Virus record (IMG/VR): IMGVR_UViG_3300030098_004740
Coordinates: 1-64,000 of that record
Reading direction: 5' to 3' (one strand)
DNA: 64,000 nt
From: a virus
Shown here: in pieces, positions 1 to 64,000 of the stretch
Position numbering within the stretch: position 1 is the first letter of the stretch
Layout: each line of letters opens with the position of its first letter
Notes under the pieces: generated by a model
What the model saw: only the letters and a program-made list of their open reading frames with translations
Told to the model about the DNA's origin: nothing
Database searches by the model: none
Position numbers and translations under genes: made by a program

Positions 1-1
1 T

Positions 2-523
2 GAGTTAGTTGGATATTTTATTGCAAGTTCTGGCGAGGCTTCCAATAAATTTACAGCCAATATGGATGATTTATTTTGCTTAGACTATTTATTAGGCTGT
101 TCTATCGGTAGGCTTATTTATCTTAAATATGATTATGAAGACATAGACAATGATTTATACGGGGCGGCTGGAGAACGGGTGGATTACGAACAAAAACTAC
201 CCACAATAACAGAGGTAGAAAATAAAGTGTCTTTGGTAGAAAACTGGGAATACAAAACAATAGAATACAAACAATTTATTGAAGATGAAGTTTATAGACA
301 TCAAACACTAACTGACATTGGTCTTAGTAATAACTTAAGCCAATTAGAAGTCGATAGTATAGTTGCTGAGTACAATGATGAGTTCATAGCTGATTTTGTC
401 CAGTCTATGTTTATAGATTCAGACCTCCCAGAGGTTCTAGAAAAGAAATGCGATGGCAGTGGATATAAAACATACGAAGACATGAGGGTTCCTTGCGATG
501 GCTGCCCAAACTGCCAAAATTAA
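2..523 (+). CDS. Partial hypothetical protein with Cys-rich C-terminal tail
   Basis: The reading frame is open from the left edge of the window, so the gene probably begins upstream; the first ATG is at 62. I do not recognise a family. The body is acidic and looks soluble and globular. The last 25 residues hold four cysteines, spaced as C-DGSGY about 13 residues before CDGCPNC, which resembles half of a DnaJ-type zinc finger and suggests metal binding. The end overlaps the radical SAM gene by 26 bases, which suggests the two are cotranscribed. Whether it works with that enzyme, for example as a partner or substrate, is speculation. Confidence is for the presence of a real partial gene, not for a function. 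Confidence 0.6.
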   Translation, partial: ELVGYFIASSGEASNKFTANMDDLFCLDYLLGCSIGRLIYLKYDYEDIDNDLYGAAGERVDYEQKLPTITEVENKVSLVENWEYKTIEYKQFIEDEVYRHQTLTDIGLSNNLSQLEVDSIVAEYNDEFIADFVQSMFIDSDLPEVLEKKCDGSGYKTYEDMRVPCDGCPNCQN

Positions 524-1301
524 TCTAGAGAGGTTAGAGGTACACGCTACGAATTCATGCAACTTGTCATGTCAAGGATGTAGCCATTACACAAACGTCT
601 TAAAAGGCGGAGCCATAACTCCTGAAAAATTAAAGCAAGATTTAACTCCTTGGTCTAAATACTTAGACATTACAAATTTTGCTATCTTAGGAGGAGAACC
701 TCTCCTCAATAAAAAACTGCCAGAGTTGCTAGACATATCTAGAAAGATACTGCCTCAGTCCAACCTTTCTATTACTACAAACGCTTTGCTTATAAACAAT
801 GTAGAACAAGAAAAGCTCTTGAATAGTTTATTAAAGAATAAAGTTCTTGTAAGAGTTTCTATACACTCAGTAAAAAAAGAATACATTTCAAAAATAGATC
901 CTTGCATAAAAACTCTAAAAAAATGGCAAGCTCTCGGTCTTAACTTGAGAATAGAAGACTATGTTAGCGATTGGTCTAGCAGATACATTGAAGGAGATTT
1001 GATAGAACCTTACGAAGATAACAACCCACAAGAAAGCTGGAACATATGCAGATCAAAGTTTTGCACGATACTTCTCGATGGGTATATACACAAGTGTGCA
1101 GCTATTGCTTTCCTACCCTTGATGAAAAAGGAAGGTAAAACATCACCAAAATTTGACGAATACCTAAAATACAAGCCTATTCATTATTCTGACAGTTTAG
1201 AAAATATGGCTAATTTTTTTCAAACAAACTCAAAGCCAGAATCAATTTGTAATATGTGTCCAAGCAAAATCATAAAAGTCAGGAATAAGTCAATTGGATA
1301 A
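498..1301 (+). CDS. Radical SAM protein
   Basis: Predicted radical SAM enzyme that would bind a [4Fe-4S] cluster and cleave S-adenosylmethionine. The cluster motif CxxxCxxC is at C21, C25 and C28 (CNLSCQGCSHY), preceded by the usual LEVHATNS strand. A GGEP segment follows at about residues 65-68, where the family's SAM-binding glycine motif lies. Further cysteines at 184, 189, 200, 251 and 254, including a DGYIHKC stretch and a final CNMCPS, look like a SPASM/twitch-type auxiliary cluster domain. Its length, 267 residues, is short but complete. The substrate is not evident. Neighbours are an ATP-grasp-like protein (8-base overlap), a sulfotransferase and glycosyltransferases, so a peptide, sugar or virion-component modification is plausible. 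GAGG lies about 11 bases before the start. Confidence 0.85.
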   Translation: MAAQTAKINLERLEVHATNSCNLSCQGCSHYTNVLKGGAITPEKLKQDLTPWSKYLDITNFAILGGEPLLNKKLPELLDISRKILPQSNLSITTNALLINNVEQEKLLNSLLKNKVLVRVSIHSVKKEYISKIDPCIKTLKKWQALGLNLRIEDYVSDWSSRYIEGDLIEPYEDNNPQESWNICRSKFCTILLDGYIHKCAAIAFLPLMKKEGKTSPKFDEYLKYKPIHYSDSLENMANFFQTNSKPESICNMCPSKIIKVRNKSIG

Positions 1302-1974
1302 AGTAGAAATTTCTAAGTTACTTAACGGGTTTTATGGCTATCCTAAAACATTTGTATGCACTTCGTTGCTCGCTTACAAAGAAGCACCATTAGAAGATAA
1401 ATACTACTTTATAAAAACACCCGAAGGCTCAAGGTCTAATACTATTTCCTTTTGCAAAGGGGAACAATTGCTTATAGACAGAGGAAGTCTTAGAAATTTT
1501 CCAGTAATAATACAAGAAGAAATTTCTCCTAAATTGGACGATGGGTATAAAGTTGATTACAGAGTTTGGTGTTTAGTAGTCAATAAAAAACCATATCTAT
1601 ATAAAAAATGCATGGTCAAAAAATGCGATTCTAAGTTTTCTAGGCAAGACCCAGAAGGATTATTTACCAATGGTCTTAAAAATGGCAGAACCACCACTTT
1701 AATTAATACACCAAAAGATTTTGACCCTTTAGTATTTGATTCTTTTAACTTGATAAAACATAAAGTCCCAAACCAATCAGTTCTTGGTTATGATATTATT
1801 TTTGACAAAGATGGTAAATGCTGGATATTAGAGATAGAAGTTAGAGGATTCGGTTCGTTTAATAGCATAGCTCTTAACAATAGGTTTGACGAAAATTTTG
1901 ATAAAAAAATAAACAGAGAATTACTAATGTTGTCGAAAGGACTATCATCTGATGAATTTCGTGATATTAGCTAG
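1294..1974 (+). CDS. ATP-grasp-like (tubulin-tyrosine-ligase-type) protein
   Basis: Likely ATP-grasp fold, a ligase family that activates carboxylates as acyl phosphates. Visible elements in order: a Lys-containing ATP-binding strand with Gly-Ser loop (YFIKTPEGSRSNTI, about residues 37-50), a hinge-like VIIQEEI (about 70-76), DYRVWCLVV with the conserved Arg (about 89-97), and a C-terminal GYDIIFDKDGKCWILEIE. The usual final Glu-x-Asn is Glu-Ile-Glu here, so one metal ligand may be altered. It starts at a TTG with AGGA nine bases upstream and overlaps the radical SAM gene by 8 bases. Radical SAM plus ATP-grasp pairs are known in RiPP modification and in small-molecule ligation. Which, if either, applies here is unknown. 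The fold call is moderately sure; the substrate is not known. Confidence 0.55.
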   Translation: MDKVEISKLLNGFYGYPKTFVCTSLLAYKEAPLEDKYYFIKTPEGSRSNTISFCKGEQLLIDRGSLRNFPVIIQEEISPKLDDGYKVDYRVWCLVVNKKPYLYKKCMVKKCDSKFSRQDPEGLFTNGLKNGRTTTLINTPKDFDPLVFDSFNLIKHKVPNQSVLGYDIIFDKDGKCWILEIEVRGFGSFNSIALNNRFDENFDKKINRELLMLSKGLSSDEFRDIS

Positions 1975-2659
1975 ACTCAAAACAGGCACAACATTTCTAG
2001 GAAGAGTATTGGATTGTGTTACAAAAGGTCAGTTCAAAAAAATAGACATGGACTACAAGGACTTTAAGAGGATATATATTAACAAGAAACATATTATATA
2101 CCTCTTTGCGCATCCAGCTATACCAGCGAATAAGCTTGGTAAGTTCGACAAGAAAATAGTATTTACCAGAGATGTAAGAGATATGCTTGTAAGCTATTAC
2201 TTTCATCTGAAATACAGAAGAGACATATCCAAAAGAACCCTACAGAAGATACCAGAAGGTATGACAATTGATGAGTTCTGCTTAAGGTATTTAAATGAAG
2301 TCATTGATGATTTTCATATTAAGCACGACTCTTGTTACGACCTCTTGATAAGATACGAGGATTTGTATAGCGGTGACATTCAAAAACTTATTGATTACCT
2401 GCCAATAGACTGTGATCGGGATAAAGTCAGTGATTGCATCCTACTAAATAATTTTGATAATATGAGAAATATAGAACTTGAGGGAAACGACAAGGGCGAG
2501 TTAAGAAAAGCCAACTCAAATCATAAGGAGTCTTTTAAAGTTCGGAGAGGAAAAATTGGCGGATTTGTAGATTACTTAAGTCAAGATACAGTAGAGAAAA
2601 TGAACAAAATAATAAAGGATAGGCAAAAAGAAACAAGCGTGCCTATAACATATAAATGA
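1952..2659 (+). CDS. PAPS-dependent sulfotransferase
   Basis: Member of the sulfotransferase family (PF00685 type), which moves a sulfuryl group from 3'-phosphoadenosine-5'-phosphosulfate to a hydroxyl or amine. The 5'-phosphosulfate loop is near the N-terminus (RLKTGTTFL, K10). The His of the family's THxP-like motif is in FAHPAIP, and the 3'-phosphate loop is FTRDVRDMLVSYY (R73, S81). The C-terminal RRGKIGGFVDYLS corresponds to the RKGxxGdW element. At 235 residues it is near the lower end for the family, but all the nucleotide-binding motifs are present. It overlaps the ATP-grasp gene by 23 bases and the following GT gene by 4 bases (ATGA). The acceptor is unknown; the glycosyltransferase neighbours suggest a glycan. 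Confidence 0.85.
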   Translation: MNFVILARLKTGTTFLGRVLDCVTKGQFKKIDMDYKDFKRIYINKKHIIYLFAHPAIPANKLGKFDKKIVFTRDVRDMLVSYYFHLKYRRDISKRTLQKIPEGMTIDEFCLRYLNEVIDDFHIKHDSCYDLLIRYEDLYSGDIQKLIDYLPIDCDRDKVSDCILLNNFDNMRNIELEGNDKGELRKANSNHKESFKVRRGKIGGFVDYLSQDTVEKMNKIIKDRQKETSVPITYK

Positions 2660-3435
2660 TAACACTAGGAGGAACAGTAAAAAACGAAGCTAAGTACATA
2701 AAAGAGTGGCTTACACATTATCACCTTTTAGGAGTTGACAGGTTTATCATTAATTTAGACAGATGTACTGATGATACTCATAAAAAGATATTAGACCTAC
2801 CGTTTAATGTAAAGATGATAACGCATAAAGATAAAGATTGTTCAGGGCAGTGTTTTCAAAATTCGATATACTATAAAATCTCTAGAATATGTACTACAGA
2901 ATGGCTAATCCTTCTAGATGTCGATGAGTTTCTATTATTGCCAAATCATACACTAAAAGAATTTTTGTCTTTGAAAAGGTTTTCTGATGTTGGAGCAATT
3001 TCTATTTGTCAGAACATATTTGGAAGCTCTGGTCATACTACATCCCCTAACGGTTTAGTAGTAGATAGCTACACGCTAAGAAACCCAGATGATATAAAAA
3101 TTGATAATATTTATCCTCTACATCAACATCCTTCAGACTTACTTAAAATGACAAAGCCTATATTTAGGAATGAATGCTTGCAGTCAATAAAAAATGCTCA
3201 CGATTTCAAATTTAGCAAGCCTACCGTGTATGAAGACGGCAAAATTTTTGCTAGGTATAAATGCAGAAGAACTACAAAAGATATTGTAATAAACCATTAC
3301 TTCACCAAGAGTTTGGAAGATTGGGAAGAAAAGACAGGCAGACCAAGAATAAGTGGATCTCCCAAATATAAAAAACAATGGTTTGATTATTTTAATTCAT
3401 TTAACTATTTCGACAGTAGACTAAAACATGAATGA
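2656..3435 (+). CDS. Glycosyltransferase, GT92/GT2-like
   Basis: A GT-A type glycosyltransferase of the DUF23/GT92 or Glyco_tranf_2_4 kind. The N-terminus has the family signature VKNEAKYIKEWLTHYHLLGVD followed by a strand ending in D-RCTDDT. The metal- and sugar-nucleotide-binding DxD is D88-V-D90 in LLDVDEFLL. A C-terminal His-rich stretch (about 205-216, IVINHYFTKS) is typical of this family, where a His often helps bind metal. No signal peptide or membrane helix is visible, so it should act in the host cytoplasm. The start overlaps the sulfotransferase stop by 4 bases. Donor and acceptor sugars cannot be told. Confidence 0.8.
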   Translation: MITLGGTVKNEAKYIKEWLTHYHLLGVDRFIINLDRCTDDTHKKILDLPFNVKMITHKDKDCSGQCFQNSIYYKISRICTTEWLILLDVDEFLLLPNHTLKEFLSLKRFSDVGAISICQNIFGSSGHTTSPNGLVVDSYTLRNPDDIKIDNIYPLHQHPSDLLKMTKPIFRNECLQSIKNAHDFKFSKPTVYEDGKIFARYKCRRTTKDIVINHYFTKSLEDWEEKTGRPRISGSPKYKKQWFDYFNSFNYFDSRLKHE

Positions 3436-4432
3436 TATACGAATAGCCGTTTCTCTGTCTGGAATGCCAAGAAACTTTGAGCAATGTTATCAAAATACTC
3501 TTGAGTTTTTTAATATAGATAATGCTCAGGTTGATTTTTTTATACACTGTTGGTCTAACCATTGGTATCCAAAAAGAACAGAGTCTAAACACAACAATTC
3601 AAAAACTGGTAAGTTATTAAAAGAAGAGACATTAAAAAAATCTCTAATAAAAATATACAAACCTAAACACATCACAGTAGAAAACCAGCTACTAAATATA
3701 GACCTTATCAATACCACTAAGTTTATTAGGGATAATTTGCTTAGAAAAACTTCTAAGTCTAGGTTAACAAAATGGATGATTAAAATTTTAGAGTCTAATG
3801 ATACTGATAAATTTCTTTCATCACCATTTCACTTAGCTCAAGTTTATTCAATTTCTAGAACAGCAAATATTATATCTAAATACGAACAAGACTATGACTT
3901 AGTAGTAAGGTACAGATTTGACAACTATATTGAATTAAGAGACAAACCATGGCGAACTAAAATGTTTCACGACATGGTGAATTTAATTAAGCATGCTGAA
4001 CATAGGAGCTTAAGGGCCAAAAAATTTCACAGGGATTATTTATTTGTTTCATGGCTTACGGCTATGGGTGAATGTGGCTTTGCGAGAAATACAACTTGGA
4101 TTGGAGATAAGATATTTGCTTGCAGTAAAAATAAATTTGCAGATTTTTCTAAGTATTTTCAATCTCAAATTAACAGAATAATAACGTATGACCGAGTTAG
4201 ATGCAAAAATGAAGATGCTACTTTTTTTATGCCAGAACAAACTTTGTATAGCATGTGTTTGAACAATTCATTTTTTGCTCATAGTAAAGGCTATTTAAAC
4301 AAACTTAGTTTATTGTCCTATAGAGATTACCATTTGGAATTAGAGCAAACTTTTGAAGCTTTACAGCAAGAGTATATAAAAAGAGAAAAAATGAACCATG
4401 ATTCGGCAGAGGGTATTGTGTTAGGTTTATGA
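3428..4432 (+). CDS. Putative glycan-associated transferase of unknown family
   Basis: A 334-residue protein beginning with a Rossmann-like strand and SGMPRNFEQCY, then VDFFIHCWSN, and in the middle DLVVRYRFDNY. I associate this layout (SGxPR at the start, D-FIHxW, D-V-R-RxD) with uncharacterised glycosyltransferase-like proteins in polysaccharide loci, but I cannot name the family with certainty. It overlaps the previous gene by 8 bases, and the cytidylyltransferase gene begins 4 bases before its stop (ATGA), so it is inside the cassette. The RFD element could be a DxD-like metal site. Confidence in the function is low; the gene itself is clearly real from its frame, length and packing. Confidence 0.45.
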   Translation: MNDIRIAVSLSGMPRNFEQCYQNTLEFFNIDNAQVDFFIHCWSNHWYPKRTESKHNNSKTGKLLKEETLKKSLIKIYKPKHITVENQLLNIDLINTTKFIRDNLLRKTSKSRLTKWMIKILESNDTDKFLSSPFHLAQVYSISRTANIISKYEQDYDLVVRYRFDNYIELRDKPWRTKMFHDMVNLIKHAEHRSLRAKKFHRDYLFVSWLTAMGECGFARNTTWIGDKIFACSKNKFADFSKYFQSQINRIITYDRVRCKNEDATFFMPEQTLYSMCLNNSFFAHSKGYLNKLSLLSYRDYHLELEQTFEALQQEYIKREKMNHDSAEGIVLGL

Positions 4433-4863
4433 GTAAAAAAATATATATAGGCGGAACTTTTGATCTATTTCATTATGGACATGTCAATGTATTTAAGAGT
4501 TTGAAATATTATCTTAAAGGAGAAACTTCACAAGTAATAGTCGCAGTAAATAGCGACGAATTTGCTGAATCATACAAAAGAAAACCAGTGATGAATCAAT
4601 ACGAAAGACTGGCTGTAGTAAATTCATGCAAGTATGTAGACTATGGATTTATTATGGATATTTATGAAAATCAACCATTCTTCATTGAGGAAAACAATCC
4701 AGATTACATTGTTATGGGAACTGACTGGCAAGAAAGAGACTATCTTAGCCAATTGTGTATCGACCAAAAATTTTTAGAGAGAATATCAGCTGAAATATTA
4801 TTTGTTCCTTATACAGAAGATATTTCTACCACAAAGATAATTAAAAGGATAAAAGCTAGCTAG
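4429..4863 (+). CDS. Cytidylyltransferase, glycerol-3-phosphate type
   Basis: A small single-domain nucleotidyltransferase of the TagD/HIGH superfamily, which makes CDP- or ADP-activated alcohols from CTP or ATP. The CTP-binding motif GGTFDLFHYGH is at residues 8-18 (H15 and H18 form HxGH), and the second motif is near the C-terminus (ISTTKIIKRI, the family's R-x-x-x-ISTT-x-I without the leading Arg). The length, 144 residues, is typical of TagD-like enzymes. In bacteria TagD makes CDP-glycerol for teichoic acids. Here, beside glycosyltransferases, it probably supplies an activated glycerol-, ethanolamine- or heptose-like group to the glycan. It is the last gene of the enzyme cassette; 68 bases follow before the virion genes. 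Confidence 0.8.
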   Translation: MSKKIYIGGTFDLFHYGHVNVFKSLKYYLKGETSQVIVAVNSDEFAESYKRKPVMNQYERLAVVNSCKYVDYGFIMDIYENQPFFIEENNPDYIVMGTDWQERDYLSQLCIDQKFLERISAEILFVPYTEDISTTKIIKRIKAS

Positions 4864-4867
4864 TATT

Positions 4868-4890
4868 TAGTGTATATATATTATATGGAA
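4868..4890 (+). promoter_or_regulatory. Possible promoter, divergent copy of the phage box
   Basis: The sequence TAGTGTATATATATTAT resembles, with one base deleted, the TGGTGTATAATATATTAG box found before the 47775 gene. It lies about 45 bases before the first virion gene, in the junction between the enzyme cassette and the virion genes. No -35 hexamer is evident. It is the weakest of the three copies. Confidence 0.35.
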
Positions 4891-4931
4891 GGGTTGTCGG
4901 ATTAATTAAACGTTGTAAATAAGGTGGTGTT

Positions 4932-6287
4932 ATGCTTGGTTTTGGTGCCATAAGTGAGTTACCTCTCTCAACAATACCAGAGGTAAGTGCAGACACACAT
5001 CTTGGATCTTCCGCCCTAAGCGCAACTGGTTCTGTCTCTGGCTCTGCCGTAGTGCAGATATCTGGCAAATCTACACTTTCCGCTTCTGCTTCCACCACAG
5101 AAGTTGGACATCTTCAAATAGCAGCCGCTAGTTTAGTGACTAGCACAGGTTCTGCTCCTTCTACTGGTTTTGTTGAGATAGGAGGAGTTTCTTCTACAAG
5201 TAGTTCTGCCTCTGTTTCTTCAGACGCTTTTTTAGAAGGTTCTTGCGTATCTTCTCTATCTGGCAACTGTTCTGTCTCCTCTTCAGCTATAGTAACTAAG
5301 GCTGGAGTCTCTTCCTTGAGTAGCTCTGCTGCCTTGACCGCAGGAGCATTCATCAGTAAGTTAGGAAGCTCTACTCTTGCTAATACCGCATCTGTAAGTG
5401 CCAGCTCCGTTGCTGAAGTTGCTGCATTTAGTAGTTTATCTGCTTCTGGTAGCTTATCAGTAGCTCCATCATTAACACTCAAGGCTGTTTCTTTGCATTC
5501 TGGTCCGTCAGTAGTTTCTGCTGTTGGCCATATTGAGATAGGTGGTGTTTCCTCTATATCTTCTTCTGGTTCTACTCTTAACGTTGGCATAAACGTAATA
5601 GGAGGTAAAAGTTCTATTACCTCTTCTTCTACTACTAGTGGAACAGTAGTAGGAACATTTTCGCAATCTTCTACTCTTGCGTCGAGTGCTAGCAACCAAA
5701 GTAAAGGTTCATTACAGATACACTTTAGTTCCAGCCTATCTTCCTCAGCTACTTCTTCTCAGGTTGGAGAAGTAACTAAATTAGGACAGGCTCAAATTAG
5801 CACTGTTGGTGCTTTTACTCAAGCTTTCACTAAAGGTTTGACATCTGGCTCAAGCTTGGTAGGAAAACCATTTATAGCACAGAACCATTTAGAAGCCAAA
5901 GCAACAATAAATGCACACGCAGAAAATAACACTTTCAATCAAGCATCTCTGCACGCAAAAGCTACTTTTATAACCGAAGTATGCAGATTCCAAAGTACGG
6001 CATCTTTGACTGGAAATAGTGTATTATTACATGGGGGAGCTGCTAGTTTATTACCAAATGCGACAATTACACCTGTAATGTCGTCCGAGACTGAAAACCC
6101 AGATATTTTTAATATCATAGGTTATATAGATAAAACTAGAAGCTTTACACTCTATATAGACAGGCAAGTTCCTATAACCTCTTACATTGATAAAGAGTTA
6201 GCAATGTCTCTTTATATAGACAAAAGCAAGAATACAACCTCCTACATAGACAAGATAGTAGAAAAAACACTTGTTAGAGAAAGATAA
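4932..6287 (+). CDS. Ser/Ala-rich repeat virion protein with YIDK repeats
   Basis: Residues 1-300 are low-complexity Ser, Ala, Thr, Val and Gly, arranged as degenerate SSLSSSASV-type units of roughly 30 residues. This looks like a beta-rich stalk or a repetitive surface protein. The short start (GFGAISELPLSTIP) is of a kind I have seen opening structural proteins in phages. The C-terminus holds five exact 10-residue units beginning YID(K/R) at residues 398-447. No signal peptide or membrane segment is seen. AAGGTGG, about 7 bases upstream, supports this start. It opens the virion block and is 2 bases from the BppU-like gene. Probably an exposed tail or head appendage; the exact place is unknown. 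Confidence 0.65.
   Translation: MLGFGAISELPLSTIPEVSADTHLGSSALSATGSVSGSAVVQISGKSTLSASASTTEVGHLQIAAASLVTSTGSAPSTGFVEIGGVSSTSSSASVSSDAFLEGSCVSSLSGNCSVSSSAIVTKAGVSSLSSSAALTAGAFISKLGSSTLANTASVSASSVAEVAAFSSLSASGSLSVAPSLTLKAVSLHSGPSVVSAVGHIEIGGVSSISSSGSTLNVGINVIGGKSSITSSSTTSGTVVGTFSQSSTLASSASNQSKGSLQIHFSSSLSSSATSSQVGEVTKLGQAQISTVGAFTQAFTKGLTSGSSLVGKPFIAQNHLEAKATINAHAENNTFNQASLHAKATFITEVCRFQSTASLTGNSVLLHGGAASLLPNATITPVMSSETENPDIFNIIGYIDKTRSFTLYIDRQVPITSYIDKELAMSLYIDKSKNTTSYIDKIVEKTLVRER
6123..6272 (+). repeat. Five tandem 30-base coding repeats (YID(K/R)xxxxxx)
   Basis: Five contiguous 10-residue units (residues 398-407, 408-417, 418-427, 428-437, 438-447) each begin Tyr-Ile-Asp-Lys/Arg and mostly end in Ser or Leu. 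The DNA units have diverged from each other while the protein pattern is kept, so selection acts on the protein. Confidence 0.85.
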
Positions 6288-6289
6288 AA

Positions 6290-6598
6290 ATGGCAGCTAA
6301 TGAAATTCACGTAAATGACGTTGGAACTCAGTTTCTAGTTACTGTCACAGACGGTTCTAGTGCTGTTGATATATCTAGCGCAACAACAAAAGAATTAATA
6401 ATAAAAAAACCTTCTGGAACTAAATTAACCAAAGCTACAGCTTTTAGTACTGATGGAACAGACGGAAAAATGAAATACAACATAAGCTCAGACGATTTAG
6501 ACGAAGCAGGTAGTTATAAACTCCAAGGTAAGGTAGTGATATCAGATGGAACTTTTTATACGGATATACACACATTTAAAGTTCATAGAAACCTATAG
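6290..6598 (+). CDS. BppU-N-like Ig-fold baseplate/fibre protein
   Basis: A 102-residue single-domain protein resembling the N-terminal domain of the baseplate upper protein BppU of lactococcal siphophages. It opens with a strand around DVGTQFLVTVTDGSSAVDIS, then TTKELIIKKPSGT, a DGTDGKMKY hairpin, and SYKLQGKVVISDGTFYTDIHTFKV at the end, which is the usual beta-sandwich order. In the known family this domain anchors receptor-binding proteins to the tail. It sits between the repeat protein (2 bases away) and a connector-like gene (9 bases away). Its small size suggests it is a linker or adaptor, not a complete fibre. Confidence 0.6.
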   Translation: MAANEIHVNDVGTQFLVTVTDGSSAVDISSATTKELIIKKPSGTKLTKATAFSTDGTDGKMKYNISSDDLDEAGSYKLQGKVVISDGTFYTDIHTFKVHRNL

Positions 6599-6607
6599 GA
6601 GACGAAC

Positions 6608-7117
6608 ATGGCTTGGCAAAATGAAATGGCGTTAATCGTTCGTCATCTAGTTAATGATTTAGATTCCAGCAGTTATACTTTTACAGATTCCAGAATAGAA
6701 GAATCTGTTTTAGTTTCTGCACAGTTGGCAGCATTAGAAGTAGACTTTGAAAATACTTATGCTATTGAAGTAGATTCACTTAGTCTTTCTCCAGACCCAA
6801 CAGATTCAACTAATAAAGATGACTCTTTCATTAATATAGTTTGTTTGAAGACAGCTCAGATGTTATTAGGAAGTGAATTAAAAACACACTCTCTCAATGC
6901 TATTTCTTTAAGAGATGGGCCTTCAGCTCTTGATCTCAGAGGCATAGTCACTGGTCTGAAAATACTATTTGATGACACTAATAAAAAATACGAAGAAGCA
7001 AAAATGCAGTATAAGCTCAATGGAGTTGTTGGTCAGGCTATTCTTGGTCCTTATTCTCCGGGTAGTGACGCTGTTGCAAGAACTCACTTATCACAAAGAT
7101 CAGGATGGTTTGAATAA
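6608..7117 (+). CDS. Possible head-tail connector or neck protein
   Basis: The 169-residue protein is mostly helical: MALIVRHLVND...YTFTDSRIEESVLVSAQLAALEVDF, then a loop, then FINIVCLKTAQMLLGSE and a C-terminal helix. The order 'short N-terminal helix, D-x-R-I-E-E, long helix with Ala, later helix with K-x-A' is like gp6-type head-tail adaptor proteins, but I cannot prove it. It is preceded by GGAGACGAAC (GGAG 7 bases before the start), and its stop overlaps the fibre start (TAATG). A structural role is likely from its place; the specific role is a guess. Confidence 0.4.
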   Translation: MAWQNEMALIVRHLVNDLDSSSYTFTDSRIEESVLVSAQLAALEVDFENTYAIEVDSLSLSPDPTDSTNKDDSFINIVCLKTAQMLLGSELKTHSLNAISLRDGPSALDLRGIVTGLKILFDDTNKKYEEAKMQYKLNGVVGQAILGPYSPGSDAVARTHLSQRSGWFE

Positions 7118-9321
7118 TGGCAGAATATAAAAAGTCAGATCTAAGAACTAAGATAGAAACAGATCTAGCTGACAATGACAGAGGTTCGATAACAGCAAAA
7201 ACTATCAGAAACTCAATGCTTCACATCGTGGATTCTATTGAGCCTATTGTTGCTAGTGGAACCGATGCTTATTTTAGATATGCTTTAGATATAAAAGACA
7301 GTGGTGTTACCCTTGCAAACACCTCGTTAAATAAAATCAATTCTCATTGGGATGATGAAGTAGTATCTAGTATAGAGTTTGTTTCTGGTAACGACACGAC
7401 TTATAAAGAAGATGGTGGAATTGACTTTTATACTTCTAGCTCTGGTATTTCTCTTGCTGGTGTTGGAAGACAAAAAAGACTATCTATTAAGCCTGAAGGA
7501 CAATTACACGTTTATGCTAGCGGTGTTAATCCTCCATTAAGAATAGATAGAGCGCATCCTTCTTCTGGCGTAGCGATATTTACGCATAATACGCCAAATA
7601 ATCTGGCTTCTACTAGTGGAATAAGTATTGGTATTGGCCACTTTGACACTCGAACAAGGTATTTCCAAAAAAGAATAGTTGTTGATAAAGATGGAAATAC
7701 TGGACTTGGAATTGATGCACCTTTAGAGCCTATGCACATTAGGGCATCTGGCCACGCTCTCCGTCTGGACTTAGAACACGCTTCTAGCAACAGTGCGGAT
7801 ATTATTGTTTCTAAATATAAAGGTGCTGAGGCTAAAACGCAGGATAATCTATTGTCTAGTTTTGGTTTAGGTATTGATACAAACGCTAGTGGTGTTGGTA
7901 GATTTTTTGTTGGTTTTGATAGTAATCGAGATGGTGTAGTAAACTTCTCTGAAAATGTGTTTGTTGTAGCTAGTGGTGGAAACGCTTCTTTTGGTTCTTC
8001 TTATCCAAAAGAAAATCTTGTTGTTGGCGATGACATCGGAAAGCAAACATCTTCTGATGATGATACAGCTTTAGTTGTTGGTTCTCTTGGTGGCGACTCG
8101 AAGCTATTCATAGGTTCTGGTAACTCTACCGCAAACTTGTCTCCTTATGGAGTAGCCGCTTGGGACAAGACTAATAAACAGCTTTCTTTTGAAACTAGAT
8201 CTTCTCAGATAACTAGACAAAAACAGTTAGTTCTTGATTCTACTAATGGTTACGTTGGCTTTGCTGCTTCTGGAACAGCTCCAGACATCTGGAGACCATT
8301 GTTCAATGCTCATGTCTACGCAAGTGGCACTGCTAAAATTGGTATTGAAAACCCAATGACTAGTGAATCTGCTATTTATGTTGGTAGAGATACTGCTGGT
8401 AGTGGAGACTTTGCTATTGGAAATTGGTCTGCTTTTGGTTACAAGTCTGCTAGTAACATTCTTAAGATTAACAATGCTGGTAATTTGACTTCTAATCATT
8501 TGACAGTCGATACAAATGGTGTTGTCGGTATCAATACAGATAGTCCTTATAGTGGCTTCTCAAACGGCAACAATAAACTTCACGTTTATGGCAATGATTC
8601 TTCTTTGTTGGTTGGAGATCTTGCAACTTATTCAGCAATAAGATTACTTGGTTCTGTCAACGACAATACTAGTTATGTCCAAGCTGGAACTAGTGCTGCT
8701 GACACAGATGCAAAAATTGCAATATCCAGAATGGATACCGCGTCTACTAATGTTTCTGAATTTAAAGTCTATTCAGACAAGACGACTTATTACGGAAACA
8801 TTGCCCTTAATGATAAATGGGTGAGTAATGATGGTGGTGATGAAGGGATTAGAGTCACTGACGATGGAAAAGTAGGAATCAATGTAGCAGTTCCAACACA
8901 TGAATTGCAGCTTAGTAGCAACTCTGCTGGAAAACCAAGTAGTAGTTTGTGGTCTGTTGTTTCTGATGAAAGAGTCAAGAAAGATATTACTACTATTTCT
9001 GGAGCTTTGGATAAGATTGACTCTTTAAGACCAGTTAAATTTAAATATACTCAAGACTATGCAGATTGTCACCACTCTGGAAACATTGATAGCGAAACTG
9101 AATACTATAATTTTCTTGCTCAAGAAGTAGGAGATGTATTCCCCAATGCTGTAAGAGATACTGGTGTTGATGTTTGCGATATGATGACGGAAGAGATCTT
9201 AGTAGAAGATCTTAAAACTTTAGACTCACATATAATTAACGTTTACTTAGTTGCAGCAGTTCAGGAACTTAAAGCTGAGCTTGATGCGGCAAAAGCAAGA
9301 ATAACAGAATTAGAATCCTAA
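7117..9321 (+). CDS. Tail fibre/spike with C-terminal S74 intramolecular chaperone
   Basis: A 734-residue fibre whose C-terminus (about 616-734) is an endosialidase-type intramolecular chaperone (peptidase S74 family). This domain helps the fibre trimerise and then cuts itself off. The cleavage serine appears to be S616 in VVSDERVKKDI, with the family's FLAQEV Glu at E670, and the domain ends in a heptad helix (VQELKAELDAAKARITELE) that would form a trimeric coiled coil. The N-terminal about 60 residues (SDLRTKIETDLAD) are helical and probably attach it to the virion. The middle is beta-rich with repeated DxxGxVGIGxxxP and LHVYASG motifs typical of shaft repeats. It starts in a TAATG overlap with the previous gene. 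Confidence 0.88.
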   Translation: MAEYKKSDLRTKIETDLADNDRGSITAKTIRNSMLHIVDSIEPIVASGTDAYFRYALDIKDSGVTLANTSLNKINSHWDDEVVSSIEFVSGNDTTYKEDGGIDFYTSSSGISLAGVGRQKRLSIKPEGQLHVYASGVNPPLRIDRAHPSSGVAIFTHNTPNNLASTSGISIGIGHFDTRTRYFQKRIVVDKDGNTGLGIDAPLEPMHIRASGHALRLDLEHASSNSADIIVSKYKGAEAKTQDNLLSSFGLGIDTNASGVGRFFVGFDSNRDGVVNFSENVFVVASGGNASFGSSYPKENLVVGDDIGKQTSSDDDTALVVGSLGGDSKLFIGSGNSTANLSPYGVAAWDKTNKQLSFETRSSQITRQKQLVLDSTNGYVGFAASGTAPDIWRPLFNAHVYASGTAKIGIENPMTSESAIYVGRDTAGSGDFAIGNWSAFGYKSASNILKINNAGNLTSNHLTVDTNGVVGINTDSPYSGFSNGNNKLHVYGNDSSLLVGDLATYSAIRLLGSVNDNTSYVQAGTSAADTDAKIAISRMDTASTNVSEFKVYSDKTTYYGNIALNDKWVSNDGGDEGIRVTDDGKVGINVAVPTHELQLSSNSAGKPSSSLWSVVSDERVKKDITTISGALDKIDSLRPVKFKYTQDYADCHHSGNIDSETEYYNFLAQEVGDVFPNAVRDTGVDVCDMMTEEILVEDLKTLDSHIINVYLVAAVQELKAELDAAKARITELES

Positions 9322-9335
9322 TAAGGAGATAAGAT

Positions 9336-9905
9336 ATGGCTGACGTAGCTACAAATATAAGAGGCACAACAGACGCGCATGAAAGAAACAACAGTGTTGT
9401 TGTTGGCGCGCCTAAAGCTGCTGGAACTGATGCTCTTGGTAATAACTATACAATTAGAGCTGGCGGAAATCGTGCCACAGCAACTATTACATTTACGGGA
9501 GCTGCCACAGCAGATGAGACTATTGTCATCATCGACGCTGAAGGCACTTCTAAAACTTACACTGCTAAAAATTCAACAACGGCAGCAAGTCTTCAATTTA
9601 TTAAGACTGATAAAGATGCCGCTGCTACAGCACTAAAGTCCTGCATTGAACATGCCAATGGTCACAATGGAACAATTGCTGTAGCCGATAATGGATCTGG
9701 AGTTTTGACTTTAACTCAGATTAGGTCTGGAGCTAAAGGCAACACAACAATTACTGAAGGTTTAAGCAACTGCACTGTTACTAGTTTTAGTGGCGGAACA
9801 TCTGAAGTTGGTATAAATAGCTCGCAAGATGTTGGAACTTTAGAAACCAAATATACAAATAGATTTGATGATCCTAGATATTACTCTGGTGATGCAACTA
9901 GTTAA
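9336..9905 (+). CDS. Virion protein with beta-rich phage structural domain
   Basis: A 189-residue protein with a central domain (about 47-150) of the form ATITFTGAATADETIVIIDAEGTSKTY, then a helix AATALKSCIE, then VLTLTQIRSGAKGNTTIT. Similar 'ITFxGxP/AxxxETIxIxDxxGTSxTY' domains occur in tail fibres and other structural proteins of many phages. No catalytic motif is seen. It follows the S74 fibre gene after 14 bases with a GGAG site and precedes a zinc-motif protein. It may be a head decoration, fibre accessory or neck protein; placement is unresolved. Confidence 0.5.
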   Translation: MADVATNIRGTTDAHERNNSVVVGAPKAAGTDALGNNYTIRAGGNRATATITFTGAATADETIVIIDAEGTSKTYTAKNSTTAASLQFIKTDKDAAATALKSCIEHANGHNGTIAVADNGSGVLTLTQIRSGAKGNTTITEGLSNCTVTSFSGGTSEVGINSSQDVGTLETKYTNRFDDPRYYSGDATS

Positions 9906-9915
9906 GGTATAAACA

Positions 9916-10407
9916 ATGGCTCTTAATTTACCCTCAAGTGCATTTACCAAATTAAACGAAGCAATACTTCTGTTTAATCGTACATGCACTTTAGTTTATC
10001 CAGAAAAGAGGACTGATTGTCCAAACTGTGTAGTCAACACGTTTGGCGGAAGGGCTGTCAATGTATACAGCGCAGGAGGACCTATTCCTTTTAATAGAGG
10101 TGTAGAGTGTCCTTACTGTGGAGGTGAAGGGTTTAAGAATGAGGAAACCACTGAGTCTGTAGAGTTAAGAATATATTACAGAAGAAGAGACTTTATAGAT
10201 GTTGGTTTTGATGCTGATATTCCTAACAATGTTATTCAAACAGTAGGATATATGAGCGATTATGAAAAACTAACACAAGCAAAAGAGCTTTTAGTTGATG
10301 TTGGAAAATATAATAAAGGCAGATACAAAAGAATATCCGAACCTTACAACCAAGGTTTTAAGCAAAACCCTACTCAGTATATCGTCATATTCTGGGAGAG
10401 GGTTTAG
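9916..10407 (+). CDS. Zinc-ribbon neck/tail-completion-like protein
   Basis: The 163-residue protein carries two CxxC pairs, C35-P-N-C38 and C65-P-Y-C68-GGEG, spaced like a zinc ribbon of the DnaJ zinc-finger kind. The rest is a beta-rich domain (ESVELRIYYRRRDFIDVG, ending QYIVIFWERV). Position between fibre genes and the tail tube fits a small neck or tail-terminator component, stabilised by zinc. The stop shares a base with the next gene's GTG start (TAGTG). I do not recognise a named family. Confidence 0.5.
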   Translation: MALNLPSSAFTKLNEAILLFNRTCTLVYPEKRTDCPNCVVNTFGGRAVNVYSAGGPIPFNRGVECPYCGGEGFKNEETTESVELRIYYRRRDFIDVGFDADIPNNVIQTVGYMSDYEKLTQAKELLVDVGKYNKGRYKRISEPYNQGFKQNPTQYIVIFWERV

Positions 10408-11060
10408 TGTCCAACTTTATCCATATAGACCAAGCAGAGCTTGAAAGAAAACTGTTTAAAGAACTGAATAGACTGTTAAATCAGTCTATGAATAAAAGTG
10501 CTAAAGAGCTAACTCCTATTATACAAGAAATTGTAAAGAAGTCTTTACTAGAATCAGAAGAGCTTAAAGCTTTGTCTAGTGGAGATTTAATTGGAGAATT
10601 TGGCATAAGACCGTCTACTGCTTCAATTGTTGCAGAACAGATAGCTCTTAATGTCTCTCAAACTGTTGAAGTAAAACCTATGAGTGTTTCTTTGAAAACT
10701 AAAAGAGGAGGGCTTTCCTTAAAAGTTCAACCAAATGACTTACAGAATGTTTTGTCTATTCCCAATGGTAGTTATACATATTATTCAAGAAGATACAAAA
10801 AAGATGTAACTATAAATTGGTTAGATTGGTTTTTGACTAAAGGGGACGCAATCATAGTTGCAAAATTTTATTTTGAAGAGTCTGTCGGAGCTGGAAGAAG
10901 TGGTATGGGGTCAATGCAGAAAGGTAGCAGTTGGAGAGTTCGTCCTGAATACTCAGGAACGATAGATGACAATGCCATAACTAGAGCTTTGCAATCCGAA
11001 GAAACAAAAGCCAAAATGATTAAATCAATAGAAAACGTAATAAAGAAGAATTTATCATGA
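10407..11060 (+). CDS. Putative neck or tail-completion protein
   Basis: The gene begins at a GTG in a TAGTG overlap. The 217-residue protein has helical N- and C-termini (ELERKLFKELNRLLNQSMNKSAKEL and TKAKMIKSIENVIKKNL) around a middle region with INWLDWFLTKGDAIIVAKF. This layout, an amphipathic N-terminal helix then a mixed domain, is similar to HK97 gp10-like tail-completion proteins, but the match is only by shape. The adjacent zinc-motif protein and the 341-residue protein form one tightly overlapping unit with it. Confidence 0.4.
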   Translation: MSNFIHIDQAELERKLFKELNRLLNQSMNKSAKELTPIIQEIVKKSLLESEELKALSSGDLIGEFGIRPSTASIVAEQIALNVSQTVEVKPMSVSLKTKRGGLSLKVQPNDLQNVLSIPNGSYTYYSRRYKKDVTINWLDWFLTKGDAIIVAKFYFEESVGAGRSGMGSMQKGSSWRVRPEYSGTIDDNAITRALQSEETKAKMIKSIENVIKKNLS

Positions 11061-12082
11061 GCAAGTATTTACACAAAGTAACTAACTATGGTGATAGCAC
11101 TATATCTTCTATTATTCAAGATAATTTGATTGAGTTTTTTGATTGGGCTATTATGGACATTGGAGGATTCAATAATGTCTCTATACCTCAAACAGATGTA
11201 TACGGAGGAGACAGGCACAAGCTTAGACTTGTTAACGATCCTAGATATACTTCTGGTCAAGTATGGGAAGCCTTTAGAGGTAACTGGGTTTGGCAAAGCG
11301 GTCTAGCTTCTACCGACCAACCTAACACACTTCTTAAATTAAAACCAGATGCAGCTACATATCCAAATGCTGCATATAAACCGGGCGTTTCTGGCGTATT
11401 CGTTGGAGGTACTTTTCAGCCGACTTCTGGAGTTGGTACTTACGCCCATCATATTGATTACCCAAATGGACGAGTGGTATTTGATACTGCTATCAGCACA
11501 ACAAGTGAAGTTACTGCTGAATTTAGTTACAAACAAGTAAAGATAGTTAGAGCTACCGATGACTTTTTTAGAGAAGTGCAATATAGGTCTGAACGCGCGG
11601 ATGAAGACTTTACACTTGCAGGTTCTGGTGATTGGTCTCAGCTTTCTGAAACTAGGTTGCAATTGCCTGTTATTGCTATTGAAGTTTTAAAAGGTAGAAA
11701 TAATCAGCCTTATGCTTTGGGAACTTCTTCTCATTTTGTTAATACTGAAGTATTATATCATGTATTAGCTGAAGAAGATTATGAGAGGGACAAATTGCTA
11801 GATATAATTTCTTTACAAGATGACAATGTTATTGAATTATTTGATAGTGATAAAATAGGTAGAGATGGAGTATTTCCTTTAGATCATAGAGGAATGACTA
11901 ATACTGGAGCTAAAATTTATCCAGATTTGGTAAAAAGTACTGCTGATGGAGGATTTCCTTATACCGCACTTAATGACACTGTAAACATGAGAATGTTAAA
12001 TTCTAGAGTCTCTGTATCAGAGTCGATAAACCCAAATTTACACCATGGTGTGGTAAGGATGACTAACGAGGTGATTATCTAA
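11057..12082 (+). CDS. Virion structural protein upstream of the tail tube
   Basis: A 341-residue protein of mixed alpha/beta character, with an N-terminal helix (STISSIIQDNLIEFFDWAI), a central segment containing GVGTYAHHIDYPNGRVVFDTAI and a VTAEFSYKQVKIVRA strand. The strand pair 'IDYPNGRVVFD...V-A-FSYK' is common in phage tail-related proteins. ATGA overlap couples it to the preceding gene, and the tail tube gene follows after a promoter-like box. A neck, tail terminator or fibre-attachment role is possible; the family is not recognised. Confidence 0.45.
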   Translation: MSKYLHKVTNYGDSTISSIIQDNLIEFFDWAIMDIGGFNNVSIPQTDVYGGDRHKLRLVNDPRYTSGQVWEAFRGNWVWQSGLASTDQPNTLLKLKPDAATYPNAAYKPGVSGVFVGGTFQPTSGVGTYAHHIDYPNGRVVFDTAISTTSEVTAEFSYKQVKIVRATDDFFREVQYRSERADEDFTLAGSGDWSQLSETRLQLPVIAIEVLKGRNNQPYALGTSSHFVNTEVLYHVLAEEDYERDKLLDIISLQDDNVIELFDSDKIGRDGVFPLDHRGMTNTGAKIYPDLVKSTADGGFPYTALNDTVNMRMLNSRVSVSESINPNLHHGVVRMTNEVII

Positions 12083-12096
12083 TAAATTATCTCAAT

Positions 12097-12119
12097 TGGT
12101 GTATAATAACTTAGAAACA
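12097..12119 (+). promoter_or_regulatory. Promoter-like box before the tail tube gene
   Basis: TGGTGTATAATA is at 12097-12108, with a TATAAT hexamer at 12102-12107, followed by ACTTAGAAA. The same 12 bases followed by TATTAGAAA precede the 47775 gene. There is no plausible -35 hexamer at either site. The gene start is about 44 bases downstream with a separate AGGAG site, so a transcriptional role is more likely than a translational one. The shared downstream TTAGAAA makes it more than a chance TATAAT. Confidence 0.6.
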
Positions 12120-12150
12120 ATAAAAAATTTCCTTTTAGGAGAGCATAAAT

Positions 12151-13233
12151 ATGGCAAGTAAAAGAACATATTGGGCTATTACCGCGCTTGGTATTGGACC
12201 TGAAGGTACTGCTGATGGAGCTGGAGTAAAAACAGCCACATACCTTAAGGGTGTCCAAAGTGTTGGTATTAGTACCAATTTTAATCTAGAGCAAGTTTTC
12301 CAGCTTGGTCAATTAGAAATTTATCAAGACGTTGAAGAAGTGCCTGATATTGAAATCAGTATCGAAAAGGTGCTTGATGACAATCCGACTGCTTATCAAA
12401 AAGCTATTGGTCAACCCACTGTTGTAAGTGGAAGTACGACCACAGATCAGTCTAGTGGTGGAACAGTCCTTACTCTAACAGGCGTTCAAAATAACAAATG
12501 TGATGCATACCTTACTGTCCATCCTGACACAGCTGAAAATGCTGGTGATAGCGGATCAGGTAAAAATGTAGAAAGTTTTGTTTGGTGTTCTGGAATGTAT
12601 GTCTCAAGCGTTTCATTCAACTTCCCAGTTGATGGTAACTTCACTGAGTCTGTGACTTTAGTTGGTAATCACAAAAAATGGTATGCTGGTGGGGCTAGTT
12701 ACACATTGTCAGGTGCGCCTACTGCTGCGGCGCTTCAAACTGGCGACGTTATGAAACGTCACAACTTTGAGTTTGAAACCATTCCAGCTAGTATTCAGCC
12801 AGCAGGTTCAGATGATGGCTTTAAAGGCGATGCAGTTATTCAGAATGTAACTGTTAGCACAGACTTTGGTCGCGAAGCTATCAATGCGCTTGGTACTAAA
12901 CTTCCTTACCACAGATATGTAACATTCCCAGTTGAAGTTACTTGTGAAATTGAAGTTATTATTAATGATGCTAAGGCTCAAGATATTGATGCTTTGCCAC
13001 TTAAAGACAGCAACCTAAGTGAAGAATCTATTAAGATTAAAGTTTGGGATGAGCATCAAGATGACGCTGCTGGTATCCAAGGTGGAGCAAGCACTCTTAG
13101 ACACACTATTGACTTAGGTGATAAGAATAAGATTACTTCTATCACTTATGGTGGTGGTGATACTGGTGGTGGTAATGCTACTTATAGTTACTCATACCGT
13201 AACTTTAATAAGCTGAACTACAATTATGGATAA
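12151..13233 (+). CDS. Major tail tube protein
   Basis: A 360-residue protein predicted to polymerise into the tail tube. The N-terminal part, YLKGVQSVGISTNFNLEQVF then QLGQLEIYQDVEEVPDIEISIEKVL, is the strand order of tail tube subunits: a loop, then a pair of long strands carrying 'P-IE-SIEK-L'. An inserted Thr/Ser/Gly-rich stretch (about 90-145) and a Gly/Tyr-rich tail (GGGDTGGGNATYSYSY) look like surface decorations. AGGAG lies upstream. It is the only gene between a promoter-like box and a strong terminator, which fits a protein needed in many copies. No sheath gene is seen beside it. Confidence 0.7.
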   Translation: MASKRTYWAITALGIGPEGTADGAGVKTATYLKGVQSVGISTNFNLEQVFQLGQLEIYQDVEEVPDIEISIEKVLDDNPTAYQKAIGQPTVVSGSTTTDQSSGGTVLTLTGVQNNKCDAYLTVHPDTAENAGDSGSGKNVESFVWCSGMYVSSVSFNFPVDGNFTESVTLVGNHKKWYAGGASYTLSGAPTAAALQTGDVMKRHNFEFETIPASIQPAGSDDGFKGDAVIQNVTVSTDFGREAINALGTKLPYHRYVTFPVEVTCEIEVIINDAKAQDIDALPLKDSNLSEESIKIKVWDEHQDDAAGIQGGASTLRHTIDLGDKNKITSITYGGGDTGGGNATYSYSYRNFNKLNYNYG

Positions 13234-13241
13234 TTGAATTT

Positions 13242-13292
13242 TGACAAAAAAATGATTTTAGGGGGTTGGTCTAGGCTAACCCCCTTTTGTCA
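13242..13292. terminator. Intrinsic terminator after the tail tube gene
   Basis: GGGGGTT at 13261-13267 pairs with AACCCCC at 13278-13284 around a 10-base loop, followed by TTTT at 13285. Outer arms TGACAAAA (13242-13249) and TTTTGTCA (13285-13292) are also complementary, so the structure could work on both strands. It starts 9 bases after the tail tube stop. Confidence 0.85.
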
Positions 13293-13362
13293 GTTCATAT
13301 AGCGATAGCCATAATATTAGGATAGGCGAGTGAATGAGCTGACTTCTTACATAGGATAGTTT

Positions 13363-14391
13363 ATGGAAACTCATGAAAGAGAGTACTTTGTGTCTCAGAT
13401 AATCTATGGCGCAAAGATAATGGACTTTAGAGACAAGACCTTGATTGTTCAACCTCCAACCATGGAGCAAAACTATCTTGCAAACAGAGTCTTTAAAAAA
13501 GTTTATGATGAAGCTCTTTTATCTGGTATTTATACCAGAAATGAAATGTTAGAAATAATGATTGAACAAGGCGTTTGGTCAAAAAAGGACGAAGATCAAA
13601 TAGCAAAAAACAAAAAAAGAATTGAAGATATAAAACTGCAAATATATAAGTCATTTTTTAATAACAAGAAAAAAGAGGAACTTAAACAAAAACTAGAAAG
13701 CGTAAAAAAACAACAGTATTCACTGCTAACTAAAAAACACGCAAATGACCAAAATGATTGTGAAGGTATAGCTACTTATGCAAGATGGAATTGGATAATA
13801 GAAAATACCACATACGATGAAGATGGCAATAAGTATGACTTTTCAGATGTTAGTGTTGCATTAGTTTTAAGAAGATATAATTCAGAAAGTTTAGAAGTAG
13901 AACAATTTAGAGAGCTAGCAAGAACAGATCCTTGGAGATCAATGTGGTCTACAAGCCAATCACCAGAAAGCCTTTTTAATAGAAGAACGTCGGAACTATC
14001 TCAAGACCAGTTAGGAATTATTTCATGGTCTAGACTTTATGATAGTGTGGCAGAATCTCATGAGTCACCACAAGACAAAATAGTAGAAGATGATGATGCG
14101 TTAGATGGCTGGTTAATAGAACAAAGAAGAAAACGAGAACAAGATCAAAACAAATTTAAGTTAGATGGCTACGATGATAAGCATCAAGGCGCGGATGAAG
14201 TTTATATCATGGCATCTAGCAAGGAAGAGGCGGCAGAAGTTTATGATATGAACGATGCCCAAGGAAGGATGAATGTAAGAAGTAGGGAAAAGACGGTTAG
14301 GGAAGCTGATGGTAAACTTGTAAACCATAGAGATTTCCGAGATATGAAAATTAAAGCATTGAATGAGGCAAATGCCAAATTCGGAAACTAA
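13363..14391 (+). CDS. Possible tail assembly chaperone, paralogue A
   Basis: A 342-residue, highly charged, mostly helical protein. Residues 28-75 match residues 21-68 of the 316-residue protein encoded at 14779: both have (I/V)Q-P, then EN/QN...A, Y..A..EAL-SG, a spaced Arg, M..EQG(V/I)W and later an N-x-x-EG element. This indicates a gene duplication. Two homologous proteins just before the tape measure gene occupy the place where tail assembly chaperones are usually found, so that role is proposed. No frameshift site typical of the G/GT system is apparent. No clear Shine-Dalgarno is seen before the ATG. Confidence 0.45.
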   Translation: METHEREYFVSQIIYGAKIMDFRDKTLIVQPPTMEQNYLANRVFKKVYDEALLSGIYTRNEMLEIMIEQGVWSKKDEDQIAKNKKRIEDIKLQIYKSFFNNKKKEELKQKLESVKKQQYSLLTKKHANDQNDCEGIATYARWNWIIENTTYDEDGNKYDFSDVSVALVLRRYNSESLEVEQFRELARTDPWRSMWSTSQSPESLFNRRTSELSQDQLGIISWSRLYDSVAESHESPQDKIVEDDDALDGWLIEQRRKREQDQNKFKLDGYDDKHQGADEVYIMASSKEEAAEVYDMNDAQGRMNVRSREKTVREADGKLVNHRDFRDMKIKALNEANAKFGN

Positions 14392-14402
14392 AGGAGGGTA
14401 TG

Positions 14403-14801
14403 ATGGAAGACTCATATGCCGAACTTGTTAGGAAATCGGAAAAATACAAAACCGATAAAACTAATAAGTACAAAGAGGTCTCGAAAGATAGGCTTCTTAA
14501 AATATCAAAAAAGAAGATACAAACCACGATGATTGGTGCATTAAGTACTATTGAAAAACATTTTGGTTTTTTATGGGGTCACGAAAGTGGTGAAGCGTTA
14601 ACTCCCGAACAGGAGCATGTGAAACAACTTTTTGATGAAGTAAGGTCGGAGATACTTGATAGGGGTAATAATCAAGCTCGCAATTTAGAAGCCGAGTTTA
14701 ATCATTACGAAATTAATTGGTTAAGATACCAAATTACATTACCTGTTAAAGATATCGCAACTATAAAGGAAGAAGAAAATGGCGAAGAGCAAGAGAATTA
14801 A
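14403..14801 (+). CDS. Small charged helical protein between the paralogues
   Basis: Two adjacent ATGs occur at 14400 and 14403. The strong AGGAGG at 14392-14397 is only 2 bases from the first but 5 from the second, so I choose 14403, giving 132 residues. The protein is Lys- and Glu-rich, helical, with KISKKKIQTTMIGALSTIEKHFGFLWGHE near the middle and an acidic end. I recognise no family. It lies 11 bases after paralogue A and overlaps paralogue B by 23 bases, so it is probably produced with them and may share a role in tail assembly. Confidence 0.55.
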   Translation: MEDSYAELVRKSEKYKTDKTNKYKEVSKDRLLKISKKKIQTTMIGALSTIEKHFGFLWGHESGEALTPEQEHVKQLFDEVRSEILDRGNNQARNLEAEFNHYEINWLRYQITLPVKDIATIKEEENGEEQEN

Positions 14802-15729
14802 GATTTCATCTACGGACTTGAATGGCGAAGAAAAAGAAGTATACATTCAACTTCCAAGCGCAGAAGAAAATAAACAAGCACAGCTTGCATATAATAGAGC
14901 TTTTAAAGAAGCACTTCAATCAGGAGCAATCTTGAGACAAAAGCTTCAAAAAGTGATGAATGAGCAAGGGATATGGGATGACGACAAAGAAAAGCAATAC
15001 CAAGCTATTCTAGAAGAAATCAATGAAGGTGAAAAGACTCTTAGCAGAGGTGGTATATCACTGACTGAAGCTAGGAGCATAGCTCTCCAAATGAGAAGAA
15101 AACGAGTTGAGTTCAGATCATTAATTGCCGAAAGAAGTTCGATGGACAGCAATAGTGCTGAAGGTCAAGCTGACAATGAAAGATTTTCTCATCTTGTATA
15201 CATTTGTTTAAGAAACGCAAACGGTAAAAATCTTTTCAAAACAAAAGAAGATTACGAAGAAAATGCTAATCAGCCATATGTTGTAGAAGCTGCTGGACAA
15301 CTAGCAGAAAAACTTTATGGATTAGATCCTGATTACGACAGAAATCTTCCTGAAAATAAATTCCTAGAAGCATACAAATTTAGTGATGAAGCTACTAGAT
15401 TGATTAATAAAGATGGTCATCTAATTGACATTGATAAAGATGGCAATGAAAGGCTTATTGATGAAAATGGTAGATATATTGCTTATGACGACGAAGGTGA
15501 ATCCTACTTCATTGACAAAGATGGTGAAAAATTAAACGAAGCTGGAGATTACGAAACTGAGTTTACTCCATTTTTAGATGATGCGGGGAAACCTGTAGAA
15601 GTCCCTTCTGAAAAAGAAGAAGAAGAAGAAGAAACTGCTGAGGAAGAAGCTGTAGAGGCAGAAGAGTCTAAGCCTACTACAAAAAGGAGAACGACCAAAA
15701 GGTCAACTACGAAAGCTAAAACCGAATAG
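14779..15729 (+). CDS. Possible tail assembly chaperone, paralogue B, with DxDG repeats
   Basis: A 316-residue protein. Residues 21-68 are homologous to residues 28-75 of the 13363 product. The middle is helical (LTEARSIALQMRRKRVEFRSL). Residues about 212-256 contain about five units of the form I(D/N)(K/E)(D/N)G spaced 8-13 residues apart, such as NKDGHLIDIDKDG and IDKDGEKL, which resemble calcium-binding or YD-like beta turns. It ends with a Glu run (about 278-295) and then a Lys/Arg/Thr-rich basic tail. GGAAGAAG precedes the start. It ends 13 bases before a terminator, with the tape measure gene next. Confidence 0.5.
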   Translation: MAKSKRIKISSTDLNGEEKEVYIQLPSAEENKQAQLAYNRAFKEALQSGAILRQKLQKVMNEQGIWDDDKEKQYQAILEEINEGEKTLSRGGISLTEARSIALQMRRKRVEFRSLIAERSSMDSNSAEGQADNERFSHLVYICLRNANGKNLFKTKEDYEENANQPYVVEAAGQLAEKLYGLDPDYDRNLPENKFLEAYKFSDEATRLINKDGHLIDIDKDGNERLIDENGRYIAYDDEGESYFIDKDGEKLNEAGDYETEFTPFLDDAGKPVEVPSEKEEEEEETAEEEAVEAEESKPTTKRRTTKRSTTKAKTE

Positions 15730-15742
15730 TAAATATGGAAAG

Positions 15743-15787
15743 TGGGTGTATCGCTAGAGTCTGTCTATCGGTATGCCCATTTTTTTT
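15743..15787 (+). terminator. Intrinsic terminator immediately upstream of the tape measure gene
   Basis: TGGGTGTATCG at 15743-15753 pairs with CGGTATGCCCA at 15769-15779 over 11 base pairs including three G-U pairs, with a 15-base loop, followed by eight T (15780-15787). The tape measure ATG is 11 bases further on, with GAGG just after the T run. It could reduce readthrough into the tape measure gene. Confidence 0.75.
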
Positions 15788-15798
15788 GAGGTAACAAC

Positions 15799-18700
15799 AT
15801 GGCTGGCAATTTCAACATAACAGCACAGATACACCTGCAAGCGCCTAACGCAAAACAGTTTTCTAGAAATTTGCAAAAACAATTGCAAAATCCTAACATC
15901 AAGGTAAATTTGCAAGGCGCGCCTAAAACCGTAAAGGATCTTAACAATGTAGTTAAAGCTACTAAAGACGTTGAGAAAGCTAGCAGAAGTGCTGGTAAGG
16001 GTGCTGACTATATGGGTCGTCAGCTTGGAAGTGCTTTCAAGCAAATCATGAAATACGACATCGCTCGTCGTGTTTTTTCTCTTTTTGCAAACTCTATTGA
16101 ACAAGGCGTGAGAGATGCTATTGCTTTTGAACGAGCTATGGTAAAAGTTGCTCAAGTCAGCGGAGCAAGCGCGAGAGAAATGAAGGCGTTGACAAAAGAA
16201 ATCACTAACGTTTCTAAACAATTTGGAGTCAGTTCTCAAACTTTAGCTAGAACAAGTTTGATTCTTAAACAAACAGGTCTCTCTATGAGAGACACTAAGG
16301 TAGCGATGGAGGCTTTAGCTAAAACAGAATTAGCTCCTACGTTTGATAACATTGCTGATACAGCTGAAATGGCTGTTGCCGCGATGAGGCAGTTTGGATT
16401 GGAAGCTAGCAAACTTGAAGGTCTATTAGGTAAGATCAATACTGTCGCCGGAAACTTTGCTGTTGAGTCTTCTGATATTGGTGTCGCTATTAGGCGTACT
16501 GGTGGCGCGTTTAAAGCTGCCGGTGGTGAAATAGAAGAACTCATAGCCCTATTTACGTCTGTTCGTGCTACTACTCGTGAAACTGCTGAGACTATTGCTA
16601 CTGGTTTTAGAACTATTTTTACCAGACTGCAACGGCCAACAACTATTAAATTCTTGCGGCAATTTGGAATTGAACTTACAGACCTTGACGGTAAGTTTGT
16701 CGGCCCTTACAAAGCAGTCGAAAGACTTCATGGAGCATTAAAAAACCTAGACCCTCAAGACCTAAGATATTCAATGATCGTTGAACAACTTGGTGGGTTC
16801 CGTCAAGTCTCTAAGGTCATCCCGTTAATACAACAATTTGGCACTGCTCAAGCTGCGTTAAATGCACAACAAGCTGAAAGCGGAAGCTTAGCATCAGATG
16901 CTGCTAAAGCACAAGCGACTCTCGCTGTTCAAATGCAGAAACTAACTGAACAGGTAAAAGAACTGTTTCGTGAAATAGTTGGATCTGACTCTTTCCAAAT
17001 GATGGCAAAAGGAGCATTTGCTCTTGCTGAAGGCATTATCAAAGTAGGGAAGGCTCTTGCTCCAGTCATACCACTAATAACAGCCATGGCCGGTATGAAG
17101 ATGGCTGGCTGGGCTATGGGAAGTATGAAGATGTTTGGAGGCCGTGGACTAAACCAATCTCTTGGTACTATGGGAGGCACAGGCGGTCCGGGCTTTTACA
17201 ATCGTGGTGGTCGTGTACGTAGATTTAGTAGAGGTGGCTGGGTTCCGGGATCTGGTAATGGTGATACTGTACCTGCATTACTAGAGCCGGGAGAATTCGT
17301 ATTACGTAAATCTGCTGCTCAGGCTTTTGGCCCACAACTGGCTTCTGTTAATAGATATGGCAATGGCACTCGTGGTTCTTCAGGTGTAGACCCTGATGGT
17401 ATGTCAGCTTCTTCGTCTCCAGTATTATCAAGAGCTTTATTCCAAGGCGTACATGATGGTGATAGTTACCGAATACATGGAATACCTTCACAACAGAAAT
17501 GGAATACAACCACTAGACTTGACGGAGGGGTAGATGCTTATGAAATAAGAAATATGTCTTCTTCTGGTCCAGTGTGGGGTCCGAGAGAGAAGCAGTTGGG
17601 AGATTTAGCCAAGGCGATGGCAGAGAGTCACGCCTCAAAAATTAAAAAAGGTCAAGACATCATAGGAATGTTTGGGAATGTAGACCCAAAGAAGAAAGAA
17701 AAATATGGAAGACCTTTGATGACAGACCCTACCTTGGCCGATTCTTTGCTACAGGCTGGTCTTGGAGAAACTGACAAAGCTACAGGCACTCTAGAACAAA
17801 GAGTCATGAAATATGCTCAAGGAAGAACTAGAGCAGGAATAAATTCTGGTCCCGCTGGAAGTCTTTATCAACAATGGGTAGCTGAAGAAAGACAAAAACT
17901 TGAACAAGAAAACAAAATGGCTTCTGGAGGTTTGGTTCCTTCCCTTCTAACCCCCGGAGAATTCGTAGTTAACAAGAAGTCAGCTCAAAGATTTGGTTAT
18001 GGCAAGCTATCTAAGATGAATAGATATGCTGGCGGTGGAGCTGTTCGTAGATACGCTAATGGTACTGGTGGCGCTGGCGTTCTTCCTATGGGTATGGGCG
18101 GCGGAGGAATGTTCGGAGGAATGATGATGCAGCTGGGCATGATGGAAGGCATGTTCGGCAAAGTAGGTAAAGCTGGACTTGGAGCTTTTAATGGATTAAC
18201 CAACGTTGCTGCTGGAGCAACAATGGCCTATGCAAAATTTTCTATGGTAACCCAAAGTGTTGGCGCTGCTGCACAAATGTTTGGCCTTCAAAGCGAAGCT
18301 GTTACAGCCTTCATTGATAGACTCTCTATGGTTGGTGGAGTTATAAGTTCGCTTTCTTCTGTTGCTCAAAATCCAGCAACTCAAGCTGCATTTAGCCATG
18401 CTATTGACTGGGCTGTGAATGGTTTGATGCTCTTTGGCGGCAAGCTAAAAAACTTAGGAAAAGCCATGGGAGGAAAAATCGGCACCGCAGTTAGCAGTGC
18501 TGGTGGCAGGGTAAGTGGTTCGGCAGCACATGTTGCTAAGGGCGGACGCCATGCTAAAGAAATGTATCAAGGAATATTCCAAAGAGGCCAAACAAAAGCA
18601 TTTCGGGACAAGGTACTCAAAAGGCAAGAACATTACAAAGGCGTCGCAGCAAGTAAAACCAAAGCTGCTGGCCATGCAACAAGAAACATGGGAGAGTTGG

Positions 18701-21700
18701 GTCAAAAACTTTCTGCATCACAGGCTCAAGGCGCAAAAATAGATGCTGATATTCTAAAAAATAAACAAAGTATATTAAAAAGCACAGATGACATAGCTAA
18801 GGCAGAAAAAAGTTATACCGCTTTAGCTAATGCAAAAGCAAGAAATGAAGCCACAAGAATAGCTGCAAATAGGCGAGTTTCTGAGATAGGAGAAGGTTTC
18901 CCTAAGCTATTGAAAAAAGAAAAACATGCTTATGAAACTGGATTAAAAATACAAGAAAAACTTAATGCAGCGAGAACGCGCCTCAGTGAAAGTGGAGCTA
19001 AGTTTGCCGAGGGTCAAGCTGACTTTAAAGCTGGTAAATACATAAAAGATGGTGGAACTGCCGGTGAGTCCTCATTGAAAAGATCTGGCAAAGGCAAAAT
19101 GGAGTATTGGGGACGAAAAGCGGCTCTTGATCAAGCAGAAATTAAAAAGCTTGAGGAAGCGATGGCGGCTAATGCTAAGAGGCAAGCATCGTATACTAAG
19201 AGAATTGGCGATGCTGAAGCCACAGTAAACAAGTTGACAAATACACAACGCAGCATGATAAATAAAAATGCTGCACTAGATGGTGCGCTTGATTCTCAAA
19301 TGGCTGCTAGAAATGCGGCATCTAATACTTTAAATGCTCAACAAAAAGCTGCGAAAGAGCTTGCTGAAGAGTCAAGTAGAGCTGCTGCACAAAGCGCCAA
19401 GTATGCTGACAAAATGGATGGAGCAGCAAAAGCTGCTGCCAGTCTAGGCGACGACGCTGCAAAAGCTGGAACAAAAGCAGCCAAGCTTGGTAAAATAGCT
19501 ACAAAAAGTGGACAAATATTAGCAAAAGGTAGTAGAGCTATAGCAACCATGGGGATTTCCCTAGTTGTTGAAGAGACTATTGCTGCGGTTGGAAGATCTA
19601 TGACGGACGTTGCTATGACGCAGATCAAAGATGCTGGCGGTAGGATGTCAGAAGAAGATGCAGCAGTCGCAGAAGAAGATGCAGCTAGAGGTGGCTTGGT
19701 AAGCGGAGCAGCTACTGGTGCTGGTATTGGTTTTGCCATAGGTGCGCTTACAGGACCACTAGCTCCTATACTAGCTCCAGTATTTGGCGCAGTTGGAGCT
19801 GTAGTTGGTGGATTATGGGGTTGGTTTGCCGCTGCTGAAGAAGCTAGAGAAGCTATCGAACGTGCTAACTTTGATAGAGCATCAGCAGATATGACAGACG
19901 CCATGAAAAAATTTGGTGAAGGAACAGCAACTGCGTCCTTTGCAGTAGAGCAAATAGCAGAAATGCAGAGAGTTGAACAAGGAATCAAAGACTATGGTGT
20001 TAGTTTAGATGAAGTTTATGGTAGCCGAATTGAACAAAGAAAAAATGCTTCCACTATACTCAGCGCACAAGCTCAAAGCGCAATGTCTGAACAAGACTTT
20101 AAAAATGATCCTGCTATTAAAAGGCTTCAAGAATTAGGTCTAGTCACCCAAAAACAAGTCGATGAAGGCTTAAAAGTTGTTGAAGCAAACATGAAAGCCA
20201 GAGCAGCATTAGAAGCTGAATTAGAAGCTAGAAAAGCTTCAAATAGAGAGCTTAGAAAAGTAGCTGGTATTGTAGGCGCAATGGAAGAAGCATCTAATAG
20301 GCTTTCCACATTTGGCGCTTCAATAGAAAACATTGCAACTCCGGGAAGTGGAGGAATAGGAAAAACTGCTGATCTGTTCAAAAATGCAGGATCCAGTAAA
20401 CAAGGTACTGCAAACTTTAACAGTGCTATAGATATGTTTTCAAACATTGCTGGTGGAAATACGCTAGAAGGCTTTGGTAAAAAAGCAAAAGACGCACAAT
20501 TTGTAAATGCAAATATAGAAGATATATTGACTAGATCTGGTATGTCTGGTGGATTAGACCCAGAAAATATGCAGTCAATTATAATGGATGATTTGAAAAG
20601 AACTGCTAAAGAAGAAGGTGCGGCTCTAGGACCTTACATGGAAAAAAGAATGAAAAATATGATAGACAGCATAAGTGAAGATGACTTAGCTGATCTAGAA
20701 AATAAAGCACCAGAAATAGCAGCAAAATTTAAAGAAGATCAAGATAGATTTTTAGCAGTATTTCAAAAAGGAGCAGAACTCCTAGATCAATATACATCAG
20801 AATTGGAAGCTGCTTATAATGCTCAATTAAAACTTGAGCAAGAATACGTTAAGAGACAGCAGTCTTTGATGAACGCTAGATTTTCTTCTGACGAAAAGTT
20901 TCGTCAAAATCTAAGCGCTAGTGCTTTTTCAGGCACAAGCAATGCTGACATTCAAGCAAACTTCTTAGCTAACCAACAAATGCTTGTTAGCGGATCTGGC
21001 GGGATTGGCGGAATGAGCGCTGCTAGGCAAGCCTCTCTTAACGCAGCTGGTGGTGTTGGGAATGTTAATGCGGTAGGTGCGACGTTCAAACAAATTAGTG
21101 AAGATCTCAGAGCAAACCAACAGCAATTGATAAGTCAAGGTTTAGACCCAGCAGCCTTGGAACAGACAGGAGCAGCTGGCGGCTTAGCTGACGAACAACA
21201 AAAACTTATAGAAAAGAACAAAGAGCTTAGGGGAGAGTACGAGGCAGCGAAACAGGTTCTTGAAAACTACGCAAACTCTCAAGAAAGACTGACTGCTCTT
21301 AATAGAGAATTAGAACAAGCCCAACAAAAACGCAAGTCTCTTAAAGATCTTGCTGTGCAAGCTAGGTATGGAACTGCCGAAGAAAAAGATCAAGCTGCTC
21401 GTTTGATTAACGCTATCACTATTGCCTCTCAGCAAGGCATTGATGCTGTAGCTCCAGAACTTCAAAGGCAGGTTGTTGGATACCTTCCACAACTTATGGG
21501 CGCTCAAGGTGAGTCCATAGTTAACCAAGGCATAAACGATGCCTTTGGTGGTGGTCAAGGGATAGCTGGAATTACAGAAGTGAGCGCAGAAGAAAGGCGA
21601 CTCGCTACGGAAATAAAAGCTATAGAAGACGCAGGTATAACCGCTGGAGAGCATCTCGCAGAAGAAGTTGGTGACAGAATTGGAGAAATGGCCGACAAAA

Positions 21701-23367
21701 TTGCTGAGCTTAATAAAAACTTTGTCATAGATTTAAGAACTCTGTTCTTAGAGGAAGAATCAAAACAAGCAAAAGCAGATCAAAGAACCGCAGAAGCAAA
21801 AATAGCAGGAGCTGACAAAACAAGAGAGAAATTAAAAGAGTTTGGAATAGAAGGTACTGTTGATGCACAGGGAAATCTTTCTTATAGCGAAGAAGATCAA
21901 GTCGCTCTCAACAATTTAAGAATGTTGGGTGATCTAGCTATGGAAATGGAAAAACAAGAAAAAGCCACCTCTGCTTTGGGAGGCGTTGATCTTAAAGCAG
22001 AACAGGCAAAACTAGAAGGTTCAGGCTGGGTTATGGATCATCTTGCTTCAGGGACAAGTTCTAATATCTACAAAGCTCTAGGCATTACAAAAGACGAGTT
22101 TCTAGCTGGCATGGGCGGAAATGTTGGTGGTGACAACTGGAATGTAGAAAACTACGACGATGCCGATATGGACGCCATGAAAGTCGTGATTGATAAAATG
22201 GGTGTTAAGTTCGCTGAAATGGGCGGCGATATTAACATGTTTGAATCAGAAGCGATGCGTTTGATTAAACATGCGGCAGAGAATGATCTAGAAGGCCAAG
22301 ACGTACTTCAACCTTTATTCCAAATGTTAGCTGACAGGCAGTCATCAGCTAAGATACAGGGCGATGCCAGAATGAAAGAGTTAGAAGGAAAAGTTTCTCC
22401 AGAAGTTCTTGAAAAGATGAAAAGCATGACTGCCGAAGAAAGAACAGAGTACGCAAGAAAAGCAGGAGTAGCGGCTGAGGTTGGAGATTTGGACACGTTT
22501 GCTAGTGAAAGAAATCAATCCTATAAAGACTTAGCAGATGCTAAAGAATCTTTGAAGACAGTCAAAGATAAGCAAACAAAACTAACGGATGAAGCAACTA
22601 AGAGAGGTAGTATCTTTACTCATGATATTTATCTAGAAAGAATACTTCTGAATATTCTTACGGTTCTTGAAGGCGAAGGAAGAAGTGTAGATTTGCTTCC
22701 TACCAACCTAAATCCTTTAGCGGCTGCTGGTGGTGGTGGTGGTGGTAAAGGAGCTGTTCCGGGCTTCATGAAGAAGTTTGGAGGCAGTAGCTTAACAGAC
22801 TTTGCTAACATGGGCGACGAAGAGAAGCAAAAAATGCTCTCCATGTTAAGTAAAGATAGCTCAATATCAAGCGCAATGAAAGCAGAAATCACAGGAGCAG
22901 CTGGTGGACTACCTTCAATGTTTGCTGCTGACAAAATGCTTTCAAGCCCATTGACTGATGGAAGTCTTGAGGGAATAGACATGGCTAGCACAATGAAAAA
23001 AGCTATAGACAGTTTAAGCGAAGGAACGGCGGCAGCAGCTGTGACCAAAGTAGCACAAGATGCTCTTGCTGAAATGGGCGTTAATGAAACCGCAGAGCTA
23101 TTCTCGAAACATATAGAAGAGTTTTCATCAGCTATGGGTAACCCATTAAGCATTGAAGTGGGCGGAAGTATAGAAGTTAATGTTAATATGAATGGGGCAG
23201 ACTTCTTGAAGAATGCAGAAGGTGCATTAGCAGAAATTGCAGGAAGTGAAGCCTCTAAAGCAATAAATAACTTTATTCAACAAATGAATAAGAGTAGTAA
23301 TGTAAAACCAAATCCTCAAGGCTGGCATCAGTCAGGCCAACCTAAACCTTTGACAGGAAACGGATAA
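15799..23367 (+). CDS. Tape measure protein with embedded SNase-like nuclease domain
   Basis: The 2522-residue protein sets tail length and is ejected with DNA. The N-terminal part (about 80-400) is a PhageMin_Tail/TP901-like domain, with FERAMVKVAQVSGAS, LTKEITNVSKQFGVS and the RRTGGAFKAAG signature. Two modules of the form GGxVPxxLxPGEFVxxKxxAxxxG follow, with PGEFV at 497-501 and 719-723. Between them (about 545-665) is a staphylococcal-nuclease-like domain: D553-G-D555, R573, D579-A-Y-E582, WGP, and Y636-G-R638, then SLLQAGL. A hydrophobic Gly/Ala/Pro segment (about 1299-1340) could cross a membrane. Long coiled-coil stretches fill 960-1240 and 1700-2250. A GGGGG linker precedes the C-terminal part. 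At the usual 1.5 angstrom per residue the tail would be about 380 nm, assuming the whole protein measures length. Confidence 0.93.
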   Translation: MAGNFNITAQIHLQAPNAKQFSRNLQKQLQNPNIKVNLQGAPKTVKDLNNVVKATKDVEKASRSAGKGADYMGRQLGSAFKQIMKYDIARRVFSLFANSIEQGVRDAIAFERAMVKVAQVSGASAREMKALTKEITNVSKQFGVSSQTLARTSLILKQTGLSMRDTKVAMEALAKTELAPTFDNIADTAEMAVAAMRQFGLEASKLEGLLGKINTVAGNFAVESSDIGVAIRRTGGAFKAAGGEIEELIALFTSVRATTRETAETIATGFRTIFTRLQRPTTIKFLRQFGIELTDLDGKFVGPYKAVERLHGALKNLDPQDLRYSMIVEQLGGFRQVSKVIPLIQQFGTAQAALNAQQAESGSLASDAAKAQATLAVQMQKLTEQVKELFREIVGSDSFQMMAKGAFALAEGIIKVGKALAPVIPLITAMAGMKMAGWAMGSMKMFGGRGLNQSLGTMGGTGGPGFYNRGGRVRRFSRGGWVPGSGNGDTVPALLEPGEFVLRKSAAQAFGPQLASVNRYGNGTRGSSGVDPDGMSASSSPVLSRALFQGVHDGDSYRIHGIPSQQKWNTTTRLDGGVDAYEIRNMSSSGPVWGPREKQLGDLAKAMAESHASKIKKGQDIIGMFGNVDPKKKEKYGRPLMTDPTLADSLLQAGLGETDKATGTLEQRVMKYAQGRTRAGINSGPAGSLYQQWVAEERQKLEQENKMASGGLVPSLLTPGEFVVNKKSAQRFGYGKLSKMNRYAGGGAVRRYANGTGGAGVLPMGMGGGGMFGGMMMQLGMMEGMFGKVGKAGLGAFNGLTNVAAGATMAYAKFSMVTQSVGAAAQMFGLQSEAVTAFIDRLSMVGGVISSLSSVAQNPATQAAFSHAIDWAVNGLMLFGGKLKNLGKAMGGKIGTAVSSAGGRVSGSAAHVAKGGRHAKEMYQGIFQRGQTKAFRDKVLKRQEHYKGVAASKTKAAGHATRNMGELGQKLSASQAQGAKIDADILKNKQSILKSTDDIAKAEKSYTALANAKARNEATRIAANRRVSEIGEGFPKLLKKEKHAYETGLKIQEKLNAARTRLSESGAKFAEGQADFKAGKYIKDGGTAGESSLKRSGKGKMEYWGRKAALDQAEIKKLEEAMAANAKRQASYTKRIGDAEATVNKLTNTQRSMINKNAALDGALDSQMAARNAASNTLNAQQKAAKELAEESSRAAAQSAKYADKMDGAAKAAASLGDDAAKAGTKAAKLGKIATKSGQILAKGSRAIATMGISLVVEETIAAVGRSMTDVAMTQIKDAGGRMSEEDAAVAEEDAARGGLVSGAATGAGIGFAIGALTGPLAPILAPVFGAVGAVVGGLWGWFAAAEEAREAIERANFDRASADMTDAMKKFGEGTATASFAVEQIAEMQRVEQGIKDYGVSLDEVYGSRIEQRKNASTILSAQAQSAMSEQDFKNDPAIKRLQELGLVTQKQVDEGLKVVEANMKARAALEAELEARKASNRELRKVAGIVGAMEEASNRLSTFGASIENIATPGSGGIGKTADLFKNAGSSKQGTANFNSAIDMFSNIAGGNTLEGFGKKAKDAQFVNANIEDILTRSGMSGGLDPENMQSIIMDDLKRTAKEEGAALGPYMEKRMKNMIDSISEDDLADLENKAPEIAAKFKEDQDRFLAVFQKGAELLDQYTSELEAAYNAQLKLEQEYVKRQQSLMNARFSSDEKFRQNLSASAFSGTSNADIQANFLANQQMLVSGSGGIGGMSAARQASLNAAGGVGNVNAVGATFKQISEDLRANQQQLISQGLDPAALEQTGAAGGLADEQQKLIEKNKELRGEYEAAKQVLENYANSQERLTALNRELEQAQQKRKSLKDLAVQARYGTAEEKDQAARLINAITIASQQGIDAVAPELQRQVVGYLPQLMGAQGESIVNQGINDAFGGGQGIAGITEVSAEERRLATEIKAIEDAGITAGEHLAEEVGDRIGEMADKIAELNKNFVIDLRTLFLEEESKQAKADQRTAEAKIAGADKTREKLKEFGIEGTVDAQGNLSYSEEDQVALNNLRMLGDLAMEMEKQEKATSALGGVDLKAEQAKLEGSGWVMDHLASGTSSNIYKALGITKDEFLAGMGGNVGGDNWNVENYDDADMDAMKVVIDKMGVKFAEMGGDINMFESEAMRLIKHAAENDLEGQDVLQPLFQMLADRQSSAKIQGDARMKELEGKVSPEVLEKMKSMTAEERTEYARKAGVAAEVGDLDTFASERNQSYKDLADAKESLKTVKDKQTKLTDEATKRGSIFTHDIYLERILLNILTVLEGEGRSVDLLPTNLNPLAAAGGGGGGKGAVPGFMKKFGGSSLTDFANMGDEEKQKMLSMLSKDSSISSAMKAEITGAAGGLPSMFAADKMLSSPLTDGSLEGIDMASTMKKAIDSLSEGTAAAAVTKVAQDALAEMGVNETAELFSKHIEEFSSAMGNPLSIEVGGSIEVNVNMNGADFLKNAEGALAEIAGSEASKAINNFIQQMNKSSNVKPNPQGWHQSGQPKPLTGNG

Positions 23368-23376
23368 GAGTAAAAG

Positions 23377-26259
23377 ATGGCGACTTATACTGGAGAAAGT
23401 ACAGTCCAAGCATCCTCATCATTGCAGGCATACTTGGCTGGGCCAATGCGGGTATCTAATGCCCTGAATGCCTCTTCTACAGTGCAGGGGTATTTGGCAG
23501 GGCCTATGCGTATATCGCAAGCTTTAAATACTTCTAGTACTACCAAAGGCTTTCTAGTCATTGCATCCCATCCTGCTGAAGCCTTAGTAGCATCTTCTGG
23601 CGCATTATACCCTTCAGAAGTTATGACTAATCGTGCTACTTCTACTTTGTCAAGCACGGTCAGAGTTCGCTCAACACTACACCAAGATGGCGGAACTAAC
23701 GATATTGGTCTAGTTATACTTGGTTCAGCAGAACTTGCTCCACAAAGAAGCATAGCTACAAGTGGTACTAACAGAGAATATGGTTACTGGCGTGGTAGTT
23801 ATGCCACAGCTTCTATAGCTAGTTTTGACCAAATGTATGTTCCTCTTGAAGGTTCTGGTGTTGACGGAACTGGTAAGCCTGTCATTTCTTTGGTCACTGA
23901 CCAAGGAAAAACTGTTGGAGGAGCTACTGATCACCCTGATTGTTTAGCTAGTAGTAAGAGTTTTAGTTGGGTAGATGCTGGCATGGGAGCAGGTTACTGG
24001 GTAGCAGGAGGCGATGGGACTTGTCTAACCGGATGTGACGATCCTGAAGCTCCAAGTTTTGATGGAACAACAGATGGGCAAATTGAGTATGTAGCTTGTA
24101 AAGGAACTCCTTACGACTACTACACTGGTGCTGATAGCGAAACTCCAGATGGAATAGGTGATTTTATTGGTTCTGCAAGATGGGAAAAAGCTGGATCTTT
24201 ACTTTCTCAACTTGGAAACGAAGCACCTAGACAGAGATGTCTATTTATGTCTAAGAGGTCATTTGTTAATCTTGGAAGTGGTATAGATCTTAACAAAAAC
24301 TCAGGTGCTTATACGGCTTATGCCAAGATTGTTCCTAGTGGTGATGTTTCTGGTAGTGTCATCATGGCTCAGCATAGAGAAAACCCAGCTCAATTTATAC
24401 TAGGTTGTGATTATGACGGAAAATATTACATACGTTCTGATTATACGCAAAAAGATGATAACCATTCTGTACAAGTCAATAGTTCAGGCAACTACGAAAG
24501 CTATAAATACCCAACTCAAATTATAGGCACATATGACCAAACAGATTCAACACTTAAGCTTTATGTAAATGGAAGATTACAAGGAGTATCAGATCCATTT
24601 ACCAGATCTGTAAAGAGGTCTGAAGTAACAAATGTAGCTTTAGGCAAAAGAGAATATGCACTTGCCGAAAAAGGATTTACCGGATGGATTGATGAAGTAG
24701 GACTTTCTTCTTCCGCTATGGAGCAGAAAGAAATAACAAGATTTTATCAAAGCACTTTTGAAATAAGTAAAATACTCTTTAATACAAAGGCTAGACCTAC
24801 TGGCGATAGTTCTTTTGCAGAAGACGAGTTTGGGGACGAAGGTTTAGGTATCAACAACGACAGTTATGTTGAGCTTGTTTTAGAATCTGGAATCGCAAGT
24901 GTCACTAATCCAGAAGGAGCTAGAGGCGGAGCTTTCGATAAAACAATGTGGGGAACTCGCAACACAGGTGGAAATCTGGTAGGAGCTTCCTCAGTGCTTA
25001 CATTTGACTTAATGGAGATTGCTCCTAGATTTCATCAGCTTACAGATCTTTCCGTAGATATGTGGGTTGAGAATACAAACAACCATCCAACCACACCAAA
25101 CGTCACTGTCTCTGCGAGAGTCCTGCACAAAGATCGTGCTTCAAACAGCAAAAACTTAAATTGGTATTCTACTGCTGTTGCAGTACCTACGGGCGATAAA
25201 CAGCTTATAACCTTAACCAAAGACATAGGTCATGATGCTTACTATCAAGGTGGGCATAAGTCCTTTAAGCAAGACTTAGATGATCATCAATTAGAAATTG
25301 TAGTTGTTCATGGTGTAACTAATGATAGTTCTGGATTTGATGCCAACTTTAAAATATATAACACAAAGATAAACTACACTGGTTTTGATAGCCTAGCTAC
25401 TTACAATACTCAAACTGGTTTAACCGAAGCAGGAGTAGTAAAAGGTCATGGTTTACTTGATGTAGATGGAAACTACACAGCTTTTGCTAGTGGTGACCAA
25501 AGTCTTACTATGATATCTATTGGTGGGGTCGGAGTGCCAGCAAGCGGTACATGTACTTTGTTTGTAGATTCTGACACCGCAGACCAAGCGATGACGTTGG
25601 TTATCAACCATAACAAAGCAACTGACATGGGAAATTCGGGCTACGGATATGTAGTTGCTAATGGCGCTGTTGAGATGAATGGCGTTGAAATGAACTTGTT
25701 CACTTCTGGTGGACAAATAAATACAGACATGATCCTGTTCCTAAAACAGAACGATCCTGTATTTGCAGTTAGCCCAACGATGACATTATCAACTGCTGGA
25801 GCCTTGCTTTCATTCCCTAGAGAAGAAGCAAATACATCCCTATACCTATTAGCAGACCTTGGGTTTGGGAGTCCTTCTGGCGTTATGAACTTAACAATGC
25901 CAAACGTAAAGTCTGGCACTTTCTTTGACAAGAGACTTCTATATATAGAAGGGAAGCAACCTACAGGAGAAATACCTTTATATGTACAAGTTAATGAATC
26001 TGGTGTAAATACAATTCCTCTTTACACCGTAGGACCTGACTTCTATTCCCCAAGTGGTGTAATGAATATGTTTATTAAGCAAAAAGATCTATATGGTCAA
26101 GCTACTATTACACCAGTTCCTACTATTGGTAGGAATAATAACACGACCCTTATGACAAAGGGTTATGGTTATCCTAGTGGAATTATGGAAATGTCAGTTC
26201 CTAACGTATTTGGGTCTGGTACAAACTCATTGACATTATCTACGAGAGGTTCTAACTAA
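23377..26259 (+). CDS. LamG-domain tail adhesin
   Basis: A 960-residue protein. The N-terminus has a duplicated SSxxxYLAGPMR(V/I)S.ALN unit (about 14-60), like the Ser-rich repeats of the 4932 product. A concanavalin A-like LamG domain covers about 290-460: FVNLGSGIDLNKNSGAYTAY, then a central IIGTYDQTDSTLKLYVNGR and FTGWIDEVGLSS, the canonical order with 'L-LYVNG' and 'G-IDEV'. Such domains bind glycans, so this is a good candidate for receptor recognition. A beta-rich middle is followed by C-terminal (S/P)SG(V/I)MN/E repeats about every 60 residues. It follows the tape measure gene by 9 bases and ends in a TAATG overlap. Confidence 0.75.
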   Translation: MATYTGESTVQASSSLQAYLAGPMRVSNALNASSTVQGYLAGPMRISQALNTSSTTKGFLVIASHPAEALVASSGALYPSEVMTNRATSTLSSTVRVRSTLHQDGGTNDIGLVILGSAELAPQRSIATSGTNREYGYWRGSYATASIASFDQMYVPLEGSGVDGTGKPVISLVTDQGKTVGGATDHPDCLASSKSFSWVDAGMGAGYWVAGGDGTCLTGCDDPEAPSFDGTTDGQIEYVACKGTPYDYYTGADSETPDGIGDFIGSARWEKAGSLLSQLGNEAPRQRCLFMSKRSFVNLGSGIDLNKNSGAYTAYAKIVPSGDVSGSVIMAQHRENPAQFILGCDYDGKYYIRSDYTQKDDNHSVQVNSSGNYESYKYPTQIIGTYDQTDSTLKLYVNGRLQGVSDPFTRSVKRSEVTNVALGKREYALAEKGFTGWIDEVGLSSSAMEQKEITRFYQSTFEISKILFNTKARPTGDSSFAEDEFGDEGLGINNDSYVELVLESGIASVTNPEGARGGAFDKTMWGTRNTGGNLVGASSVLTFDLMEIAPRFHQLTDLSVDMWVENTNNHPTTPNVTVSARVLHKDRASNSKNLNWYSTAVAVPTGDKQLITLTKDIGHDAYYQGGHKSFKQDLDDHQLEIVVVHGVTNDSSGFDANFKIYNTKINYTGFDSLATYNTQTGLTEAGVVKGHGLLDVDGNYTAFASGDQSLTMISIGGVGVPASGTCTLFVDSDTADQAMTLVINHNKATDMGNSGYGYVVANGAVEMNGVEMNLFTSGGQINTDMILFLKQNDPVFAVSPTMTLSTAGALLSFPREEANTSLYLLADLGFGSPSGVMNLTMPNVKSGTFFDKRLLYIEGKQPTGEIPLYVQVNESGVNTIPLYTVGPDFYSPSGVMNMFIKQKDLYGQATITPVPTIGRNNNTTLMTKGYGYPSGIMEMSVPNVFGSGTNSLTLSTRGSN

Positions 26260-28538
26260 TGCCTGTTTCATTTACTAACGCAACTGACGCTGATCCTCAG
26301 TTTCTTACACCAGCCCCTTTTATTAATATAAACAAAGATTTTGATAAACAGGGTGATGGAGAAATATTAGGAGCGAGATATAGTATAACCCTAACTGGAA
26401 AAATGATAGCTGATAGAGGCTCTCCTATTGGTATATCTGCCACAACTGCTAATGAGGGTAAGTTTTTAACTACTGCTGCTGACGCTTTGCAACAATTATC
26501 TAGTGGAGATCCTATACCCGACACTCGCTGGTACGAATCATTACAGATAAAACAAAAAGCTTTAAGTAATTTAATTAGCAAGCTACATGAAGGTGCTTAT
26601 CTTGAGGTTACAAGCCCCGGAGATGTAGGTGGAGGTTTTAAAGCCTTTGTCAAATTTGAAAGCTTAGACTTACCCGGACATGCTCCCGGTCAACCCTACT
26701 TGTCAGATTATACTATCAATTTAACTGCTGATTATCTCATAGGCCCAGATGGTAACATAGCTGAAGATGATTTTGAGAATCAAGGATTATGGCTTGTTTC
26801 TTCTGCTAGTGAAAATTGGGACATATCAGAAATAGACAAAAAAGTTTACGATTGGCAAAATGCAAGAAGTAGTGGAGCTGAAGCGCTTTACAAACCTTTG
26901 AGTAATAGAACTCTTTATCAGTTAACTAGAACTGTTAATGCCACTGGTAAGTCTAAGTTTATAAGAAATAATACAAAAGCTGATGGTCTTACTACAAACG
27001 ATCTTGGAGGAACTAATGATCCATCAAGCGACACTAGAAAGTTTAACCAAAAATATGCACCAAATGGAAAAGCTTGGCAACAAGCTAGAGGTTTTGTTTA
27101 TGACGTAATCAAGTATGGTGACGACTTCATTACTGGAAAAGACGGAACTGCTTATAACGCTACAGAAGGTGATGACCCTGCTTGTTATGACAGAGTGGGA
27201 AATCGTCTCTATAATGCTGGAGGGGAAGGTCGCGTTCCTGAAACATCTGCCCATACCTCTGGAACATGCGCTGAAGCTGGAGGTATTTGGAGAACAAAAC
27301 AAAAACCCGTAAAGCCCACTGGCAATTCGTCAAGTGCTGTAGATGCTGATGATCCACATCTGTTTGGAATGAATCTTCCAAACCCCATTACTCATAGTGC
27401 TGATCATCAGTATGTTGGTTTTGATTATAAAAGAACACAATCTGTTGATGTCAGAGGTGGTACTTTTTCTGTTACTGAAACTTGGATTTTAGCACCTGCT
27501 GATTCTCAAGCTACTGAGTCTATATCGTTCGACTTTGCAGAAGATGAGCAAGGTGTTGTTTCTTGTACAGTAAATGGAACTATCGAAGGTCTTTATAGAA
27601 CTCAGGGTAGAGACAGTTCAGTAACAGACCCTCCTCCATTAGGAATGAATTACAGCGTTGGTACAATTAGCGGAACGTATAATGGTCCAGAAGGTTCTGA
27701 CAATAGCAAACTAATAGCGGCTGAAGTTAGATATAATTCTATACAAGCTTTAATGTATCAAACTGTATACAACGAAATGTCTAGAATGATAGACCTTTCA
27801 GGTTTAAGTGTAAATCCACAACCAGTTTCAAAGAGTGTTGCCAAACAGCCAGATACTGGCATTATTACTTACAGTATGACTTTTAATACAAGGACTATAA
27901 ATTTTATACCCTTTGTAAAGAATGAAGATATTAGTCTTAATGATACGTATCCGGGTTATGTTGCTGCACAACATCAAGTATTAGGAAGACGTACTGGTCC
28001 AGTACTACAGTCTATAGGAACTCAAACAGAGTGGAGAAGAGACTTGACTATAAGTTGTACTGTTGATACTCATAGGACTCATTTGTGCGTAGATAGTCAA
28101 GGTGAAGTTCACCCAATAACAGATCAAGCAGCATGTGGTAATACTCCTGATCCATATTCAGGATATTTGCAATGGATACCAAATCCAAATTCAATTGTAA
28201 ACTTTGCTGGAAGCAACAGATATATGTCGCAAACTAGACCTTCTGCTGGTATAGACACTTATGGTACTAATTTCCCCGCTGGATTAAATGGTTCTCAAAG
28301 AGCCGCTATAGTAACACTAATCAACTCCTTTAATCCGGGAAACATGGGACTCTTTGGAGTCAAAAAATATTTTACAGAAGCACCAACAGAAAGTTGGAAT
28401 CCAAAGACTGGACAATGGTCTTATAGCGTAAGTTGGGTTTATGAAATGAAAGACCCATACGCTTTCCCAACGACAGATTACATGAATGGTGCATTCAATG
28501 ACAACCTTGCTGGCCCTTATCCCGGAATGATGATCTAA
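26259..28538 (+). CDS. Tail tip structural protein, 759 residues
   Basis: A beta-rich protein with the N-terminal sequence MPVSFTNATDADPQFLTPAP, then ARYSITLTGKMIADRGSP, then an internal DxRGGTFSVTETWIL domain and a C-terminal region ending in TGQWSYSVSWVYEMKDP. Three repeated segments resembling 'SV-ETW' and 'S-SWVY' suggest duplicated tail-knob domains. A Cys...C-x-x-x-GGxW element (about 310-335) is shared with the later giant protein. It sits between the adhesin and the hub-like protein and is joined to both by TAATG overlaps. The position after the tape measure gene fits a distal tail or hub-associated component; no family name is certain. Confidence 0.6.
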   Translation: MPVSFTNATDADPQFLTPAPFININKDFDKQGDGEILGARYSITLTGKMIADRGSPIGISATTANEGKFLTTAADALQQLSSGDPIPDTRWYESLQIKQKALSNLISKLHEGAYLEVTSPGDVGGGFKAFVKFESLDLPGHAPGQPYLSDYTINLTADYLIGPDGNIAEDDFENQGLWLVSSASENWDISEIDKKVYDWQNARSSGAEALYKPLSNRTLYQLTRTVNATGKSKFIRNNTKADGLTTNDLGGTNDPSSDTRKFNQKYAPNGKAWQQARGFVYDVIKYGDDFITGKDGTAYNATEGDDPACYDRVGNRLYNAGGEGRVPETSAHTSGTCAEAGGIWRTKQKPVKPTGNSSSAVDADDPHLFGMNLPNPITHSADHQYVGFDYKRTQSVDVRGGTFSVTETWILAPADSQATESISFDFAEDEQGVVSCTVNGTIEGLYRTQGRDSSVTDPPPLGMNYSVGTISGTYNGPEGSDNSKLIAAEVRYNSIQALMYQTVYNEMSRMIDLSGLSVNPQPVSKSVAKQPDTGIITYSMTFNTRTINFIPFVKNEDISLNDTYPGYVAAQHQVLGRRTGPVLQSIGTQTEWRRDLTISCTVDTHRTHLCVDSQGEVHPITDQAACGNTPDPYSGYLQWIPNPNSIVNFAGSNRYMSQTRPSAGIDTYGTNFPAGLNGSQRAAIVTLINSFNPGNMGLFGVKKYFTEAPTESWNPKTGQWSYSVSWVYEMKDPYAFPTTDYMNGAFNDNLAGPYPGMMI

Positions 28539-31500
28539 TGCCTTTTACTGGACTAATGTCAGATGAAGTCTTTCAACAATCCTTTATGGGTTTGTCGATT
28601 ATGGACTTTACAGTTAATGCTGGACTAAACAGTTCACAAAGTACCTTGTCACTCAACTTAGTTGCAGATGATGGGTATTTCGATGCGTATCATACTTTAG
28701 ACACACTACCAATGACTTATCCCACAGTTAGTTGGGGAGGATCGTCAGGCCCTTTTGGTACTGGATTTGGCGGTGGATTCTTTATGGGAACAACCACTGT
28801 AAATGTTGGTATTAGAGACGCTGTAACGGAAGGCTACCACCCTTGGGATCCTAATGCTTTTCCCGCAACATTAATACAAAAATATGGCGGAGTGACTGGA
28901 GTTAAACAAAATTATGCTATGAATGGAGATGTAGCATGGCTTCCTCCTCCGGGATCTCCTGTATATTTTAAATATTATGGAACTGGAAATTTAAATAATG
29001 CATGTGTTAAGGATAGAAATTGCACACCCGTATTTCACTTTAATGGAATATTAGGAAACTATGAAAAAAGTTTTAGCACTGGTGGGTTGACTTATTCTGT
29101 AACATTATCAGACCCTAGAAAGATTTTAGAAAATACTCTTGTTATATTAGATGGAGAAACTGGAAGAGTAGCCGCCGCAGATGAGCATTACCTAAAAGGC
29201 ACAGCAAACGTAACCAATAAAAGAAAATACGAACATGGTTGGAATGGCTACTATAACATTATAAATGTCTTTGGTTATTACGAATCGCATGGCTTTAATA
29301 AATCCCGAAAAAATGACCAAGGAATAGCTTGGTTTGAGGCCAAAAATGGGAAGCAATTTACAAACCACTATGGTATTAATCATCATTTTGGAGTTTTGCC
29401 TGCTATAGATTTTATAGCTAGTGGAACTAATGATGAATATATTAAGAAACTTGAACCCTATGGAGGTCCCGCATATTACGGTGTAGATGATAGAAACCTT
29501 GCAACATATGCTCCTTTTTCAGAGCAGTTAAACGGAGATGGTGTCTACAGATATGCAATAGATCTTTCAGCCCTTTATGATTTGAGCAAGTACTATAATC
29601 CTAATCCTCCAGCAAAAGGTGTTATAGATGACAACTTTAGAATAAATGGAGAAAATATATCTCTACTCCAGTTGATAGAAAAGGTTTGCGAAGCTGCTGG
29701 CGCTGATTTTATGGTAGAAATGTACGCTCCAAGGTTAGGAGAACCATTCTACGCAACGCATAAAGACTATGCTGGGATAATAAGAATAATTCCTATCCCT
29801 AGAAATATTGAAGTAGAACTAGGCGTATTAGAAAAAGCTATTGATCTTTCGCAACAGACTCCATCCGTAGGGCCTTTCGTAGATTCAGAACAGCACTCAA
29901 TCTTAATAGACTCTAGTGTTGGATATGAATTCACAGATCCTGTACAAGGCAAAATCCTATTTGGAGCGCCAAGAACAAGAGTAGTTGGAGTTACCCCTCT
30001 CGGTGATAGAAAAACTAGAGATGAATTATTTTATAATGCTACAACAAAAAAGTATATAGACGGAAATCCAACTGAAGGTACGGATGATATCCTTCGAGAG
30101 TATATGCCTTCTATTGAACTAGATGGTGTCACTTTACATACGCAAGCTTTGCCTGCGGATTCATTTCAAGATAGATCTGAATATGGTTGGAATCCTGAAA
30201 CAGATCTTTTAAGAGAAGGTGGCAAAGATGTCTTGCCAGACTTTGAACAAAACCTTCCTATGGTTTCAAATGATGATTTCTTACCCTATCATTTTGCTGA
30301 AGATGTATCTGGTAGAAACTATGATGAAGCTGATCCGTACCAATTTGGAAGAGCTAACTCAAAATTTTATGAAACCGGCTCACAGTGTTTCATAACTCCT
30401 CCTGCTACAGAGGGGTCACCTTTTGTAATAAGCAATTACTGTACTGAAGAGTACGATGCAACTCAGGCTGCTGGCGGTAGAGCTGCTGAACCTCATGGAA
30501 ATCCAAAACAAATATGCACAAATGAAAGCACATGCACAGCCGCTGATTATTGTGATGGTGAATGGAAGACAATAGAGGATGCGCAGGGATGTACAGACGC
30601 TGGCGTTATGTATTTCTTTTTTTATGGTGATCCTAGTCTTTCTTCTCAGAATGTTGGTCAATATAAAAAGGTAGATTCAGGACTTGGTTCTGGATATTTA
30701 GACATGTTTCCATGTTGGGGATTCCACAAGACAGAGTATAACTCTGCTAGCTCTTTGTTAAAAGATGATATCAATAAGTCAATCAAAGGACAGCCAATTA
30801 AGGGAATGTTCTGGGATGATGATCCATATAGAGATTTTCATCCCATTGATGGAATATTTGGTGTATTTGATTGGATTAATCCGGGTCTTGGAAAATGTAG
30901 GTCAGTAGAAGACTTCGTAGATCCTGCCACTGGTCAGACAAATCCGAATACTGCAAAAGGCAAAATATTACCTGCTCTTGAAAATATGCCACTTCTTTGT
31001 GAGTGTGATTATATGACAGCCGCTATTGATGATGACTGTTATACATTTAGAAACAGTATAGGCGTAAAAGCTAGAGGTAAGTTTGAACCAGCTTGTGAAC
31101 CACGTAAAAGATGTGAAGCTCAACCTTCAGGAGATGAAGTAACTGATTTACACGCTGGAACAGCAGGGGTGGAAAATAACTTACATAAAATAAAATTCAG
31201 TTGTGAAAATGCTTGCTTCTTAGCAGACGCAAACGGCAATCCTACTGGAAACGCTGTAGTTGCGTACTATACAGAAGATGTAGGAACTAAAACAAAAGGA
31301 CAAGCAGCTAACGTAAATGATAATGAATGGATGACCAACCCTCCGGGAACAAAAGGTTCTAAGATTAAATTGATATCAGATAAAGAAGATTGTGAAATTG
31401 AATCTGTATCTGGAACACAAACTAAAAGAGTTGTAGGAAACATAAAGTCTGATGGATCTCTAACAACGGGAGCCGACCAAAATAAATTTATCGCAGAAGG

Positions 31501-33997
31501 GGGTCTATATAGCAAAGAGTGCATAGGAATAAGTCACAAATATCCTCATAGTACTCATTGTGAAGCAATAGCTGGTTTCACTGATCCGGCTACGGGTACT
31601 AAATATCGTGTAGGAGACTGGCTTCCATCTACTACAGCTGATGGCTGTAGAGACAGATTTGGCATAATGTTTGTCAAATGGGTAAACGCTATGACACAGT
31701 TTCCAACAAACCCAATTGATGATAAATTCTATGGACAAACTATTCCTGTAGACAAGATACCTGCACCGGGATATGTAAATACTAGATTTAGATATACAGG
31801 AGTCTGCAAGACTCATTTTAGAAATCAGCCAGTCACTAACCTTCTTACTCAAAAAAATATAACTGATAAGTTTGATTGTCTTAATGGGACTGGAGGATTA
31901 CATTATTTTGACGAAGACGATGTAGATAGTATTCCTGTAATGGCTAAGTCTGCAACTATTCCTATTGATTTAGGATCTATAGGATATGACCAAGGTCCTC
32001 TTGGATCGAACAATATTCCCGGAGGTGCTACAAATTGGTATTACGCTACTATTACTGAGTTAAGACACGCTGCTGTAAGCAAAGACTCTTGGACTGCTTA
32101 TCTGAGAAACTTGGGACAAAAACTTCCTTGTTCCATGTGGGCTATAAATCCAGTTCCACAAAATGCTTGGTCTGACTTCTGCAAGAAAGCAGATGAAGTA
32201 ATGTTCAAAGGAGGCACTAGCAAAGCCCATTTAGCAATTGCAAATAACCTAAATTATTTTGCATCTGGAGGTGCTTCAGGTTCGCCAACAATAAATAGCG
32301 ATGTCATAAACCATGCTGGTAATCCAAGCGAAGCTAATGCAAAGTCTGCTACTGGACATCCCTGCGGAGACGCAGAAAGAAATGCTCTTAGTTTGGGTGA
32401 AAGAACTCAAATGGAAGTAGACATTGCTTATCAAAAAGTTCAAGAGGCTGCTACTCAATTTTATGGAAGACGGTACTTAGTGCCATTACCCTTCAATCCA
32501 CCAACTTCACACACTTGTAGCAATCTTGTATACAAAAATCGAGCAGACTGCACAGACAATGGGTATGATTGGGGTCCTCATGGAATGCTAAGCGAATGGT
32601 TCCAAAAGATGGGCGTTGGACAATGCTCAGATGGAGTAAGCGCTGACAAGTTTACTTGTGAAGTAACTAATAATTCTTTTTGGATAGAACCTATTAAACA
32701 CATAAACAAATGGGATATAAATACTTCAGGATGGCCGGGAGGTTCTATAGATTACCAATGGGACGAAACAAAGAACACAGGCTACCCACAGAATATAAAT
32801 TTCTGGACTGAAGACGGGAATTTGGAACCATTTGTTGTATTTCCTTCACACGAAAGAAAAAGATTCAGCGCAGATGCTTCAAGATTAGATTTTAGAAATT
32901 ATGACCCAGAAACAATTCATGAATCAAAGTCTAATGTCGGCCCTATTGCTGGTTGGGGAACTAAAGTCTTTGTTAAAGCCAATGTAGATCCAGAAACTCA
33001 CTGGATACCAGAAAGAGCTGCGTGGGAAATACAAAACGAAAAACAGTTTGCAATGTTTAGAGATGGAGATCCAGATGGCGGAACCGATCGACAAAAAAGA
33101 CTAAACCAGCCAGCGAATCATTTAGCGATTGGAACGCTTGATAATTCAAAATTCCTAACAGAAAGAGAAGTCTATGTAAGAGAAGTAGACCAAAACTCTG
33201 CTGATTATTTTAAGGAAACAGCGGCTTATAAACCTTATGCATTAATCACATTACCAAATCAAGTTCTTTATGGAGATATGGACCAAACAACAAAATTCCA
33301 TCCTGATATTGGAGAAGGTAAAGATATGTGCATACCTTTGATAAAAGCTAAAAACTCTAACGCTTTAATGAGCGCTTGGTTGCAAGGCATGGACAGAGGA
33401 GGAATTGTTGGTCAGCAATTAGTGGCTATGGCAGGCAACTTAAGAAATGCTCCAGTTGTGTCTCCCGATATGGGGAGAGGCTCTTTACAAGCTGCTGCTT
33501 ATAAGCCTTGGCACGCAGCTATACCTCAACAAAGTAAGCATTTTAAATGGGGTCCTTGGGCTTTAGGAACGGGTTTTGGAAAAACTGACTATCAAGTAGA
33601 CACAAGCATACAACCATCAGCATTTGGTGGAGAAAAGGCCATGGCTAATTATGCTATGTCTGGCATAAAAACTACACTTCAAAATGTAACCCCTTATATT
33701 GAGACTGGAAGCGTGACATTAGCTGGCTTACCAGCACACGCGTTTGCAACTCAAATAGTTTTGCCAATTAATGGAGTAAATTTGTTAGGTCCATTTATAA
33801 CAGATATATCTGTAGCAATGGGTGCTAGTGGACTTACTACTACATACAACTTTACAACACAAGAAAAATTTGCTGATATCGACTCTATCAACAGACAAAG
33901 GATCAGAAAAAATCAAGAGGATATGTTGAAGATGCTTAAACATACAGAAGAGCAAATTGCAAAAACAAAAAGAGACATATCAAAGTATATTAAATAA
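28538..33997 (+). CDS. Large tail hub-like protein
   Basis: An 1819-residue protein. The first about 400 residues look like a tail hub: VYFKYYG, then FHFNGILGNYEKSFSTGG, LTYSVTLSDPRKILENT, and later ISLLQLIEKVCEAAGADFMVEM. This is the order 'beta domain, E-S-sequence, VSLxDPRxIL, LxxLxxxVxxxxGxxF' known from phage hub proteins of the gp27/gpD type. The middle (about 600-1400) is Cys-rich with motifs such as CSNLVYKNRADC and CxxxGxxW variants, probably surface domains. The C-terminus contains LPINGVNLLGPFITDISVAMG and ends in a Lys/Glu coiled coil (about 1780-1819). TAATG start. Hub role is likely; the Cys-rich part is unexplained. Confidence 0.6.
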   Translation: MPFTGLMSDEVFQQSFMGLSIMDFTVNAGLNSSQSTLSLNLVADDGYFDAYHTLDTLPMTYPTVSWGGSSGPFGTGFGGGFFMGTTTVNVGIRDAVTEGYHPWDPNAFPATLIQKYGGVTGVKQNYAMNGDVAWLPPPGSPVYFKYYGTGNLNNACVKDRNCTPVFHFNGILGNYEKSFSTGGLTYSVTLSDPRKILENTLVILDGETGRVAAADEHYLKGTANVTNKRKYEHGWNGYYNIINVFGYYESHGFNKSRKNDQGIAWFEAKNGKQFTNHYGINHHFGVLPAIDFIASGTNDEYIKKLEPYGGPAYYGVDDRNLATYAPFSEQLNGDGVYRYAIDLSALYDLSKYYNPNPPAKGVIDDNFRINGENISLLQLIEKVCEAAGADFMVEMYAPRLGEPFYATHKDYAGIIRIIPIPRNIEVELGVLEKAIDLSQQTPSVGPFVDSEQHSILIDSSVGYEFTDPVQGKILFGAPRTRVVGVTPLGDRKTRDELFYNATTKKYIDGNPTEGTDDILREYMPSIELDGVTLHTQALPADSFQDRSEYGWNPETDLLREGGKDVLPDFEQNLPMVSNDDFLPYHFAEDVSGRNYDEADPYQFGRANSKFYETGSQCFITPPATEGSPFVISNYCTEEYDATQAAGGRAAEPHGNPKQICTNESTCTAADYCDGEWKTIEDAQGCTDAGVMYFFFYGDPSLSSQNVGQYKKVDSGLGSGYLDMFPCWGFHKTEYNSASSLLKDDINKSIKGQPIKGMFWDDDPYRDFHPIDGIFGVFDWINPGLGKCRSVEDFVDPATGQTNPNTAKGKILPALENMPLLCECDYMTAAIDDDCYTFRNSIGVKARGKFEPACEPRKRCEAQPSGDEVTDLHAGTAGVENNLHKIKFSCENACFLADANGNPTGNAVVAYYTEDVGTKTKGQAANVNDNEWMTNPPGTKGSKIKLISDKEDCEIESVSGTQTKRVVGNIKSDGSLTTGADQNKFIAEGGLYSKECIGISHKYPHSTHCEAIAGFTDPATGTKYRVGDWLPSTTADGCRDRFGIMFVKWVNAMTQFPTNPIDDKFYGQTIPVDKIPAPGYVNTRFRYTGVCKTHFRNQPVTNLLTQKNITDKFDCLNGTGGLHYFDEDDVDSIPVMAKSATIPIDLGSIGYDQGPLGSNNIPGGATNWYYATITELRHAAVSKDSWTAYLRNLGQKLPCSMWAINPVPQNAWSDFCKKADEVMFKGGTSKAHLAIANNLNYFASGGASGSPTINSDVINHAGNPSEANAKSATGHPCGDAERNALSLGERTQMEVDIAYQKVQEAATQFYGRRYLVPLPFNPPTSHTCSNLVYKNRADCTDNGYDWGPHGMLSEWFQKMGVGQCSDGVSADKFTCEVTNNSFWIEPIKHINKWDINTSGWPGGSIDYQWDETKNTGYPQNINFWTEDGNLEPFVVFPSHERKRFSADASRLDFRNYDPETIHESKSNVGPIAGWGTKVFVKANVDPETHWIPERAAWEIQNEKQFAMFRDGDPDGGTDRQKRLNQPANHLAIGTLDNSKFLTEREVYVREVDQNSADYFKETAAYKPYALITLPNQVLYGDMDQTTKFHPDIGEGKDMCIPLIKAKNSNALMSAWLQGMDRGGIVGQQLVAMAGNLRNAPVVSPDMGRGSLQAAAYKPWHAAIPQQSKHFKWGPWALGTGFGKTDYQVDTSIQPSAFGGEKAMANYAMSGIKTTLQNVTPYIETGSVTLAGLPAHAFATQIVLPINGVNLLGPFITDISVAMGASGLTTTYNFTTQEKFADIDSINRQRIRKNQEDMLKMLKHTEEQIAKTKRDISKYIK

Positions 33998-34014
33998 CGC
34001 TATGGAATAATAAG

Positions 34015-35805
34015 ATGGCCACAGATAAACAACCTGTAAACGACCAAAGGTCTGAAACAGATAAAAATGACTATAGTCACTTGATGCTAACTAGTGCTAG
34101 TTATCCAGAGCAAGACATACCTATTAGAGATGCCGCTAATAATGTTTTGTTTTGGGATAATCATCCTGACTATGCGGGAAAGCCTATAAACGCTTTTAAT
34201 GCATCTACTACTACAGCCACTGGACCAGTTGCATCTTTTATGGATCAGTTTCCAAGCGATAAGGCTTGGCATAATGCTGGAGGTATGTCTATTGATGGCT
34301 TGTTTGTTCCTTATGCCACAAACTTTGCCGTAGTTAGCACAGGTGGGGAAAGAAAAAATCTGAACAAAGCTCCAGACACTTCTTCAATGCCTACTTTTGA
34401 AAGGCCATATAGTGTTGAAAAAGGAGGCGAACCATCAGACCAAGTTGATTTTGTAAACTACAATACAAAACTAGGGGCTGCTGCACCATCTCCCGCCACA
34501 ATAGACTCCGCTTCTCTTAATCCATTTGCTTCCGGCCACTATATACAAATGGTTAACAAGGAAAGTAAACAGGTTAGTCCCAACACAGACGTTTCAGGGT
34601 ATTCTAAGCATTCTTCTCCTTTAGGAAAACCCAATGTTAAATCTACTGAAACAGAAAGACCAATAGGTCTTAGAGGTCCGATTGTTATTGCTGGATGGGG
34701 TTATGATGCTATTACTTCGCATCCAGTTCCTAACTTAAGATACGACTCTGATTATAGACATAATGAACCAAAGAGCGCGAATTATGGTAGGCAAAGGTAT
34801 GCTCCTGAGACCATGAAGGCTAGGACTGCTAGCGGTATGCAGCAAGACCATAAGCATTTTACTCCTTTTCATATGAGAAGACCTGACAAATGGAAAGCTG
34901 GCCCTGTTGACTTAAGATGGGATCACAATAGAAAAGTTTGGGTTGGTGGAAAGCACAATGGAATATTTTTATCAAAAGCTACAAAGTGTATACTTCCAAA
35001 ATCTGGTATAGATGGTAATAACTCTTTTAACTTTGGCGTTGGTGGTAATATTAATGCTCCCGGAAGATTATATAGAAACCCATGCCCAACGCATAACTGT
35101 AATTATCATTCATACTTTCCAACAAGTATCTATTATCCCGATATAGAAATATATGACCCAGAAGATCACAACTGGTGTGGTAGATGTAGAACTATAGGGA
35201 CACAAACAGCATGTGGAGACTTCAAGGATGGATGTTCTCCTTTTTATGATGCAATTATTTTAAGAGCTGTAGATGAACAAGTAGGGAAAAATAACGAGCT
35301 TATTGAATGTACTGACAAGTTTAGAAAAGTGCAAGGCGGTACTCCTCAAGCAAGAAGAGCTGGAAACCCTTGTCATGGATGGGGTTCTAGTAAATTTGGA
35401 ACTGGTGAGTTTATTAATGAAAAAATAGGAGATGACGAAGTTTGGACAGAATATGCTAAAGCTTTGTTGTATCAAAAAATATTCGTAGAAAACCCTCTAG
35501 GTCAAGGGTTAATGGTAGGGGATGCATTTTTTAGTTATGATACTGGTAGGAGAATAGTGTATGAATATGAAAGAACAGATACCGCAGCTTGTGGAAAAGG
35601 TGTTGGTACAAAAGTAAAAGTAAAGGAATCTATTCCTGTACATGTAATTTTACAGGGCGAATTTTATGGAATGGAAGTAATTTCACACGCAGGTTGTGAT
35701 AGAGGTGAAATGGGTTCTTGTTCTAGAAAATTCTTTGCTCAAGGCTTTGCAACTGGAGAAGATTGTGGGCCAGATGATGACTATCCACAAACAGCAGGAT
35801 CATAA
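34015..35805 (+). CDS. Tail tip protein with Cys-rich C-terminus
   Basis: The 596-residue protein has a Ser/Asn-rich N-terminus, a middle with GPIVIAGWGYDAITSHPVPNLRYD and then RRPDKWKAGPVDLRWDHNRKVWVG, and a C-terminal half with about 18 cysteines (from about residue 323 on). The WGYD...GPVDLRWD...VW combination recalls proteins in the tail-tip blocks of large marine phages, though that is from memory. It lies 17 bases after the hub-like gene and shares TAATG with the giant gene. Probably a distal tail protein that carries or positions the giant protein. Confidence 0.5.
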   Translation: MATDKQPVNDQRSETDKNDYSHLMLTSASYPEQDIPIRDAANNVLFWDNHPDYAGKPINAFNASTTTATGPVASFMDQFPSDKAWHNAGGMSIDGLFVPYATNFAVVSTGGERKNLNKAPDTSSMPTFERPYSVEKGGEPSDQVDFVNYNTKLGAAAPSPATIDSASLNPFASGHYIQMVNKESKQVSPNTDVSGYSKHSSPLGKPNVKSTETERPIGLRGPIVIAGWGYDAITSHPVPNLRYDSDYRHNEPKSANYGRQRYAPETMKARTASGMQQDHKHFTPFHMRRPDKWKAGPVDLRWDHNRKVWVGGKHNGIFLSKATKCILPKSGIDGNNSFNFGVGGNINAPGRLYRNPCPTHNCNYHSYFPTSIYYPDIEIYDPEDHNWCGRCRTIGTQTACGDFKDGCSPFYDAIILRAVDEQVGKNNELIECTDKFRKVQGGTPQARRAGNPCHGWGSSKFGTGEFINEKIGDDEVWTEYAKALLYQKIFVENPLGQGLMVGDAFFSYDTGRRIVYEYERTDTAACGKGVGTKVKVKESIPVHVILQGEFYGMEVISHAGCDRGEMGSCSRKFFAQGFATGEDCGPDDDYPQTAGS

Positions 35806-38800
35806 TGGCAATAGGTGACTTCTGGGATACTTCTTATAATCCCATTTATGAATACGGGTCAAACCCGTTGAAGAATGACAGAACAGGAAAATACCAATGG
35901 GGTCCTGACTATTCTGATATTGTTCCTCAAACATCAGTAGGATCACTCAAACGCCGACAAAAAGGTCGGTTTTGCAGTGAAGGATGTGGCTGCGTAAACA
36001 CTTATTGCGACAGTATGCTTCTTCCTGAAGGTCAATATGGATGTCATCTCCCTCCTGAATTGTCTATAACAGTTGTTAGAAATCCAAACGGCAGGTACGA
36101 AGCAAAAGGGGAAATTGAAGGAGGCGGTGGTGAAACTATACATCTCAAGTATTCCAAAGGATCTTGGAGAGGAAGAAGATGTTGTACTAGTAACGCTTAT
36201 GGGCAATTAGAATATGCTTGCGACCCATGTAAAGTGACTACTCTTCCAAATGGCAAACCTTCTGAGTGCCATCCCGCTAATAACAAATTCAAAGATTTTG
36301 GTAAAAACAGTCATATATCTCAAAAGTCTGATAACTTTACAATCAGAGATGATTTTGATTATGACGAAGCTCTAAAAGGTGGAAGTAATTGGCCGAGGTT
36401 AGGAGAAAATGCTTGGTTAAAACTTTCTGTCTATAACGTAACAGCGCCTACAACAGGCACAGATATGCTTAGAGACACCACTTTTGACGGATTTGCTTCG
36501 TTGTGTTTTGATGCTAGCGGATTGCCTGTTAAAGGCATAGGAAACGAGGGTGATTGCTTAAAAAACAGTGGATATCATTGGAGTGAAAAAACGCCTGTTT
36601 GGATTAACAATGATATTAATGACGAAGACGATGTAGCAGGTAATGGTGGTCACATACAGCTAATAGGAACAGAAGAAGTTCCTACAAAATTTAGCATAGA
36701 TGTAAAAGCTGACGAAGTTGTAACAAATATAAAGTCCAGAGAAAAGACTATAAAAGTAACAAAAGATGGATATTTAGATAATTATAGTATAAACAATGGG
36801 GCTGATCCCAACGATAGAGTTTCTACAACAAAACTCAATTATTATGATCCAACATCAGAAGACAGAGGCTGTTTAGTTGATGGGTCAATGCCTCTAAAAA
36901 AACGTCCTTACTGTAGAAATGCAATAACAGGAAAAAGAATACAGCAGCAATGCGAAGAAGTAACAGGTGTTAATGCTGGCTTTGGTTCAGGTTTTTCTAT
37001 AACAAAAGAAAAAGAAGACTGTGAGGCCACTTCGTCTAGCATAAATGGTTACTGTAGTATAAGTGATCCTGTAACACAACAACCTTATCCAGATGAAGCC
37101 TCTTGCAATTTTGCATCAGGAACATGGGTATGGGAAGACAACAAATGGTTATACGACGATCAAACAACATGCGAAGACGCTGGTTCTTGTCTTGCTCCAA
37201 AAACCGATAAGTTTCAAAGTCAAGAAGATAGAATTGTAGGAGCTTACTGTCTTGATATAGTTTCTGGAACAAAAGATCCTGTCCCGCAAAACAAAGCTGA
37301 ATGCGAGGCTCAAGGTCATGGCATATGGAAGCTTGGAGATAGTTCCTCATGCACAGCTTCTTACAAAGAAGGCTCTCCTGTATGTAACGATATTGATGGC
37401 AAAGATTCTGGACATGCTGATGAGGATTCTTGTTTAGCAGCTGGAAATACATGGATGAAAAATGAATGGTTCTCAAATCAATGGGTTGATTGGGAATATG
37501 AAAAGCTATCCTGCTGTGGTGAAACTCTTTTAGATCATAATTACCCATCAAGAACTCCTCAAATATCTGGATCAACACTAAGTGCTAGAAAAAATCCATC
37601 TTGCACTACCCCCTACCATGAAGTGATTTTAAGTCCGTATCAAGCCGGTCAAAATATTAATACTGAGTCATATCATAGCTGTATAGCCGCAGTCAATCAG
37701 TGGCAAAGAGATGACAATACAGACACAGAATTTTTCATGAATACAATCTCCTATTGGACTTTAGTGATAAGGCCATGTAATTTTCATGGAGGTTGTCAGG
37801 ATGAAAATGTCAAAAGACCTGATCCACAAGACCTAATAGATAATAAGCTAGACAATTACTATGACACTACATGCGGTGAAGAAATAGTACTCTATTTAAG
37901 TACAGACCAATTAGTAAATTGCTCTAACCTTAATCTAACAATAGAAAACGAAAATCAGATACGTTCGGGTTGGAAAGAAGCCCAACCTATGTGGCACAAA
38001 AGCATTGGAGATACAAAGGGTAATCCTGCAAATTTGCAATTTTTAATGCCGGGTGCTGATTCTAGTATGATTTCTGGATCTAGCTCTTATGAGTTTTCGT
38101 ATCCCGGTGATGCGATGTACAAAAACCAGTATAAGCATTGGTGTAATAATCCTGATGTAAATGTTGATGGTATTGGTGATGGTGGTGTTTGTTCGCAATA
38201 TCATTACTGGAATTCAGGGTTTCCAAAAGTTCAATTAGCAAACCCTAAAGGAATTGATGCTTTTTATGGTTTCAACTTGCAGCCGCAACCTTTTAAAGCA
38301 ACTGAAGAAAAACAAAATAGAGCAAAGCTTCTTTATACTGCGGCAGTAGATCATAATACATGGCAAGCTTGTGCTGGTCATATATTAGGAGATGCTAATG
38401 GTGGCGGTCATTGGTTCTGGAATTATGGCCCAGACTATTTCATGTATTTTGATTTCCTTGCTTATGACGAAATTCATTCTTTTAATCCTGTAGCGATCAA
38501 AAATGATAGCCCAAAATGTACAGCTGTTGCTACAAAAGCCAAAGAGTATGTAGATAGTCATGTAGGATTTTTACGCAGGGGTGATTGTGGATATGGAAAT
38601 GGGCCTCTTTGGGTTGGTTGGATCCCAGATTATGATAGCTGGACAAACAATAAAATATGTCCCGATTGTGGGAGTAAAGGAAAGAACAATTGTGAATCAG
38701 AAGGTGGGTGCTTAAACGCAGATGGCTCGTTTGAAACTGACCAAACTGATTGCTCTGAAAAAGGGCAATGCAACAGTCCTGTTGGAACCAAAACTACACA

Positions 38801-41800
38801 TACTACAGAGGATGAATGTGACGAAGCTGGAGGCAGCTGGAGTCCTGCTAAGTTTGTACCATGTTGTGAATGGTTTGAAGAATGTAGCGAAAGGATAGTG
38901 ACAAATCATCAAGATGCGGGTGAATTTGGAATGGGAGCAGAACCAAAGTATCGAGATGCTGTAGACAAAGCTGAGTGTGAAAAACACCCAGATCAAGGCG
39001 GTGCTGGAGGTGTTTGGAGTGGAGGTTGTACTCCCGGTGTTGGACAAAGACAACAAAATCAGCTATGCGGTGAAGTACAAAACCCTCCAGAAGACTTCGT
39101 TGATATTGTTCTAGGCGAACAGTTTGGAACTTGCGTTTTACATAAAGATGGTCAAAATGCAAACATAACCGATATGTCAAAATCTGACTGCGGTGAAGAG
39201 TCAATGAAGCATGAATGTAGAATCATTCTTACTGGCATAGTAGTTAATACTTCACAGGATGCTTGTGAGCTTAATCCATTAACTGAATGGGTTCCAGTGT
39301 ATGACCAAGATCCTGCTCCTAAATTTGAACCAGACATGATTGGCCACTTCGATAGTAAATATCCAAGACGAGAAGGACCACTAACTAAATTAAGGGAGGC
39401 TGGTCCTTTAACTGGCTCGCTTGCAGATGTAAGCCAAATGAAAGGGGGATTCATTGAGCGACAGCCGGGAGTTAGTGTGGACTTCCCCTCTGGAACAGCA
39501 AAAGAAAATCCTCTTAACTACTGGCATAGGACTGGTTTATACCCAAGAGGAGAAACCGCTAGCTATGTTAGTGATGGTTGTGTTGGTGTAAGTCATAGTG
39601 GGAGAATTGAACATGCTTCAAATACTACCCCAATCAAGATTACTTCTAGAAGTCATGGATTAAGAAACGGCGATCTTATAATGACTCAAGATGTTCTTGG
39701 AAACTTTGCTGCAAATGTATTTTTGTCACAAAGAGACGTAAAAGAGATTCAATGGGAAGATAAGCTTGCTGGATCTTGTACTGGAGACAATTGTGATGAT
39801 CAAGCTTACCCAGCATCTGAATGTTTGTTTGAAGGAAAGTGTCTTGATTCCAGCGGAAACGACACTGGCGAAAAAGATAAGTCTAAGTGCAACTCAGCTG
39901 CGGGAAATACTTGGGAAGAAGTATGTCCCTCTGAATATTTAGCTTGTTATGGCTTTAGAGTCCCCGGAAATATGGAGCCACAATACGCTCCTTTTGCAGT
40001 AGTGCAAAATGCAACAGCTGATACTTTTGATTTGTATACGTGTGATAATTTGCCACTTAAAGGCACTTTAAGTACGGGCGCAATAAAAAATCTACCTGAA
40101 TCTGTAGACACACATGGACAAGTCATAGAATGTGAAGGAGTTGGAAATGCAAGTGTTTGCTTTTGGGGTTATTTTGCACAATTCACAGGGTATTTTGGAG
40201 GGGAAATAAATCCTATCAATCCTCCTCCTTTGACATTAGGTACGGAAGTCACTGATGATCCTACTGTAAATGCTGGAAAACCCACAATTGGAAAGTGGGC
40301 AGCTAGATGTATTGCCTACGATAGCGGAAAGGTTATAAACCAAGCAGATGACGCTAGGTCTGAATACAAGTTTAATCCTTTCGCAGTATTAACCGGCGCC
40401 CCTATTAATGAAAACTACACCTGTGGTGGAACAATAGCTGATGGAGGGCATTGGTGTGGTGCAAGCGATTGTGATAGTCGTTTTGGAAAATGGATGACTG
40501 AACAAGAGATGGCGGATAACGTTCTTACGAAGTCAAAAATAGAGGGTTCTAAAGAAGTATGTGAGTCTTATGGTATATGTAATATTATAAAAAATGCTCA
40601 AGAAAAAGCGCCTAAGTCAGTAATGACAAAAAGTGATTGCAAGAAACTATCTAAAGTTTATCATACTTTGGATTTGGATGCTGGATACCATGACGATTCG
40701 CAAATTTATGTTGAAAGATGTCAAGACGCAGATGGGAATATAGATAACAGTCCAGAAATTCAAGACGCTCTTGATATAAAAAAGGCTTGTGAAGAAAGAG
40801 GTTCTTGTTCTGAAGCCTTTTTTGGTAACAAAAAAGATTGTGAAGGAAATGGCTTTATATGGAATGGTGGAACATATATCAAAAAAGCCAATAACTGCGT
40901 AGGCGACGAAATGGAGGGGCAAGATAATGATCTTTGCTGGACACCAAATGTCTTTGGTACAGAAATAGACCTTAGTAGTACCAGTGGTGGAGGTCTTGGA
41001 AATGACCGACCACTTCCAAACTATCCGGTGTGTCCCTATACAGGAACTTGGGAAATATTCCATCAAGACTTGGGAATAGCAGCTGGATATTTCACTGAAA
41101 ATCAGTTTGATTCTATTTATAGATTTGGATGGGGTGGATTAACAAGAAGATGGGAAGAAAGAGCTAACGATTATTACATTCAAATAGAGCAAAAAGGTAT
41201 ATGTCCTGTTTGTTGTGATCATTTTCTACCAGAAACACTAACTGCCACTATTAGTGATACAGGCAGTAGTCTCCAAGACATTGTTGGCGGATGTCCAATA
41301 GATCCATGTGAGGCTGGCGATTTTATATTTGATGATGATGCTACAGCTAGAGGTACAAGATCAGGATGGAAAAAAACAAGTGGGAAATTTAGCGGTTCGT
41401 TTGATGGATATTGTTGCAGTGATTTTTATCACCCTTGCTCGATACCAGAAGATGAATTAACAAAATGCATTGCTGACCCTACCCAGTTTGGCCATTGTTA
41501 TAGAGTGAGTAATGCAAGTGGTCAAGAACCCGGACTTTTAGCTGGTGCGTATACAAAAGATGAATGCGCAAAAAGAGGTTCTGGCGCAGGAGGTTGTAGT
41601 AAAAGCGGAATTTGTACAGTAAATCCTCAAGGAAATCAAACTCCAGCAGATTGCGAAGCTGCCGGAGGAACTTGGAGTCCTGTCACTGATCAGACAGGAT
41701 GTACAAGCGCAGGAGGTACTTGGACTCCTAGAGATGGTCATACTAAATTCTATCCATTGCCAGCTGGTAGTTGTGAATTTCCTCATCCATTTGTAGATGC

Positions 41801-44800
41801 TGATGGCAATGTATTAGAAACAATACCAGATGATGCACAAACCGATAAAGCTTCATGCGAAAGAGAATATTGTTCTTTTGATCAAATTGATAATCAACAA
41901 GATTGCGAAAACGCCACTGATGATCAAGGAAATCCAGCAGGTTATAAATGGATGCTAGGAAGTTGGTCTGAAAACACTAAGGAAGAATCTGCTTATATCT
42001 GTGAAGATTTTCTAAGAAAAAGACCAACACAAGCTTATGATGATAGGTATCCAGAGACAGCAAGAAATTGTAGAAAATGTTCTAACCTATACAGTGACCA
42101 AAATAAAGCTCCTATTAAAAAAGAATTTGCAGGGTGTGGTTGTGATTGTCTTGTAAATCATGTTGACGCGCTTGCTTTTGAAAGGTATCCTACCTGCCGA
42201 GAGGCTATAGGTGGTTTACTACCAGATTGCACTCCAGAAATCTTAGGTCAACAACATACACTTGGCACAGCAGGCGCGTTGTTAGCTGTTTGTACGGCGG
42301 GTACTGGATCTCCGGCGGGAACAGGAACTGGCACTGAGGTATATTATTATTGGTCATTTGATCCTTGTCAATGCTTCCCTCAAAATGTTCCTCATAAGTG
42401 CATCGGTGATCATATACCTTTAGAATATGGAAACAGTTGTGAAGATGATGGAGTTGTTTTACCGTCCAATAATGTCGGAGGTTGTTATAATTCAAGTAAT
42501 GCTCTTATCTTAACCAAAACTGTTGAGCATGGAGCCAGTTGTAAAGATGGTATTGGTAGCATTGTTGCTGGTGTAACTACTAGAGATGAATGTATTTCTA
42601 TAGCTGGTCGAGTTTGGAATACAACAGCTTTAGATTGCGACACAAATGCTGGTGAGTACTTCAAAGCTGGTAACAAATTGGAATGTGGTGTAGTCGAAGT
42701 ATCAACAGATGGTTATTCGGCTCCATATTCTCTACCAAACTCTGCGCAGCCTCAATATGAAACATGTCCCGGTTTAGGAGCAATTGATGTTTCATTGAAA
42801 TATGATGGTTCTGTTTGGCGTTCTGATTGGACTCAAATGGGAGCAGTTGGGACAAAACAATGCAAGATGGGTCAACATAGATTCGTCTTCTCTCCCAACT
42901 GTAAGAGTACCGGACAGAGTCCATCAACCGCACCGAAAGGTTATGCTTTCCGTTCTTCGTCTGATCTAGTTGCAATAAACGCAGATTGTGGAAATTGCGA
43001 TGCAGCACAATATTCTTATCAAGGCGTTAGGGTTTTTGGTCATGACCCACTAAACTATACGTACAGAGGACATGAATTCCCTACAGATGTAAAAGACAGT
43101 CATTATATTAGACTTGTCATGGGTTGTGGAAATAGCGTATCAAGCATAACACCAGAAGACGCAATGGTAAAACAAGGAGGTTTTGGAGGAGGTAGGCACA
43201 CTTATAGAGACAATGGAATAGAAATTTATGCACAAATAGCCAACTGTACTTTCTATGACTTTGACGCGAGCGAAGGTTTAAGGTTTGGAAGAGTTAATGA
43301 GGGTACTAGCGGACAACCTCCATGCCATGGCAGCAATTGTATAAGCAAAGCTAAAACTTTTGGAGATTGGACGGAAACTGGCAAACCGACGATTAGTGAA
43401 AGAATATTCAGTTTTGCTGGAAGATGCATAGATGGACGAGCTAATTGTGGAAATCAAGGGCCTTGCGCAAAAATTGCAAGTTGTTGTGTATATACAGGAA
43501 GAGACGTACCTTTACAGACTGGCTTGGATGGTCAATCATTTCCGTTATGGAGTGGTGGAGTAGCCTGCACTACAGGAGGTGACATTGAACACAGATGTAG
43601 TGCTTGGGGTTACGATCCGTTTCCGAAAAAACCAGCAGAAGTATTCACTGTTTATTATGTAAAAGAAATACATGATGATGGAAGTGCAACCCTTGTTGTC
43701 AACAAGGGTATGGGGTGTTCTTGGCCCAAAGGTACTGTTGTAGGCATTGGTCACGCTGAATTACTAGACGCTGAAAATGATGACTTTGGTAGCACAACAA
43801 GAAACAACATGCCCAGAAATCCTTTTTTGCCAGCAGGAGCTACTCATCTATTAGGAAGTAGAGTATTTAACTACGATCAAAAAAGTTCTGGCGCTCCTAT
43901 GGTGCTGTCAGATAGATGGGAAGTTTATGGAGAGTTTGATAATAAGACATTTGCTACCGAATATCCAATAGATGTAGAAGACCCTGCAATTCCTGATGGT
44001 AGAGGCAATCAGTTCACTCTTGGTCGTCCAGAACGTGGAAATACTGGTTTTATGGAAATAACAGTCGCAAGTATTGAGCCTCTCATAAGTAAAAACCCCA
44101 GACAAAATAGGCACTTAAAAATTTATGATAGAAGTGGAATATTAGATGCTAATGGAACATTCGATCCTAAAGACGCAGACATGCTTCCAAATCGTGATTA
44201 TGCACATCCATTTGGATTAAATCCATGGCCTGTAGGAGTTCAAAATCATTCTTCAACTGGTAGAACGCAAGACATGTGGCCTAAAGGTGTTCCCATGGGA
44301 TGGGAAAACACTGAGCATTTGAGAAAAGATCCTGTCGCTGCTCATACAGCTTTAGGAAGAGTTGGACTAAAGCCAACGGCTGAAAATTTAAACATGCTAT
44401 CTGTTTATAATGAGGTATCACAAGGAAATACGACAACTCCGATCCCATTAATCATGCCAGTAACAACAGTCATGATTAATTCGATTGATAACGTTTATGC
44501 AACAGATGACGAAGATGGAACTTGTGTAGGAAAAGTAGCATACACAAAACAACAATGTCAATCTGGAGGAGCAAGCGCAGGAAGATGGATTCCTAGATTC
44601 CTTTATACAAAAGCTACAACTGGACAACCGCACGACATAAGTGATGGCGAAAAAATAATTGTCAGCGGATCTGTCGCCTATCCAGCTACTTGTAGAGGGA
44701 CTAGGCTTGGTTATTGCCATGGAGATGTCTCGTTAACCATTAACGAATGCATGAAAGGTGTTTGCAAGGACGTTCAACATCCAAATGGTTTTGGCATAAC

Positions 44801-47087
44801 CGGATCAATAAAAAAATATCATATTGATCCAGACACAAACAAACCTTGGGATACAGAACATGACTGCTCAATAGCGAGTGAGCAGAAAAGACAAGATTTA
44901 ACTTCAAACGGCTGGGATCCAGATGGCACTTTTACTAAAGATCTAGTTTTCACTCCTAATGGACAATGGGTTCAAGTATATGAGGATCACGAAGCTGACG
45001 AACAAATATGCGAAGCTTTTGGTGGCGGATGGGTAGTTGGAAAAACCAATAATAAACAAGACAATAAAGGGCTATACGAGGATCCAACAAATGATTTTCC
45101 TGATGATTTAGATAACAAAGAAAAAGATTTTGTTCAAGGTTGTCCAGTAAATTGTCAAATTAATGGATTTATGATTCAAGATGCTTGTACTTCGCATTAT
45201 GATTATGGTCAATGTTATGAGTGTCTCTTGCTAACAATAAAAGATGATCAAGGAAACGAAACTGAAGAATCCAGATGTCCTAGAGCTGAGCATGATGGAA
45301 TGTACATAGCAAGGACGAATCCTGAAAGATACTGTCAAAATACTAATTATGATCCTGACTTTTCTAGCACTACAAATGGAAATCAAAGAAAACAAGCAAT
45401 AGCCAATGCAAAGATAGAATGCATCAGAGCTGGTTTTGACTGGTATGGAGATGTACCACTTTCGTTAAAAGCAGATTCTAATGGAAATGAGCATTCATTT
45501 GAAATAGCTCTTCATGGCGAATTTAATATGGATTTTGTTGATGGGGCAAAAATCTATGGAAGCGAAAGAGTGCCTCTTAGAGCAATGACTAAAGGTAGAA
45601 ATGTTAAGAGTGATTGGCAATTAGATGTTGAAGTCCACGAAGGAATTATTGTTGATCCTTTGGGTGACTTTAAAGATGATGCTAACTACACAGTACCAAT
45701 AACAAAAGAAGAGTGCTTAACAGTAAGAGAACATGTGTGGATAGACACAACACCTGCTCGTCCACCTTCACCGTTTGGAAACACACAAACAAAAGGCACT
45801 GCAAATCAAACTCCTCTAGTGTCTTCTGCGTTTACTTCTGGATTTGGATATAAAACATATGGACAAGCAGGAACTAGTCCAACAGGAAACGTAGCAAACG
45901 GAACTGTAGGAGAATGTGTTTACATCAGAAAAATAAGACGGTTCATGGAAAATTGGATTCCCCGTACAAACAATACTGGCGTTTCCTTAATACAAACTAA
46001 TGAGTTCCTTGAGGAAGATGTTGACGGAAATGCTGCCAAGATAGTATCTTCTCTTCAAGACGCCTGCGTAAGATCAGACAATTGTATATTAAATAAGAAG
46101 TTTGGTTGGTGTATGGATCTTACTGAGAATACACTTGGAACTTGTTATGAATATCTTCAAAACGGCGGAACTTGGAGAGAATCAAATCAACCAGCCAATA
46201 AATGTACTGATATATTTGTAGGACAACAACAAGTTATAGGCTCTAGCACGTTAACCACATCTTTGAGCGAAAGAGAAGCATGTGCAACAAAAGGTATGCA
46301 GGCTTATGGTGGAGGGATTGGAACTACGGTAAGCTCTACTGCTGTTGTAGATGATTTTGAATGTATGGATCCTCAAGTGCCTGCTTATCAGTCAACTTTT
46401 TCTTGTACAGTTAGTGATCCAGTCACTCAACAGCCTTATACAGATGAGTTTTCTTGTATCGTTGGTGGAGGTCAATGGATTGAGACACCTCCAGCAAAAC
46501 CAATAAGAGGTGCTGGAATGACTGAAAGGGTTTGTAGAGAAGTAGCATTAGGACATCCAGTCTACAAGAATAATCAAGGAGAAGTTATATCGCCTGCTCC
46601 AGAATATGGGCCAAGTACAATGAACAAAGCCTTCCTTGATTTACAAGCATTGTCTTCAAAAGAGGCCATTGCTATGGGTCATGAGACTGGTATAGGAGAG
46701 ACTCAAAGAGTTTACAAAGGTGTAATATACGCTCCTAATATTGAGAAAAATCAATTTATGGGTGGTAAGGAAATAGAAACCTATACTAAATATGGAGTTC
46801 AAGAAAATGAAAGAGCTGTATGGAGCAGACATGGCGGATCTTTCGATATAATTGTAGGGTATCCACCACCGGAAAATAATTGTAGAGACGCTAATTCAAC
46901 CGGACCTGTAAATCTAGATTGGCATTTAGGGTTTGATCAAATATGTTGCAATGTTAGAGGTCCTTTGAAATTTTATCAATGTGCAGACAGATGTTATCAT
47001 AATTACGAAGGTCCTTTAATTACAGATTTAGAGCAGGATTTTAAAACAACTGGAGTGTCACATCTGATTGTAAATGTTCATGATTGA
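35805..47087 (+). CDS. Giant cysteine-rich tail protein (3760 residues)
   Basis: A single 11.3 kb frame. Well over one hundred cysteines are spread along it. At least a dozen copies of a degenerate module C...(10-20)...C-x-x-x-GG-x-W occur, for example near residues 417-440, 985-1020, 1950-1985 (two in tandem: CEAAGGTW, CTSAGGTW), 3000 and 3534-3560. The first and last copies share DPVTQQPY. Between modules are large unrelated segments, some with CC and CxxC pairs. No signal peptide, transmembrane helix or LPxTG is seen. Together with its place at the end of the tail-tip genes this suggests a very long disulfide- or metal-stabilised fibre or tip protein. No enzyme motif was recognised. TAATG start. 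Confidence 0.65.
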   Translation: MAIGDFWDTSYNPIYEYGSNPLKNDRTGKYQWGPDYSDIVPQTSVGSLKRRQKGRFCSEGCGCVNTYCDSMLLPEGQYGCHLPPELSITVVRNPNGRYEAKGEIEGGGGETIHLKYSKGSWRGRRCCTSNAYGQLEYACDPCKVTTLPNGKPSECHPANNKFKDFGKNSHISQKSDNFTIRDDFDYDEALKGGSNWPRLGENAWLKLSVYNVTAPTTGTDMLRDTTFDGFASLCFDASGLPVKGIGNEGDCLKNSGYHWSEKTPVWINNDINDEDDVAGNGGHIQLIGTEEVPTKFSIDVKADEVVTNIKSREKTIKVTKDGYLDNYSINNGADPNDRVSTTKLNYYDPTSEDRGCLVDGSMPLKKRPYCRNAITGKRIQQQCEEVTGVNAGFGSGFSITKEKEDCEATSSSINGYCSISDPVTQQPYPDEASCNFASGTWVWEDNKWLYDDQTTCEDAGSCLAPKTDKFQSQEDRIVGAYCLDIVSGTKDPVPQNKAECEAQGHGIWKLGDSSSCTASYKEGSPVCNDIDGKDSGHADEDSCLAAGNTWMKNEWFSNQWVDWEYEKLSCCGETLLDHNYPSRTPQISGSTLSARKNPSCTTPYHEVILSPYQAGQNINTESYHSCIAAVNQWQRDDNTDTEFFMNTISYWTLVIRPCNFHGGCQDENVKRPDPQDLIDNKLDNYYDTTCGEEIVLYLSTDQLVNCSNLNLTIENENQIRSGWKEAQPMWHKSIGDTKGNPANLQFLMPGADSSMISGSSSYEFSYPGDAMYKNQYKHWCNNPDVNVDGIGDGGVCSQYHYWNSGFPKVQLANPKGIDAFYGFNLQPQPFKATEEKQNRAKLLYTAAVDHNTWQACAGHILGDANGGGHWFWNYGPDYFMYFDFLAYDEIHSFNPVAIKNDSPKCTAVATKAKEYVDSHVGFLRRGDCGYGNGPLWVGWIPDYDSWTNNKICPDCGSKGKNNCESEGGCLNADGSFETDQTDCSEKGQCNSPVGTKTTHTTEDECDEAGGSWSPAKFVPCCEWFEECSERIVTNHQDAGEFGMGAEPKYRDAVDKAECEKHPDQGGAGGVWSGGCTPGVGQRQQNQLCGEVQNPPEDFVDIVLGEQFGTCVLHKDGQNANITDMSKSDCGEESMKHECRIILTGIVVNTSQDACELNPLTEWVPVYDQDPAPKFEPDMIGHFDSKYPRREGPLTKLREAGPLTGSLADVSQMKGGFIERQPGVSVDFPSGTAKENPLNYWHRTGLYPRGETASYVSDGCVGVSHSGRIEHASNTTPIKITSRSHGLRNGDLIMTQDVLGNFAANVFLSQRDVKEIQWEDKLAGSCTGDNCDDQAYPASECLFEGKCLDSSGNDTGEKDKSKCNSAAGNTWEEVCPSEYLACYGFRVPGNMEPQYAPFAVVQNATADTFDLYTCDNLPLKGTLSTGAIKNLPESVDTHGQVIECEGVGNASVCFWGYFAQFTGYFGGEINPINPPPLTLGTEVTDDPTVNAGKPTIGKWAARCIAYDSGKVINQADDARSEYKFNPFAVLTGAPINENYTCGGTIADGGHWCGASDCDSRFGKWMTEQEMADNVLTKSKIEGSKEVCESYGICNIIKNAQEKAPKSVMTKSDCKKLSKVYHTLDLDAGYHDDSQIYVERCQDADGNIDNSPEIQDALDIKKACEERGSCSEAFFGNKKDCEGNGFIWNGGTYIKKANNCVGDEMEGQDNDLCWTPNVFGTEIDLSSTSGGGLGNDRPLPNYPVCPYTGTWEIFHQDLGIAAGYFTENQFDSIYRFGWGGLTRRWEERANDYYIQIEQKGICPVCCDHFLPETLTATISDTGSSLQDIVGGCPIDPCEAGDFIFDDDATARGTRSGWKKTSGKFSGSFDGYCCSDFYHPCSIPEDELTKCIADPTQFGHCYRVSNASGQEPGLLAGAYTKDECAKRGSGAGGCSKSGICTVNPQGNQTPADCEAAGGTWSPVTDQTGCTSAGGTWTPRDGHTKFYPLPAGSCEFPHPFVDADGNVLETIPDDAQTDKASCEREYCSFDQIDNQQDCENATDDQGNPAGYKWMLGSWSENTKEESAYICEDFLRKRPTQAYDDRYPETARNCRKCSNLYSDQNKAPIKKEFAGCGCDCLVNHVDALAFERYPTCREAIGGLLPDCTPEILGQQHTLGTAGALLAVCTAGTGSPAGTGTGTEVYYYWSFDPCQCFPQNVPHKCIGDHIPLEYGNSCEDDGVVLPSNNVGGCYNSSNALILTKTVEHGASCKDGIGSIVAGVTTRDECISIAGRVWNTTALDCDTNAGEYFKAGNKLECGVVEVSTDGYSAPYSLPNSAQPQYETCPGLGAIDVSLKYDGSVWRSDWTQMGAVGTKQCKMGQHRFVFSPNCKSTGQSPSTAPKGYAFRSSSDLVAINADCGNCDAAQYSYQGVRVFGHDPLNYTYRGHEFPTDVKDSHYIRLVMGCGNSVSSITPEDAMVKQGGFGGGRHTYRDNGIEIYAQIANCTFYDFDASEGLRFGRVNEGTSGQPPCHGSNCISKAKTFGDWTETGKPTISERIFSFAGRCIDGRANCGNQGPCAKIASCCVYTGRDVPLQTGLDGQSFPLWSGGVACTTGGDIEHRCSAWGYDPFPKKPAEVFTVYYVKEIHDDGSATLVVNKGMGCSWPKGTVVGIGHAELLDAENDDFGSTTRNNMPRNPFLPAGATHLLGSRVFNYDQKSSGAPMVLSDRWEVYGEFDNKTFATEYPIDVEDPAIPDGRGNQFTLGRPERGNTGFMEITVASIEPLISKNPRQNRHLKIYDRSGILDANGTFDPKDADMLPNRDYAHPFGLNPWPVGVQNHSSTGRTQDMWPKGVPMGWENTEHLRKDPVAAHTALGRVGLKPTAENLNMLSVYNEVSQGNTTTPIPLIMPVTTVMINSIDNVYATDDEDGTCVGKVAYTKQQCQSGGASAGRWIPRFLYTKATTGQPHDISDGEKIIVSGSVAYPATCRGTRLGYCHGDVSLTINECMKGVCKDVQHPNGFGITGSIKKYHIDPDTNKPWDTEHDCSIASEQKRQDLTSNGWDPDGTFTKDLVFTPNGQWVQVYEDHEADEQICEAFGGGWVVGKTNNKQDNKGLYEDPTNDFPDDLDNKEKDFVQGCPVNCQINGFMIQDACTSHYDYGQCYECLLLTIKDDQGNETEESRCPRAEHDGMYIARTNPERYCQNTNYDPDFSSTTNGNQRKQAIANAKIECIRAGFDWYGDVPLSLKADSNGNEHSFEIALHGEFNMDFVDGAKIYGSERVPLRAMTKGRNVKSDWQLDVEVHEGIIVDPLGDFKDDANYTVPITKEECLTVREHVWIDTTPARPPSPFGNTQTKGTANQTPLVSSAFTSGFGYKTYGQAGTSPTGNVANGTVGECVYIRKIRRFMENWIPRTNNTGVSLIQTNEFLEEDVDGNAAKIVSSLQDACVRSDNCILNKKFGWCMDLTENTLGTCYEYLQNGGTWRESNQPANKCTDIFVGQQQVIGSSTLTTSLSEREACATKGMQAYGGGIGTTVSSTAVVDDFECMDPQVPAYQSTFSCTVSDPVTQQPYTDEFSCIVGGGQWIETPPAKPIRGAGMTERVCREVALGHPVYKNNQGEVISPAPEYGPSTMNKAFLDLQALSSKEAIAMGHETGIGETQRVYKGVIYAPNIEKNQFMGGKEIETYTKYGVQENERAVWSRHGGSFDIIVGYPPPENNCRDANSTGPVNLDWHLGFDQICCNVRGPLKFYQCADRCYHNYEGPLITDLEQDFKTTGVSHLIVNVHD

Positions 47088-47112
47088 TATTACATAGATA
47101 AGAGGGATTAAG

Positions 47113-47730
47113 ATGAAAGGTTTTTTTGAAGATACTGAAGATGATTTTATAGAACAGGTTTACAAACCAGTTCAAAAGAGACAGCCTAAAGTATTTGAAA
47201 ACGTTAGGAACATTCCAACTCAAATGGGGTTTGATGAAAAATCTGGAAATTTATTAGTAACCCCTTGTCAGTGTGAGTTCAGGGATAGTCCAAATGGAAT
47301 TTTTTGTGACAGGCATAAATGCTTAAAATCAAAATCTTTACATACGTTATGTCAAACTAGGCAGGATTACTTCCAACTATGGGAAGACGGGGTTGGTCCA
47401 ATGCAAAACGCATTCAACAACGAAATGAAAAAAAGAGGATACAAACAAATAGAAATAACAGAAGAAGAGGAAGTAATAATAGACAAAAAGAAGGAAGAAG
47501 AAGAAAAATTCTTCATGAATGACCCTAGAATACCTGCTAAGTCTAGAGGTTTAGGAGACACAATAGCAAAGGTAACAAAAGCAACAGGCATTAAAAAAGC
47601 TGTAGATACTGTATTCGGAGTGATTAATAAGGATTGTGGATGCACTGAAAGACAAGCTAAGTTGAATAGAATGTTTCCTTATGGAAAAGGTAAGGAACCT
47701 CCTAAGAAAACAAAAGGCTTTTTTGAGTAA
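47113..47730 (+). CDS. Small Cys-containing virion-associated protein
   Basis: A 205-residue protein with two parts. Residues about 50-100 carry cysteines at 52, 54, 65, 70 and 80 with FCDRHKC and a W-x-x-GVGPMQ end. The C-terminal part (about 146-190), GLGDTIAKVTKATGIKKAVD then DCGCTERQAKLN-MFPY, matches a short module I recall from many phage proteins of unknown function. A Glu/Lys helix (about 114-132) joins them. The N-terminus begins KGFFED and the C-terminus ends KGFFE. It follows the giant gene by 25 bases, with AGAGGG upstream. Function unknown; likely virion- or assembly-related by position. Confidence 0.6.
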   Translation: MKGFFEDTEDDFIEQVYKPVQKRQPKVFENVRNIPTQMGFDEKSGNLLVTPCQCEFRDSPNGIFCDRHKCLKSKSLHTLCQTRQDYFQLWEDGVGPMQNAFNNEMKKRGYKQIEITEEEEVIIDKKKEEEEKFFMNDPRIPAKSRGLGDTIAKVTKATGIKKAVDTVFGVINKDCGCTERQAKLNRMFPYGKGKEPPKKTKGFFE

Positions 47731-47753
47731 TGGTGTATAATATATTAGAAAAT
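47731..47753 (+). promoter_or_regulatory. Promoter-like box before the 236-residue virion gene
   Basis: TGGTGTATAATA at 47731-47742 (TATAAT at 47736-47741) is followed by TATTAGAAA. It overlaps nothing but the last bases of the previous stop codon region. The same box precedes the tail tube gene. AAGGAG lies between the box and the next ATG, so both transcription and translation signals are present. Confidence 0.65.
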
Positions 47754-47774
47754 AAGCTCTAAGGAGATTTAAAT

Positions 47775-48485
47775 ATGGCCGAAATTAGTTTTTTGGCTGG
47801 CTCCACTACTGTTAATCACCTAGCTGGTTCTGGCTTGGGTTTTTTCGGTGGTTCTTTTGGCCAGTCAGTACAGATCAATCAGTTTCAAGACACTACATTT
47901 ATTACCGATGGTGCTGGAACTACCCAAAAAGGCTCTGCTAATAACGTTAAGTACTCTACTGATACCACAGCTTTTGCTAATGGTATTGTTGAAGCAACTG
48001 GCTTGAAGTACATTCCAAACGAAAAAGCCACACTAAATATTAGATTTACAAACGACAGCGCTGTTAGAACGCAAAACTGTAAGTTACGAATATTTGATAG
48101 AGTCAACAAAGATCATCCTGCTAGTGGAGTAATCACCAGAGTCGCTGAGATTATTCATCCCAATACTTCCTACTCAGTTTTAGGCTCTGGAGATGACACT
48201 TGGTACGGAAGTACTTCCCATAGTGGCACTGATGCTCAAGGCACTTATAACGCTTCTACTAATCCAAGCGACAGGCTTCCAGATGGAACTCTTACAGTTG
48301 GTGGTAGTGGAATTTTTGTACCTCTTGCTCAATCCCCCGGAGCATTAGGAGAATTTGCTGGCAATGGCTCCGCTAACACTGGTCAGTACACTCAACATGA
48401 CTGGTATGTAGCAATCACAGCCTCGCCTGACAGTATCGGTAGCAAGACCCAATATGGTCTATACGTAGAGTTAGAGTATCTCTAA
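47775..48485 (+). CDS. Abundant virion protein, possibly decoration or tail surface
   Basis: A 236-residue protein, low in charge and rich in Ser, Gly, Thr and Asn. It is beta-rich, with VQINQFQDTTFIT, then KATLNIRFTNDSAVRTQNCKLRIFDR, VAEIIHP and finally HDWYVAITASPDSIGSKTQYGLYVELEYL, which reads like a single jelly-roll or Ig-like domain. It sits alone between a promoter-like box, with AAGGAG eight bases before ATG, and a strong bidirectional terminator. That arrangement suggests high expression, like the tail tube gene. A head decoration or tail-surface protein is the likely class. No named family is certain. Confidence 0.55.
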   Translation: MAEISFLAGSTTVNHLAGSGLGFFGGSFGQSVQINQFQDTTFITDGAGTTQKGSANNVKYSTDTTAFANGIVEATGLKYIPNEKATLNIRFTNDSAVRTQNCKLRIFDRVNKDHPASGVITRVAEIIHPNTSYSVLGSGDDTWYGSTSHSGTDAQGTYNASTNPSDRLPDGTLTVGGSGIFVPLAQSPGALGEFAGNGSANTGQYTQHDWYVAITASPDSIGSKTQYGLYVELEYL

Positions 48486-48507
48486 AGACTACCTTTTTGT
48501 AAGCACC

Positions 48508-48539
48508 AAAAAACCCCGCCAGCAATGACGGGGTTTTTT
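48508..48539. terminator. Bidirectional terminator between convergent blocks
   Basis: AAAAAACCCCG at 48508-48518 is complementary to CGGGGTTTTTT at 48529-48539 with a 10-base loop. It has a U tract on both strands, so it can end transcription from the plus-strand virion block and from the minus-strand block whose last gene ends at 48543. Confidence 0.93.
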
Positions 48540-48542
48540 ATT

Positions 48543-48872
48543 TTACTCTTCCTTCTGGGTTTTGGAATTCCATTTAACCCATCCATTATCAGGTAGCCAA
48601 TTACCTTCTTTATCCTTGCGTTTGGGAAATAGTCTTCCACCCTTTTTCATGACTCCAAATGCTAGCTTAGCACCGCAATCAGAGCATCTAAGTTCATAGT
48701 ATAGGTTGTCGTCTACATTCCTAACTTGAAACTTGATGTTGTCGCTTCCGCATTTTCCGCAAGTTGTTTCTTCAAAAATCTCTTGAAAGTTAGATAACTT
48801 TTGAAATAGTTCAATCTGTGTTTCAAATTCAATTTCAACACTGATTTTCCCGCTAGTGTAAGTTGCTTTCAT
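48543..48872 (-). CDS. Zinc-ribbon protein
   Basis: A 109-residue protein with a four-cysteine zinc ribbon, C38-G-K-C41 and C63-S-D-C66, in the middle, and a charged C-terminus with WLPDNGWVKW. It is the last gene of the minus-strand block. Its ATG is in a TAATG overlap with the preceding recombination-type gene, and the Shine-Dalgarno TGGAGG lies within that gene. Small zinc-ribbon proteins beside recombination genes often bind single-stranded DNA, but nothing here proves it. Confidence 0.6.
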   Translation of the reverse strand: MKATYTSGKISVEIEFETQIELFQKLSNFQEIFEETTCGKCGSDNIKFQVRNVDDNLYYELRCSDCGAKLAFGVMKKGGRLFPKRKDKEGNWLPDNGWVKWNSKTQKEE

Positions 48873-49792
48873 TATAACCTCCAGTTAGCCTTATAACCTT
48901 TTATCGAATCTTGAATGGGTTCGCCATTCTGATACCCATTTAAAAACTTAATCATTTTCTTTGCACTGTCTCTTGTGACTTGGCCAATATTGGCGTAATC
49001 ACCACTTCCTATATTAATAAACGACATAACGTCAATGTCGAGTTGTTTACACTTAGTATCTATAAATTGAACTTGTTGAGTGCTGATACTTTGATCAACT
49101 TCGTATTCTCCAGATGTTGGAGTCTTCTTTACAGATTCTTGTACGATACTAACAATATCTTTCTTCGCTAATTCTTCAGCGGCAAGACATCTTAGCTTTA
49201 AAGCTTTCCTCAAAGCTCTCCCTTCAGCCCTCGTGCTAGCAGTAGCGACAGGATGAGCGCAGAACAAATCATCAGTATTACCATGCCATACATCTGCTAC
49301 CTCTTTATACACCCTATGCTGTCCACTGTTCATCCAGTTAAAGACAACTTTGAATACTACTGTTGCCCTATCAGGAGATGACCCATCCATAGCAGGAAAT
49401 ACTTGCTCTGGACCAGACTCTATAATGTCACCCAATAGAAACTCAGCGACTCTTCTAAGACCTGCACATATTGGATTACCATCAATAAGTTCATTTCTAT
49501 GAAAATGAGCCATGACAAAATCATTCCACTCATCACTAAACATAGACGGACGGCCTTCTTCTCCAACGGATTCTTCAACTACTACTTCTTTGGCTTCTTC
49601 TTCCGTGTTGTCAAATAGTTCATCAAACATATCATCAGGGTTTTCAACTTGCATCGTTACAAAATCTTCATCTTTAGCCATGATAGCCTCCACTAATTCA
49701 ACTAAGTCTTTTTTCTTTGCACCATTAGGTATGGCGCAATTATGATCATCCAAAATTTGTTTTAATTCATTTATTGTTTTTTTACTATACAT
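48872..49792 (-). CDS. SAP-like/Rad52-like recombination protein
   Basis: A 306-residue protein. Residues about 7-38 resemble a SAP DNA-binding helix pair (TINELKQILDDHNCAIP then KKKDLVELVEAI). An acidic linker follows (about 50-85). The core (about 85-210) has GLRRVAEFLLGDIIES, ATVVFKVVFNW, HPVATASTRAEGRALRKALKL and AAEELA, a set I recall from phage proteins that look like Rad52-type single-strand annealing proteins. The C-terminal part has a QVQFIDTKCKQLDID module. The likely role is homologous recombination or replication restart with the phage SSB. It overlaps both neighbours by one base (TAATG). The SAP and annealing calls rest on pattern recall and are tentative. Confidence 0.45.
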   Translation of the reverse strand: MYSKKTINELKQILDDHNCAIPNGAKKKDLVELVEAIMAKDEDFVTMQVENPDDMFDELFDNTEEEAKEVVVEESVGEEGRPSMFSDEWNDFVMAHFHRNELIDGNPICAGLRRVAEFLLGDIIESGPEQVFPAMDGSSPDRATVVFKVVFNWMNSGQHRVYKEVADVWHGNTDDLFCAHPVATASTRAEGRALRKALKLRCLAAEELAKKDIVSIVQESVKKTPTSGEYEVDQSISTQQVQFIDTKCKQLDIDVMSFINIGSGDYANIGQVTRDSAKKMIKFLNGYQNGEPIQDSIKGYKANWRL

Positions 49793-50580
49793 TATGTCTC
49801 TACTTCAATAAGCCTCTTTGTTGCTGGAGGAAATTTGGCTTCAATCTTTCCAACTTCTTCTAGTACAAGAGCTAAGGCTTCTCTCATATTTTTATTTGAG
49901 AGGTTGCGAATAATGTTCTTCACACGAAGAACTACAAATCCCCTATTAATTAATAAACCAGCTTTTTGAGCATCTGCTCGAATATGACGCTCAAGACTCT
50001 GCTGCCCCCAAATCGGTAAGAAATGAGCAGGGCCATCAATTTCAATGGCTGTTTTTAACGCAGGAATGAAGAGGTCAATTTCAAGATTTTCATTTTCCAC
50101 TAATCCTCGCTTATGAAATATAACATCATATCCAGCATCGGTCAATCCCTCATAGATGAATTTCTCAATTTTTGAGCCTTCTTTTGAAGCTTTTCTTACA
50201 GCTTCAGCAGCTAGCTTTCTCAGGTTAGCTTTGTCTTCGTCAGACATTTCCGCCCATTGTTTTTTGGAAAGTTCTGAACGCCTTTTTCGTTCATCTTCTT
50301 CCATTTCTTCCCAATAACTAGCCATACCATTACTGATTGCAACTTTTTCAGCTTCTGTTCTTTTCTTTCCTCTTGTTGGATGCTCATGCCTGCCATTTTC
50401 TATTGCTACAGTTTGAGCCGAGCTTTTGTCACGAAGATTAATCCCAAGAGTATTCAATGCTCTCCTGATTTTGTTCGGATAAGTTTTAAGCTCTTGAGCT
50501 ATTTCATATGTACTTTTCTTTTCATTGACGTATTGTTCAATGATATATTCCTTGTACTTGTTTATAAACGCACTACTCAT
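49792..50580 (-). CDS. Homing-endonuclease-like protein (HTH, NUMOD-like, PD-(D/E)XK-type)
   Basis: A 262-residue protein. The N-terminal helix-turn-helix (about 10-50, with STYEIAQELKTYPNKIRRALNTLGI) and then HPTRGKKRTEAEKVAISNG (about 67-86), a NUMOD-type DNA-binding motif, precede a helical linker. The catalytic part looks like a restriction-endonuclease fold: E167-I-D169, then A-I-E180-I-D182-G-x-x-H, then D203-x-x-K206 and G-F-V-V-L-R-V. This is the DUF559/Vsr-like order and is like free-standing phage homing endonucleases. A homing gene inserted between a recombination gene and the glycan operon fits. The TAATG join to the next gene argues against a recent disruptive insertion. Confidence 0.65.
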   Translation of the reverse strand: MSSAFINKYKEYIIEQYVNEKKSTYEIAQELKTYPNKIRRALNTLGINLRDKSSAQTVAIENGRHEHPTRGKKRTEAEKVAISNGMASYWEEMEEDERKRRSELSKKQWAEMSDEDKANLRKLAAEAVRKASKEGSKIEKFIYEGLTDAGYDVIFHKRGLVENENLEIDLFIPALKTAIEIDGPAHFLPIWGQQSLERHIRADAQKAGLLINRGFVVLRVKNIIRNLSNKNMREALALVLEEVGKIEAKFPPATKRLIEVET

Positions 50581-51049
50581 TTGTTATCCTCACTATTTCT
50601 TTTATGTTAGTATTTTCTATTATATAGTCAACTTTTCTATTTGAATAGTTTTCTATTGCTTTTGCGTGGTCTTTACTTCTGGCTATAAGCTTCGTTTCTT
50701 TAGGTATAAAAGCTTGTATTGTTTTTTCATATTCTCGTCCATGATTTCTAATCCACTCAAGGTCCCAAATATAAAAATACTTTGATTTTGGTGCAAAGCA
50801 CTTATTCATTGAAAGCGAAGTAGAAACATTTGTTGAGATAAGATTTCCACTAAAGTTCCATATTTCGCTCATAGACATAGTAGCGAAGTTAGGCTCGATA
50901 ATATTTGCTGAAGAATTTTCAAAAAATATTAAAAAGTCTTCTTTTCCTCCATCGTCAATGTAATCATTAATTCCTTTTATTAATGAAAACGATAATTCGC
51001 TAGCTGTAGTATCAGTTACTACAAAACCTATCTGATTATTTTTTTGCAT
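50573..51049 (-). CDS. Hypothetical protein in the glycan operon
   Basis: A 158-residue protein: a short Rossmann-like N-terminus (IGFVVTDTTASELSFSLIKGI) and a C-terminal part with FYIWDLEWIR and ETKLIARSKDHAKAI. The sequence resembles half of a glycosyltransferase-like fold, but there is no recognisable donor-binding motif. It overlaps both neighbours by a few bases (14 with the epimerase, 8 with the endonuclease), so it is part of the operon. Role unknown; a glycan-related function is inferred from its neighbours only. Confidence 0.5.
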   Translation of the reverse strand: MQKNNQIGFVVTDTTASELSFSLIKGINDYIDDGGKEDFLIFFENSSANIIEPNFATMSMSEIWNFSGNLISTNVSTSLSMNKCFAPKSKYFYIWDLEWIRNHGREYEKTIQAFIPKETKLIARSKDHAKAIENYSNRKVDYIIENTNIKEIVRITNE

Positions 51050-51989
51050 TAGCTTCTTCCTTGTTTAAGGAATACCATTCTACAGTTTTTGCAATGCCTT
51101 CTTTTACGTCAGTGGTTTCAATATCTATGTATTTTTTCATTTTTTCTACTGAAAGAAGCTTTTTCATTTGGCCATCAGGTTTTTCAGTATTCCAGAATAT
51201 CTCTCCTTCATAACCTACAGCCTCATTAATATATTCTACTAACTGCTTAATGCTTATGTCGCTTCCTGTTCCTATATTAAGTGGGGTTGTGTTGTCTTCA
51301 TATTTCTGCAAAGCTTGAACTATTGCTTCAGCTGCATCATCTACATACATAAACTCTCTCATGGGAGATCCAGTTCCCCAACACTCAACCTGCTCCTCTT
51401 CTTTATGTTTTGCCTCTACGAACTTTCTAATCAAAGCTCCGACAACCTTTGTTCTGACTAAATTGAAGGTATCATTTGGCCCATAAAGATTTGTTACGCA
51501 AACAGAAACTGAATTGAATTCATACTGCTTGCTATAAGCTTCAGAAGCAGCCTGCAAGACTCTCTTTGCTATCCCATGAGCGCGAATAGTCTCGTTTGGT
51601 AAGCCATTCCAAAACTGATCTTCTTCTAAAATTTCCATTCCCGTGTCTGGGTAAGCACAAGAAGTCATTATTGAAATAAGTTTTTTTACTCCTGCCCATT
51701 CGCAAGCGTGATGCAGGTTTAGTCCCATTACAGCATTTGAAAATAAAATATCTGCTGGATACATCCTATTAAACTCTATCCCTCCATTGTATCCTGCTGC
51801 GTGAATGCAATAGTCTGGTTTCACAGAATTTAAGTAGTGTATGAGTGTTTGCAAGTCATTGAGGTTTACATCCCCATGACGAAGAGCGATAGGTTTGGCT
51901 CCTTTTTCTATAAGGTTATCAACGATAGCCCTTCCAAGAAAACCTTCTCCACCAGTGACTAAAACTATTTTGTCTTTAATATCTATCAT
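51036..51989 (-). CDS. GDP-L-fucose-synthase-like epimerase/reductase (catalytic Tyr to His)
   Basis: An NAD(P)-binding extended SDR protein of 317 residues. The glycine-rich TGGEGFLG is at residues 12-19, HAAGYNGGI is at 63-71 and the substrate Ser is S110 in TSCAYP, all as in GDP-fucose synthase, which makes GDP-L-fucose from GDP-4-keto-6-deoxymannose. The Y-x-x-x-K motif is H138-G-I-A-K142, so His replaces the catalytic Tyr. The reading is plain in the DNA (codon CAT). The C-terminal REFMYVDDAAEAIV and NIGTGSDISI are normal. It may be a low-activity enzyme or one with changed chemistry. The cupin and the other epimerases are neighbours in the same operon. Confidence 0.8.
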   Translation of the reverse strand: MIDIKDKIVLVTGGEGFLGRAIVDNLIEKGAKPIALRHGDVNLNDLQTLIHYLNSVKPDYCIHAAGYNGGIEFNRMYPADILFSNAVMGLNLHHACEWAGVKKLISIMTSCAYPDTGMEILEEDQFWNGLPNETIRAHGIAKRVLQAASEAYSKQYEFNSVSVCVTNLYGPNDTFNLVRTKVVGALIRKFVEAKHKEEEQVECWGTGSPMREFMYVDDAAEAIVQALQKYEDNTTPLNIGTGSDISIKQLVEYINEAVGYEGEIFWNTEKPDGQMKKLLSVEKMKKYIDIETTDVKEGIAKTVEWYSLNKEEANAKK

Positions 51990-52921
51990 GCGTATTGATG
52001 TCTTATTTGTAATAAAGGTGCTACTTTGATTAGTTCTTGTATGCCAGTTTTCATATCTACTTCACATTGAAAACCTTCATCACTTAATTTATCGTAACTT
52101 ACTTCATAGTCTCTTTGGTCTGCGTCTGTTCCTATTTCTTCATAGTGAACAAAACAACCAGTATTCTCTTTAACATACTCTGCTAGTTCTCTTTTTGTCC
52201 AGTTAAGATGATTAGCTCCACAATTATATACCTTGTGTTTCCAATTACCCATATTCTCTACACCCATAGTAAAAGCTCTAGCCATATCTCTTACATGAAT
52301 AAAGGTTCTACGAAAGTCTGCTTGAAAAATAGTTAGTATTTTGTTTGTAATAGCTTGGTAAACAAAGTCGTTTACAAGCAAATTCACCCGCATACATGGG
52401 CTAACACCAAACCCAGTTGCGAACCTAAATGAGACAGTGTTGTCTTGTGTACCCACCATCTCCTCTGCAACGCGCTTATTTACGCCGTAAAGCGACACGG
52501 CGTTTAATGGTGACTCCTCTACGCATGTGCCTTCTACTTTGCCGTAGACGCTTCCTGTGGACGCATAAACGAAAGGCATTTTTGGGTTATAAGCCTCTCT
52601 TGCGAAGAGCATATTTCTAGTGCCTTCTACGTTGACCGCCGTGGCCAACGCAGGTTGGGATTTGCAAGCCGGAAAGCCAACAATAGCAGCAAGATGAATA
52701 ATAGCGTCACACCCATGAACAGCCTCCTTCATTTGTTCTAAGACAGTAACATCACCATATTCAAACTCAAAGTTTGGATTTGTAGCTAGTGGAATTATTG
52801 CATCACATTGACCTTTGTGAAAGTTGTCAACGCATTTTACCTTGTAGCCCTTACCTAGTAGATGTCGGCATAGGACATTTCCTACATAACCACCACCGCC
52901 AGTAACTAGAATTTTAGTCAT
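51986..52921 (-). CDS. NAD-dependent sugar epimerase/dehydratase
   Basis: An extended SDR of the UDP-glucose 4-epimerase/dTDP-glucose dehydratase family that interconverts sugar nucleotides. Motifs: N-terminal TGGGGYVGN, HLAAIVGFP, TGSVYGK, then Y-G-V-N-K as the catalytic Tyr/Lys pair, and YNCGANHLNWTKRELAE. A start 21 bases further upstream at 52942 is possible. I prefer 52921, because the ATG overlaps the cupin stop by a few bases (ATGACTAA) with GGTGGAG about six bases before it. The start agrees with the usual family N-terminus. Which sugar it changes is unknown. Confidence 0.85.
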   Translation of the reverse strand: MTKILVTGGGGYVGNVLCRHLLGKGYKVKCVDNFHKGQCDAIIPLATNPNFEFEYGDVTVLEQMKEAVHGCDAIIHLAAIVGFPACKSQPALATAVNVEGTRNMLFAREAYNPKMPFVYASTGSVYGKVEGTCVEESPLNAVSLYGVNKRVAEEMVGTQDNTVSFRFATGFGVSPCMRVNLLVNDFVYQAITNKILTIFQADFRRTFIHVRDMARAFTMGVENMGNWKHKVYNCGANHLNWTKRELAEYVKENTGCFVHYEEIGTDADQRDYEVSYDKLSDEGFQCEVDMKTGIQELIKVAPLLQIRHQYA

Positions 52922-53285
52922 CGTATACTCCACCAGAATCAAATCTGATTATGTCATTTCTTTCTATTGGGTCTATCCAATATATTTCTAAAGCTTTAGT
53001 ATCTTCTATTGCTTCAAATCTATGTTGAACATTAGGAGGAACATCCGAGAACATACCTTCATAAAGAATCGTCTCATCCTCACTATCCTGCTGATATATA
53101 ATAACCTTTAAAGCTCCTTCTAGCACAATAAATCTGTTCCATTTATTTGCGTGCTTATGTTTGGAACAAAAGCCATCCTTATCAGCTTCAATATAATGGA
53201 CTTCGCAAGAAGAGTTTTCAAAGAAGCAACTAGTTTGGCCCCATATTTTGCCCTGAGTTGCTCCGGTTAAAGTTTTATGCGACAT
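52914..53285 (-). CDS. Cupin sugar-isomerase-like protein
   Basis: A 123-residue single-domain cupin, probably acting on a sugar or sugar phosphate in the host cytoplasm. The metal site is likely H43 and H45 (KHKH), with H88 (NVQHRF) in the second motif, and the usual 'L-G-x-x-x-V' turn at about residues 55-61. Mannose-6-phosphate isomerase-type and dTDP-sugar-type cupins have this arrangement and are often placed with GDP-sugar genes. It lies 10 bases after the preceding KpsS-like gene with AAAGG upstream, and the epimerase start overlaps its end. Confidence 0.7.
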   Translation of the reverse strand: MSHKTLTGATQGKIWGQTSCFFENSSCEVHYIEADKDGFCSKHKHANKWNRFIVLEGALKVIIYQQDSEDETILYEGMFSDVPPNVQHRFEAIEDTKALEIYWIDPIERNDIIRFDSGGVYDD

Positions 53286-53295
53286 ATTAAAACCT

Positions 53296-54201
53296 TTAAA
53301 TTAAAATTCCCAAATGTTTAAAAGGTAAACCCTCTTCTATTTCTTTCAAATTCCATTGAGTATAAGCTAGGTTATTAAGCCATTGTTCTCTATCAAAAAT
53401 TTTCGGATTGTTTATTTCTGATAAATCATGGCTTGTTACATCCCAAGCTACAGATTTTTTACTAGTGACAAAAGACGGTATTCCTTCTATCACTGACTCT
53501 ACACAAGAATTTGAGCTATGAGTAACGACAGTTGCTGCCAAAGCAAAATCTTGTTCAATAGTTCTTCCAGTAGACAACCTAATTCCTTCTGGCAACGTAG
53601 GTCCTCTCAATTCAAGAGGATGACCTCTATAGATTATTTTTCGATCTGATTTTTCTAATAGAAACTCAAGAGTTTTTGTTAACCATTTTTGGTAGTCATC
53701 AAGGTCATTTACATTTGCATCATTATAGGTTTGACCACAAAACAAAACGTATTTTCTTTTTTTGTCTGGTTCCTTCCAAGGCTTAAGTTCTACATTAAGG
53801 TCTTTAGCTCTATCACCGGGCATTTCTTCATTTTTAAAGTCTGCCTCATTGTTAATTTCATGTGCATAGTTTGTAAGACCGATAGAGTAATAGTTATCTC
53901 TTTTTATATAGCCACGTTCTCCTAGTATAGTTTTGAAGCCATTTTCTCTTTGTCTATCTGAAAGTTCTCTTCTTGGAAGATAGACGTTTGCAAAAATTTT
54001 CTTTTCTGCCCCCCAAACCATAACATTTTTAGAAGGTTTGTAATCTTCTATGTTCAACATTTTGACGCCATAATTTGCAACAGCTTCCTCAAATCTTCTA
54101 AGCGATTTTTCAGGTCTTTTTAATGCTTTATTATCTTTAGAAGCCCTTACTTCAGGAAGCGTATTCGCAAGATACCTGTAATATAAAATAGGCTCATTCA
54201 T
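53296..54201 (-). CDS. Capsule-type glycosyltransferase (KpsC/KpsS-like)
   Basis: A 301-residue protein similar to capsule polysaccharide synthesis transferases of the Kps type (PF05159). Signs are KIIYRGHPLEL (the RGHP/KPHP motif) and, towards the C-terminus, HSSNSCVESVIEGIPSF, a well-known element in which the SN/S stretch and following Glu bind the nucleotide. The N-terminal half is variable. Its start overlaps the previous gene by 8 bases. Known relatives transfer Kdo. The donor here cannot be told. Confidence 0.7.
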   Translation of the reverse strand: MNEPILYYRYLANTLPEVRASKDNKALKRPEKSLRRFEEAVANYGVKMLNIEDYKPSKNVMVWGAEKKIFANVYLPRRELSDRQRENGFKTILGERGYIKRDNYYSIGLTNYAHEINNEADFKNEEMPGDRAKDLNVELKPWKEPDKKRKYVLFCGQTYNDANVNDLDDYQKWLTKTLEFLLEKSDRKIIYRGHPLELRGPTLPEGIRLSTGRTIEQDFALAATVVTHSSNSCVESVIEGIPSFVTSKKSVAWDVTSHDLSEINNPKIFDREQWLNNLAYTQWNLKEIEEGLPFKHLGILI

Positions 54202-55135
54202 TTGGGGTATCCTCTATCGCTTTTATTATGGCTTGTTTGGAGGTGTATTTTGGATTCCATCCAATAGACTTCATTTTACTATTTGATACAGAAATTATTC
54301 TATTATCCCCCTTCCAATTAGCAGATTCTCCAAGCCATTCAATTTCTTTGTAAACTTCTAGTCCACTCATAACAGCTTTTGCAACCTCTTCAATATTTAT
54401 TTGGTCGTCTGGGCATATATTATATTCCCCAGAAACACTTTTCATAGCAAGCAAAAGAAGCGCTTCTGTTACGTCGTTTATATGACAATATGGTTTTGTA
54501 GAACCGGGTTTATCGCCAAGAGCTTCTAGGATTGGGTTATTTAAAATTTTATGCATAAAATCATAAACAACTCCGTGGGTAAGACCACGCCCAACAGTCG
54601 CACACATACGAGCCGAAACGCCTCTTATCTGTCCCGTACTGGTATAGTATTTGAGGATACTTTCCGAAGCTCTTTTAGTCATACCATAAATAGAAGTTGG
54701 ATCTGTTTTATCCTCTTCGCCATAAGGTCTAAAAGTTTCTTCTTGAAACATCCAATCGCCATAGTTGATTACAGACGATGCCAGTATCACCCTAGCGCCT
54801 TTCGGCGCCCATTGACAGACTTTTTGAGTGCTTAATATGTTACTGTTTAGTATCTCAAAAGGTTCGTTTCCTTGCATCTTAACAGTAGCTTTTGAAGCCA
54901 GATGAAAAATGTAATCAAAGTCATACTTTCGCATTATTGTTTTAAGCGTATAAAATTCAGGCTCGCTTTGGTCTGGATATCCTAAATCGCATGTATAATG
55001 CCTATCAACAAAAGGCGATGCGAAAGATTGTCTGCCAACAGTGACAATAGGGCCAAATATGTTTTTATAGGAGTGGAGTCTATGTATTAGATGACGGCCT
55101 ATAAACCCACGACCACCAGTTACAAGCACGCTCAT
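54194..55135 (-). CDS. NAD-dependent epimerase/dehydratase
   Basis: An extended SDR of 313 residues. N-terminal TGGRGFIG binds NAD(P). Asp/Tyr-rich HYTCDLGY, then FHLASKATV, SSVINYGD and the catalytic Y-G-M-T-K pair are all present. The C-terminal ends in the family's I-x-x-I-G-W-x-P helix. It appears intact. A second functional epimerase in the operon suggests that several sugar nucleotides are made. The ATGA overlap with the preceding CgeB-like gene couples the two. Confidence 0.82.
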   Translation of the reverse strand: MSVLVTGGRGFIGRHLIHRLHSYKNIFGPIVTVGRQSFASPFVDRHYTCDLGYPDQSEPEFYTLKTIMRKYDFDYIFHLASKATVKMQGNEPFEILNSNILSTQKVCQWAPKGARVILASSVINYGDWMFQEETFRPYGEEDKTDPTSIYGMTKRASESILKYYTSTGQIRGVSARMCATVGRGLTHGVVYDFMHKILNNPILEALGDKPGSTKPYCHINDVTEALLLLAMKSVSGEYNICPDDQINIEEVAKAVMSGLEVYKEIEWLGESANWKGDNRIISVSNSKMKSIGWNPKYTSKQAIIKAIEDTPNE

Positions 55136-56184
55136 TCTTCGACTCCAAAAAGGGACATCTTTACATTAATACACTTTGCAGCTTCTTCTGGAAGATTAAG
55201 TTCCGTAAGTATCGAAGCGACTCTATCAAAATAAGTATGGTTTTCTACGACAGATTCATAACCAGCTTTCATATGTTTGATTCGTTCATCTGGATTTTTT
55301 ATATAGAAGTCTATTAGCTTCTTGAATTCTTCTGGAGTCTTTGCAAAAACAATTTCGTTATTTGTGAAAACATCATTTGCCATTGATTCTACATAGTCAG
55401 AAATACAAAAACCTCCACTCATAAGAACCTTAAAAGGTCTTTCGATGATGTCGTATCCAAAATCTTGAGAATGTGGCTCACTAATATTTGGCGAGACAGT
55501 AGCAGAGGCAAATAAAGATCCGACATTTTCAGAAGCTATACTCCCCATATATTGAACTACAGGCCAGTTTCTATTTCCAAATATCTTTATGTTGTAATCA
55601 CCGACAGGGTGACATAGTTTGATCAAATACTTGTCCAAGCATTTTGCTTTGTAAGGCCAATATCCGCCAACAAATCCAATGTCACATTTGAGAACGTCCA
55701 CTGGCGGTCTCAATCCAAACTCAAATACATCAGCGCCATGTATTAAGGAAAAAGGCTTAATGCCAATGTCTTCCCATTTGTTATGCGTGTGCTTAATCCA
55801 GTTTTCGTGATAGTGGTTATGCACGAAGTCTGGTTTTCCCGTTTCTTTCTTTAGTCGTTCTAATAGTTTCTTTTCTTCTTTTGACGCTACTAAGATAGGA
55901 TACTTATCAAGATCTATATCTTTTTGAATATCTCCCCAGTCTGAGCCACGCAGAACAACTTTCATATGAGGTCTGTGTTGGATGCATTTGAAAAGAGCTT
56001 CATCCAAGTGGTAACTTTGACCCATAAAGATGTCTGGCTCAAACTCATCAAAAGCGTCAAATGCCGGAGTTTCATCCTTTTGCCATATACGGACTTCGTA
56101 GCCCATAGACGAAAAAACTTTTGACCAAGATACTCTGATATAGTGATGGGCATTAAGTCCATCGCTACTTATTAGAACTTTCAT
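55132..56184 (-). CDS. CgeB-like glycosyltransferase (GT1/GT4-like)
   Basis: A 350-residue GT-B transferase of the CgeB/YkvP type. The N-terminal domain (KVLISSDGLNAHHYI, then FEPDIFMGQSYHLDEAL) lacks the usual glycine loop. The C-terminal domain has IGFVGGYWPYKA, GSLFASATVSPNIS, RPFKVLMSGGFCISD and VVENHTYFDRVASIL, which are hallmarks. Such proteins modify spores or capsules in bacteria. It starts 20 bases inside the small ORF that follows at 56165-56314, so translational coupling with it is possible. Confidence 0.75.
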   Translation of the reverse strand: MKVLISSDGLNAHHYIRVSWSKVFSSMGYEVRIWQKDETPAFDAFDEFEPDIFMGQSYHLDEALFKCIQHRPHMKVVLRGSDWGDIQKDIDLDKYPILVASKEEKKLLERLKKETGKPDFVHNHYHENWIKHTHNKWEDIGIKPFSLIHGADVFEFGLRPPVDVLKCDIGFVGGYWPYKAKCLDKYLIKLCHPVGDYNIKIFGNRNWPVVQYMGSIASENVGSLFASATVSPNISEPHSQDFGYDIIERPFKVLMSGGFCISDYVESMANDVFTNNEIVFAKTPEEFKKLIDFYIKNPDERIKHMKAGYESVVENHTYFDRVASILTELNLPEEAAKCINVKMSLFGVEE

Positions 56185-56314
56185 ACTTTTCTGCCGCTTC
56201 TTGTGCTTCTTCTATAGTGTGAAAAGGTCCAAGTTTAACCTTAACTTTGTTTTCCACATATTTCCAAGCATACCATTCATAGTTGTTTTTAATCCAACCC
56301 CAGTAGTTTCCCAT
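56165..56314 (-). CDS. Small aromatic-rich protein, 49 residues
   Basis: A 50-codon frame reads MGNYWGWIKNNYEWYAWKYV then ENKVKVKLGPFHTIEEAQEA and ends ESSNK. Its ATG is 2 bases after the nucleotidyltransferase stop, with AAAGGA nine bases upstream, and its last bases overlap the CgeB-like gene start. The GPFxTxEEAxxAAEKY end is like a SPOR- or WGR-type small-domain signature, though too short to name. The frame, spacing and ribosome site support it. Function unknown; it may be a small binding protein or leader of the next gene. Confidence 0.6.
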   Translation of the reverse strand: MGNYWGWIKNNYEWYAWKYVENKVKVKLGPFHTIEEAQEAAEKYESSNK

Positions 56315-56316
56315 TA

Positions 56317-57021
56317 TTATAAGTCCTTTAAAGAATCTATTTCTCTTATTGTCATGCCTTTTGGCTCTTTAGCTCTTATTGTAAAACCGTTTTCTATTAT
56401 AATATTAAATAATTCAAAAAGATAAAGTTTGTTTTTTCTCTTATCGGTACAAAGACTTTTTAACATCTTAAATGCTCCATCTTCAATATAGGCTATTTGC
56501 GACCATTTACTTGGCAACCCATAAGCAAATGTAGTTACTTTGTTTTCTACGACAGTTAAGCCTACTTCTTCTTCTTTGAATCTATTTTTTGAATCGAAAA
56601 CAACGCAAGTTCCAGATGAGGTTATTTCTCTTATGGAATAAACATTAAATATTAAGTCTCCATATATAATCAATGCGTTATCGTGAGCAGAGGCATTTAT
56701 TCCTATTCTTAAGCTTTCTACAATATTGGTTTTTTCGTAGTTTTGATTTTCTACTATTCTGACAAAACTAGGAAGGCTCTTTATAACCTTGTCAGCTTCA
56801 AACCCAACTACGACTATTATGTCGGAATATGGATATTCTCTTTTTATATTGGATACTGTTTTTTCTAGAATCGTTTCTTTTTGATTAGCTTTGAGCAAAC
56901 ACTTTGGTCCATACGACTTCATCCTGTGACCCATTCCTGCCACAGGTATGATTACTGTTAAAGGTTGGTCTGCTGATAAGCCGACACCTTTATCTTTTAT
57001 TTTTGTCGTATGTCTGTTCAT
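56317..57021 (-). CDS. Sugar-phosphate nucleotidyltransferase (MobA/LicC-like)
   Basis: A 234-residue GT-A-like nucleotidyltransferase. The N-terminal IIPVAGMGHRM (residues 24-34) and K40 in GPKCLL form the NTP-binding GxGxRM...PK loop. EKTVSNI, IIVVVGFEADKV and ALIIYGDLIF (Asp as metal ligand) follow in the family order. A 20-residue extension precedes the first strand. Its role is to make a nucleotide-activated sugar or choline, comparable to LicC. It is joined to the GT2 gene by an ATGA overlap. Confidence 0.75.
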   Translation of the reverse strand: MNRHTTKIKDKGVGLSADQPLTVIIPVAGMGHRMKSYGPKCLLKANQKETILEKTVSNIKREYPYSDIIVVVGFEADKVIKSLPSFVRIVENQNYEKTNIVESLRIGINASAHDNALIIYGDLIFNVYSIREITSSGTCVVFDSKNRFKEEEVGLTVVENKVTTFAYGLPSKWSQIAYIEDGAFKMLKSLCTDKRKNKLYLFELFNIIIENGFTIRAKEPKGMTIREIDSLKDL

Positions 57022-57782
57022 TGAGTTCTAGATTGCATTTTTTCCATTACTCTTAGCCAGTTTTTACGCCAAACTTCTTGATTGACAATAAACGAAGAGT
57101 TGTCCCCTGTAACCCTAACTTTGGTTAAAGATTCTGGCACATGAGCAATTATATATTTCTCACTTATTCTCATCCAAAGATCATAATCTTCACAAGTTCT
57201 CATGGTTTTATCGTAATAACCAGTCTCTTCCAAAACAGATTCAAGCGCTTCTTTTAGTATCAAAGATCCGCTATGCACAATGCATTCTTGAACAAGTCTT
57301 TTCCTGCTATAAGGCTCTTTAAATTCTCTAATGGTTCTATTGCTATTAACATGAAACGTATCATAGTCTCCATACACAACACCAACCATTCCTTCTCCAC
57401 GAGCAAACACTGAAACACATTTGCTCACTTTACTTTCATACATTTCATCATCTGAATCAAGTATTGCGTAAATATCTGTATCTTCTAAGGTTTGTTTTAT
57501 TCCTACGTTTCTAGCTTCACTTGGTCCAGAGTTTATATTTTTTATTGCAATAAAATTTGTATGTCCAAATCTTCCAGCACTTTTCTTTGTAAGAATATCT
57601 CCATCTTTGTTATCAAAGTATGAGCTTATAATTTCCCAAGATTCATCTTCTGACCCGTCGTCAACTATACATATAGTTAAAGGGCCGGGATAATCTTGAT
57701 TGACTGCGCTTTCTATAGCGTTGTCAATATACTCTTCATCGTTGTAATTTGCTATTAAGATTGTGACTCTTGGTAAAGACAT
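57018..57782 (-). CDS. Family 2 glycosyltransferase
   Basis: A GT-A family 2 enzyme of 254 residues. RVTILIANYNDEEYID opens it, IVDDGSEDES provides the first Asp pair (D41, D42), SGPSEARNVGI follows, and ILDSDDEM (D109-S-D111) is the DxD for metal and sugar nucleotide. All motifs are normal, so it should be active. The upstream gene end overlaps its start by 28 bases; the first ATG gives the proper family N-terminus. Donor and acceptor unknown. Confidence 0.88.
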   Translation of the reverse strand: MSLPRVTILIANYNDEEYIDNAIESAVNQDYPGPLTICIVDDGSEDESWEIISSYFDNKDGDILTKKSAGRFGHTNFIAIKNINSGPSEARNVGIKQTLEDTDIYAILDSDDEMYESKVSKCVSVFARGEGMVGVVYGDYDTFHVNSNRTIREFKEPYSRKRLVQECIVHSGSLILKEALESVLEETGYYDKTMRTCEDYDLWMRISEKYIIAHVPESLTKVRVTGDNSSFIVNQEVWRKNWLRVMEKMQSRTQ

Positions 57783-58567
57783 CTTAGTTTATCCCAGTCT
57801 GTTATTAAAGAATTAGATTCTAGTGTTTGGTCGAACTCTTCACCTTCTATAAGCTTGGTTTCAAACAGCGCTCCTCTATACCCATAGAGATATTTGTAAA
57901 GAACTGCTTGATGAAGTGTTCCACTCAAATTGTCTCCGTTCTTGACAAGAGCGACACTCTTTAGCTTTTTGTTCAAGGCGTAATGAAGCAAATCAGACGC
58001 ATCTTCTGGAACTTCATCTCCGCACTTTAATCCCATGTAAAAACCATTCGCTGATAATCTAAATGAATCGTCTAGAATGGCTTCAAAAGACATATCTTCA
58101 CCAACACAATGAACTCTAAAGTCTGAGCCATACAAATCTTCTAGCTCTGCTTTTACATGTTGAAGTATTGGCATATAATCTTCAGGAGAAGTGCAAGTTA
58201 CCAAGACTCGTTTTGGTGGATATTTTTGTCTTTTAATTGATTCAAGAGTTTTTTGAAAATTATCCTTATCGAGGCTATCCATTACAATGCAGTAATTTAT
58301 TTTAGGATATGTCTCTTGGTTTAGTTGCTCTATGAGGTTTTTGTCTGAATGAGCGGTCTTCCACAACTCTTCTCTATAAGTGGAACACCAAGCCTTGACA
58401 ACAAAAAATTCTTTATCTTCGTCATCAAAAGCTTCGATAATTGGTGTTTTTCGTTCTTTGTATAATTTTATTTTTCCAAGATCGCAACCAATCTGAGTGT
58501 CTTCTTCCCAAGTGGCAAAAATGCAATCTTTGCAAGAGGTGTTTATTTCTTGTAATAATTCTTTCAT
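57755..58567 (-). CDS. Degenerate glycosyltransferase with N-terminal Cys cluster
   Basis: A 270-residue protein with cysteines C12, C15, C28 and C61 at the N-terminus (CKDCIFATW then GCDLG and WCSTYR), which could bind zinc or iron. The rest resembles a GT2-like fold (NYCIVMDSLDKDNFQKTLESI then KYPPKRVLVTC), but the DxD is replaced by KCGDE at about 192-196, so catalysis is doubtful. Similar N-terminal Cys clusters occur, as I recall, in phage glycosyltransferase-like proteins. It is joined by ATGA to the methyltransferase-like gene. Confidence 0.55.
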   Translation of the reverse strand: MKELLQEINTSCKDCIFATWEEDTQIGCDLGKIKLYKERKTPIIEAFDDEDKEFFVVKAWCSTYREELWKTAHSDKNLIEQLNQETYPKINYCIVMDSLDKDNFQKTLESIKRQKYPPKRVLVTCTSPEDYMPILQHVKAELEDLYGSDFRVHCVGEDMSFEAILDDSFRLSANGFYMGLKCGDEVPEDASDLLHYALNKKLKSVALVKNGDNLSGTLHQAVLYKYLYGYRGALFETKLIEGEEFDQTLESNSLITDWDKLRCLYQESQS

Positions 58568-59028
58568 GGTCTAGTTGCCTCTAATATAGCTCTGATTCCT
58601 GAAATTCTCTTTTTAGTAACAACCAATCCTAAAGATGTCAAAAAATCAGCAAGTTCTTCTACACTGCTATGGCTAAGCCTTACATCCCAAGGAGCTTGAA
58701 AAGTTCCATGTATTATTTTATTGAATTGGTCTATGTTTATTTCTTTATCTAAGAAAGATTTGCAAACTTGATGAGTGTCAACAGAAGTTATTACTATTTT
58801 TCCTTTGTGTCTAATCTTTTTTACCCAATGCTTAAGGACTGTAAAAGATTCTTCTCTGTGCAAAAAGTCGATAACATCTTCGCAGATTATTTCAGTGCAT
58901 TCTGCATCAGAGGCTATTGGGTCTATATTTCTGATGTCTACCGCAATGTCATCAAACTTGCTTATAGGATCTATATTTATGTAGCCATTGAGCTTTTCTC
59001 TTTGGCCAACGGATATTCTTATTTTCAT
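58564..59028 (-). CDS. Methyltransferase-like protein, possibly truncated
   Basis: A 154-residue protein like the C-terminal two thirds of type 11 SAM-dependent methyltransferases. It has LNGYINIDPISKFDDIAVDIRNI, then IICEDVIDFLH, and GKIVITSVDTHQV. The usual glycine-rich SAM motif is only partial (ISVGQREKLNGY), so binding may be weak or the gene may be a shortened version. It sits between glycosyltransferases, so an O-methylation of a sugar is plausible. Joined to its neighbour by ATGA. Confidence 0.6.
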   Translation of the reverse strand: MKIRISVGQREKLNGYINIDPISKFDDIAVDIRNIDPIASDAECTEIICEDVIDFLHREESFTVLKHWVKKIRHKGKIVITSVDTHQVCKSFLDKEINIDQFNKIIHGTFQAPWDVRLSHSSVEELADFLTSLGLVVTKKRISGIRAILEATRP

Positions 59029-59029
59029 C

Positions 59030-60052
59030 TTAGCCTCTATAAATGAATTGCGAAGATATTTCTAAAGTCCGATTCCAACTGTCAACAAATTTTGAAGTAG
59101 AATACTTTTCTGTAATTGTATTTCTTGCATTACTTCCTATTTTTTTTGCTAAGTCTTCGTTATTTAGAAGATCTACCAAATATTGTTTTAGCTCTTCTGG
59201 ATCATTACTAATAAACCCATTGACTCCGTTCTCTATTATTTCCGGTATCATGCATGTTGCAGTGGTGACTACCGCACATCCACAAGACATAGCTTCCATA
59301 AGTGCTGTTGGAACTGGAGATATTGTTGAGGTATTAAGAAATATCCTACTGTTTTGGTAGGTGGCGACAAGCTCTTCAATTGAAGCAGCTGGTTTAGATA
59401 GACCCGGAGTATCGCCAACCACCTTGTGTGGTAAACCCTTTATTACATCTTGCCATAAACTAAATCCACAACACCAGTCTCTATTTACCCAATCATTTAC
59501 AACAGATAGAATTTCGTCGCTTCTATCTCCTTCTAAAGGGCAAAAAAGTTCAGTGTCTATGCCGTGAGTTATAACTTGTGTATCATCTTCAAGGTCGCGA
59601 TTATCCCAACCCCAAGCATTGATGCTGTAGTCTGATATAAAAACATTTACATGACCTCTCATTTCCCTTAGTTGATAAAGCATAGATTCACCCCAAGCAG
59701 GCATTGGCAATGTATGCTCTAGACTTACCAAAGGAAGGTGAAACTTAGTCGCAAGTTCTTTTGCAATTTGGAATTGACCAAACTTGTTCTGAGAAAGAAT
59801 TAAATCAAAATCCACATAGTCGGGTATTTGAGCTTCTCCTAAAGCCGGATCTAACAAAATATAGTTACTGGGAAGTTTAGCGTATGTTTCGTTCCAGTCT
59901 TTTATTCCCTCTGCTCTATAAGAATAGAAATTATGACCAGTCTTACACAGCATAGTTTCATATCGTTCATGAGTTGGGAACGTTAATATATTCAATTTTT
60001 CTACCGGAGTTCTTGTAGCTCCTCTAATAATGGAAGACATCTTAGTTGGCAT
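59030..60052 (-). CDS. Family 4 glycosyltransferase
   Basis: A 340-residue GT-B transferase. The C-terminal signature is ALMEAMSCGCAVVTTATCMIPEIIENGVNGFI, in which the Glu binds the sugar nucleotide, and FLNTSTISPVPTALMEAMS precedes it. The N-terminal part is LNILTFPTHERYETMLCKTGHNFYSY, with a THERY element of a kind seen in large phages. It overlaps the preceding gene by 11 bases. Donor and acceptor are not predictable. Confidence 0.83.
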   Translation of the reverse strand: MPTKMSSIIRGATRTPVEKLNILTFPTHERYETMLCKTGHNFYSYRAEGIKDWNETYAKLPSNYILLDPALGEAQIPDYVDFDLILSQNKFGQFQIAKELATKFHLPLVSLEHTLPMPAWGESMLYQLREMRGHVNVFISDYSINAWGWDNRDLEDDTQVITHGIDTELFCPLEGDRSDEILSVVNDWVNRDWCCGFSLWQDVIKGLPHKVVGDTPGLSKPAASIEELVATYQNSRIFLNTSTISPVPTALMEAMSCGCAVVTTATCMIPEIIENGVNGFISNDPEELKQYLVDLLNNEDLAKKIGSNARNTITEKYSTSKFVDSWNRTLEISSQFIYRG

Positions 60053-61157
60053 CTAACAACTCCTTGATAAGATTTCCAATGTTCAAGTGAGAGTAGCTAT
60101 AAGCCTGAGTTAGTCCTTCTGATTTCATATTGCTGAGACTGTCTTGATTCTCATAAACATGCCTCATGCTTTCCATCAAACCTCTGATGCTAACAGAACA
60201 CCAATCTTCATTGCATGTAAACAGCTTTTTGAAAGTTCTTGTCATGCCAAAGACAGGCTCCATAGTTCCCTCAACTAAAAAGCCACCATTCTTAATAAAA
60301 TCTTTCATGCCTCCTATGTTTGTACAAATAGGAGTTTTTCCAAAACCCATTGCATCAAATGCAGGAATACACCAAGCTTCTCCATAGCTTGGCATTACAA
60401 AACAATCTCCTGTTGCATGAAGCCTGCACATGTCTTCAGGACTTAGGTAGTCCGTAATCATCAAGTCTTCTTTGTATTCTTGAATGGTGCTGAATTTTTT
60501 TAATCCAGCCTTTATTGCGTTTGAAACATCCTTTAACTTGTTCGCAACTTCATCAGGTTTTAGACCATATTGACTCGTTTTTATAAGTAAAGAAACTGGC
60601 TCGCTTGGTTCAAATTCCATATGAAAAGCTTTAATTAAAGCTTCCAAATTTTTTCTTCTGTTTAGATCAGCTACTGTGTAGAAAACAAAAGAATCTTGCA
60701 GGTTGGGAATATGTATTTTTTCATAGGATCTTTCAAATTTTGAAAAATCTGTTGCATGAGGAACTACCTTTATTGGTATCGTTACTCCACTATCCCTCGA
60801 AGCTTTTACCATTTGGTCATTTATAACCCAAGCTTCATCCATCATATTGATTTTTCTAGCCCAGCCTGAGTCCTTGAAATTACTAGTCTCAGTAGCATAA
60901 AGAGCTATATTTTTCTTAAACTTTGGACTGTATTCCATTAAGTGAGGAAGGACATGCTGTATGCAGACATCTGCTCCGTATCCGCTATGTTCTTCTAGCT
61001 CTTCGATTCTTTCTGGAACATACCCGCTTGTATTGTCTAACCTTAATGGCCTTGGGACGACTTCTATGCCAGCTTTGTCCATTGAAAGCATATAGTCTAT
61101 AGCGGCATTGCCCCAACCTGTGCCATCTCGGTAACAACCTACATATAAAACTTTCAT
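60042..61157 (-). CDS. Family 4 glycosyltransferase
   Basis: A GT-B transferase of 371 residues from the chosen start. I place the start at the internal ATG (61157), because KVLYVGCYRDGTGWGNAAIDYM is the normal GT4 N-terminus and this ATG overlaps the preceding stop by one base (TAATG). The alternative ATG at 61190 adds 11 residues inside the neighbour. C-terminal motifs are FYTVADLNRRKN, MPSYGEAWCIPAFDAMGFGKTPICTNIGGM and the Glu of YGEAW. The two GT4 enzymes next to each other may act in sequence. Confidence 0.83.
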   Translation of the reverse strand: MKVLYVGCYRDGTGWGNAAIDYMLSMDKAGIEVVPRPLRLDNTSGYVPERIEELEEHSGYGADVCIQHVLPHLMEYSPKFKKNIALYATETSNFKDSGWARKINMMDEAWVINDQMVKASRDSGVTIPIKVVPHATDFSKFERSYEKIHIPNLQDSFVFYTVADLNRRKNLEALIKAFHMEFEPSEPVSLLIKTSQYGLKPDEVANKLKDVSNAIKAGLKKFSTIQEYKEDLMITDYLSPEDMCRLHATGDCFVMPSYGEAWCIPAFDAMGFGKTPICTNIGGMKDFIKNGGFLVEGTMEPVFGMTRTFKKLFTCNEDWCSVSIRGLMESMRHVYENQDSLSNMKSEGLTQAYSYSHLNIGNLIKELLDAN

Positions 61158-62788
61158 TATTTTATGTGCTGCTTTCTGAGCTTTTCCCAATCATTTCTTC
61201 TATTACAAAGACCTAGCATCATATTATACGCCTCGTCTTTTCCGAAAGGCTCGAATATAGGTCTAACAAATTTATATGAGTCTTCGTTTAGGTACATTTC
61301 GCCTGTACCATTTATATACATTCCGTAATTTAAGTCTCGAATCAATCTAGACTCAAAATAGGTGTTTAGTTTTTCAGGCTCACCTAGAACATTTACTATT
61401 AACCATCTAGCATATTCAGAAGATGACATCTCTGTTTTTGTCTGTGGTTGTGGTTGATGAAGCCGAGGAGAAGAACCCCAAGTTTGCTCAAAAGGTTTTA
61501 TATCAACTGAGTCAAAGTAGTCTTCCCATTTTTTTGCCGTCTTATCCCATTGATAATATTTTTCAAAGTTAAGGCGCGTATTTTTAGAAAGAGTATTTAT
61601 TTCTTGTTCTGATTTATTAAAGAACTCTTTCATTTTTTCAGCTGTGTAATCATTGTCTGGAACAGCTCTGTCACAACCAGTTTCTAATTCGCTATAAAGG
61701 GTTTTTACTTTTAAAGGTGTTCCTCCTAAATTTCTCACAACGCTAGACATGGCTGAGTAATCTATGCTCATCACAGGGACTCCACAAGCAGCTGCCTCAA
61801 CTTGCGGTAGTCCAAAACCTTCGCTATTAGCATATTGTATATATAAATCAAACATATTCATTATATTTGAGAGATATTCATACGAAGCTCCTTTTTGCAC
61901 GCTAGACAATCCAGCATTTGAACTTCCGCATATTTTGCACTTTCTCTGTGCGTCAGAGAAGAATGCAGGAAAGCTTTGATTACAAGTGTTACAAGTATAT
62001 GTAAAAAGAGTTTTACTAGCTATTTTGTATTTGTTAAGAAGTTTTGGTATATCCCAGCCTAAATCTGGGTAACTAGTGTGGCAATATAGATAAACATCTT
62101 TTCTTCCACTTATATCCAAAAACTTTCTGTAGGACTCAAAGAGGTCTGGAAATAGTTTCCTTCTTTGGTTTCTCATCACGGTTCCGACAAACTTAATATC
62201 GGAAGAAAACCCCATGTTTACCTTATGTTGACCTTTGTCTTGTACTGGTTGATAAGCTGCATCAGCAGATGGAGGAGCAGAGCCTAAACATTTGATATTA
62301 CCGTTAGACTCTTTTTCTAATACTTCATGACCCCATTGAGAGTAGTTAAAAACACCGTCTGCGTTACAAAATGTGGATAACCATTGTTCATTTTGAGGAG
62401 CAGCGTCTACGGTAGGCATTATCGCCCAATTAAAATATGGCCTAAAGGCAGACCTGTCTTGGTATTCAAACATCCAAAAGTCACGAATGTCACAGACGAT
62501 ATCTGGAAGAAAGTCAAGTAAAACCGACTCAAATTTCCATTCACCAAATTGGTTAGTGGGTATCTCGTCGTACTGTTGCTGTTGGCTGTCTTTTGTTGGT
62601 AGGTTTCCATAAAATTTCCAAGGAATGTCTACTCCTCGTGGATCTCCATCTTTTCCATAGCTTGCAAATTCTGCCATCTCATATTTTTGAGTAGCGTAGA
62701 GAACCTTCATTACTTCTCTTAGATACGTAGCGTATCCAGTGTTTAAATATGTGGCTTCCCCGCAAAAAAGTATTCTCTTTTTTCTCAT
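61157..62788 (-). CDS. Family 4 glycosyltransferase with internal zinc ribbon
   Basis: A 543-residue GT-B protein. The N-terminal domain starts RILFCGEATYLNTGYATYLREV (a glycine loop variant). The donor domain has FVGTVMRNQRRKLFPDLFESY, then YANSEGFGLPQVEAAACGVPVMSID (E323, E331). Between them is an unusual four-cysteine insert, C266-N-T-C269 and C284-K-I-C287, likely a zinc ribbon. A further C-terminal part of about 110 residues (from 430) has no recognised fold. The insert may help it bind partner proteins or nucleic acid. It is joined to the sigma factor gene by an ATGA overlap. Confidence 0.78.
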   Translation of the reverse strand: MRKKRILFCGEATYLNTGYATYLREVMKVLYATQKYEMAEFASYGKDGDPRGVDIPWKFYGNLPTKDSQQQQYDEIPTNQFGEWKFESVLLDFLPDIVCDIRDFWMFEYQDRSAFRPYFNWAIMPTVDAAPQNEQWLSTFCNADGVFNYSQWGHEVLEKESNGNIKCLGSAPPSADAAYQPVQDKGQHKVNMGFSSDIKFVGTVMRNQRRKLFPDLFESYRKFLDISGRKDVYLYCHTSYPDLGWDIPKLLNKYKIASKTLFTYTCNTCNQSFPAFFSDAQRKCKICGSSNAGLSSVQKGASYEYLSNIMNMFDLYIQYANSEGFGLPQVEAAACGVPVMSIDYSAMSSVVRNLGGTPLKVKTLYSELETGCDRAVPDNDYTAEKMKEFFNKSEQEINTLSKNTRLNFEKYYQWDKTAKKWEDYFDSVDIKPFEQTWGSSPRLHQPQPQTKTEMSSSEYARWLIVNVLGEPEKLNTYFESRLIRDLNYGMYINGTGEMYLNEDSYKFVRPIFEPFGKDEAYNMMLGLCNRRNDWEKLRKQHIK

Positions 62789-63342
62789 AGATTTGTTTCT
62801 CTCAAAGACTTTATGATCACATCAATCTGTTTGATGACTTCTTGCTTTGTTATAGACATCAAATCAGCAATTTCAGCATTTGTATAATTTTGAGATTTTA
62901 GCTTAATTAAGAATACCTGCTTTTCAGTTAAAGAATCTGGCAGGCAATCTGATATTTTTTCTGAGATATTATAAGACTCTTCTACAACTTTTGCATATTC
63001 AAACGTTATAGAATCTTTTTTTTCATCTTTTTCTTTTAGGTTGTTTATAGCATTTCTTATACACACCGTGGCAAAAGTGCTAAACTTAGACCTCTCTGGA
63101 TCATGCTCTCTTATTGCTTTAAGAAGTCCTATCAATCCAACTTGTATATAGTCATCAAAATTTGAGTCGTTCAAAAAATAAAGAGCTTGAGATACAACTA
63201 ATCCATAATGATCATGAACCAGTTCTTCTTCAAGCTCTTTGTTTGTAATCGTCTTGTTTTTATATAAATTGCTCTTTTGGTTTTGAGTTAAAGAGCTTGA
63301 ATTCTTTAACTCTGAACTTTGTTGCGAACCTTTTGTTTCCAT
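62785..63342 (-). CDS. Sigma-70 family RNA polymerase sigma factor
   Basis: A 185-residue alternative sigma factor. Region 2 is about 43-110: DHYGLVVSQALYFL, then FDDYIQVGLIGLLKAIREHDPERSKFSTFATVCIRNAINN, which contains the conserved D-x-I-Q-x-G-x-x-G-L and F-S-T-F-A elements. Region 4 is about 136-182, with LTEKQVFLIKL and the HTH YTNAEIADLMSITKQEVIKQI. There is no region 1 and region 3 is short. It would direct host RNA polymerase to phage promoters, perhaps the TGGTGTATAATA boxes. The ATG lies 83 bases inside the preceding SSB gene; no internal start fits better. Confidence 0.88.
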   Translation of the reverse strand: METKGSQQSSELKNSSSLTQNQKSNLYKNKTITNKELEEELVHDHYGLVVSQALYFLNDSNFDDYIQVGLIGLLKAIREHDPERSKFSTFATVCIRNAINNLKEKDEKKDSITFEYAKVVEESYNISEKISDCLPDSLTEKQVFLIKLKSQNYTNAEIADLMSITKQEVIKQIDVIIKSLRETNL

Positions 63343-63610
63343 TTTTGTCAGTCCAAGAATTGTTTCTAGCAGAGGCCACTAGATCAATTATATCGCCTTT
63401 AGAGCAATGTTTGCCAATTGCATCACCCCCAGAGTCCCAAGCCTCAAAATCAAAGAAGTTAGTTGTCTTCTTTTTTTCGCCGCTTTTTTCTCTTCTATAT
63501 TCAGTTATAGCTAAAGTAAAGGTCCAAAGTCTGGTATTGTCAAATTCAACCATTTTTGGATCTTCTGTAAGTCTTCCAATAAATCGGCAGTAGTTTGAAA
63601 TAGTATTCAT
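63260..63610 (-). CDS. ssb: Single-stranded DNA-binding protein
   Basis: A 116-residue OB-fold SSB from the chosen start. NTISNYCRFIGRLTEDPKM, then LWTFTLAITEYRRE, TNFFDFEAWDSGGDAIGKHCSKGDIIDLVAS, and RFATKFRVKEFKLF follow the bacterial SSB strand order. There is no long acidic tail ending in the DDDIPF motif; the end KEQFI is short. The 60-base longer form from 63670 has an unlikely N-terminus overlapping the polymerase gene, so I use the second ATG at 63610, after a weak AGGGAAAA site. Confidence 0.82.
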   Translation of the reverse strand: MNTISNYCRFIGRLTEDPKMVEFDNTRLWTFTLAITEYRREKSGEKKKTTNFFDFEAWDSGGDAIGKHCSKGDIIDLVASARNNSWTDKNGNKRFATKFRVKEFKLFNSKPKEQFI

Positions 63611-63656
63611 ATTTTTCCCTATCAGGTGTGGTGTCTTAACTATTTTAAGCGTTGGG

Positions 63657-64000
63657 TTAAGATAATTCAATAACGTCTTCTACTATGAATCCGTCGTCTA
63701 TTTGATTTCTTATATTTCTGGAATCTTGACCTTTTAATATCACGTTGTTGCCCTCATAAAGAACATTTTTAAACTTTTGCCAATTATCTGCAAATACGGT
63801 TATAGTATCTATAGTTCCAGTGTGATCTTCTGCACAAATGAAAGCCATCTCTACGCCTTTCATCTTTCCTCTTTTTGTCACATATTTTTTGACATCAGAT
63901 ATTGTCACAGCCATCTTGACATTCTTCCTCTTGCCAGAGGAAAATTCTTTGATTGTAGTGTTGGCTAGACTAGTGTTATAAGACTCAATTCTAGAATGAC
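63657..64000 (-). CDS. dnaE: DNA polymerase III alpha subunit (DnaE), C-terminal part
   Basis: The frame is open to the right edge of the window, so this is the C-terminal end of a longer protein whose catalytic part lies outside. The final about 85 residues are the OB domain of DnaE-type polymerases: VTISDVKKYVTKRGKMKGVEMAFI, EDHTGTIDTITVFADNWQKFK and NNVILKGQDS. The K-RG-x-M-A-F and E-D-x-T-G-x-I motifs are characteristic. Use of a DnaE-type replicase by a phage is uncommon but known. It leads the minus-strand block before ssb. Confidence 0.8.
   Translation of the reverse strand, partial: HSRIESYNTSLANTTIKEFSSGKRKNVKMAVTISDVKKYVTKRGKMKGVEMAFICAEDHTGTIDTITVFADNWQKFKNVLYEGNNVILKGQDSRNIRNQIDDGFIVEDVIELS

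Follow-up and report, generated by a model that had tools for sequence, protein, structure and literature searches.

What is a domain resembling staphylococcal nuclease (SNase) doing in the middle of a phage tape measure protein (TMP)? Few tail proteins are as large or as poorly understood as tape measure proteins. We considered in turn whether the resemblance is genuine, what surrounds the domain and what it might do there. The window, i.e. the whole stretch of 64 kb that was analysed, is the first part of a 92.6-kb virus record.

The tape measure protein and its layout

Judging from family scores above the curated cut-offs, the ORF that holds the domain is a TMP of the TP901-1 type: it matched TIGR01760 (E 5.3e-32, 111.2 bits against a cut-off of 28.8) and PF10145 (E 4.3e-28, 99 bits against 33.2), as well as PHROG tape measure families (down to 9.8e-27). 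Its features, in positions of the window and residues of the protein, are as follows.

15799-23367, + strand: TMP ORF, 2522 aa, uninterrupted
16195-16788, + strand: conserved TMP core (PhageMin_Tail), residues 133-330
17035-17094, + strand: hydrophobic segment, possibly membrane-spanning, residues 413-432 (Kyte-Doolittle scan)
17233-17364, + strand: slot boundary motif 1 (GGWVPGSGNGDTVPALLEPGEFVLRK...), residues ~479-522, conserved in relatives
17416-17793, + strand: SNase-like domain, residues ~540-665
17455-17463, + strand: D553-G-D555, equivalent to SNase D19-G-D21, invariant in the six-way alignment of TMP SNases
17515-17517, + strand: R573, equivalent to SNase R35, invariant in the same alignment
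17533-17544, + strand: D579-A-Y-E582, equivalent to SNase D40, T41 and E43, with D and E invariant in the same alignment
17701-17712, + strand: K635-Y636-G-R638, equivalent to SNase K84-Y85-G-R87, with R kept in five of the six TMP SNases
17926-18024, + strand: slot boundary motif 2 (GGLVPSLLTPGEFVVNKKSAQ...), residues ~710-742
19720-19836, + strand: Gly/Ala-rich hydrophobic hairpin, residues 1308-1346, likely the membrane-spanning part of the TMP

No nuclease family of Pfam matched elsewhere in this protein. Among 50,697 isolate phage records no relative exceeded about 30% identity over the core, save one short fragment match at 35%, and the MAG-binned TMP loci (GTDB contigs) pointed to hosts that contradict one another. 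Two other long ORFs lie on the + strand of the window: one of 1819 aa downstream of the TMP (28538-33997), with no Pfam match, and one of 3760 aa downstream of the tail genes (35805-47087).

Homology of the embedded domain to staphylococcal nuclease

None of the curated SNase models (Pfam, NCBIfam) matched the window domain, PF00565 with its cut-off of 21 bits included, and the domain taken alone gave no direct SNase match in Pfam, NCBIfam or PDB sequences. More sensitive tests were therefore applied. The PHROG families gave weak matches only (phrog_452 among them, at 0.14). Elongin-A, proposed by phmmer against the PDB with the window domain alone (0.016), was judged spurious.

A profile was built from 23 authentic SNases, bacterial and viral, the window sequence always being left out. 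Searched against 3111 ORFs, it ranked the TMP SNases among the best and found the window ORF with an E-value of 0.014; this value became 5e-4 once the TMP homologue L150 had joined the profile, 1.5e-6 when L005 followed it, and 2e-10 after the further inclusion of L003 and L021, the best shuffled decoy being at 0.83. L150 acts as a bridge: it is the TMP member closest to PF00565 (E 0.0098, 16.8 bits, below the 21-bit cut-off), it matches the phrog_452 endonuclease at 7.4e-11 and, in tblastn, it matches cyanophage endonucleases. With a profile of the six TMP SNases, thermonuclease was the sole PDB match below E 1 (0.015). The hhalign comparison of four TMP SNases with SNases was weak (P 0.006), yet in register at DGD and at R-D-E. 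When the signature DGD[ST]-x8-22-R-x4,5-D-x2-E-x25-75-R-x6-16-L was run on 752,654 residues of six-frame ORFs, only authentic SNases and the TMP cargo family were retrieved (against 0.05 matches per shuffled set).

Relatives of the TMP were collected from IMG/VR, by N-terminus and by the GEFV motif described below, and from GTDB contigs. L003, L005 and L021 carry the same SNase domain as the window, and the cassettes of L150 and L100 were found through the signature search and by reading the slots; further viral scans with SNase queries returned L003/L022, L005 and L021 only, or nothing. A fragment apparently outside a TMP was also seen: an 80-aa frame on the minus strand at the contig end of L079 reads YAFIDGDTLAS...FRMKGIDAPEV (profile E from 2e-4 to 4e-4), and a nearby 1006-aa ORF of that contig bears a TDTVPAWLTPGE motif.

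AlphaFold modelled the six TMP SNase sequences with moderate confidence (pLDDT 57.6, pTM 0.52), with secondary structure elements in the order found in SNase (b-b-b-a-...-a). Among the PDB matches listed by Foldseek at E<=0.001, all were staphylococcal nuclease (probability 1.00, TM 0.39-0.49). TNase-like proteins ranked top in a viral fold library, where the baseplate hub protein of Acinetobacter phage ME3 was a weak structural match. The window domain is thus predicted, at the moderate confidence of that model, to form an OB-fold barrel with the helix arrangement of SNase. The whole slot with its flanks gave no usable model (pLDDT 37.7).

Equivalents of all of SNase D19, D21, R35, D40, E43 and R87 are present in the window TMP, the last five being D555, R573, D579, E582 and R638. 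The only invariant columns of the six-way alignment are D14, G15, D16, R34, D40 and E43 in domain numbering, i.e. D553, G554, D555, R573, D579 and E582 of the window protein; the R87 equivalent is kept in all but one of the six. Between the R35 and D40 equivalents the window has one residue more than SNase, whereas the relatives keep the exact SNase spacing.

Residues ~540-665 are therefore confirmed as a divergent SNase homologue by sequence profiles, fold search and relatives. We do not call the domain a PF00565 member because it has no score above the cut-off of that family. The sequence-only reading, which had proposed an SNase-like domain here, is thus upheld by the window-free profile (2e-10), by the fold search and by the relatives with the same domain. 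The comparison it had suggested with PF00565 gave no match, whereas the predicted fold did prove, by Foldseek, to be that of staphylococcal nuclease. Residues D553, D555, R573, D579, E582, Y636 and R638 all stand at the numbers it gave, and other TMPs with the domain, which it had thought worth seeking, were found (L003, L005, L021, L100 and L150). Its count of five matching active-site positions out of six is right, but the sixth, Ala in place of T41, is no real defect since DAPE or DALE is a frequent reading of that region among natural SNases.

The slot between two GEFV motifs and its changing contents

The window domain is flanked on either side by a 'DTVPALLTPGEFV' motif (GEFV), of which the first copy reads GGWVPGSGNGDTVPALLEPGEFVLRK and the second GGLVPSLLTPGEFVVNKK. 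The sequence-only reading had rightly seen that the domain is embedded in the TMP, but had overlooked these motifs and the exchangeable-cassette setting that they delimit. We surveyed the slot in 39 distinct TMP relatives, from uncultured phages, which have a core region in common, some being fragments with open-ended slots. Both motifs lie within the available sequence in 26 of the 39, and in the window, at a separation of 179 to 2466 aa. The pair is no artefact of the way in which relatives were fetched, because those collected by N-terminus alone (e.g. L003, L004, L005, L006, L013, L014 and L017) have it too. Recombination between the two copies received no support at the DNA level in the window, where 48 of 102 bases match. 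The motif also occurs outside this set: GGRVPGSGNKDTVPAMLTPGEFV is found once in SSM2_012 (L190:3984-6284, 766 aa, after gp26) of Synechococcus phage S-SM2, a cultured T4-like cyanophage. The motif is a general tail-protein module.

A clean case of a swap, with breakpoints at defined motifs, is that of L005, which has the SNase, and L017, which has an unrelated domain, on backbones that are 86% identical. Over the first 500 residues identity is 83-88%; it is 76% in motif 1, falls to 20-21% over most of the cassette, and returns to 77% across motif 2. Likewise, L138 and L150 have 79% identical backbones and cargoes without detectable similarity. On the backbone tree the SNase label requires at least four changes, every one of which is imposed by starred branches; this was a quick tree, and both gains and losses may be among the four. 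At the level of sequence, then, close TMP relatives have their slot replaced wholesale by unrelated domains.

The contents vary among the 39 relatives and are mostly enzyme-like cassettes. The SNase occupies six slots, the window included. A PD-(D/E)XK-like fingerprint is present in 16 slots against 0.7 expected from shuffles, though in L138 the fingerprint is probably placed by chance. When the FDFP-type cassettes are aligned as a family, the conserved residues of their core are E220, F242-D243, D266-A-K268 and two glycines. The putative PD-(D/E)XK label comes from the E...D...DAK fingerprint, as the only PDB matches of the A6 profile of these cassettes were to G-alpha. The G-alpha matches, which run through a variable part of the profile, were set aside. 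HAD phosphatase motifs occur in the slots of L006, L007 and L013, of which L006 and L013 are similar to phage polynucleotide kinase. The L050 slot (1218-2849, - strand) contains an ADP-ribosyltransferase (PF03496, 25.4 bits against a cut-off of 23.4) that also resembles the T4-type RNA polymerase ADP-ribosylase (phrog_832), L154 contains a metalloprotease, and P-loop motifs are present in L014, L015, L054, L111 and L147. The window has one cassette; other TMPs combine several kinds of enzyme, such as L050 (PD-like by eye, plus the ADP-ribosyltransferase) and L006 (HAD and PD-like). Families of HNH, GIY-YIG, LAGLIDADG and intein type had no match in the scanned slots.

Two further features were noted. 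The slots of L014, L054, L008, L111 and L147 are very long (to ~2400 aa) and include stretches that resemble P-loop and nucleotidyltransferase sequences ('VYGVAGSGKSTFIQGG', 'VFSGNLGPTTAGHVKA'). L017 and L111 have in common an unclassified cassette, 'THFTHLDSG-x-TS-LPK-FRKVYTNMGLDLPANWNL', for which no family gave a convincing match.

Proposed function and delivery, with precedents

In phages generally, the TMP fills the tail tube, exits with the genome and takes part in the passage of DNA through the inner membrane. The window domain is probably a nuclease of the SNase superfamily, held in an exchangeable cargo slot and delivered into the host along with the TMP. The tail protein probably doubles as an enzyme vehicle, because related phages hold other enzyme domains in the same slot. 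The SNase cassette would ride in the tail tube, compact or unfolded, exit with the TMP, fold in the envelope or the cytoplasm of the host and cut nucleic acid there as infection begins, candidate targets being host or rival DNA or RNA. In other phages the slot holds a PD-(D/E)XK-like domain, a HAD phosphatase, an ADP-ribosyltransferase or a protease, as though a single platform were fitted with changing effectors. The simplest reading is that the enzyme would be active, as soon as infection starts, at the host envelope or within it. Cytoplasm has little of the Ca2+ that SNase usually needs, so that activity there is uncertain; this dependence would favour the periplasm or the membrane as the site of action. 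Attack on host DNA, removal of a barrier and help in leaving the periplasm, the uses put forward by the sequence-only reading, may be among its roles. As to the TMP of lambda, proximity labelling places it, while injection is under way, at the ManYZ site of the inner membrane (PMC13190303).

Other explanations were weighed against delivery of an active nuclease. The SNase fold could have been kept as a DNA binder, a folded spacer or a tail plug, for instance to hold the genome end or time its release. The function of a TMP is mostly a matter of length, widely differing cassette sizes are tolerated (those 179 to 2466 aa from motif to motif), and the window domain has strongly diverged from PF00565; yet its most conserved positions are the catalytic residues, and there would be little reason for a pure spacer to receive catalytic-looking domains time after time, which makes this explanation unlikely. 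We find it rather improbable, too, that the nuclease serves DNA passage or acts on phage DNA, nicking or trimming at the membrane channel in the manner of a DNA-entry nuclease such as the EndA-type domain of the TMP-related effector Tme, and not on the host genome. The slot, lying between the hydrophobic segments at residues 413-432 and 1308-1346, may sit at the membrane, and the authors of the Tme study propose DNA cutting by its EndA-type domain as a way to let fragments through a pore (PMC11126660). Cutting its own incoming genome would, however, be costly to the phage, and the ADP-ribosyltransferase and protease cargo of the relatives does not fit.

Among the mobile elements of phages homing nucleases are common, and the majority of the cassettes look nuclease-like, as would be expected if these were selfish or homing-like insertions in a tolerant site, of no benefit to infection; given that the scanned slots lack matches to the homing and intein families named above, and that ADP-ribosyltransferases, HAD phosphatases and proteases are not homing enzymes, we hold this to be very unlikely. 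Chance resemblance to SNase, for which the lack of a direct sequence match of the domain alone would speak, is already largely refuted by the profile values, the fold search and the active-site pattern common to six homologues, and retains hardly any credibility.

No SNase in a phage TMP and no motif-bounded TMP cassette slot was found in full-text searches of mainly open-access journal articles. The earlier remark that no nuclease was known in this place was thus nearly right as regards SNase, but related cases have been published, the nearest precedents being Tme, the BtI1 hub SNase and the polyvalent proteins. Tme, from the contractile injection systems of Streptomyces davawensis (PMC11126660), has a nuclease domain on a TMP-like protein of a tail-derived injection machine, and its authors suggest domain exchange; its nuclease is EndA-type and C-terminal, in a bacterial system and with a DUF4157 core domain, whereas that of the window is SNase-type and internal, in a phage TMP where Pfam detected no DUF4157. 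Sle1-type effectors similarly have a TMP-like scaffold whose functional domain can be reconfigured, but they belong to bacterial nanomachines and the module, for example a deaminase-like domain, is C-terminal; the word 'nuclease' is absent from that paper (PMC13277306). In BtI1 an SNase domain is fused to a tail virion protein, there at the N-terminus of the baseplate hub (gp147 homologue) instead of in an exchangeable internal slot of a tape measure (PMC2147016). Polyvalent proteins are injected phage proteins with shuffled enzyme domains (ADP-ribosyltransferase, zincin, nucleases); the paper describing them mentions neither tape measure nor SNase, whereas here the carrier is a TMP with a defined, bounded slot (Iyer 2017, PMC5512222). 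Recent TMP mosaicism could not be confirmed in PMC10684548. TMPs with lytic domains, such as YomI of SPbeta, also have an enzyme within a TMP, with a distantly homologous core, but theirs are peptidoglycan hydrolases for entry and not the nuclease and effector-like domains of this clade. With respect to free or secreted thermonucleases (PF00565, phrog_452), the window domain shares the order DGD, R-x4-D-x2-E, KYGR and an OB-fold-like topology; it differs in being inside a TMP, in scoring below all curated thresholds and in having a longer b2-b3 hairpin.

For the clade of uncultured phages as a whole, we see an even chance that the TMP is a general delivery vehicle, with one GEFV-bounded slot that takes in one unrelated enzyme after another (SNase, PD-(D/E)XK, HAD phosphatase, ADP-ribosyltransferase, metalloprotease and P-loop enzymes). 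If so, it would be a phage counterpart of polymorphic-toxin cassettes, with effectors delivered before any phage gene is expressed. Should the cassettes indeed be delivered, the motif-bounded slot would provide a rule by which others could be recognised from sequence, and the virion itself would bring changeable counter-host enzymes into the cell ahead of gene expression.
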